Positions 1-29,121 of a stretch of 29,121 bases of DNA are shown one piece after another. The notes under the pieces were generated by a model. It saw only the letters and a list, made by a program, of their open reading frames with translations, was not told the DNA's origin and ran no database searches. Source of the stretch: Betaproteobacteria bacterium. Its GTDB lineage: Bacteria; Pseudomonadota; Gammaproteobacteria; Burkholderiales; SG8-41. The DNA lies in assembly GCA_025356695.1 (NCBI GenBank), contig JANXSE010000113.1, forward strand, positions 1 to 29,121, read 5' to 3'. The translations under genes were made by a program, and so were the position numbers. How positions within the stretch are numbered: position 1 is the first letter of the stretch; each line of letters opens with the position of its first letter.

Positions 1-104
1 GCAACCGCCTCGCTGCGAACGCTGCGCTCGCTGCCGCAGCCCTGCCCGATTGGCCCACCGCAGTGCAACGCTGGGCCGCAGCCTTAGACCGGCTCGCCGC
101 ATGA
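1..104 (+). CDS. C-terminal end of a probable glycosyltransferase (partial)
   Basis: From position 3 a frame is open from the window edge to a TGA at 102-104. It encodes about 33 residues, rich in Ala and ending PDWPTAVQRWAAALDRLAA. This Ala-rich tail with a 'W...A..L' ending resembles the C-terminus of family 4 glycosyltransferases, but the catalytic domains lie outside the window, so the family is an inference. Its stop overlaps the ATG of the following methyltransferase (ATGA, 101-104). This implies translational coupling and a shared operon. Confidence 0.5.
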   Translation, partial: NRLAANAALAAAALPDWPTAVQRWAAALDRLAA

Positions 105-997
105 GCGGATTCGCCGCCGACTGGCTGCAACGGCGCGAGCCCTTCGATGAAGCGGCGCGCGCCCGCAATCTCGCGCGCGGCTTCGACGCCGCGCTTGAAG
201 GCAGCGCACCACGAAGGATCATCGATCTCGCCGCCGGCAGCGGCGCGAATTTCAGGGCGCTGGCGCCACTGCTCGCAGGCGACCAGGAATGGCTGCTGCT
301 GGACAGCGATCCCCTGCTGATCGCCGCACAAACCGCAGAGATCGCACGCTGGTCGCAAGCCAAGGGCTGGCGCTGCAGCAACAGTGCCGGCGGCGTGCTG
401 GTGGAAACCGGCGACGCGCGCTGGCAGGTGCACGCGCAAAAAATCGATCTGGCGCAGGATCTCGAACAGGTTGATCTCGCCGCCTGCGACGGCGTTGTTA
501 CCGCCGCCTTTCTCGATCTGGTATCAACCGCGTGGCTTGACCGCTTGTGCGATTGGCTCAAGCGTTTTGACAAACCCTTGCTCGCGGTACTGACAGTCGA
601 CGGACGGCGCGAATGGCAGCCAGCCCTGTCGGCCGACGCGCGTATTCAGGCGGCATTTCAGCGCCACCAGCACGGCGACAAAGGTTTCGGCTCTGCTGCC
701 GGCAAGCTTGCGACATCCGATCTCGCCGCACGCCTGATGGCGCTCGGATATGCGGTGAGCACAGCGCGCAGCGATTGGCGAATAGACTCAACCCACCGTG
801 AAATGCTGCTGCAAATGGTTACGGAATCCGCTGCCGTCGCTTGCGAGGCGGAGCCGGCTGCCGCCGCACTCTTTACGGACTGGTCGGCACAACGCAACGA
901 ACAAATCGGCGCCGCAGTCCTGGCGCTAGCCGTCGGCCATCTTGATCTGCTAGCGGTAACCACCAGGCAAACCAGTGGCTCACAATCTGCAAAATAA
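101..997 (+). CDS. Class I SAM-dependent methyltransferase
   Basis: The protein has 298 residues from the ATG at 101. That start is chosen because it overlaps the upstream stop as ATGA; an in-frame start at 50 would add 17 residues inside the previous gene. The glycine-rich SAM-binding motif I, IIDLAAGSGANFRAL, lies near residues 40-54. It is followed by the acidic end of strand 2 (LLLDSDPLL), typical of Rossmann-fold methyltransferases. A later acidic motif around CDGVVTAAFLDL fits motif IV. No specificity domain is recognised, so the acceptor is unknown. Coupling to a probable glycosyltransferase suggests a glycan or cell-surface modification role, by inference only. It converges with the LysR gene and is unlikely to belong to the selenoprotein locus. 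Confidence 0.8.
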   Translation: MSGFAADWLQRREPFDEAARARNLARGFDAALEGSAPRRIIDLAAGSGANFRALAPLLAGDQEWLLLDSDPLLIAAQTAEIARWSQAKGWRCSNSAGGVLVETGDARWQVHAQKIDLAQDLEQVDLAACDGVVTAAFLDLVSTAWLDRLCDWLKRFDKPLLAVLTVDGRREWQPALSADARIQAAFQRHQHGDKGFGSAAGKLATSDLAARLMALGYAVSTARSDWRIDSTHREMLLQMVTESAAVACEAEPAAAALFTDWSAQRNEQIGAAVLALAVGHLDLLAVTTRQTSGSQSAK

Positions 998-1026
998 AAA
1001 GAATAGCGCCGCACGAAAAACAGGGG

Positions 1027-2013
1027 TTATCTAATGCCCTGGTTCGGTTTACCGGCGGATCCTGATTTCGCCCGCCTCCGCGCAACCGGTTTTTCGGGCT
1101 TGCGGCTTGCCGAAATATCGAATGCGCCGAGATCAGATAACGCGTTGGTTTCGGCAACCAGTATCTGCGATATTTCCTCAACGGCTGCTGTGCGCCTGTA
1201 CTTGGTCGGATTCGCCAGATACAGCATGCGGTGAAAATCGCCGTCAGCGATGGGGCAGGCAGCGATAGTGCCGGCGCGCAGATCTTCGTGAAACACCGAG
1301 ATCGGCAGCGCCGTCACACCGGTGCCGCGCAGCAACACACGGCGGATCGCCTCGATCGCGCCGACTTCGATCTGAATGGTGGGTTTGAGGTTGACGCGCC
1401 CCAGCCTGTCTTCAATGATCGCGCGCACCGCTGCCGTCACAATCAGCGGCGTTTCCGCAAGCTCCGCCATGGTGATGAATTTGCGCGCAGGATCGGCCTG
1501 CGGTGGATACATCAGCACGATGGGCTCGGACACCAGCGGCCGCAATGTCAGCGCGCGTGATGCAGGCGGGTTCATCAAAATCGCCAGATCGATCTGCCCC
1601 GCCAGCAGCGCATCGAACAGGTTTGTGCTGTAGCCCTCGACGACGCGCAACGCAACTTCGGGACAGTGCTGCCGGGCACGCTCAATCGTGCCGGGCAGCA
1701 GCAAGGGGCCCAGCGTTGGCGGCATGCCGAGCACCACGCTGCCGCGCGGCACTTCCTTGCGTACCCGCATTTCTTCCTTCAGCAGCGTGATCTCACGATT
1801 AACACGCTGGCAGTGCTCGAGAAATTGCGCGCCGGCGGCAGTCAGCCGCACGCCGCGCGCATGCCGGACCAGCAAGGGCATGCCGATTTCGTTCTCCAGC
1901 AAACGCACCTGGCGGCTGAGCGCCGACTGCGCCACGCCCAATTGATCGGCAGCGAGCCTGACACTGCCAGCATCAGCGATGCGAACGAAATAACTGATAC
2001 TGCGCAGATCCAT
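1027..2013 (-). CDS. LysR-family transcriptional regulator
   Basis: The protein has 328 residues starting at the ATG at 2013 (MDLRSISYFVRIAD). This start matches the usual LysR N-terminus; a longer frame to 2067 adds residues without family similarity. The winged HTH covers about residues 1-60, with the typical block AADQLGVAQSALSRQVRLLENEIG. The co-inducer-binding domain follows from about residue 90 (VVLGMPPTLGPLLLP, then a second lobe around IVTAAVRAIIEDRL). The subtype resembles NAC/CysB-like regulators of catabolic genes. It is transcribed away from the selenoprotein gene run across a 207-bp gap containing a perfect 11-bp inverted repeat. LysR proteins commonly control such a divergent neighbour, so it is the likely regulator of the locus. 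The last 40 or so residues are basic and low in complexity. Confidence 0.92.
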   Translation of the reverse strand: MDLRSISYFVRIADAGSVRLAADQLGVAQSALSRQVRLLENEIGMPLLVRHARGVRLTAAGAQFLEHCQRVNREITLLKEEMRVRKEVPRGSVVLGMPPTLGPLLLPGTIERARQHCPEVALRVVEGYSTNLFDALLAGQIDLAILMNPPASRALTLRPLVSEPIVLMYPPQADPARKFITMAELAETPLIVTAAVRAIIEDRLGRVNLKPTIQIEVGAIEAIRRVLLRGTGVTALPISVFHEDLRAGTIAACPIADGDFHRMLYLANPTKYRRTAAVEEISQILVAETNALSDLGAFDISASRKPEKPVARRRAKSGSAGKPNQGIR

Positions 2014-2220
2014 GGGCGGGACGGTTTTGGCTGAGATTGCGCCACAGCATACTACGTTGCGGACCAATCGTGGCAGAGCGATCTAATTTTGTTATACCTG
2101 TGTTCGCCCGTCCACTAATTGTGGACGGGCGGCTGCGCACCTACAATCTTTGCGATCAAGCACGTCACCGCCCGCGCAACAAAAAAACGGGTGCAACATC
2201 CGCACAAAGGAGGCGCAGGA
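2014..2220. promoter_or_regulatory. Divergent control region with perfect inverted repeat
   Basis: This 207-bp gap separates the divergent LysR gene and the first selenoprotein gene. It contains a perfect inverted repeat: an 11-bp arm CGCCCGTCCAC at 2105-2115, a TAATT spacer, and its exact reverse complement at 2121-2131. No T-run follows on either side, so an operator or 5'-leader hairpin is more likely than an intrinsic terminator. A TATA-like hexamer (TTATAC, 2092-2097) lies just upstream, but no convincing -35 element is spaced correctly. A strong Shine-Dalgarno AAAGGAGG (2206-2213) lies 7 nt before the ATG at 2221 and fixes that start. The sequence supports the repeat and the RBS; the promoter position is a guess. 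Confidence 0.55.
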
Positions 2221-2865
2221 ATGCCGCAACGCTTGCAGGGAATTTCAGACGAGGAGGCCACGGGCGCGGTCAAGGAAATCTTCGACTCGTCCAACCAGTT
2301 GCTGGGGCGCACCGCCAACCTCGTGCGCATCCTCGCCCACAGCCCCAATCTTGCGCGCTGGTTTCTGCCGCTGGTGGCAGCAGTGCGCCAGCCGAATGCG
2401 GGCGCGGTTTCCGATGTGCGGTTGCGCAATCTCGCCGTGCTGAAAACATCAACGCTGAACGGCTGTCGATACTGAACGGAACACAATCGGGTGCTTGGTC
2501 AAGCACTGGGACTGACGGACGCCGAGTTCGACGCGCTACAGAGCGACGATTACCGGGAAAGCCCGTTGTTCAACGAGCGCGAAAAAGCGGCGTTGTGGTG
2601 GGCTGCGGAAATGACGCAGAACACCGCCAAAAGCAACAAGGCGGTATGGCAGGAAGTGCGGCGCCTCTTCAGCGACGCCGAGATCGTCGAGATTTCGCTC
2701 AATGCCGGCCTGTTCGCCATGATCAACCGGCTCAACGACTCGTTCCAGACCGAACTCGAAGCGCCGGAATACAACCGGCGGCAGCACGGCGCGGTCGGTG
2801 TCACCGTCGATGCGCTCACTGCCTACGCCTGCCGCATCTGCGCGAATATGGGCGGTGCAAAATGA
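2221..2865 (+). CDS. AhpD-like selenoprotein 1 (CMD family, CxxU motif)
   Basis: The gene reads as one frame of 214 residues from the ATG at 2221 to the TGA at 2863-2865, passing through an in-frame TGA at 2473-2475 (residue 85). It belongs to the carboxymuconolactone decarboxylase/AhpD fold, whose redox members use a CxxC plus His motif. Here the motif is N-G-C82-R-Y-U85-T-E-H88, so selenocysteine replaces the second, attacking Cys. Similarity continues after the TGA (REKAALWWA, EIVEISL, NRLNDS), matching the paralogue at 8192. A SECIS-like hairpin with a GGUC loop starts 14 nt after the UGA. The C-terminus carries a further C204-R-I-C207 pair absent from the paralogue, possibly resolving cysteines. 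The gene leads the operon and overlaps Bug receptor A by ATGA. Likely role: thiol/selenol peroxidase or disulfide reductase; substrate unknown. Confidence 0.88.
2490..2507 (+). promoter_or_regulatory. SECIS hairpin of AhpD-like selenoprotein 1
   Basis: Downstream of the UGA at 2473-2475, GTGCTT (2491-2496) pairs perfectly with AAGCAC (2501-2506) around a GGUC loop (2497-2500). A G-U pair at 2490/2507 extends the stem. The loop starts 21 nt after the UGA. As I recall it, the E. coli fdhF SECIS also presents GGUC at its apex, recognised by SelB. The paralogue at 8472-8485 keeps the loop and spacing with a different but still paired stem. Confidence 0.82.
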
Positions 2866-3833
2866 AGTGCTTCGTAAAAAGCAGCGTCGCGATCCTTGCC
2901 GGTGCCCTGCTGAGCACCGGCGCCCACGCGCAGAACTATCCGGCAAAATCCATTCTGATGATCGTGCCGTTACAGGCGGCCAGCGCCGCCGACGTTACGC
3001 TGCGCATCGTCGCGCAAAAAATGTCGGACAGCATGGGACAGCAAATTGCCGTCGACAATCAGACCGGTGCGGCCGGCATGATAGGCGCCGAAAAAGTCGC
3101 GCGCTCAGCACCCGACGGTTACGTCATCGGCGGATTTGCCGACAGCATCGTGAACTTTGCGCCGAATCTTTATCAGAAAGTCCCCTATGACCCGATTGCG
3201 AGTTTCGATCCGGTCAGCATGGTTGCCGGCGTGCCGTGGGTGATGGTGGTGCATCCGTCGCTGCCGGTGAAAAACGTAAGGGAATTTATCGCACTGGCCA
3301 AGGCAAAGCCCGGCACGCTCGACTATTCGTCCGGCGGCAACGGCAGCGCCCAGCACATCGGCACCGAATTGTTCAAATCGGCCACCGGAATCTCGCTCAC
3401 GCATATTCCCTATCGCGGCGCGACGCAGGCGGCATTCGATGTGGTCAGCGGGCGCATCCCGGTAACCCTCGGTGCAATATCGATCATGCTGCCCTTTATC
3501 AAACAGGGCAAATTGCGCCCACTCGCCACGCTCGGCGAAACCCGCTCGGCGCTGCTGCCGGACGTCGCGACGGCATCGGAATCCGGCGTGCCGGGTTTCA
3601 CGATGTCGACCTGGATTGCGATGTACGTGCCGCACGCAACGCCAAAACCGATCATCGCGCGGCTCAATGCCGAAGTGGTCAAAGCCATTGGTGATGCCGC
3701 GGTGCGCGACCGTTTGCTCGCCCTCGGGCTCGACCCAGGCAGTTCAACACCGGAACAACTGGCCGCCAGTACCCGCGACGGACTGGCGCGCATGGGCAAG
3801 GTCATCCGCGAAGCCGGCATCAAGGTGGAATAG
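2862..3833 (+). CDS. Bug/TctC-type periplasmic solute receptor A
   Basis: The protein has 323 residues from the ATG at 2862, which overlaps the stop of the preceding selenoprotein gene (ATGA). A signal peptide is clear: basic MKCFVK, hydrophobic VAILAGALLS, and a likely cleavage after AHA before QNYP. The mature part has Bug-family hallmarks: an N-terminal strand 'YPAKSILMIVPL', the GQQIAVDNQTGAAGMIGAEKVA block, 'APDGYVI', and the second-lobe 'YRGATQAAFDVVSGRIPVTLG'. Bug proteins bind organic acids or other small solutes, normally for a TctAB tripartite tricarboxylate transporter. No TctA or TctB is in the window, so this is an orphan receptor. It has 'LQAASAADV' where most relatives have a glycine-rich 'PGG..D' loop, as a more distant branch might. 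Ligand unknown. Confidence 0.92.
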   Translation: MKCFVKSSVAILAGALLSTGAHAQNYPAKSILMIVPLQAASAADVTLRIVAQKMSDSMGQQIAVDNQTGAAGMIGAEKVARSAPDGYVIGGFADSIVNFAPNLYQKVPYDPIASFDPVSMVAGVPWVMVVHPSLPVKNVREFIALAKAKPGTLDYSSGGNGSAQHIGTELFKSATGISLTHIPYRGATQAAFDVVSGRIPVTLGAISIMLPFIKQGKLRPLATLGETRSALLPDVATASESGVPGFTMSTWIAMYVPHATPKPIIARLNAEVVKAIGDAAVRDRLLALGLDPGSSTPEQLAASTRDGLARMGKVIREAGIKVE

Positions 3834-3877
3834 CGGCCATTAACAACGGCAATTCAATTACGGAAGGAACATCAGGC

Positions 3878-4222
3878 ATGGGCTCTGCTGTGCAACACAT
3901 CACGGACGATACTTTCAACGCCGAAGTCCTGCAGTCGGCAACACCGGTATTGGTCGATTACTGGGCCGAGTGGTGCGGCCCCTGCCAAATGATTGCGCCG
4001 CTGCTCGATCAGGTCGCCGCCGAATATGCGGACAAGGTCAAAGTCGTCAAGGTCGATGTCGACGACAATCAGGAAACCGCCGCCAAGTACGGTATACGCG
4101 GCATTCCAACGCTGATGATTTTTCAGAACGGAGAATTGAAGACAACCAAAACCGGCACAGTGTCCAAATCGCAATTGACCGCACTGATCAACACCACCCT
4201 CGGCATCGGGGAGAGCGTCTGA
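3878..4222 (+). CDS. trxA: Thioredoxin
   Basis: This 114-residue protein has the normal length of a bacterial thioredoxin. The active site is W32-C33-G-P-C36 in the context YWAEWCGPC, with the cis-proline at P77 (GIRGIPTLMIF) and the buried Asp at D27 (VDYWAEWC). The start at 3878 is preceded by a GGAAGGA ribosome-binding site. It is cytoplasmic and passes electrons from thioredoxin reductase to protein disulfides. Its place between two selenoprotein genes, and directly against the next gene, suggests a dedicated reductant for the selenoproteins of the locus (inference). It may be a secondary paralogue rather than the housekeeping TrxA, so the symbol describes the family only. Confidence 0.93.
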   Translation: MGSAVQHITDDTFNAEVLQSATPVLVDYWAEWCGPCQMIAPLLDQVAAEYADKVKVVKVDVDDNQETAAKYGIRGIPTLMIFQNGELKTTKTGTVSKSQLTALINTTLGIGESV

Positions 4223-5044
4223 ATGTTCACTGAAAAAAAAGACGGGGGTGAACTCGCATCGGATGAAGTCCTCAAGCGCCTGATCGCAGAGCGCGGCGAT
4301 ATTTTTCCCGAGTTTCATTTCATCGCCCGCGAACGCCCCGAATCACTGCACTACACGCGACGTGCGCTCGGTTATGTCCATCAGTACGACAATCATGCGA
4401 CGCCGGAGCAGGAACTGTCGGTGCAGATGCGCGAATTGATTGCGCTGTGTCAGCTGTCGTCGCAAGGCGATGACCGGTTTGCCGCCAATCACGTACGCCG
4501 GCTCTATCGTCTCGGCGTCACCAATACGGTAATACTTGAAGCCGCCGAAGCCTACGCTGCGATTTTCGGCAGCTCGACGATTCCGCATGTGGCGCAGGCA
4601 ATCCTCACCGCCAACAGCAGCGACTACACCTACGGCGTGCTACCGCCCGGCGGCGAACCGAAAACGCTTCAGCATTTTCCGGAACTGGCGATGGGCCGCA
4701 CGCGCACCAGCGCTGCCAATGACGGTCTGATGCAATTGCCCGAATGGCAGTACATCGCGAGCATCGATGCAGAACTCGCAAAACGCGCCAGCGAACTGGT
4801 CGATCACTTTCTGCTGCCCGACGGCGCCGGCGACGAATTGCTGGGGCCGGGTCCGCGCGAACTGCTGGCGATCGCCGCGCTTTGCGTGCGCGGCGAAGTC
4901 GACATTGCGACACAACACATCCGCCGCGCCTACGCCTGGGGCATGAACCGGCATCAGGTAATGGAAGCTATTTCGTGCGTACTGCCAATGACCGGCGCGA
5001 TCAGCCTGCAAATCGGCGCGCGCGCGCTGCAGGCAGCGGACTAA
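4223..5044 (+). CDS. Tandem CMD-fold protein lacking the redox cysteines
   Basis: The 273-residue protein starts on the base after the thioredoxin stop (TGA then ATG), implying coupled translation. It has two carboxymuconolactone decarboxylase-like halves, each with the motif RELxA...H[VI]RRxYxxG. In AhpD relatives this region reads G-C-x-x-C-x-x-x-H. Here the first half has G82-D-D-R-F-A-A-N-H90 and the second G224-E-V-D-I-A-T-Q-H232. Both cysteines are therefore missing in both halves, while the last His is kept. This is not the peroxidase version of the fold; it may act as a true lyase or decarboxylase, or as a structural partner of the selenoproteins beside it. The conservation of two intact halves argues against decay. 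Function not assigned. Confidence 0.82.
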   Translation: MFTEKKDGGELASDEVLKRLIAERGDIFPEFHFIARERPESLHYTRRALGYVHQYDNHATPEQELSVQMRELIALCQLSSQGDDRFAANHVRRLYRLGVTNTVILEAAEAYAAIFGSSTIPHVAQAILTANSSDYTYGVLPPGGEPKTLQHFPELAMGRTRTSAANDGLMQLPEWQYIASIDAELAKRASELVDHFLLPDGAGDELLGPGPRELLAIAALCVRGEVDIATQHIRRAYAWGMNRHQVMEAISCVLPMTGAISLQIGARALQAAD

Positions 5045-5079
5045 CACAGGCAACAACTCAAACCTCAGGGGGTAACACC

Positions 5080-6312
5080 GTGGTTCGTCTCGCCGATTTA
5101 ACGCAATGGGAACAGGATCTCGCACTCAAAAAAAACAGTGAGTTCACCGGTTTTCTGCAGGGCCGTCCATGGGTCCGGCCGCCGCCATTGAAAAAACTGC
5201 GCGTCGCGTTGATTACCAGCGCGGGCCTGCATCGCCTCGGTGACCGGCCGTTTAGCGACGGCGCCGGCGCCTCCGAGTACCGCGTGATTGCGGGTGATGT
5301 CAGCGGCAGCGAACTGGTCATGAGCCACCTGTCGTCGAACTTCGACCGCAGCGGTTTCGCCCAGGACGTCAACGTCGTCTTTCCGATCGACCGCCTGAAG
5401 GAACTCGCCGCCGACGGCACAATCGGCGGGGTCGCAGACTTTCACTATGCGTTCAATGGCTCGGCGCCGATCAAAACGCTGGAAGCGCCGTCACGCAAAG
5501 TCGCCACTATGCTCAAAGCCGACCGCGTCGACGCGGTACTGCTCACACCGGTCTGACCAAACTGCACTGGCGCCGTCGGCGTCATCAGCCACTACCTTGA
5601 AGAAGCCGGCATCGCGACTACGCATGTCTCGCTGATCCGCGAACACAGCGAAACACTGCAGCCGCCACGCGCGCTGTGGGTACCGTTCATTATGGGACGA
5701 CCGCTGGGTGTGCCCGGCGACGCAGCGTTTCAGCGCCGCGTGCTGCTGGCGGCACTGCAACTGCTGGAGGCGCCGCGCGGCCCCGTCATCACTGATTATC
5801 CGGAAGATGCACCGCCGGTTGCGAGCGAAGAGACCGAGGGCTACGCCTGTGCCGTGAGCTTTGCCAAATCAGTGCAAAGCGAAGGTATCGCCGGCGCGGT
5901 GCAAAGCGAAATTACCGGGCTGGCGCCGTGGCACGAACTGGCAACACGTAAACACGGCCGCAGCATCGCGACATTAAGCGGGCTCGCCACCGGTGCTGCC
6001 GCAAAATTCCTGACAGACTTCATCGCCGATCTGAGCACACCGCTGTACCGCAGTGATTTAAGCACCGAACTCGCCTTGCGTCTGGTGGTTCAGGATCTGC
6101 GCGCCTATTACCTCGAAGCGGCTTCCGCGCAACCCGGCGCGCGCGCGGCGCTGAATGCGCAAAACTGGCTCTATCAGGAAACCGCGCTCGGGCAACTGTT
6201 GTTCAAGCTGCGCGAGGTTTGCCTGACCAGCGAAAACCAGATGGTGCGAACGTATGGCGGCAAGGGCCTGATCCCGCTTGCGATCGGGCCACGCCCCGGA
6301 GAATGGACCTGA
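5080..6312 (+). CDS. PrdB/GrdB-like selenoprotein 1 (UxxC motif)
   Basis: One frame of 410 residues runs from the GTG at 5080 to the TGA at 6310-6312, through an in-frame TGA at 5554-5556 (residue 159). GTG is chosen because AGGGGG precedes it by 7 nt and the N-terminus MVRLADL matches the paralogue at 8904 (MVRLAEL). Residues 1-240 resemble selenoprotein B of the glycine/betaine/sarcosine/D-proline reductase family: VALITSAGLH, PFSDG, SHLSSNFDRSGF, NVVFPIDRL, VLLTPV, then the catalytic U159-P-N-C162. After the UGA the frame continues in register (SLIREH, PPRALWVPFIMGRPLG). Residues 241-410 form an extra C-terminal region with two cysteines shared with the paralogue (C257, C381). The stop is 1 nt from the Bug B start. 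It is probably a selenol-dependent reductase; the bond it reduces is unknown, and no GrdA, GrdC or PrdA partner is seen. Confidence 0.88.
5569..5583 (+). promoter_or_regulatory. SECIS hairpin of PrdB-like selenoprotein 1
   Basis: After the UGA at 5554-5556, GGCGCC (5569-5574) pairs with GGCGTC (5578-5583), six pairs including one G-U, around a GUC loop (5575-5577). The loop starts 18 nt after the UGA. The paralogue has the same loop and spacing, and its stem differs by compensating changes (5569G-5583C corresponds to 9390T-9404A). Confidence 0.78.
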
Positions 6313-6313
6313 A

Positions 6314-7339
6314 ATGAATCATCCAGGATACGCTTCGATATACAACTACAACTGCGTAAAGCGCCGGGCCAGCGTGCTTGCGGGCCTGCTGACAGCGCTC
6401 GCAACCATACTAGCGGCCATGCCAGGCACAGCGCAGGACTTTCCGATGCGGCCGATCCGTTTCATCGTGCCGTTCGCGCCGGGCGGCGCCAACGACATCG
6501 TCGCGCGCATGATCAGCGTGAAACTCGGCGAACGGCTAGGCCAGCAGATCGTCGTAGACAACCGACCCAGTTCAACCGGCGTGCTTGGTGTTGAGTTGAC
6601 CGTCAATGCGCCGCCCGACGGTTACACGCTGCTGGTCGGCAACACCGTTACCAACGGCATCAATCCGGTTCTGTTCGCGGCCACCAACCGGGTCAATGCA
6701 ACAAAAGATCTCACCGGCGTGTCGATGCTGGCGGCGGTTCCGCACGCGGTAATCGCCAGCAGCAAACTGTCGCCCAACACATTTGCCGAGTTGATCGCGT
6801 ACGCCAAAGCGCGGCCGGGAGAACTCAACTATACGGCGCCGCTCGGCGGCCACCCGCATCTCGACATGCTGGCATTGGCAAACGCGACCGGCATCAAGAT
6901 CGTGCACCTGCCGTCGAAAGGTGCGGGCGAAACGCTGCCCGCCTTGATGCGTGGTGAAGCCCACCTGTCGAACACGAATATTTCGTCGATGATTGGCCCG
7001 CTGCGCGCCGGGCAGATCAAAGCCTATGCGGTGACTTCGGCGCGCCGTGTGCCGGAAATCCCCGAACTGCCAACGTTCGCGGAAGTCGGTTTGCACGGCA
7101 TCGGCAGTCTTAACTGGGTGGCGCTGTTCGCGCCCGTGAAAACCCCGCGCGCCGTCATCGTCAAGCTGCACGCCAACCTCGTCGAGGTTCTGGCACAGCC
7201 GGAGATGAAAGAATTTTTTGCCAAACGGCTGATCCCGCTGCAGGTCAGCAAATCTCCCGAGGAACTCAATGAGTTCGTATTGACCGAAACGCAGCGTTGG
7301 GCGCGCATTATTCGCGACAATAATCTGAAAATGGAATGA
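6314..7339 (+). CDS. Bug/TctC-type periplasmic solute receptor B
   Basis: The protein has 341 residues from the ATG at 6314, 1 nt after the stop of PrdB-like selenoprotein 1. The N-terminus is long for a signal peptide: a polar stretch (MNHPGYASIYNYN) precedes KRRASVLAGLLTALATILAAMPGTAQ, with likely cleavage before DFPMRP. Bug motifs are intact: PIRFIVPFAPGGANDIVARM, GQQIVVDNRPSS, PPDGYTLLVGN, and the second lobe ending near 'WARIIRDNNLKME'. The glycine-rich PGG..D loop that contacts the ligand carboxylate in Bug proteins is present. An internal ATG may be the true start if the extra N-terminal residues are not used. It is an orphan receptor with no TctAB nearby; tight spacing to the selenoprotein gene suggests linked function. 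Confidence 0.92.
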   Translation: MNHPGYASIYNYNCVKRRASVLAGLLTALATILAAMPGTAQDFPMRPIRFIVPFAPGGANDIVARMISVKLGERLGQQIVVDNRPSSTGVLGVELTVNAPPDGYTLLVGNTVTNGINPVLFAATNRVNATKDLTGVSMLAAVPHAVIASSKLSPNTFAELIAYAKARPGELNYTAPLGGHPHLDMLALANATGIKIVHLPSKGAGETLPALMRGEAHLSNTNISSMIGPLRAGQIKAYAVTSARRVPEIPELPTFAEVGLHGIGSLNWVALFAPVKTPRAVIVKLHANLVEVLAQPEMKEFFAKRLIPLQVSKSPEELNEFVLTETQRWARIIRDNNLKME

Positions 7340-7393
7340 CCGCTGGATATTTCCGGCAAGGTTGCCAACCACGCACAACGATAGAGGCTTGCG

Positions 7394-8113
7394 ATGATAG
7401 ACCTGTATTACTGGCCCACCCCGAACGGGCACAAGATCACGATGTTTCTCGAAGAAGCCGGTCTCGATTACACGATCATGCCGGTCAACATCAGCACCGG
7501 CGACCAGTTCAAGCCGGAATTTCTGCGCATCAGTCCGAACAACCGCATGCCGGCGATCGTCGATCACGCACCACCTGACAAAGGTGCGGCAATTTCGGTG
7601 TTTGAGTCGGGCGCTATTCTTTTGTATCTCGCCGATAAAACCGGCAAACTCATTTCAAAAGACCTGCGCGCGCGCACGCTTACTCTCGAATGGCTGTTCT
7701 GGCAGGTTGGCGGGCTCGGCCCGATGGCCGGGCAGAGCGCGCATTTTTCCCATTACGCCGCCGACAAAATTCAGTACGCGATGGATCGCTACCGCAACGA
7801 GACCAACCGGCTCTACGGCGTACTTGATCGCCAGCTTGAGGGTCGCGACTTCATCGCCGGTAATGACTACACGATCGCCGACATGGCTGTCTACCCGTGG
7901 ATCGTGCCGTGGAAGCGCCAGGGGCAAAACATCGACGAGTTTCCGCATCTAAAGCGCTGGCTGGAAGCAATCAGTTTGCGACCGGCCACCGTGCGCGCCT
8001 ACGCGCGTGCCGAACCGTATTCGAGCCAACCCGCCGTCACCGAAGAAGGCAAAAAACTGCTGTTCGGGCAAACCGCCGCCAGCATACGTGCCAGTGCCGC
8101 GACGGCAAAATAA
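7394..8113 (+). CDS. yfcG: YfcG-type glutathione transferase / disulfide reductase
   Basis: The 239-residue protein has the two-domain GST layout: a thioredoxin-like N-domain (about 1-85) and an all-helical C-domain (about 90-205). The N-terminus MIDLYYWPTPNGHKITMFLEEAGLDY is very close to what I recall of E. coli YfcG. It includes the T-P-N-G-x-K motif, in which Thr and Asn replace the usual catalytic Tyr, Ser or Cys. The motifs FLRISPNNRMPAIVDH and FESGAILLYLADKTG (glutathione gamma-glutamyl contact) and FWQVGGLGPMAGQ also match. YfcG-like enzymes bind two glutathiones and reduce disulfides, so this adds a glutathione-driven reducing arm to the thioredoxin in the same gene run. It lies 54 nt after Bug B. 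The C-terminal tail of about 30 residues is not conserved. Confidence 0.92.
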   Translation: MIDLYYWPTPNGHKITMFLEEAGLDYTIMPVNISTGDQFKPEFLRISPNNRMPAIVDHAPPDKGAAISVFESGAILLYLADKTGKLISKDLRARTLTLEWLFWQVGGLGPMAGQSAHFSHYAADKIQYAMDRYRNETNRLYGVLDRQLEGRDFIAGNDYTIADMAVYPWIVPWKRQGQNIDEFPHLKRWLEAISLRPATVRAYARAEPYSSQPAVTEEGKKLLFGQTAASIRASAATAK

Positions 8114-8191
8114 TCGGATCGAGAAAAATATTGCGGCGATAATCGTCAATACACTTTTCATCATCGGTAGAACAAAACGGGGGCAGACATC

Positions 8192-8863
8192 ATGGCAGAA
8201 TCAAAACCGCGCATCCGCATGATCGATCCGGCAACGGCAAGCGGCGATGTCGCCATATTGTTTGACGCCGTGCGCGCGATGCTGGGCCGCGTGCCGAACT
8301 CCTATCGCATCATCGGCAATTCGCCGCTGGTGGCCAAAATGCTGGTACCGTTTAACGCCGTGGTGCAGCGCCAGGGCGCCGGCAGCGTGTTGAGCACGCG
8401 ACTCAAGGAAATGGTGGTGATAAAGACGAGCCACCTGAACGGCTGCAAGTATTGAATGGCGCACAACACGTCGCTAGGTCTGGCGGCAGGCATCACCGAC
8501 GAGCAAGTGGAAGCGATCGGCACCGATGAATATATGGAGTCGCCGCATCTGAATGCGCGCGAAAAAGCCGCCGTGCTGTGGGCCGAGCACGTCACGAAAA
8601 ACACCGCGCGCAGCCGCGACGACGTGTTCGAGATTGTGCGCAAGGAATTTAACGAAGCTGAAATCGTCGATCTGACGCTGGTGTGCTGCTTTTTCAACAT
8701 GTTTAACCGTCTCACTGATTCATTGAAGATGCCGATCGAAATACAAACGGAAGTCGACAAGATCAAGGCGTCAGTCACACTCGACCCGGCGAAAGTGAAG
8801 TCTTATCTGGAAACCGTTGTTGCGAAATGGCCCGCGTCGTTTCCGGCACCCAACGCTGATTAA
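8192..8863 (+). CDS. AhpD-like selenoprotein 2 (CMD family, CxxU motif)
   Basis: One frame of 223 residues runs from the ATG at 8192 (GGGGGC upstream) to the TAA at 8861-8863, through an in-frame TGA at 8453-8455 (residue 88). The redox motif is N-G-C85-K-Y-U88-M-A-H91, equivalent to CxxCxxH of AhpD-type CMD proteins. Homology to the first AhpD-like gene runs across both sides of the UGA: LKEMVVIKTS before it, then REKAAVLWAEHVTKNTA, EAEIVDLTL and FNRLTDS after it. The codon right after the UGA is ATG, so a gene caller could mistake the second half for a separate 135-residue gene. The C-terminal CxxC of paralogue 1 is absent. The gene is followed 40 nt later by PrdB-like selenoprotein 2, repeating the pairing seen upstream. 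Role as for paralogue 1. Confidence 0.88.
8472..8485 (+). promoter_or_regulatory. SECIS hairpin of AhpD-like selenoprotein 2
   Basis: After the UGA at 8453-8455, CGCTA (8472-8476) pairs with TGGCG (8481-8485), including one G-U pair, around a GGUC loop (8477-8480). The loop begins 21 nt after the UGA, as in paralogue 1. Stem bases differ from paralogue 1 but remain paired, which argues for selection on the RNA structure. Confidence 0.8.
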
Positions 8864-8903
8864 TGCGCAATACCGCGTCGTAACTTCTACTGGAGACCAC
8901 ATC

Positions 8904-10145
8904 ATGGTTCGTCTCGCCGAACTTTCCGAATACGAACGCAAACGCGCACTGAGCCGGATCAAAGATCTGCCTGACTTCAACGGCCGGCCGTGGGTCAAGC
9001 CGCCACCGCTGAAAAAGATGCGGCTCGCGATCATCACGACCTCGGGCATCCACCGCGAAGGCGATACGCCGTTTTCGGACGGCGATGCCGCGGCCGAGTT
9101 TCGCGTCATTCCCGGCAATGTGCGCGGCGGTCAACTCGTGATGAGCCATCTGTCGATCAATTTCGACCGCACTGGCTTTCAACAGGATATGAACGTGGTG
9201 TTCCCGATCGACCGCCTCAACGAACTGGTTGCCGATGGCACGCTCGGTAGTGTCGCCGATTTTCATTACGCCTTCATGGGTGCGGCGCCGATTCCATTGT
9301 TGAAACCGCGCGCGCAACAGATTGCCGGCCTGCTCAAGAAAGACAAGGTCGACGCGGTTTTATTGTCACCGGTCTGACCGGCCTGCTCGTGCGCCGTCGG
9401 CGCACTCGGCCACTACCTCGAAGCGGAAGGCATTTCGACCACGCAGATTTCACTGATCCGCGAACACACCGAGGTCGTCAATCCGCCACGCGCGTTGTGG
9501 GTGCCTTTCATCATGGGCCGCCCCTTCGGCGTGCCGAACGATCCGGCGTTTCAAAAGCGCGTGCTGCTCGCTGTATTGAAGTTGTTTGAAGCGCCTGCCG
9601 GGCCGCTGATCGAAAATTATCCGGAAGAAGCGTCGCAACCCGTTACCAGCGGCGCTGAAGAAGAAGTCGAACCGTTCGCCTGCCCGGTCAATTTCAGCCG
9701 CGCACCGACCGATATGAGTCTGGCGGCATCGATCCAGCGTGAAATTGCCGATCTCACGCCCTGGTACGACATGACGCGTGTAAAACGCGGTAACAGCAAG
9801 GCCAGTCTGAGCGGCCTCACGCCGGCCGCCGCAGCGAAATTCGTCACCGATTTTATCGACAATCCGGAAATCACCAGCTATCGCACCGATCTGACGATCG
9901 ATTTTGCATTGCGACTCGCCTGTCAGGACATCCAAACCTATTACCAGGAAGCCGTGGCGGCGCAGCCGGGTGCACGCGCTGCGCTCGAAGTAACCAAATG
10001 GTTCTGGGAGGAGACCACCGCTTCGAAAGCATTTTTCAAGGTGCGCGACATTTGCCTCGCCGGTAACAATGAAATGTTGCGGCGCTTCGGCGGGCGCTAT
10101 CTGGTGCCGCTATCAGTCGCTGCCAGACCGGAGGAATGGTCCTGA
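8904..10145 (+). CDS. PrdB/GrdB-like selenoprotein 2 (UxxC motif)
   Basis: One frame of 413 residues runs from the ATG at 8904 (GGAG 8 nt upstream) to the TGA at 10143-10145, through an in-frame TGA at 9375-9377 (residue 158). It is collinear with PrdB-like selenoprotein 1 along its whole length: MVRLAELSEYER, RPWVKPPPLKKM, SHLSINFDRTGF, NVVFPIDRLNEL, DFHYAFMGAAP, VLLSPV, then U158-P-A-C161-S-C163, then SLIREH and WVPFIMGRPFG. C163 is an extra Cys not found in paralogue 1. The C-terminal region (about 250-413) keeps two shared cysteines, C260 (FACPVNF) and C384 (RDICLAG), and the conserved ending RPEEWS. It closes the plus-strand run and converges on Bug receptor C with a 9-nt gap. It is probably a selenol-dependent reductase of unknown substrate. 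Confidence 0.88.
9389..9405 (+). promoter_or_regulatory. SECIS hairpin of PrdB-like selenoprotein 2
   Basis: After the UGA at 9375-9377, GTGCGCC (9389-9395) pairs perfectly with GGCGCAC (9399-9405) around a GUC loop (9396-9398). This 7-bp stem is the longest perfect one of the four. The loop starts 18 nt after the UGA, as in paralogue 1 and, as I recall, in E. coli fdhF. Confidence 0.83.
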
Positions 10146-10150
10146 CCGAT

Positions 10151-10166
10151 CGCGCTATTCAGCGCG
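10151..10166. terminator. Possible bidirectional terminator hairpin
   Basis: CGCGCT (10151-10156) and AGCGCG (10161-10166) form a perfect 6-bp stem with an ATTC loop. It lies where PrdB-like selenoprotein 2 (plus) and Bug C (minus) converge. An A/T-rich stretch, AATATTATTGT, follows on the plus strand, but there is no clean T-run. The hairpin overlaps the stop codon of Bug C. Confidence 0.35.
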
Positions 10167-11144
10167 AATATTATTGTCTTTGATCACTTTCATCATACGC
10201 GCCGAATCCGCGCGCACGATTTCAATGACTTTGTCCGGGGTGGTGCCAAGCGGATCCATAACCTGTTCCGTGATACGTGCCCTCACGTCAGGCAGTTTGA
10301 GCGCGCTAACCACCTCGCCCTGAATTCTCGACAGAATTTCTTTCGGCGTGTTGGCCGGTGCGAACAAGGCATTCCACGAAGTGAAGTCGAAACCCGCGAC
10401 CCCGGCTTCCTGCATCGTCGGCAATGCCGGCAGAATTGCGTTGCGCTGCGTGCCGGTAAAAGCCAGCGCGCGCAGCTTGCCGGCCTTGATCAGCGACAAC
10501 GGCGTGCCGCCTAGTCCGACGAACAACAATTGCACCTGGCCCGCGGCAAGATCAAGCGTCGCCTGCGCCGCGCCTTTATAGGGCACGTGCGTCATTTGTA
10601 TGCCGGCCAGCGACTCCAGCATTGCCGCGGCAATATGCTGCGGGCTGCCGACGCCGCCAGTACCGTAGTTAAGCTGGCGCGAGCGAGACTTCGCCAGCGC
10701 AATAAAATCCTTTACTGAAGTAACCGGCAAACTCGGATGCACCAGCATCCCGGTGGGAATGGATGCAACCATGCTGATCGGATCGAAACTCTTCAGCGGG
10801 TCGTAGCCGACGGCTGGCTGAATATTCGGCAGAATCGCCATGATCGCGTTGTTAAAACCGCCCAGCACATATCCATCCGGCGCAGCCTTGGAAACACGTT
10901 GCGCACCTATCATGCCGGAGGCCCCGGGCTGATTCTCCACCACCACCTGCTGCCCCAACGACGAAGAAAGTTTTTCAGCGAGTATACGAAATGCAACGTC
11001 CGAACCGGTTCCTGCGCCCAACGGCAAAATCAGCAGTATCGGTTTGCCGGGATAGCTTTGCGCCTGCGCCACCGCGAACGGCAGGATACAAAATCCACCT
11101 GCCAGAATCCCGCCGATAATGCGCCGCCGATTGCGGAATTTCAT
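10155..11144 (-). CDS. Bug/TctC-type periplasmic solute receptor C
   Basis: The protein has 329 residues from the ATG at 11144, chosen because a strong GGAGGGG lies just upstream; the frame extends to 11351 without a better start. The signal peptide is MKFRNRRRIIGG followed by hydrophobic ILAGGFCILPFAVAQAQ, with cleavage likely before SYPGKP. Bug blocks present are PILLILPLGAGTGSDVAFRI, GQQVVVENQPGASGMIGAQRVSKAAPDGYVL and YKGAAQATLDLAAGQVQLLFVG. The glycine loop reads LGAGTGSD instead of the common PGG..D. It closely resembles receptor A in layout (VGYDPLKSFDPISMVA against VPYDPIASFDPVSMVA), suggesting they are paralogues. It is divergent from gor and convergent with PrdB-like selenoprotein 2. 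Confidence 0.92.
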   Translation of the reverse strand: MKFRNRRRIIGGILAGGFCILPFAVAQAQSYPGKPILLILPLGAGTGSDVAFRILAEKLSSSLGQQVVVENQPGASGMIGAQRVSKAAPDGYVLGGFNNAIMAILPNIQPAVGYDPLKSFDPISMVASIPTGMLVHPSLPVTSVKDFIALAKSRSRQLNYGTGGVGSPQHIAAAMLESLAGIQMTHVPYKGAAQATLDLAAGQVQLLFVGLGGTPLSLIKAGKLRALAFTGTQRNAILPALPTMQEAGVAGFDFTSWNALFAPANTPKEILSRIQGEVVSALKLPDVRARITEQVMDPLGTTPDKVIEIVRADSARMMKVIKDNNIRAE

Positions 11145-11225
11145 TGCCCCTCCACAAATTACATTGGCGTCGAGTTGAACCATCCGGTATTTTTCCCCTT
11201 CGGAAGAGCCCGCGGGAAATGTTCC

Positions 11226-11261
11226 TTTACATAGAGGAATTATACGTGCCGCCTCTATAAT
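11226..11261. promoter_or_regulatory. Back-to-back -10 elements in the Bug C / gor gap
   Basis: In the 232-bp divergent gap, TATAAT occurs on the plus strand (11256-11261) and again on the minus strand (complement of 11239-11244). Both lie within or at the edge of an inverted repeat, TAGAGG (11232-11237) and CCTCTA (11252-11257). No consensus -35 is properly spaced for either. This could be a shared divergent promoter with an overlapping operator. The rest of the gap shows nothing clear. Confidence 0.35.
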
Positions 11262-11376
11262 CAACCAGCGCAATCTGTGTTTTGCAACACCGTTTTTTTG
11301 GCAACCGAAAACAGACATCGTTCGTCCCGCCGGGTGATAATCATCGATCATATTTAACGCCGCCTGGAGCCCCCGG

Positions 11377-12723
11377 ATGACTTATGACTACGATCTATTC
11401 ACGATAGGCGCCGGCTCGGGCGGCGTGCGCGCCAGCCGTTTCGCTGCCAACCTCGGCGCGCGTGTTGCCGTTGCTGAAGAGCGTTATCTCGGCGGCACCT
11501 GCGTCAATGCCGGCTGCATTCCGAAAAAACTGTTTTCTTACGCCGCGCATTTTCATGACGACATCGACGACGCCAAAAACTACGGCTGGCAGATCGCGCC
11601 GCCGGCCTTCGACTGGCCGACACTGGTTAAAAACAAGGATCGGGAAATCGCGCGGCTGAATGGCGTGTATGAACGCGTGCTGAAGGGGGCGAACGTCGAG
11701 ACCTTCCGTGCACGCGCCACCGTCATCGATGCGCACACCGTCGAAATGGACGGTCGCCGCGTCACTGCCGCGCATATTCTGCTTGCAACCGGCGGCTGGC
11801 CCGTGAAACCGGATATTCCCGGCGCGGAACTGGCATTCACGTCAAACGAAGCGTTTCATCTGCCGACACTGCCGCGACGCATCGTTATTATCGGCGGCGG
11901 TTACATCGCGGTCGAATTCGCCTCCATCTTCCACGGCCTCGGCGTGGAAACCACACTGGTCTATCGTGGCGATTGCCTGCTCAAATCTTTTGATAACGAT
12001 CTGGGTATTTTTCTGGCCGAACAGATGCGCGCCAAAGGCATCAACATTCTTTTCGAACGTAATATCGCTTCGATTGCGCGCGCTGCCGCGCTGTCGTCGA
12101 CCTTGACCGATGGCAGCGTACTCGAGAGCGATGCCGTAATGCTGGCGACCGGACGCATGCCGAACACCAGGGGCCTCGGACTCGACAAAGCCGGCGTCGC
12201 CACAGACAAGGACGGCGCCGTTGTCGTCGATGCGAATTTTCAGACCAGCGTGCCGTCGATACACGCCATCGGCGACGTCACCAACCGCGTGCTGCTGACG
12301 CCGGTGGCGCTGGCCGAAGGCATGGCGGTCGCCACGCGCTTGTTCGGCAAGGGTGAGCGCACGGTGTCGTACGACAATATTGCGACCGCCATTTTCAGCA
12401 ATCCGAATGTCGGCACCGTCGGTCTGTCGGAAGCCGGGGCACGCAAACGCGGGCTCAACATCACGCTGTTCAAATCGAGCTTTACGTCGCTCAAACACAC
12501 GCTGACCGGCCGCGCCGAAAAAATCCTCATGAAACTCGTCGTCGACCGTGACAGCAACCGCGTGCTCGGCGTGCACATGGTCGGCCCCGAAGCGGGCGAG
12601 ATCATTCAGGGCTTCGCCGTCGCGCTCAACTGCGGCGTCACCAAGCAGCAACTCGACGCCACCATTGGCATCCATCCGACCATGGCCGAAGAATTCGTCA
12701 CCATGCGTGAAGCAGTCTCTTAG
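11377..12723 (+). CDS. gor: Glutathione-disulfide reductase
   Basis: This 448-residue flavoprotein reduces oxidised glutathione with NADPH in the cytoplasm. The N-terminal FAD-binding motif is DLFTIGAGSGGVRASRFAA (about 6-24). The redox disulfide C42-V-N-A-G-C47 is followed by IPKKLF, as in glutathione reductases. The NAD(P)H Rossmann motif is IIGGGYIAVEFASIFHGLG (about 170-188). The second FAD segment IHAIGDVTNRVLLTPVA and the C-terminal H433-P-T-M-A-E-E active-site segment are intact. The length is normal. The start follows a CCTGGAG-type ribosome-binding site. With YfcG upstream and a Kef antiporter downstream it makes the region rich in glutathione functions; it may keep glutathione reduced for the selenoprotein system (inference). 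Confidence 0.96.
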   Translation: MTYDYDLFTIGAGSGGVRASRFAANLGARVAVAEERYLGGTCVNAGCIPKKLFSYAAHFHDDIDDAKNYGWQIAPPAFDWPTLVKNKDREIARLNGVYERVLKGANVETFRARATVIDAHTVEMDGRRVTAAHILLATGGWPVKPDIPGAELAFTSNEAFHLPTLPRRIVIIGGGYIAVEFASIFHGLGVETTLVYRGDCLLKSFDNDLGIFLAEQMRAKGINILFERNIASIARAAALSSTLTDGSVLESDAVMLATGRMPNTRGLGLDKAGVATDKDGAVVVDANFQTSVPSIHAIGDVTNRVLLTPVALAEGMAVATRLFGKGERTVSYDNIATAIFSNPNVGTVGLSEAGARKRGLNITLFKSSFTSLKHTLTGRAEKILMKLVVDRDSNRVLGVHMVGPEAGEIIQGFAVALNCGVTKQQLDATIGIHPTMAEEFVTMREAVS

Positions 12724-12729
12724 CGCAAA

Positions 12730-13683
12730 CTACTCGGGCTTGATGCCGGCGCTCTTGATCACCGCCGCCCATTTTTCCGTTTCGGCTCGTATGTATTTGC
12801 CGAATTCCTCCGGCGTATCGCCGACGACAGTCATACCTTCGGCCAGCATGCGCTCGCGCAGATCCGCGCCCCGCAATGCGTGCGTGATTTCGCCATGCAG
12901 TTTTTCAACAATGGCGCGCGGCGTACCGGCCGGCGCAAGTATGCCGAACCACTGGGTCGCTTCATAACCGGGCAACGTTTCGGCAACCGCCGGTACTGCG
13001 GGCAATGAAACGATGCGCTCGCGCGTGGTCACGGCCAGCGCGCGCAGGCGCCCGCTCCTGACATAAGGCATCACGCTCGGCGGTGACGACATCATCAATG
13101 GAATTTCGCCCGACAGCAGACTGATGAATGCCGGACCGGCGCCCTTGTAGAGTACCTGCGGCATATCGACCTTCGTCGTCACCTTGAGCAATTCCGTCGC
13201 CAGGTGCGGACTGGTGCCGAGGCCGGGTGAACCGAAGATCAGCATGCCGGGCCGCGTGCGCGCCAGCGCAACCAGTTCTTTAACCGTGGTTACCGGCACC
13301 GATGGATGCATCGACAACACATTGGGCCCGACCACCATCTGCGTCACCGCGGCAAGATCGCGCGCGGTGTCGTACGGCAGTTTTTTGAACATGCTTGGAT
13401 TGATCGCCAGCGAAGTCTGCGACAGCAGCAGCGTGTAACCATCAGGCGCGGACTTGGCCACGAAATCAACACCGATCACGCCGCTGGCGCCGGCGCGATT
13501 ATCGATCACCACCTGCTGGCCGAAGGCCTCACTTAGTTTGACCGAAATGATGCGGCCGAGCGTATCGCTGCTGCCCCCGGGCGAGGACGCAATAACGAGG
13601 CGCACCGCGCGCGCCGGATATTGCTGCGCCCCGGTTGTTGCAGCGGACAGCAGTGCCACGCCGAACAGAACCATACACTTCAT
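12730..13683 (-). CDS. Bug/TctC-type periplasmic solute receptor D
   Basis: The protein has 317 residues from the ATG at 13683, which has GGAGG 7 nt upstream; an in-frame start further upstream is less well placed. The signal peptide is MKCMVLFGVALLSAATTGAQ, with cleavage before QYPARA. Bug signatures are clear: VRLVIASSPGGSSDTLGRI (ligand loop PGGSSD), GQQVVIDNRAGASGVIGVDFVAKSAPDGYTLLL, LYKGAGPAFISLLSGEIPLM, and an ending near KWAAVIKSAGIKPE. It lies 57 nt downstream of receptor E in the same direction, probably in one operon with the amidohydrolase, and converges with gor (6-nt gap). Ligand unknown; no TctAB membrane genes nearby. Confidence 0.93.
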   Translation of the reverse strand: MKCMVLFGVALLSAATTGAQQYPARAVRLVIASSPGGSSDTLGRIISVKLSEAFGQQVVIDNRAGASGVIGVDFVAKSAPDGYTLLLSQTSLAINPSMFKKLPYDTARDLAAVTQMVVGPNVLSMHPSVPVTTVKELVALARTRPGMLIFGSPGLGTSPHLATELLKVTTKVDMPQVLYKGAGPAFISLLSGEIPLMMSSPPSVMPYVRSGRLRALAVTTRERIVSLPAVPAVAETLPGYEATQWFGILAPAGTPRAIVEKLHGEITHALRGADLRERMLAEGMTVVGDTPEEFGKYIRAETEKWAAVIKSAGIKPE

Positions 13684-13740
13684 CGGTAATCCTCCGGTTA
13701 CGCGCATCATCCGGGTTAACGCGCGCCCCTGCTACCTGCG

Positions 13741-14706
13741 TTATTGCGGTTGAATTTTGACGTCGCGCGCGACCTTCGCCCATTTCGCCAGATCGCGCTT
13801 GAGTAAAGCCGTGAACTCCTCCGGCGTGTTACTAACCTGCACGGCACCGAGTGCCGCGTACTGATCGCGCATATCGGTCGACGCCACCGCTTTCACGATT
13901 TCTGTATTGAGGCGGCGCACGATTTCGTTCGACGTGTTGGCCGGCGCGAATATCCCGTACCACGACACCAGTTCAAAACCGCGCACACCTGACTCGTCGA
14001 CCGTCGGCAATTCGGGCATCAAGGGCGAACGCTTGAGCGATCCGATCGCAATCGCGCGCAGGCGCTTCTGCCGGATCATCGGGCTCGATGCCGAAATCGA
14101 ATCCCACGTCATCGTCAAATTACCGGAGATGGTATCAGCGGTCGCAAGCGGCAGGCCCTTGTACGGCACGTGCTCGGCCTTGATGCCGGCGACCGAATTG
14201 AGCAACTCGAAACCCAGATGCGACGAACTGCCAACGCCGGCGGAACCGTAATTGAGTTCGCCCGGCCGCGCTTTGGCGAGCGCAATCAATTCTTTGAGGT
14301 TGTGCGCCGGCAGCGACGGATGCACCAGCAGGACAAACGGCGCCTCTGCCACCAGCGACACCGCCGCAAAATCCTTGACCGGATCGTACGGCAGTTTGGC
14401 GAACACTGCGGGATTGGTTGCATGCGTGCCGGTAGTGCCGAGCAACAGCGTATAGCCGTCGGGCGGCGATTTCGCCACCGACTCGCAACCGATAATGCCG
14501 GCCGCGCCCGCGCGGTTATCGACGATAAAACCTTGGCCTGTGGAATCGGCGAGCTTGCGCGCACTCAACCGCGCAAAAATATCGGCGCCGCCGGCAGCCG
14601 GGAACGGCACGATAATGCGCACCGGCTTGTTCGGATATTGCTGCGCGTACGCAACGCCTGCGATGAACAACGTGATCGCTGTGAACCGTAAAACAGATCC
14701 GCGCAT
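13741..14706 (-). CDS. Bug/TctC-type periplasmic solute receptor E
   Basis: The protein has 321 residues from the ATG at 14706 with AAGGAA upstream; the codon before it is TTG and a less likely start. The signal peptide MRGSVLRFTAITLFIAGVAYAQ ends before QYPNKP. Typical Bug blocks are VRIIVPFPAAGGADIFARLSARKLADSTGQ, FIVDNRAGAAGIIG, PPDGYTLLLGTTGTHATNPAVFAKLPYDPVKDF and YKGLPLATADTISGNLTM. It sits 34 nt downstream of the amidohydrolase, so its solute may be the hydrolase's substrate or product (inference). It is about as similar in layout to D as to B and is not an obvious recent duplicate. Confidence 0.93.
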   Translation of the reverse strand: MRGSVLRFTAITLFIAGVAYAQQYPNKPVRIIVPFPAAGGADIFARLSARKLADSTGQGFIVDNRAGAAGIIGCESVAKSPPDGYTLLLGTTGTHATNPAVFAKLPYDPVKDFAAVSLVAEAPFVLLVHPSLPAHNLKELIALAKARPGELNYGSAGVGSSSHLGFELLNSVAGIKAEHVPYKGLPLATADTISGNLTMTWDSISASSPMIRQKRLRAIAIGSLKRSPLMPELPTVDESGVRGFELVSWYGIFAPANTSNEIVRRLNTEIVKAVASTDMRDQYAALGAVQVSNTPEEFTALLKRDLAKWAKVARDVKIQPQ

Positions 14707-14740
14707 CAATATTCCTTTTCGCCGGACGGCGGTTTAAAAA

Positions 14741-15832
14741 TCAAAGCCGCAACAAACGCATGGCGTTGCCGCCGATGATGAGTTCGCGTTCGCTGGCGCT
14801 GAGCGCGCTCAAACGCTCGACAATATCGACCGGCCGGTCGTAACCCATGTCGGCCGGATAATCGCTGCCGATGACCACGCGGTCGGCGCCGACCTGGCGC
14901 ACCAGATTGGTGAGTATCTCGTTACTGTGCGCGATGGTGTCGTAGTAAAAACGGCGCAGATAGCTCGAAGGTGGTTTTTTCATATGCCGCGTTTCCGGCC
15001 GCACCGTGCTGCCGTGGTCCATGCGCCCGATCAGCGCCGGAAACGTTCCGCCCGCGTGCGGCAGCACGACCACCAGTTCGGGAAACGCATCCATTACGCC
15101 ACCGAACACCAGCGAGGCAGCGGCAATGCCGGTTTCGTACGGATTGCTCAAAAAATTGATCAGGTAGTAATTGCGCACGCGCTCGCCGCCCAGCGGCGCC
15201 AGCGGATGCAGCAGCAGCGGCAGGCGCAGCGCCTCGGCGCGCGCATAAACCGGCCAGAACGATTTGTCGTCGAGGTTTTTGCCGTTGATATGCGTCGCCA
15301 TATACACGCCGCGGATGCCGGGCAGCGCCGCTGCACGCTCGATTTCCCTGACCGCAAGTTCAGGCGCCTGCATCGGCAGTGCGGCAAGGCCGAGAAAACG
15401 CTGCGGATATTTCTGGTGCGCGGCGGCCAGAGCGTCGTTTTGCGTCTGGCACAACTTCGCGCCGAACGCCGGCGGCGCCCAGTAGACCATCGGGTTGGAC
15501 AGCGACAACGCATGAATATCCACGCCGGCGGCGTCCATCGCCTTCAAGCGCGTATCGAGATCAAAACGGCTCGGCTCGAATACCTGGCGCATGCCCGGCA
15601 GGTCGAAGGTCACTTCACCGCGCGCATTTTTGCCGATCTTGGCCCCGTTCGCCGCGCCTTCGCGCGTCAGCAGTTCCACATACTCGGTCGACGCCCAGTG
15701 CGCATGTACGTCAATTGCCGGCACGCTGTAGCCGCGCATGCCGCGGTTGGCCGGCATTGCCGCACAGCCGGCCAGCAGGCTGCCCGCTGCCGCCGACAAG
15801 CCCAGCATGAATCTGCGACGATTGTTGCGCAT
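14741..15832 (-). CDS. Amidohydrolase 2 (ACMSD-like) family lipoprotein with Tat-like signal
   Basis: The protein has 363 residues from the ATG at 15832, preceded by GGGGAGAG. The N-terminus combines a twin-arginine motif (N-R-R-R-F-M) with a lipobox (L-L-A-G-C23), suggesting a folded, lipid-anchored exported enzyme. The metal-binding H43-A-H45 follows at DVHAHW, with later ligands H210 (LLLHPLAP), H260 (VLPHAGG) and D325 (IGSDYPAD). This is the pattern of the amidohydrolase 2 family, which includes ACMSD and related decarboxylases or hydrolases. Export is unusual, since most ACMSD-like enzymes are cytoplasmic. Two Bug receptor genes follow in the same direction, so extracytoplasmic processing followed by capture of a carboxylate is plausible. 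Substrate not assignable. Confidence 0.88.
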   Translation of the reverse strand: MRNNRRRFMLGLSAAAGSLLAGCAAMPANRGMRGYSVPAIDVHAHWASTEYVELLTREGAANGAKIGKNARGEVTFDLPGMRQVFEPSRFDLDTRLKAMDAAGVDIHALSLSNPMVYWAPPAFGAKLCQTQNDALAAAHQKYPQRFLGLAALPMQAPELAVREIERAAALPGIRGVYMATHINGKNLDDKSFWPVYARAEALRLPLLLHPLAPLGGERVRNYYLINFLSNPYETGIAAASLVFGGVMDAFPELVVVLPHAGGTFPALIGRMDHGSTVRPETRHMKKPPSSYLRRFYYDTIAHSNEILTNLVRQVGADRVVIGSDYPADMGYDRPVDIVERLSALSASERELIIGGNAMRLLRL

Positions 15833-16003
15833 CTCTCCCCCTCCATCCATTTGTTGTTGGTGTAAAACTGTTTTCCTGCACGCTACCGCCGGGTCGCCAC
15901 CGGCGTCAAGCAAATCCACCCTGCGATCGGGGTTTGCGCGCGCGAGTACTCAGGCTATGCTGGCGCTTCGTCGTCATTCGTTATACGCGCTGCCGGAAAA
16001 ATC

Positions 16004-17794
16004 ATGCATCTACTCGAACAAACCGCCGTCTTTCTGCTCACCGCCGTGCTGATGGTGCCGCTGTTTCAGCGGTTCAAACTCGGCGCCGTGCTTGGTTACC
16101 TCGCCGCCGGCATGGTCATCGGCCCGTGGGGGCTCGCTATCGTCGGCGAACTGGAATCGACCATGCAGTTCGCCGAGTTCGGCGTTGTGCTGCTGCTATT
16201 CCTGATCGGACTCGAACTCGATCCGGTGCGGCTGTGGGCCTTGCGTCACACCGTGTTCGGCCTCGGCGGCGCGCAAGTCGCCGCCACCGGTCTGGTGCTG
16301 GGCATGTTCGGCTACGCAATCGGCCTGTCGTGGCAGGCGGCGCTGATCGCCGGGCTCGGCTGCGCGCTGTCGTCGACCGCGCTGGTGTTGTCTTCGCTGG
16401 CCGAACGCGGCCAGTTGATCACGCGCCACGGCCGCGAAGCCTTCGCCGTCCTGCTGTTTCAGGATCTGGCGGTGATTCCGCTGCTGGCTTTGTTACCGCT
16501 GCTCGGTTCCGAACAAACGCACGGTGGCGCAAACTGGCTGGCCGCGGCGAAAGGCCTGGCGGCGATAGCCGTCGTCATCGCCGCCAGTCGCATCATCGTG
16601 CGGCCCGCGCTCAAATTCATCGCGCGCCACAGCAGCCGCGAAGTGTTCACCGCTGCGGCACTTCTGCTGGTGATCGGCACCTCACTGGTGATGGAAAAAA
16701 TCGGGCTGTCGATGTCGCTCGGCGCTTTTCTCGCCGGCGTACTGCTTGCCGACTCCGAATTCCGCCACGAACTCGAAGCCGACATCGAACCGTTCAAGGG
16801 CCTGCTGCTCGGGCTCTTTTTCATGGCGGTCGGCATGAGCGCCAACCTCGGCCTCATACACACCGCACCACTGATGGTGTTCGGCTTGGCACTCGGCCTG
16901 ATGCTGATCAAGTTCGCCATCATGTACGGCATCGGCCGCATCATCGGCGCGCCCAACGACACCGCGCAACGTCTCGCCGTTTCGCTCGCGCAGGGCGGTG
17001 AATTCGCCTTCGTGCTGTTTTCCGCCGCCGCCGCACTCGGCGTGTTTGATCAGCGCACCACCGAACTGCTGGTGATGGCGGTGACGCTGTCGATGCTGCT
17101 GGCGCCCTTCGCCTTCGCCGCGCACGAGCGCGCGCTGGCGCACTGGCTGGAAAAACGCGCCGAACCCGAATACGACAGTATCGACGGCCCCGGCAATCCG
17201 GTCATCATCGCCGGCTACGGCCGCTTCGGCCAAATCGTCTCGCGCGTGCTGCGCATGTGCGGCTACGCGTCGACCGCGCTCGAAGTGAACTATCAGCAGG
17301 TCGATTTTGTGCGCAAATTCGGCAACACGATTTATTTCGGCGACGCCTCACGGCTCGATCTGCTGAACGCGGCGAAAACCGGCGACGCAAAACTCTTTGT
17401 GCTCGCCATTGACGATGTCGAGGCCTCGGTGAAGACCGCAGCGCTGGTGCGGCGGCATTTTCCCGACCTGCCGATCCTCGCGCGCGCGCGCAACCGCGTG
17501 CATTATTTCCGCCTGCGCAATCTCGGCGTCAAGCTGATTTATCGCGAAACATTTTTATCGAGTCTGGAAGTCGCGCATCAGGCGCTGCTGCGCGTCGGCT
17601 TCGGCGTCTCGGCGGCGCAGCGCGCCGTGGCGCTGTTCAAGCAGCATGACGAAGCGCTGCTCAATACGCAGGCCGCGGTCCAGCACGATGAAGCGCAGCT
17701 GATCCGCATCTCGCAGGAAGCGGCGGCACAACTGCAGGAAGTGTTCGAAGCGGACGCTGCCGGCTTCGAACGGCAGCGCGACGACAGCACCTAG
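16004..17794 (+). CDS. Kef-type CPA2 monovalent cation/H+ antiporter
   Basis: The 596-residue protein has an N-terminal Na+/H+-exchanger domain (about 1-375, roughly a dozen hydrophobic segments), including VVLLLFLIGLELDP and FQDLAVIPLLALLPLL. A cytoplasmic TrkA-N/RCK domain starts near residue 398 with the nucleotide motif IIAGYGRFGQIV and continues through YFGDASRLDLL and ILARARNRVHYFRLRNLG. This matches KefB/KefC architecture and length. In E. coli, KefB and KefC are held closed by glutathione and opened by glutathione adducts, protecting against electrophiles. Such gating here is inferred from family and context (gor, yfcG). KefB and KefC cannot be told apart from the sequence, so no symbol is given. 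No kefF/kefG-like ancillary gene is adjacent. The Shine-Dalgarno is weak (GGAAA). Confidence 0.92.
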   Translation: MHLLEQTAVFLLTAVLMVPLFQRFKLGAVLGYLAAGMVIGPWGLAIVGELESTMQFAEFGVVLLLFLIGLELDPVRLWALRHTVFGLGGAQVAATGLVLGMFGYAIGLSWQAALIAGLGCALSSTALVLSSLAERGQLITRHGREAFAVLLFQDLAVIPLLALLPLLGSEQTHGGANWLAAAKGLAAIAVVIAASRIIVRPALKFIARHSSREVFTAAALLLVIGTSLVMEKIGLSMSLGAFLAGVLLADSEFRHELEADIEPFKGLLLGLFFMAVGMSANLGLIHTAPLMVFGLALGLMLIKFAIMYGIGRIIGAPNDTAQRLAVSLAQGGEFAFVLFSAAAALGVFDQRTTELLVMAVTLSMLLAPFAFAAHERALAHWLEKRAEPEYDSIDGPGNPVIIAGYGRFGQIVSRVLRMCGYASTALEVNYQQVDFVRKFGNTIYFGDASRLDLLNAAKTGDAKLFVLAIDDVEASVKTAALVRRHFPDLPILARARNRVHYFRLRNLGVKLIYRETFLSSLEVAHQALLRVGFGVSAAQRAVALFKQHDEALLNTQAAVQHDEAQLIRISQEAAAQLQEVFEADAAGFERQRDDST

Positions 17795-17812
17795 GAAGTA
17801 TCTAAACAACCA

Positions 17813-17904
17813 CCGTTCGCCCCGAGCCTGTCGAAGGGCAAGCATTCCAGTGCCTTGGTTTTGTGCGACGCCCGTTCATGGTTCGACAAGCTCACCACGA
17901 ACGG
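17813..17904. repeat. REP-like inverted-repeat element
   Basis: Two arms of about 23 bp face each other in the gap between the convergent antiporter and SMP-30 genes. The left arm, 17813-17835, begins CCGTTCGCCCCGAGCC; the right arm, 17882-17904, read on the minus strand begins CCGTTCGTGGTGAGCT. Both share the cores CCGTTCG, GAGC and GTCGAA. From memory, elements with these cores are dispersed in many proteobacterial intergenic regions. The RNA could fold into a long hairpin and act as a terminator or mRNA stabiliser. Confidence 0.75.
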
Positions 17905-17934
17905 AATGGCCATTCAACCCTTCTTTCGGCATAT

Positions 17935-18861
17935 TTACTTGCCCAAACGATCCGGCCCCTGCGTCAGCGTTTGAATTTTATATACACCTTCACGCGCGGT
18001 GATGTACAGGATGCTCTTGTTCGACCCTGAGAACGCAACGTTGGTTGCCTTGCGCGGCACCGGCACATTGCCGAGGTAATTGCCGGCAGGATCGAAAATC
18101 TGGATACCGGTCACGCTGGTAACGAATATTCTGCCTGCGCGATCAATCGCCATGCCGTCGCCGCCCGAATCCTCACCCGCAGCGATGTTCTGCATGCGCG
18201 CATAGGGCCGGCGGTTGGCGAGTTTGCCGTCCGTTTGTATGTCGTATTGCCAGAGCGTGTGATCAACGGTGTCGGCAACGATCAGCACTTTGCCATCGAG
18301 AGAAATGGTCAAACCGTTGGGCCGTATCATGCGGTCATCGGCAACAAACGCTTTCGCGGCACCCGGTGGCAGGTAATAGACATGCACCTTGCGGCCCGGC
18401 ACCACCGGCCGCGGGCCCGGATCGGTAAAATAAATCCCGCCCTTTGCATCAACGATCAGATCGTTGGGTTGCATCATTACGTTGATACCGTCGCCGCGCG
18501 TCACTTCAGTGACCTTGCCGTCCCGGCCAAAACGGCGCACGCGTTTACCCGCAGCCTCAATGCCAAGCAGGTCGCCGTTACGATCGTAAGCAAGGCCGTT
18601 GGTCTCATCGGTTTTTTCAAACGCAATCGAAATATTGCCCTGCGGATCGAGCCGGTGCACGCGCGACGCGCGCAAATCGGTGAAATACAAACCGCCATCG
18701 GCCATCGGCAGCGGGCCCTCGGTGAACATGAAGCCTTCACGCACCAGATCAAGTTTCGCCTCGGGCGCAATCACACCGGTCAAACCACCCGTCGATTGCG
18801 TACCGGCGCAACCCGCGCACAACAACAAGGCGCCGGCGAGCGCCATCCATTTTGTATTCAT
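17935..18861 (-). CDS. SMP-30/gluconolactonase-like lipoprotein
   Basis: The protein has 308 residues from the ATG at 18861 with GGGAGGGG upstream. The N-terminus MNTKWMALAGALLLCAGC18 has a lipobox, so it is probably lipid-anchored in the envelope. The mature part is a six-bladed beta-propeller of the SMP-30/gluconolactonase type: GFMFTEGPLPMADGGLYFTD (with the family's metal-ligand Glu in TEGP), NGLAYDRNGDLLGIE, QPNDLIVDAKGGIYFTDPG, RPNGLTISLDGKVLIVADT and SGGDGMAIDRAGRIFVTS. Family members hydrolyse lactones in a Ca2+-dependent way, but many have unknown substrates. It lies 52 nt downstream of the molybdenum hydroxylase gene and is probably co-transcribed with it, so it may act on that enzyme's product. 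Confidence 0.9.
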   Translation of the reverse strand: MNTKWMALAGALLLCAGCAGTQSTGGLTGVIAPEAKLDLVREGFMFTEGPLPMADGGLYFTDLRASRVHRLDPQGNISIAFEKTDETNGLAYDRNGDLLGIEAAGKRVRRFGRDGKVTEVTRGDGINVMMQPNDLIVDAKGGIYFTDPGPRPVVPGRKVHVYYLPPGAAKAFVADDRMIRPNGLTISLDGKVLIVADTVDHTLWQYDIQTDGKLANRRPYARMQNIAAGEDSGGDGMAIDRAGRIFVTSVTGIQIFDPAGNYLGNVPVPRKATNVAFSGSNKSILYITAREGVYKIQTLTQGPDRLGK

Positions 18862-18913
18862 TGCATCCCCTCCCGTTTAAACCGGCTGGTTTTTGTTATT
18901 GCCGGAAATTCAA

Positions 18914-21187
18914 TTAACTGCTGCGTGCCGCCTGTATCGCCTGCCACACGAGCGGCGGCGTGAACGGCATGTCGAGTTGTTTGATGCCGAGCGGACGCAG
19001 CGCGTCGATCACCGCATTGGACAACGCCGGCAGCGAACCGCTGCAACCCGATTCGCCGACACCCTTGGCGCCGAGCGCATTGGTTGGCGTCGGCACCGCG
19101 TGTTCATGCACGTCGATCGCCGGCAACCAGCCGGCGCGCGGCATCGCGTAATCGAGAAAGCTGCCGGAGAGCAATTGACCTGACGCGTCGTAGACAGCGT
19201 GTTCGCCGAACGCCTGCCCGATACCCTGCACAACGCCGCCGTGCACCTGGCCTTCGACCAGCACCGGATTAATCACGGTACCGAGATCGTCGACCGTGGT
19301 ATAGCGCGCAATTGACGCGACACCGGTGTCGGGATCGATTTCGACTTCGACAATATGGCAGCCGTTCGGATAACTCACGCCGAAAGCGCCTTCGGCCATG
19401 CTGTTGAGTGGATGCGGCGTTGTTTTGGCCAGCGCATGCGCCAATTCGACAAAGCCGAGCGAACGGTCGCCCGCATGATAGCGGCCTTCGCTGTAACGCA
19501 GTTCGTTCTCCGCTGCTTTAAGCGCGGCGGCGGCATGCGGGCGCGCGACTTCAATCAGTTTTTTGCCAAGCACCCGAAACACGCTGCCGGTACCCAGCAC
19601 GCCGCGCGAACCGCCGGTGCCGCTGCCGGCCAACGCCGCGGTCGTCGGTTTGGCATCAAATTTAATGTTGACTGCAGCGATGCCGAGTTCAGCGGCAACA
19701 ATGTCCGGAAACACCGTTTCGTGGCCCTGGCCCGATGAATGCGTAACCGCGAGCAGCGTCATTTTTCCTTCGTGATCGAATTCAACCGCGACCTGATCGT
19801 TGCCGGTACCGCCGCCGCCCGCTTCTAGATAGGTTGAAATGCCGATGCCGCGCAATTTGCCGGCGCGCGTCGACGCCTCGCGCCGCTTCGCAAAACCGGC
19901 CCAGTCGGCGCGTTTTAACGCGTCATCCATCACTGCTTCGAATTCGCCCGAATCGTAAACGCCGGCATTGGCTGTTTTGTACGGCATCGCCGAGGGCGGC
20001 ACGAAGTTCTTGCGCCGCAAGGCCACCGGATCGAAACCGTGTTCATGTGCGGCGTAATCGACGAGGCGTTCGATTGCATAAGCAACATCCGGACGCCCGG
20101 CGCCGCGATAGGCCGACACGGGTGCTGCATTGGTAAAGGCCAGACGCGAGCGCGCATAGAGTGCGGGCACGCGGTAAACGCCGCCGATGGTGACGGTGAC
20201 ATTGCGCGAGGCAATGAAGGAACCGAAAGCCGCCGCATAAGCGCCGATATCGCAATGGTGATCGAAACGGATAGCGAGAAATTTACCGTCGGCGTCGAGC
20301 GCGATTTCGCCGCCGAGATTCAGTGCGCGGCCCTGAAAATCGCTGCTGAACGATTCACTGCGCGAACCGACCCATTTGACCGGACGGCCGAGCCGGCGTG
20401 CCGCCAGCATCGCCGCGATGTATTCGGGATAGGCCGGGCCGCGAATACCGAAGCTGCCGCCGACGTCCTGCGTCGCAATTTTTATTTTGTCCTGCGGCAC
20501 ACCCGAGACCGCCGACAACTGGCCGCGCATACCGCCCACTCCCTGCAGCGGCACATACAGCGTATAGACCTCGCTCGCCGCGTCGAAAGCAACGAGGCAG
20601 GCGCGCGGCTCCAGCGGATTGCCGACGAGGCGCTGGCTGTCGATAGTGAGTTTGCTGGTGAACTTTGCCTGCGCGAACGCCGCTGCCACCGCCACCGCAT
20701 CGCCGGATTCAAAATCGAACGCAAGATTGCCCGGCACGCCGGCGTGTATCAGCGGTGCACCCGGCGCGGTAGCCGCATCGAAGCCGATCACCGCCGGCAA
20801 ATCGTTGTAGTCGATTTCGACAAGGTCGCGGCCTTCTTCGGCAATCGCTTCCGATTCGGCGACGATCATCGCTACCGGCTCGCCGAGAAAACGCACGCGC
20901 TCCTGCGCCAGCACCGGATAAAACGGCTTGTGCAGGTTCATGCCATCGCGACCGGGGTAGCTGACGATGTTCGGCATCGATTTGAACGCCGCGGCTTTGG
21001 CGTCGTCGCCGGTCAGCACCGCGACCACGCGCGGATGCGCCAGGGCGCGTTTGGGGTCGAGGCGCTTGATTTCGGCGTGAGCACGATCAGCGCGCAGAAA
21101 CACCGCATACAGTTGCTGCGGCAGATTGCAGTCGGCGGTATAGCGGCCGTGGCCGGTAGTCAGGCGTTGATCTTCGCGACGCAGCAT
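18914..21187 (-). CDS. Xanthine dehydrogenase-family molybdopterin-binding large subunit
   Basis: The protein has 757 residues from the ATG at 21187 (MLRREDQRLTTGHGRYTADC, the usual N-terminus of CoxL-like proteins); the upstream extension starts at TTG and lacks similarity. It is the Mo-cofactor subunit of the molybdenum hydroxylases. Motifs seen are GGSFGIRGPAYPEYIAAM, an active-site loop AYRGAGRP, GSGTGGSRGVLGTGSV, GQVHGGVVQGIGQAF and the catalytic Glu in GVGESG. The loop is the AYRGAGR type of form II enzymes, not the Cys-containing loop of true CO dehydrogenase, so CO oxidation is unlikely. Such enzymes normally need an iron-sulfur small subunit and a FAD subunit; neither is in the window. 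The start has only a weak ribosome-binding site. Substrate unknown. Confidence 0.92.
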   Translation of the reverse strand: MLRREDQRLTTGHGRYTADCNLPQQLYAVFLRADRAHAEIKRLDPKRALAHPRVVAVLTGDDAKAAAFKSMPNIVSYPGRDGMNLHKPFYPVLAQERVRFLGEPVAMIVAESEAIAEEGRDLVEIDYNDLPAVIGFDAATAPGAPLIHAGVPGNLAFDFESGDAVAVAAAFAQAKFTSKLTIDSQRLVGNPLEPRACLVAFDAASEVYTLYVPLQGVGGMRGQLSAVSGVPQDKIKIATQDVGGSFGIRGPAYPEYIAAMLAARRLGRPVKWVGSRSESFSSDFQGRALNLGGEIALDADGKFLAIRFDHHCDIGAYAAAFGSFIASRNVTVTIGGVYRVPALYARSRLAFTNAAPVSAYRGAGRPDVAYAIERLVDYAAHEHGFDPVALRRKNFVPPSAMPYKTANAGVYDSGEFEAVMDDALKRADWAGFAKRREASTRAGKLRGIGISTYLEAGGGGTGNDQVAVEFDHEGKMTLLAVTHSSGQGHETVFPDIVAAELGIAAVNIKFDAKPTTAALAGSGTGGSRGVLGTGSVFRVLGKKLIEVARPHAAAALKAAENELRYSEGRYHAGDRSLGFVELAHALAKTTPHPLNSMAEGAFGVSYPNGCHIVEVEIDPDTGVASIARYTTVDDLGTVINPVLVEGQVHGGVVQGIGQAFGEHAVYDASGQLLSGSFLDYAMPRAGWLPAIDVHEHAVPTPTNALGAKGVGESGCSGSLPALSNAVIDALRPLGIKQLDMPFTPPLVWQAIQAARSS

Positions 21188-21362
21188 GGGGGATTTCTTC
21201 AAAGTTGAACCTGCCGCAAGCTTTACCGATGCCGCCGCCGCCGTCAAGGCGGATACCCGCCGCAGACTGCTGCATACGGACGGCAAATGGTGATAGGCTT
21301 ATTCGGCGGTGCTCAAAACAAAAAAACACGACGGCGCCGCAACACCGCTACCGGGAGGAATC

Positions 21363-22679
21363 ATGCGACGCAAAGCGAAAAATCCGCAACTGTCCGATGC
21401 ATTGCCGGTCGCCGGCAACGGTCTGCTCGACCGCCGCGCCTTTCTGCACGGTGGCGCGGCAATGGCGGCCACCATTACCGGCTATGCCGTCGTCAAGAGT
21501 GCAGCGGCCGAACCGCTCAAGGACGATGCATGGAGTCTGGTGCCGGGCGCGGTGACCAAACCGTACGAACAGCGCTCGCGCTTCGAAGAAAAAGTCGTGC
21601 GCACGCTGACCAATCCGAAGGGCGAGACACGCGTGCAGAATGCGCGCACGCCGCTGCATCTTCTGAACGGCACGATCACGCCGGCCGGGCAGCATTTCGT
21701 GGTGGCGCAAAGCGGCGCACCCGACATCGATCCGGCGCAACACCGCATCGCCATCCACGGCCTGGTCAAACAACCGCTGGTCTTCACGCTCGATGCGCTG
21801 GCGCGTTATCCGATGGTGACGCGCACCTGCTTCATCGAATGCGGCGGCAACAGCGCGCCGATGTTCTCGCCGACGCCGATGCAGGGCAATCTGCAGGCGC
21901 TGCACGGCATGGTGTCGTGTTCTGAATGGACCGGCGTGCTGCTCTCCACGTTGCTCGAAGAAACCGGCATCGATCCGAAAGCCAGATGGCTGATCGCCGA
22001 AGGCGCCGACGCACCGACATTGACGCGCAGCGTGCCGCTCTCCAAAGGCCTCGACGACGCGATGATCGCCTTGTATCAGAACGGCGAACGCCTGATGCCC
22101 GCCAACGGTTATCCGGCGCGCCTGCTGTTGCCGGGCTGGGAAGGCAACATGAGCATCAAGTGGCTGCGCCGCATCAAGCTGACCGATGCGCCAGGCATGA
22201 CCTTCCCCGAGACGAAAACCTATACGCAGCTGCTGCCCGACGGCAAGGCCTACCAGTTTTATTTCATCGAAGAAGTGAAATCATTCATCACCCATCCGTC
22301 GCCCGATCTGAAAATGAGCGGCACGGGCTTTTACGAAATTTCCGGCCTTGCGTTTTCGGGCGACGGCAAGATCGCGCGTGTGATGGTCTCCGCCGACAGC
22401 GGCAAAAGCTGGGCGCAGGCGGTGCTGCAGGAACCGGTGCTGAGCAAGTCGTTCACGCGCTTCAGGCTGCCGTGGCGCTGGGACGGCGGCCCGGCGGTCC
22501 TGCAAAGCCGCGCCTGGGACGACAAGGGCAACTTCCAGCCGACGCGTGCTGAATTCGTCGCTGCGCGCGGCGAACTGAAGGCGCCGCTGTCGATGGTGGC
22601 GTTTCCGAACCAGCATTTCAACGGCATCACCAGCTGGGGCATAGACGCCAACGGGGAGGTCAAACATGTTTACGCGTAA
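21363..22679 (+). CDS. soxC: SoxC-like sulfite dehydrogenase, molybdopterin subunit
   Basis: The protein has 438 residues from the ATG at 21363, preceded by GGGAGGA; a start at 21309 would put the Tat signal too far in. The Tat signal is D23-R-R-A-F-L-H-G followed by GAAMAATITGYAVV, so the folded Mo-enzyme is exported to the periplasm. The sulfite oxidase-type domain carries the Mo-ligand Cys in FIEC160GGN. The C-terminal dimerisation domain includes VMVSADSGKSWAQAVL. It is closest to SoxC, the large subunit of the Sox sulfur dehydrogenase. A c-type cytochrome gene overlaps its end by 14 nt, matching the soxCD arrangement. SoxXYZAB are not in the window, so it may instead be a stand-alone sulfite dehydrogenase; the symbol reflects family only. 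Confidence 0.9.
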   Translation: MRRKAKNPQLSDALPVAGNGLLDRRAFLHGGAAMAATITGYAVVKSAAAEPLKDDAWSLVPGAVTKPYEQRSRFEEKVVRTLTNPKGETRVQNARTPLHLLNGTITPAGQHFVVAQSGAPDIDPAQHRIAIHGLVKQPLVFTLDALARYPMVTRTCFIECGGNSAPMFSPTPMQGNLQALHGMVSCSEWTGVLLSTLLEETGIDPKARWLIAEGADAPTLTRSVPLSKGLDDAMIALYQNGERLMPANGYPARLLLPGWEGNMSIKWLRRIKLTDAPGMTFPETKTYTQLLPDGKAYQFYFIEEVKSFITHPSPDLKMSGTGFYEISGLAFSGDGKIARVMVSADSGKSWAQAVLQEPVLSKSFTRFRLPWRWDGGPAVLQSRAWDDKGNFQPTRAEFVAARGELKAPLSMVAFPNQHFNGITSWGIDANGEVKHVYA

Positions 22680-23199
22680 CTCGATCGCGGTGTTTGCGGT
22701 GTTTGCGCTGCTCGCGCTCGCCAGCACCGCGCAGGCCGACGGCCCCGGACTCGGCAAACCGGTCTCGGCGGCGGACCTCGCGCCGTGGGACAGCAGCGTG
22801 ATGCCCGACGGTTCGGGCTTACCCGCCGGCAGCGGCACCGCCGCGCAGGGTGCGCAGATTTACGCGCAGAAATGCGTGGCCTGTCATGGCGAAGGCGGCA
22901 AAGGCGGCAGCGCCTCGCAACTGTTGCCGCGCGGCCCGATCACCAGTATCAACGGCGGCGAAAAAACCATCGCGAATTTCTGGCCGTATGCGTCTACACT
23001 GTTCGATTACATAAGACGCGCGATGCCGTGGCAGTCGCCGAAAACGCTGAGCAACAACGAGGTCTATGCGCTGACGGCTTATCTGCTGGCGCTGAACAAA
23101 ATCATCGATGACGGCGCCGGGCTCGATGCAGGAACGCTGGCAAAAATAAAAATGCCGAATCGCGACGGCTTCATCGTCCGCTTTCCCGATCGCATCTAG
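22666..23199 (+). CDS. Periplasmic c-type cytochrome, partner of the SoxC-like enzyme
   Basis: The protein has 177 residues from the ATG at 22666, overlapping the soxC-like stop by 14 nt, with GGGGAGG just upstream. The signal peptide MFTRNSIAVFAVFALLALASTAQA precedes the mature start DGPG. A single haem-binding motif C70-V-A-C73-H74 is present, with a probable axial Met at M120 (RRAMPWQSP), followed by the usual C-terminal helix NNEVYALTAYLLALN. It probably accepts electrons from the SoxC-like enzyme and passes them to the respiratory chain. It is shorter than a classical two-haem SoxD and has only one CxxCH. Confidence 0.9.
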   Translation: MFTRNSIAVFAVFALLALASTAQADGPGLGKPVSAADLAPWDSSVMPDGSGLPAGSGTAAQGAQIYAQKCVACHGEGGKGGSASQLLPRGPITSINGGEKTIANFWPYASTLFDYIRRAMPWQSPKTLSNNEVYALTAYLLALNKIIDDGAGLDAGTLAKIKMPNRDGFIVRFPDRI

Positions 23200-23203
23200 A
23201 TAA

Positions 23204-23575
23204 CTAGCGCGGGCCGCCGAATCCGATCGGCCGCACTTCGATACCCCAGCCGACCTGCTCGCCGAGATACGCCGCCGGATGTTTTGAGGCGATCATCACC
23301 GCCTCCTCCATGTCCTGCGCTTCGATCATGAAAAATCCACCGACCTGTTCTTTGGTCTCGGCGAACGGGCCATCGGTAACGAACGGCTTGCCACCCTTTG
23401 GCCGGATGGTGCGACTCAGCGGAAGGTCGTCGAGCGACTCCTGGGTGAGCACGCGACCGGTTTTTTGCAAAGTCTCGTCGTGGGCCGGACACTGGCTAAC
23501 CAGCGCATTGAGCTCGGCCGGCGACAGGGCGGCCATCTTTTTCGCATCGTAATAGGCAAGACAAAGAAATCTCAT
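23204..23575 (-). CDS. YCII/DGPF-domain protein C
   Basis: The 123-residue protein has the YCII fold with the signature D68-G-P-F-A-E-T-K-E, preceded by MRFLCLAYYD and followed by GGFFMIEAQDMEEAVMIASKHP and IEVRPI. DGPF proteins are small ferredoxin-like-fold proteins, typically encoded beside ECF42-type sigma factors; their biochemical role is unknown. It is the last gene of the operon that starts at 26890, 39 nt after the preceding VOC gene, and converges with the cytochrome gene (4-nt gap). Confidence 0.9.
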   Translation of the reverse strand: MRFLCLAYYDAKKMAALSPAELNALVSQCPAHDETLQKTGRVLTQESLDDLPLSRTIRPKGGKPFVTDGPFAETKEQVGGFFMIEAQDMEEAVMIASKHPAAYLGEQVGWGIEVRPIGFGGPR

Positions 23576-23614
23576 AAAGCTTTCCGCTCAAATATCCGGG
23601 CAACGAGGTTGCCG

Positions 23615-24082
23615 TTATTGCTGCGCCTGCTTCAGCGCGGCAACATCAATCTTGGTCATCTGCATCATCGCCTGCATCGCGCGTTTGGCTTTTTTCGCAT
23701 CGGGATTGCCGAGTGCCTCGCCCAATGCAGTTGGAATGATCTGCCACGACAGGCCGAATTTGTCGGTCAACCAGCCGCAGCGGCTGGGCGCACCGCCGGC
23801 GCAGAGTTTGTCCCACAACTCGTCGACCTCGGCCTGCGTCTCGCAGCTGACGAACATCGAAATCGCCGGCGTGAATTTGAAATGCGGCCCGCCGTTCAGC
23901 GCATGGAAGGGCTGGCCATCAAGCACGAAACTCGCCGACATCACCGTGCCCGCAGGCGCAGGCCCGCCCTCGTTCCAGCGTTTGACTTCACCGGCTTTCG
24001 AATTCTTGAAAATCGAGACGTAGAAATTCATTGCCTCTTCGGCCTGACCGTCGAACCACAGAAAGGGTGTGATTTTCTGCAT
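23615..24082 (-). CDS. VOC-family protein (PhnB / 3-demethylubiquinone methyltransferase-like)
   Basis: This 155-residue protein starts MQKITPFLWFDGQAEEAMNFYVSIFKNSK, the typical opening of the PhnB-like vicinal-oxygen-chelate group (also named after a 3-demethylubiquinone methyltransferase domain). Blocks such as FVLDGQPFHALNGGPHFKFTPAISMFVSCETQAEVDELWDKL and CGWLTDKFGLSWQIIPTAL match this group. The C-terminal extension of about 30 residues, rich in Met, Ala and Lys (AKRAMQAMMQMTKID), is also common in it. Function is not known. It is part of the ECF42-linked operon, 26 nt after the MoaD-like gene, with GGAA as ribosome-binding site. Confidence 0.88.
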   Translation of the reverse strand: MQKITPFLWFDGQAEEAMNFYVSIFKNSKAGEVKRWNEGGPAPAGTVMSASFVLDGQPFHALNGGPHFKFTPAISMFVSCETQAEVDELWDKLCAGGAPSRCGWLTDKFGLSWQIIPTALGEALGNPDAKKAKRAMQAMMQMTKIDVAALKQAQQ

Positions 24083-24108
24083 TTTTTCCTTGTTGTACTT
24101 GAATTGAT

Positions 24109-24366
24109 TCAGCCGCCGCTCAACGCCTGCACGATGACGAATTCTTCCGTCGCCGCGAGCGAATGCGCAAGATCGAAGACCTGCTCGCCGTTGATGAAGA
24201 AGCGGATGTGCCGCCGGATTTTTTCCTGCTCGTCAATCATGCGAAAGCGGATGCCCGGATACAACAGGTCAAGCGCCGCCAGCACTTCGGCAACCGTCGT
24301 GCCGTCCACTTCAACGCGGTTGCGTTCCGTGTACGACAGCAGCGCGCTCGGGATCAATACTTTCAT
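24109..24366 (-). CDS. MoaD/ThiS-like ubiquitin-fold small protein
   Basis: The 85-residue protein starts MKVLIPSALLSYTERNRVEVDGTTVAEVLAALDLLYPGI and ends EEFVIVQALSGG. The beta-grasp layout and the C-terminal Gly-Gly are those of MoaD/ThiS sulfur carriers, whose C-terminus is activated and thiocarboxylated. No MoeB/ThiF-type activating enzyme or MoaE is nearby, so housekeeping molybdopterin synthesis is not implied. It lies directly between the beta-propeller gene (15 nt) and the VOC gene (26 nt) in the operon. It may be a sulfur carrier or a protein modifier. Confidence 0.85.
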   Translation of the reverse strand: MKVLIPSALLSYTERNRVEVDGTTVAEVLAALDLLYPGIRFRMIDEQEKIRRHIRFFINGEQVFDLAHSLAATEEFVIVQALSGG

Positions 24367-24381
24367 TGCAATCGCAGACGC

Positions 24382-25563
24382 CTAGGCAAACTGCGCGACT
24401 TCAACCGCATAAATCTCCGGCAGATTGCGCGCAATGCAGCTCCATTTTTTTCCCTCGTCGCGGCTCGCCCACAGCTCGCCCGAGGTGGTGCCGAAGTACA
24501 GCCCGACCGGATCCTGCGCGTCACCGCACATCGCCTGCCGCTTCACTGTCCACCACGCCTGCGATTTCGGAAAACCGGCGTCCTGTCGTTGCCATGTCTT
24601 GCCGGCGTTCTTCGTTGTATAAACCGACGGCTTGCCGCCGGGGCTGACGCGCGGCCACACGCGCGTGCCGTCCATCGGCAACACCCACAGCGTTTTGTCA
24701 TTGCGCGGATGCACCACCAGCGGAAAACCGATGTCACCGACAGCCTTCGGCATGCTGCGGCCGATGCGTTCCCAGGTGCCGTCGCCGTCGCGGCGGTAGA
24801 TGCCGCAATGGTTCTGCTGGTAGAGCCGGTCCGGATTGCTCGGACACATCCGCACGCAATGCGGATCGTGACAGGTCGGGATTTTGGGATCGAGGTTGAA
24901 GCCCTGTACCACTTCCATGCCATCGATGATGACCTTCCACGTTTTGCCGCCGTCCTTCGATTCGTGCACGCCGCCGCCCGACATGCCGAACAGCATGTGT
25001 TTCGCGTCGCGCGGATCGACGATGATCGAGTGCATCTTCGGGCCGTCCGGCGTGCCGTCCTGCACTGTGCCCATCCACTCGCGATATTGGGGGTCGTCGT
25101 TGATGTACGAGAACTCCTTCCACGTCGCGCCGCCGTCGCCCGAGCGGAACATTCCCTGCGGCGAAGTGCCGGCAAACCAGACACCGGGTTCATCGGCATG
25201 GCCGGGGGTGAGCCAGAACGTGTGGTCGACCGCGCGGCCCTTCTCGCCCTCGGGCGCTTTCGCAAATGCCGGCGGCTGCTTGGCTTCCTGCCAGCTGCGG
25301 CCGCGATCGGTCGAACGCATCAGCGTCGGCCCGAGGTGGCCGGTCTTGGCGGCGGCGAGCAGCGTGCGGCCGTCGCGCGGATCGAGCACCATGTGACTGA
25401 TGACGTGGCCGAGAAAATGCGGCCCCTCGACGCGCCAGTTCTTGCGCGCCGCATCGCCGTGCAGCAGCCAGGCGCCCTTGCGCGTGGCGACGAGCAACGA
25501 TAACGCGCGCGCCGGTTTTGTTTTCGGTTTGCGGCTGGCGGATTTGACGGCTTTTTTCTTCAT
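24382..25563 (-). CDS. BNR-repeat beta-propeller (exo-alpha-sialidase-like)
   Basis: The protein has 393 residues from the ATG at 25563 with GGGGAAAA upstream; the longer frame to 25707 overlaps the previous gene. A Lys/Arg-rich N-terminus (MKKKAVKSASRKPKTKPAR) has no clear signal peptide. BNR/Asp-box-like repeats follow: STDRGRSWQEA, SGDGGATWKEF, SKDGGKTWKVI, TKNAGKTWQRQ and SRDEGKKWSCI, each marking a propeller blade. Databases often label such proteins sialidase-like or YCF48/VPS10-like, but the sialidase catalytic residues cannot be confirmed here. It is unusually rich in Cys/His around TCHDPHCVRMCPSN. Gene context is the ECF42-linked operon; function unknown. Confidence 0.85.
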   Translation of the reverse strand: MKKKAVKSASRKPKTKPARALSLLVATRKGAWLLHGDAARKNWRVEGPHFLGHVISHMVLDPRDGRTLLAAAKTGHLGPTLMRSTDRGRSWQEAKQPPAFAKAPEGEKGRAVDHTFWLTPGHADEPGVWFAGTSPQGMFRSGDGGATWKEFSYINDDPQYREWMGTVQDGTPDGPKMHSIIVDPRDAKHMLFGMSGGGVHESKDGGKTWKVIIDGMEVVQGFNLDPKIPTCHDPHCVRMCPSNPDRLYQQNHCGIYRRDGDGTWERIGRSMPKAVGDIGFPLVVHPRNDKTLWVLPMDGTRVWPRVSPGGKPSVYTTKNAGKTWQRQDAGFPKSQAWWTVKRQAMCGDAQDPVGLYFGTTSGELWASRDEGKKWSCIARNLPEIYAVEVAQFA

Positions 25564-25579
25564 GGTCTTTTCCCCTGAA

Positions 25580-25954
25580 TTATTGCTGCTGTTGCAGTTG
25601 CTGCTGCGCTTTCGATGCAACCGTTTCGCGGATCGGCCGGATCGGCCGTACCTCGATGCTGCCGACATGCGCCGGCGGAATCTTCGAGGCAATCTGGATC
25701 GCCTCATTCAGATCGCGCGCTTCGATCATATAGAAACCGGCGAGTTGCTCCTTGGTCTCGGCGAACGGCCCGTCGGTCACCGACAGCTTGCCGTTGCGTA
25801 TGCGCACCGTTGTCGCGGTCTGCACCGACTGCAGCGCCTCCGAAGCAATGCAATGGCCGCTTTTGCGGATGCCGGTATCGAATTCGACGCAGTCTTCATC
25901 GGGCAGTTCATCAAGCCGATTTTCGTCGAGGTAGACCAGACACAGATATTTCAT
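25580..25954 (-). CDS. YCII/DGPF-domain protein B
   Basis: The 124-residue protein opens with MKYLCLVYLDENRLDELPDE and has the signature TDGPFAETKEQLAGFYMIEARDLNEAIQIASKIPPA followed by IEVRPI. It is homologous to DGPF protein C (same length, same block order), so the operon contains duplicated YCII genes. The C-terminus is Gln-rich (KAQQQLQQQQ). It is spaced 13 nt after the upstream VOC gene and 16 nt before the beta-propeller gene. Function of the family is unknown. Confidence 0.92.
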   Translation of the reverse strand: MKYLCLVYLDENRLDELPDEDCVEFDTGIRKSGHCIASEALQSVQTATTVRIRNGKLSVTDGPFAETKEQLAGFYMIEARDLNEAIQIASKIPPAHVGSIEVRPIRPIRETVASKAQQQLQQQQ

Positions 25955-25967
25955 TGCGTTCTCCCGT

Positions 25968-26429
25968 TCATCCTGCCATCTTCTGCATCGCCTGCTTCAT
26001 CTCGTCCGGCGTGACATCGCGGATGTGCGTGGCGACCGACCAGTGGTGGCCGAACGGATCGACCAGCACGCCGTAACGATCACCCCAGAACATGTCGGCG
26101 AGCGGCATCTTGACGGTTGCGCCGGCATCCACCGCCTGCTTGAAGAATGCGTCGGCGTTTTCGACGTAGAGATGTATCGTCACTGGCGAGCCCTTCAGCG
26201 CCTTCGGGCCGAGCGCGCCCCACTCCGGCATTTCGTCGACCAGCATGACGGCCGAACCGCAGATGCGTATCTGCGCGTGCATGATCTTGCCGTTCGGGGC
26301 CGGCAGGCGCCCGCCTTCCGTTGCATTGAACGCCTTCTTGTAGAACTCGATCGCGTCCGCCGCGCCGGCGCAGACGAGGTGCGGTGTCACCGTGTGCATT
26401 CCTTCGGGTATCGGTTTCACTTGCGACAT
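25968..26429 (-). CDS. VOC-family glyoxalase-like protein
   Basis: This 153-residue protein starts MSQVKPIPEGMHTVTPHLVCAGAADAIEFYKKAFNA, characteristic of PhnB/glyoxalase-like VOC proteins. It continues KIMHAQIRICGSAVMLVDEMPE, VTIHLYVENADAFFKQAVDAGATV and the Trp/Gly motif DMFWGDRYGVLVDPFGHHWSVATH. These are the two beta-alpha-beta-beta-beta units of the fold, with candidate metal-binding His and Glu residues. The reaction is unknown. It is the second gene of the ECF42-linked operon, 53 nt after DGPF protein A, with GGAG upstream of its ATG. Confidence 0.9.
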   Translation of the reverse strand: MSQVKPIPEGMHTVTPHLVCAGAADAIEFYKKAFNATEGGRLPAPNGKIMHAQIRICGSAVMLVDEMPEWGALGPKALKGSPVTIHLYVENADAFFKQAVDAGATVKMPLADMFWGDRYGVLVDPFGHHWSVATHIRDVTPDEMKQAMQKMAG

Positions 26430-26482
26430 GAATGTTCTCCTTGATTGACTCGGCTGGCGGAAGGCTTACCTGTACTGCAGCA

Positions 26483-26890
26483 TCAGGCCGCAGCGCGCCG
26501 TGTGCTTTGGGTGAACGCCGGCGCGAGCCGGGCGGCAAATTGCTCCACGTCGAGCACCTGGCGCACTTCGATTTCACCGTCGCTGTGCGCGGAAATCGGG
26601 CAGCGCTTGACCCATTCGAGAGCCTCTTCTTTCGAAGCAACCTGCCATATCCAGTAGCCGCCGATGACCTCCTTGGTCTCGGCGAAGGGGCCGTCGGAGA
26701 CCGTCCACTTGCCCGCCGCCAGCTTGACGCGTGCGCCTTGCGCGGCCGGGTGTAGTCCCTCCAGCGCGAGCAGCACGCCCGCCGCGGCGAGCTCGTCGTT
26801 GAACTTGCTCATCTCGGCGGCAAACGTGCCGTCCGCTGCCGCGCATTCGCCGTTTTTGCCGTTCGGTTTGACGATAATCATGAATCGCAT
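26483..26890 (-). CDS. YCII/DGPF-domain protein A
   Basis: The protein has 135 residues from the ATG at 26890, preferred over an upstream in-frame codon because AAGGAG lies at a suitable distance. It has the signature SDGPFAETKEVIGGYWIWQVASKEEALEWVKRCP and the ending IEVRQVLDVEQF. The N-terminus MRFMIIVKPNGKNGE differs from DGPF proteins B and C and marks a second YCII subgroup. It is the first gene of the seven-gene operon and lies next to the sigma factor gene. The promoter candidate at 26951-26980 is about 60-90 nt upstream. Confidence 0.92.
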   Translation of the reverse strand: MRFMIIVKPNGKNGECAAADGTFAAEMSKFNDELAAAGVLLALEGLHPAAQGARVKLAAGKWTVSDGPFAETKEVIGGYWIWQVASKEEALEWVKRCPISAHSDGEIEVRQVLDVEQFAARLAPAFTQSTRRAAA

Positions 26891-26950
26891 GGTGCTATCT
26901 CCTTGTTGCAACGGTTAATGTTAACGCCGCGTGGCCAGTCTATCTACTCT

Positions 26951-26980
26951 GTAGTCGAACGGCGAAAGCGGATTTCGACA
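26951..26980 (-). promoter_or_regulatory. Candidate ECF42 promoter of the DGPF operon
   Basis: On the minus strand TGTCGA (complement of 26975-26980) is followed after 17 nt by CGAC (complement of 26954-26957). As I recall, ECF42 promoters have a TGTCGA -35 and a CGA-containing -10, so both elements and the spacing fit. It lies in the gap between the sigma factor stop and DGPF protein A. No TGTCGA is seen just upstream of the other operon genes or of the sigma gene itself. Confidence 0.65.
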
Positions 26981-26989
26981 ACCAGCCGG

Positions 26990-28240
26990 TTAATTTTTTA
27001 ATTCAGCGAGCCGCCGCTCGATGAAGCGCCGTTCGGGTGCCTGGCGGGTCAGTTCGAGCGTGCGTTCGTACGAGGCGCATGCATCGGCGCTCCGGCCGAG
27101 CCGGCGGCAGAGGTCGGCACGCGCGGCATGCGCAAGCCGGTAGTCCGCGAGTTCGCCGCCTGCAAGGATCGCATCGACCAGCGCGAGGCCGGCCGCCGGC
27201 CCGTCGCGCATCGCCACCGCCACCGCGCGGTTCAACTCAATCACCGGCGTCGGCTCCAGCGCGTAGAGCAAATCGTAGAGCCCGACGATTTCCGTCCAGT
27301 CGGTGGCCGCGGCGTCGGCCGATCCGGCGTGCACCGCGGAAATCGTCGCCTGTATCGTATATGCGCCTGGCGCGCGCAGCGGCAACGCGCGCTCCACCAG
27401 CGCCCCGCCTTCGGCAATCTGCGCACGGTTCCACAGGGTGCGGTCCTGTTCATCGAGCAATATCAAGTCGCCCGCCGCCGAGGTGCGTGCGGCGCGCCGC
27501 GACTCGTGCAACAGCATCAGCGCGAGCAGGCCCATCGCCTCGGGCTCGGGCAGCAGTTCGACCAAGAGGCGCGCCAACCGTATCGCTTCGCCGGACAGAT
27601 CGTGGCGCGTCAGCGTCGCGCCCGACGACGCCGAGTAGCCTTCGTTGAACACCAGATAAATCACGCGCAGCACACTGTCGAGGCGCTCGGGCAGTTCGTC
27701 CGGTGACGGCACCTGGTAGGGAATCTTCGCATCGCGGATTTTTGTTTTCGCACGCACGATGCGCTGCGCCAGCGTCGGCGCGCCGGTCAAAAAAGCGCTG
27801 GCGATTTCTTCCGTCGTCATGCCGCAGACTTCGCGCATGGTCAGCGCCACCTGCGCGTCCGGCGGCAGCGCCGGATGGCAGCAGGTGAATATCAGACGCA
27901 GGCGGTCGTCTTCGATTTCTTCGCCGTCGGGCGCTGCATTTTCATCGGCGATATTTTCGACCTGCTCGATGACATCGTCGAGCGCGGTGAAGCGTGCGCC
28001 GCGGCGCAGGCCGTCGATCGCCTTGAAACGCCCCGCTGACACCAGCCAGGCGCGCGGATTGGCCGGCACGCCTTCCTTCGGCCACTGTTCGAGCGCGGCG
28101 CGAAAGGCGTCGTGCAGCGCTTCTTCGGCAACATCAAAGTCGCCGAGCAGGCGGATCAGCGTGGCAAAAACACGGCGCGACTCGGAGCGGTAGACATCAT
28201 CGAGCAGCGCGCCAATATTTTTTGTGCTGGGTTCGTTCAT
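26990..28240 (-). CDS. ECF42-type RNA polymerase sigma factor with C-terminal TPR-like extension
   Basis: The 416-residue protein is far longer than a normal ECF sigma factor (about 170-200 residues). Region 2 covers about residues 10-75 (RVFATLIRLLGDFDVAEEALHDAFRAAL...PRAWLVSAGRFKAID). Region 4 follows around LRLIFTCCHPALPPDAQVALTMREVCGMTTEEIASAFLTGAPTLAQRIVRAKTKI (about 110-170). The C-terminal part carries the conserved YLVFNEGYSASSG block and an Ala/Leu-rich helical repeat region to the end, typical of the ECF42 group. ECF42 factors are linked to DGPF/YCII genes, exactly as here. No anti-sigma factor gene is adjacent; in this group the C-terminal extension is thought to control activity. 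The ribosome-binding site is weak. Confidence 0.94.
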   Translation of the reverse strand: MNEPSTKNIGALLDDVYRSESRRVFATLIRLLGDFDVAEEALHDAFRAALEQWPKEGVPANPRAWLVSAGRFKAIDGLRRGARFTALDDVIEQVENIADENAAPDGEEIEDDRLRLIFTCCHPALPPDAQVALTMREVCGMTTEEIASAFLTGAPTLAQRIVRAKTKIRDAKIPYQVPSPDELPERLDSVLRVIYLVFNEGYSASSGATLTRHDLSGEAIRLARLLVELLPEPEAMGLLALMLLHESRRAARTSAAGDLILLDEQDRTLWNRAQIAEGGALVERALPLRAPGAYTIQATISAVHAGSADAAATDWTEIVGLYDLLYALEPTPVIELNRAVAVAMRDGPAAGLALVDAILAGGELADYRLAHAARADLCRRLGRSADACASYERTLELTRQAPERRFIERRLAELKN

Positions 28241-28326
28241 AAAATAAAACGTCCGGACTCCGATGCCTCAAAATTGCAGCGGGAAATTCCGACCGTATGT
28301 TAAACGCGGCGGGCGCCGCGACGAAA

Positions 28327-29121
28327 CTATTTCTTTACGTACTTGAGCAGGTTCTCCGAGGTGGTTTCGGCGCCGTAGATATTGCCCGCCGCGTCGGCCG
28401 CCACACCCTCGGGCACCGATTCCTTGTCCGGCTCCGGACCAACACCGAGAATATGCGCACGCACCGTGCCGTCTTTGGCGCTGCCGATGCGGATGCCGCG
28501 GCGGAAACCCGGATTGCGTTTCGCGTCGGACTGCGAGTCGGTGACATAAATATTGTCGGCCGCATCGATAAAAATACCGCTCGGCCGGCCGAACTGCTTC
28601 CATTCAGCGAGGAATGTTCCGTCCTGATCGAAAATCTGGATGCGATTGTTGCCGCGGTCCGCGACGAACAGCCGTCCCTGCGTATCCATCGCGAGGCCGT
28701 GCGGCGATTCGAACTCGCCCGGCGCCTTGCCTTTTTTGCCCCACGTCTTGATGAACGTGCCGTCTTTCGAGAATTTCACGATGCGCGCGTTCGATTCGCC
28801 GCCATGGCCGTCGCCGACAAAAATATCGCCGTTCGGCGCAATCAGCACGGCGGACGGCTGATTGAACGTGTCCTGGCCGTCGCCGGCGACGCCCGCTTTG
28901 CCGAGCGTGAGCAGCAGCTTGCCGTCGGCGCTGAACTTGAACACCTGATGGCCCTTGCCGTCCTTGCCGGACGAGTCAGTGACCCACACGTTGTTTTCAC
29001 GGTCGATGAAAATGCCGTGCGGGACCACGAACATGTTCGCGCCGAACGCCTTGAGGAATCTGCCCGACGCGTCGAGTTCGACGATAGGCGCGACGCTGGA
29101 ACCCGTGCAGGTGGTGCCGCC
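28327..29121 (-). CDS. NHL-repeat beta-propeller protein (partial, N-terminus outside window)
   Basis: The frame stays open to the window edge, giving 264 visible residues; an internal ATG at 29034 is not the start, because the sequence before it (VAPIVELDASGRFLKAFGAN) is a coherent propeller strand. NHL repeats are clear: VPHGIFIDRENNVWVTD, QPSAVLIAPNGDIFVGDG, SPHGLAMDTQGRLFVADRGNNRIQIFD, RPSGIFIDAADNIYVTDS and VPEGVAADAAGNIYGAET. Families with this fold include peptidyl-alpha-hydroxyglycine lyase-like proteins, but the enzyme residues cannot be judged. A signal peptide would lie outside the window. It is upstream of the sigma gene on the same strand with an 86-nt gap and may or may not be co-transcribed. 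Confidence 0.85.
   Translation of the reverse strand, partial: GGTTCTGSSVAPIVELDASGRFLKAFGANMFVVPHGIFIDRENNVWVTDSSGKDGKGHQVFKFSADGKLLLTLGKAGVAGDGQDTFNQPSAVLIAPNGDIFVGDGHGGESNARIVKFSKDGTFIKTWGKKGKAPGEFESPHGLAMDTQGRLFVADRGNNRIQIFDQDGTFLAEWKQFGRPSGIFIDAADNIYVTDSQSDAKRNPGFRRGIRIGSAKDGTVRAHILGVGPEPDKESVPEGVAADAAGNIYGAETTSENLLKYVKK

Follow-up and report, generated by a model that had tools for sequence, protein, structure and literature searches.

Four predicted selenoprotein genes of the AhpD-like and PrdB-like families in one betaproteobacterial operon

Described relatives and the make-up of the locus

D-proline reductase and glycine reductase need a pyruvoyl partner. PrdB (TIGR04483) and GrdB/GrdF/GrdH (PF07355) share a UxxC selenoprotein core (residues about 26-220) with two proteins encoded in the window, by which we mean the whole 29,121-nucleotide stretch of betaproteobacterial DNA analysed here. 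However, the window proteins have a C-terminal extension, and a pyruvoyl partner was found in only one of 24 genomes with such a gene. In the parts of PMC10838667 drawn on here, the Cloacibacillus fluoroacetate reductase operon encodes a GrdB-family selenoprotein, FarB, linked to reductive C-X cleavage. That system supports anaerobic growth and includes, besides FarB, a radical SAM protein and the GrdE-like partner FarE; the window ORFs scanned showed no counterpart of either.

Excerpts of two ocean surveys (PMC1088965, PMC2398784) list AhpD/CMD proteins with CxxU and PrdB with UxxC, as separate families. The initial annotation had counted both among the families with predicted bacterial selenoproteins. 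Operons with several selenoprotein genes have also been described: the excerpted section 9 of PMC13188914 gives six for the SAO operon and three for Tso, and the only four-gene selenoprotein operon it names is frhA/frhD/hdrA/glpC. SAO and Tso involve other families. Among 10 window proteins searched, no Sao family was found and TsoB matched only thioredoxin (33.7 bits against a cut-off of 805). The AhpD/PrdB combination is absent from the excerpted selenoprotein-operon section of this 2026 review. Two further NCBIfam families are of AhpD type, but scores for NF053654 (YciW-related (seleno)protein) were 62.8-63.9 bits against a cut-off of 310, and for NF041238 (AhpD-related CFYUT) 27.2-39 bits against 175. 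Bmp8 (6ohi, 6ohj) has the AhpD fold in common with one window protein, AhpD2, at low similarity (36.5 bits). The PDB titles name a debrominase, and we take Bmp8 to be a Cys enzyme of reductive dehalogenation chemistry.

The locus consists of nine co-directional genes at 2221-10145, with intergenic gaps of -4, 44, 0, 35, 1, 54, 78 and 40 nt. These genes and two neighbours are as follows.

1027..2067, minus strand: LysR-type regulator, divergent to the operon, with 153 nt between it and the AhpD1 gene (PF00126 and PF03466)
2221-2865, plus strand: AhpD1, predicted selenoprotein, C82-R-Y-U85, TGA at 2473-2475 (TIGR01926 60.4 bits, below the cut-off of 81.8)
2862..3833, plus strand: Bug/TctC periplasmic binding protein (PF03401, 234.8 bits)
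3878..4222, plus strand: thioredoxin, Cys33/Cys36 (TIGR01068 130.4 bits, above cut-off)
4223..5044, plus strand: two-domain carboxymuconolactone-decarboxylase-like (CMD) protein, no CxxC (PF02627 46.9 bits, two stretches)
5080-6312, plus strand: PrdB1, predicted selenoprotein, GTG start, U159-P-N-C162, TGA at 5554-5556 (PF07355 36.8 bits, TIGR04483 105.8 bits)
6314..7339, plus strand: Bug/TctC periplasmic binding protein (PF03401, 181 bits)
7394..8113, plus strand: YfcG-like GSH-dependent disulfide oxidoreductase, GST fold (NF010579 281.3 bits, below the cut-off of 332)
8192-8863, plus strand: AhpD2, predicted selenoprotein, C85-K-Y-U88, TGA at 8453-8455 (PF02627 41.1 bits and TIGR00778 32.1 bits, both above cut-off)
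8904-10145, plus strand: PrdB2, predicted selenoprotein, U158-P-A-C161, TGA at 9375-9377 (PF07355 30.6 bits, TIGR04483 95.2 bits)
11377..12723, plus strand: glutathione reductase, a possible electron source for YfcG (TIGR01424 610.5 bits, above cut-off)

The glutathione reductase gene is set apart from the operon by one minus-strand Bug gene. The YfcG-like protein matched the PDB chain named YfcG (3gx0) with an E value of 4e-80. The CMD-like protein had been called Cys-less, which was wrong: it contains three Cys (76, 221 and 252), though no CxxC. Thioredoxin and YfcG genes beside selenoprotein genes recur in few relatives. A YfcG-like gene (50-53%) has this position in L117, L120 and L132, and the window's thioredoxin is absent near selenoprotein genes in all the relative maps printed.

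AhpD2 has a predicted AhpD fold (pLDDT 94.7, best match 6k40). AhpD1 scores 20.1 bits with PF02627, below the gathering score of 23 bits, and both proteins are below the TIGR01926 cut-off. A second motif near the AhpD1 C-terminus, C204-R-I-C207, is CRIC in all 10 AhpD1-type rows of alignment A4. Relatives of AhpD1 are encoded in gene clusters together with flavin monooxygenases (luciferase-like and HsaA/HpaH-like) and a flavin reductase.

In-frame TGA codons and SECIS-type hairpins

The two AhpD-like and two PrdB-like genes each contain exactly one in-frame TGA before their own stop, and all four TGAs occupy redox-motif positions (CRYU and CKYU in the AhpD-like pair, UPNC and UPAC in the PrdB-like pair). 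The motifs are those given in the initial annotation, and its claim that homology continues on both sides of the TGA was likewise confirmed. It had also expected standard annotation to break the genes, and each of the four does read as two fragments under table 11. Consistent with such splitting, 110 of the best 120 database matches span only about 54-60% of the protein.

The TGA is a recurrent feature of both families. It is present in 88 of 88 distinct PrdB-like site sequences and in all 57 PrdB matches within one family, in which 47 of 74 genomes gave a match. Among AhpD matches, TGA was found in 24 of 30 at E<=1e-40 (50 genomes searched), in 9 of 9 across 399 genomes of the order, and in 11 of 11 close relatives of AhpD1 (L094-L104, 68-77% identical); all 28 AhpD2 matches, from 19 of 24 alphaproteobacterial genomes, contain it as well. 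Homologues with Cys at the TGA column, which the initial annotation had proposed to look for, exist in both families (P0005, P0031, P0032, P0059, P0066, P0072, P0073, and also L136, L138 and L141). The 24 draft genomes with a PrdB-like gene, which are those of relatives and not the source organism's own, contained tRNA-Sec in 23, selA in 21, selB in 21 and selD in 23.

In the bSECIS model, as excerpted from PMC13188914, the apical loop measures 3-9 nt and has a G early on, the stem has 4-16 bp, the distance from the TGA is 16-37 nt and the minimum free energy is at most -7.5 kcal/mol. Hairpins with the loop, stem and spacing of this model follow all four TGAs.

2490..2507, plus strand: SECIS-type hairpin of AhpD1, loop GGUC, 7-bp stem, 21 nt after the TGA
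5568..5584, plus strand: SECIS-type hairpin of PrdB1, loop GUC, 7-bp stem, 18 nt after the TGA
8470..8487, plus strand: SECIS-type hairpin of AhpD2, loop GGUC, 7-bp stem, 21 nt after the TGA
9389..9405, plus strand: SECIS-type hairpin of PrdB2, loop GUC, 7-bp perfect stem, 18 nt after the TGA

Their energies range from -7.0 (AhpD1) to -11.4 kcal/mol. A model hairpin at or below -7.0 kcal/mol follows only 44 of 800 other TGA triplets on both strands of the window, so the hairpins noticed in the initial annotation after each of the four TGAs are more than chance. Across the two families, 27 of 34 AhpD-TGA genes have GGTC at +24..27, each of them with at least 4 stem pairs. GT stands at +21..22 in 87 of 88 PrdB-TGA genes, and 63 PrdB-TGA genes have a stem of at least 4. 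In both families the observed pairing was reached by none of 500 codon-column shuffles. The count of pair types was reached by 5 of 500 shuffles for PrdB and by 66 of 500 for AhpD, which is not above the shuffles. The hairpin is absent in five of seven Cys AhpD homologues and partly kept in two.

Folding energy alone is not distinctive: 863, 336, 272 and 87 of 1000 synonymous recodings were at least as stable. The 48-nt segments of AhpD1, PrdB1, AhpD2 and PrdB2 fold at -10.4, -12.1, -12.0 and -19.2 kcal/mol, and the minimum-energy fold of the AhpD2 segment differs from its SECIS hairpin, which alone has -7.8 kcal/mol. The distinguishing features are loop sequence, fixed spacing and conservation, not overall folding energy.

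From these sequence features we predict, with little doubt, four real selenoprotein genes in which TGA is read as Sec. Two fragments per gene under table 11 would also result if the TGAs were nonsense mutations or assembly errors, or if the genetic code were altered. This explanation is disfavoured and highly improbable: the conserved TGA of the PrdB-like sites comes from many separate assemblies, TGA is an ordinary stop in the thioredoxin gene, the second Bug gene and three of the four selenoprotein genes, and each of the four TGAs is followed by a SECIS-type hairpin.

Association of the two families

We profiled the neighbourhoods of related genes. An AhpD gene lies within 3 kb at 15 of 57 betaproteobacterial PrdB-like loci, against 0.52 expected; 13 of these AhpD neighbours contain TGA and nine are directly upstream on the same strand. 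In an alphaproteobacterial family, a PrdB gene is present at 10 of the 20 AhpD2 loci examined, out of 28 matches, with AhpD-U directly upstream of PrdB in nine of the ten, and loci of the PrdB-U/AhpD-U/AhpD-U type also occur. One locus (L232) repeats the selenoprotein types of the window, though over both strands: an AhpD2-type, an AhpD1-type, a PrdB and one further AhpD gene, all with TGA, plus Bugs. These recurring pairs in beta- and alphaproteobacteria support the earlier proposal, drawn from the window alone, that the families act together, and we regard their functional coupling as very probable. The other 42 of the 57 loci have no AhpD neighbour, so PrdB-like proteins either can do without an AhpD partner or have one encoded elsewhere. 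Bug genes are near 31 of the 57 loci; this proximity means little because 19 of 20 genomes have at least 74 Bug matches.

Possible reactions of the encoded proteins

The genes likely encode an undescribed selenium-based reducing system, cut into fragments by standard gene finding. We lean slightly towards the two AhpD-like and two PrdB-like proteins forming one selenol/thiol reducing system for an imported organic substrate; whether the role is reductive rather than merely protective is evenly balanced. We infer that the most likely role is a selenol-based reductive step, re-reduced via AhpD, thioredoxin and glutathione. The PrdB-like selenolate (UxxC) would attack or reduce the substrate with no pyruvoyl partner, and the selenenylsulfide so formed would then pass to the AhpD-like partner (CxxU) or be shared by the two. 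Thioredoxin would return the electrons, as would GSH together with YfcG, and glutathione reductase is encoded nearby. Substrate binding in the periplasm is probably the task of the Bug proteins, and the divergent LysR regulator probably switches the operon on.

The database name PrdB implies a D-proline or glycine/betaine-type reductase, and PrdB1 and PrdB2 have the conserved UxxC and score above the PF07355 (GRDB) gathering score of 22 bits. However, both are far below the TIGR04483 cut-off of 300 bits, and their C-terminus is longer by a helical region of about 130 residues. The pyruvoyl family PF09338 (GrdE/PrdA) was found in one of the 24 genomes with a PrdB-like gene and not in the other 23 (draft bins), nor among the window ORFs scanned. 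This already disfavoured assignment is extremely unlikely, and because the pyruvoyl partner is so rare we do not regard the proteins as D-proline reductase.

Peroxide defence is possible, though improbable. Both pairs would be thiol/selenol peroxidases, reduced by thioredoxin and GSH, and would shield the cell or its oxygenases against hydroperoxides while no catabolic substrate is reduced. The AhpD fold of AhpD2, closeness to 'peroxidase-related' proteins and the flavin monooxygenase clusters around AhpD1 relatives fit this explanation, and the AhpD-like proteins could equally be peroxidases. In contrast, the Bug proteins, CMD-like enzyme and LysR regulator point to catabolism of a specific compound, the TIGR01926 scores of both AhpD-like proteins argue against it, and PrdB/GrdB relatives of known chemistry are substrate reductases, not peroxidases. 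Reductive dehalogenation or other C-X cleavage is more doubtful still. Here Sec would act like that of thyroid deiodinase, with electrons from thioredoxin and GSH, and an organic acid or phenol would lose a halogen or a comparable leaving group. The relationship of AhpD2 to debrominase Bmp8 (6ohi, TM 0.75 by target) is in line with this, as are TauD-type dioxygenase genes directly upstream of PrdB-like genes (L010, L013) and a TauD-type dioxygenase fused to a Cys PrdB-like protein (P0073). FarB, proposed as a fluoroacetate reductase in the excerpted PMC10838667, is a GrdB-like precedent. However, Bmp8 is no nearer to AhpD2 than several AhpD proteins without assigned function, PA0269 scores higher (2ijc 54.2 bits, 2o4d 53.7 bits), and no dehalogenase or halogenated-compound-specific gene was recognised among the window ORFs scanned.

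The selenol-based reducing system has a bolder form, which we propose only tentatively: an oxygen-tolerant, pyruvoyl-free pathway in which the PrdB-like selenolate would cleave a C-X bond (e.g. carbon-halogen) in an organic acid taken up by the cell and a dedicated AhpD-like selenoprotein would serve as its electron relay. If this is true, proteobacteria would have an aerobic equivalent of the glycine, D-proline and fluoroacetate reductases, one spread through uncultured members of the alpha and beta groups that has escaped notice because gene prediction ends the frame at TGA. Ocean surveys since 2005, in the excerpts drawn on, count such selenoproteins under 'proline reductase PrdB', and 23 of the 24 genomes here have no detectable pyruvoyl subunit. 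Once TGA is read as Sec, a large family emerges that databases contain mostly in pieces, and the recurring AhpD-U/PrdB-U pair offers a concrete, testable partner and gene set for finding the PrdB-like reaction.

Operon layout and in-frame TGA codons

The operon spans nine co-directional genes separated, from AhpD1 to PrdB2, by -4, 44, 0, 35, 1, 54, 78 and 40 nt.

Genes of the operon and its surroundings, assigned by family profile search, and the in-frame TGA codons (U, predicted selenocysteine).
1027-2067, divergent from the operon and 153 nt upstream of it, LysR gene
2221-2865, + strand, AhpD1
2473, + strand, in-frame TGA of AhpD1, motif CRYU
2862-3833, + strand, Bug1 (Bug/TctC periplasmic binding protein)
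3878-4222, + strand, thioredoxin
4223-5044, + strand, CMD-like (carboxymuconolactone-decarboxylase-like) protein
5080-6312, + strand, PrdB1
5554, + strand, in-frame TGA of PrdB1, motif UPNC
6314-7339, + strand, Bug2
7394-8113, + strand, YfcG-like GST
8192-8863, + strand, AhpD2
8453, + strand, in-frame TGA of AhpD2, motif CKYU
8904-10145, + strand, PrdB2
9375, + strand, in-frame TGA of PrdB2, motif UPAC
11377-12723, glutathione reductase

Three more Bug/TctC genes lie on the minus strand at 10155-14709, flanking the glutathione reductase gene, and are followed by an amidohydrolase gene (14741-15919). At 25968-28240, also on the minus strand, a gene for a Sigma-70-like factor with DUF6596 adjoins YCII and glyoxalase-domain genes.

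As the initial annotation had described, AhpD1, PrdB1, AhpD2 and PrdB2 each carry a single in-frame TGA within a redox motif. It had also expected a standard annotation to break these genes into eight fragments, and translation table 11 indeed gives two ORFs for each. TGA is also the genuine stop of AhpD1, thioredoxin, PrdB1, Bug2 and PrdB2, which excludes a code that always reads TGA as an amino acid. We rejected both an alternative code and pseudogenes, because TGA serves as an ordinary stop within the operon and the site TGA is conserved in the family.

GTDB contigs were searched with an alignment of PrdB1, PrdB2 and three Cys homologues. This search confirmed 203 relatives, and all of the best 80, which were retained, have a stop at the PrdB site. 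After these 80 loci were pooled with the window and 30 others (L115-L144), and duplicates and short segments were removed, TGA occupied the site in 88/88 distinct PrdB sequences. The 44 AhpD site sequences from the same loci comprised 34 with TGA, seven with a Cys codon and three with a Ser codon, a split that is not a frequency because many loci were picked for their TGA. Before that choice, 50 genomes gave 30 AhpD matches at E<=1e-40, 24 of them with a TGA; many remoter matches in the same genomes had none. In one betaproteobacterial family, PrdB matched in 47/74 genomes, 57 times in total, each time with a TGA (and once with a TAG besides). For AhpD2 at E<=1e-50, one alphaproteobacterial family gave matches in 19/24 genomes, with TGA in 28/28 matches (one also with TAA). 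A spread sample of 399 genomes from the order of genome G004 held AhpD relatives (E<=1e-40) in only nine, all with TGA, so the trait is rare at order level.

Alignment with Cys homologues, which had been proposed as a check, placed Cys at the TGA column in both families: in seven PrdB-like database proteins (P0005, P0031, P0032, P0059, P0066, P0072 and P0073) and in three AhpD2-type proteins with C-E-Y-C or C-D-Y-C (loci L136, L138 and L141). At L135 and L137, an AhpD2-type selenoprotein gene is paired in tandem with a paralogue whose motif has other residues in place of both Cys and Sec (APYSLAHR, ATYSLAHR). The PrdB-like record P0102 is continuous except that it lacks the residues around the Sec site, perhaps through an automatic 'intron' at the TGA.

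Hairpins and selenocysteine machinery

The bacterial SECIS model, as set out in a 2026 review (PMC13188914), has a 3-9 nt loop with a G at position 1 or 2, a 4-16 bp stem, a TGA-to-loop distance of 16-37 nt and a free energy <= -7.5. The hairpin claimed after each TGA was recovered: all four window sites agree with this outline in loop, stem and spacing, with 7-bp stems. The loops are GGUC in both AhpD genes (21 nt after the TGA) and GUC in both PrdB genes (18 nt). Energies of the hairpins alone are -7.0 (AhpD1), -9.3 (PrdB1), -7.8 (AhpD2) and -11.4 (PrdB2), and 44 of 800 other TGA triplets in the window also attain -7.0. The minimum-energy fold at AhpD2 is a structure other than the SECIS-type hairpin. 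Folding energy did not set the four sites apart from synonymous recodings, of which 863, 336, 272 and 87 in 1000 were at least as stable.

Among relatives, GGTC lies at +24..27 in 27 of 34 AhpD-TGA genes, and all 27 have a stem of 4 bp or more. The closing pair of these 27 changes on both sides (TA 22, CG 4, AT 1). PrdB-TGA genes have GT at +21..22 in 87/88 cases, and 63/88 show a stem with four or more base pairs. The paired fractions, 0.887 (AhpD) and 0.867 (PrdB), were attained by 0/500 codon-column shuffles each, which is not a strict probability since shuffling destroys relatedness; the number of pair types was attained by 66/500 (AhpD) and 5/500 (PrdB). Among the seven AhpD Cys homologues, L138 retains a 4-bp stem at the same geometry with a different loop, L144 retains GGTC in a hairpin with a larger loop, and the other five lack both GGTC and a hairpin at this geometry. 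Three distant Cys PrdB relatives lack the GT at +21 and a comparable hairpin.

We profiled the selenocysteine machinery in 24 genomes with a PrdB-like gene, nearly all of them draft metagenome bins. tRNA-Sec scored above 72 bits in 23, the exception being G004 (best 45.1 bits). The remaining tRNA-Sec matches listed reached at most 48.4 bits; they probably represent long tRNAs of the ordinary kind, as all 14 control genomes also gave matches in this search. We detected selA in 21, selB in 21 and selD in 23 of the 24, and 20/26 selD matches contain a TGA themselves. All four components occurred together in 18 genomes, and two or three in the other six. selD or an oxidoreductase-SelD fusion gene adjoins PrdB-like selenoprotein genes at 11/80 loci (L014, L027, L028, L050, L056, L065, L075, L076, L078, L079 and L080).

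Association of AhpD and PrdB genes

We inspected the neighbourhoods of all 57 PrdB matches of the betaproteobacterial family. An AhpD-family gene lies within 3 kb at 15 (13 with TGA); at nine it is the immediate upstream neighbour, in the same orientation and no more than 300 bp away. The expected number of loci is 0.52, from 1.26 AhpD matches per Mb in 13 of these genomes, and a Poisson figure for this expectation takes no account of relatedness. Against coupling, 42/57 loci lack an AhpD gene within 3 kb; PrdB genes are also found alone, in tandem pairs (L011, L012, L040, L043, L075) or, as above, beside selD or its oxidoreductase fusion.

In the alphaproteobacterial family, where locus counts are lower bounds as several contigs stop within the locus, loci were fetched for 20/28 AhpD2 matches. 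Ten contain a PrdB gene, in nine cases with another TGA-bearing AhpD gene (CAYU or CSYU type) directly upstream. Three members of this family (L130-L132) have the same set of TGA-bearing PrdB, AhpD and AhpD2 genes. The 20 loci also include MFS transporters (10 loci) and gene class c50 (12 loci), which has about 273 codons, mostly adjoins TGA-bearing AhpD genes (L204-L222, e.g. L040:4569-5390) and matched no Pfam family at E<=0.01. The initial proposal that the two families act together thus gains support from gene neighbourhoods in two lineages, and they probably do so.

The place upstream of PrdB is taken by three diverged AhpD types: CHYU in betaproteobacteria, CAYU in alphaproteobacteria and AhpD2 in the window. 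We therefore read the coupling as having apparently arisen repeatedly rather than as one inherited block, with a tree built without the CHYU type. The locus nearest the window by content, L232, holds in 5 kb TGA-bearing genes of AhpD2 type (55%), AhpD1 type (73%), PrdB and a further AhpD (CKYU), along with Bug genes; both strands are used, so it is not one operon. At L152, a TGA-bearing AhpD gene, two Bug genes and a TGA-bearing PrdB gene line up on one strand. A Bug gene is near PrdB at 31/57 loci, but we rejected this proximity as functional evidence because Bug genes are too common (at least 74 matches in 19/20 genomes).

We rejected an origin of the two AhpD genes by recent tandem duplication, as AhpD1 and AhpD2 fall in separate tree groups, subject to a long-branch warning. 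PrdB1 and PrdB2 belong to one betaproteobacterial clade of the PrdB tree that does not resolve them as sisters. Three bins titled Bordetella parapertussis group (L005, L009, L013) fall among uncultured betaproteobacteria in this tree; these labels are probably wrong.

Predicted chemistry and novelty

The PrdB-like proteins take their annotation from D-proline reductase PrdB but score far under the 300-bit cut-off of its TIGR model (PrdB1 105.8 bits, PrdB2 95.2 bits). Past the PrdB core they have a C-terminal helical region, preceded by a Cys outside UxxC (PrdB1 C257, window 5848-5850) that is invariant in 49/49 rows of the PrdB-like alignment. PF09338, the family to which the pyruvoyl partners GrdE and PrdA belong, was detected neither among the scanned window ORFs nor in 23 of the 24 genomes with the PrdB-like gene (the exception is G017). 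We rejected D-proline or glycine reductase on the basis of this partner being found in only 1/24 genomes. The PrdB1 model (pLDDT 87.6) had no Foldseek match in the PDB at E<=0.001 (best E 7.1e-3, TM 0.22), and the PrdB profile matched no PDB chain by sequence at E<=0.01. The fold thus offers no functional lead. In an alphaproteobacterium, P0073 fuses a Cys PrdB-like domain to a TauD/TfdA dioxygenase, and in two betaproteobacteria separate TauD genes lie directly upstream of TGA-bearing PrdB (L010, L013).

The AhpD2 model (pLDDT 94.7) has a predicted AhpD fold and resembles 6k40 (TM 0.80 by target), 2prr, 3c1l and Bmp8 (6ohi, 0.75). AhpD1 and its close orthologues (L115-L129) end in an ACRIC (CxxC) tail (window 2824-2841; 10/10 AhpD1-type rows of the AhpD-like alignment) that is absent from AhpD2 and could be a second redox pair beside the CxYU site. 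Clusters around AhpD1 relatives (L115-L118 and L243, not all genes in each) contain luciferase-like and HsaA/HpaH-like monooxygenases, flavin reductase, Gfo/Idh oxidoreductases and Bug proteins, a setting that suggests AhpD1 is linked to aerobic catabolism.

In GrdB/PrdB chemistry, a selenolate attacks a carbon bearing a leaving group and thiols re-reduce the enzyme; AhpD proteins shuttle electrons through CxxC. The same selenolate-attack idea is applied to fluoroacetate in PMC10838667. We favor a reductive step centred on PrdB with AhpD as relay, given this chemistry, the reductants in the operon and the Bug, CMD-like and LysR genes. Electrons would come from thioredoxin and the YfcG-type GSH oxidoreductase, with the glutathione reductase at 11377-12723. 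The Bug proteins, the CMD-like enzyme and the LysR regulator suggest that the pathway is inducible and serves one particular organic compound. The main rival to this PrdB-centred step is peroxide defence. Dehalogenation would be a special case, with two precedents, Bmp8 and FarB.

Selenoproteins of the AhpD-like CxxU type and of the PrdB UxxC type belong to families already described (PMC1088965, PMC2398784). Section 9 of PMC13188914 covers the selenoprotein operons grdA-grdB, prdB-prdC, frhA-frhD-hdrA with glpC, Prx/SelW, Prx-like/AhpD-like, SAO and Tso, and the AhpD/PrdB combination is absent from it. No paper on an AhpD/PrdB operon was found by title or abstract start, in a search whose scope excluded preprints and most subscription journals, so an earlier description may still exist; the initial annotation likewise knew of no described pathway with this gene set. 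We conclude that the operon is real and represents a new kind of selenoprotein operon, assembled from known families.
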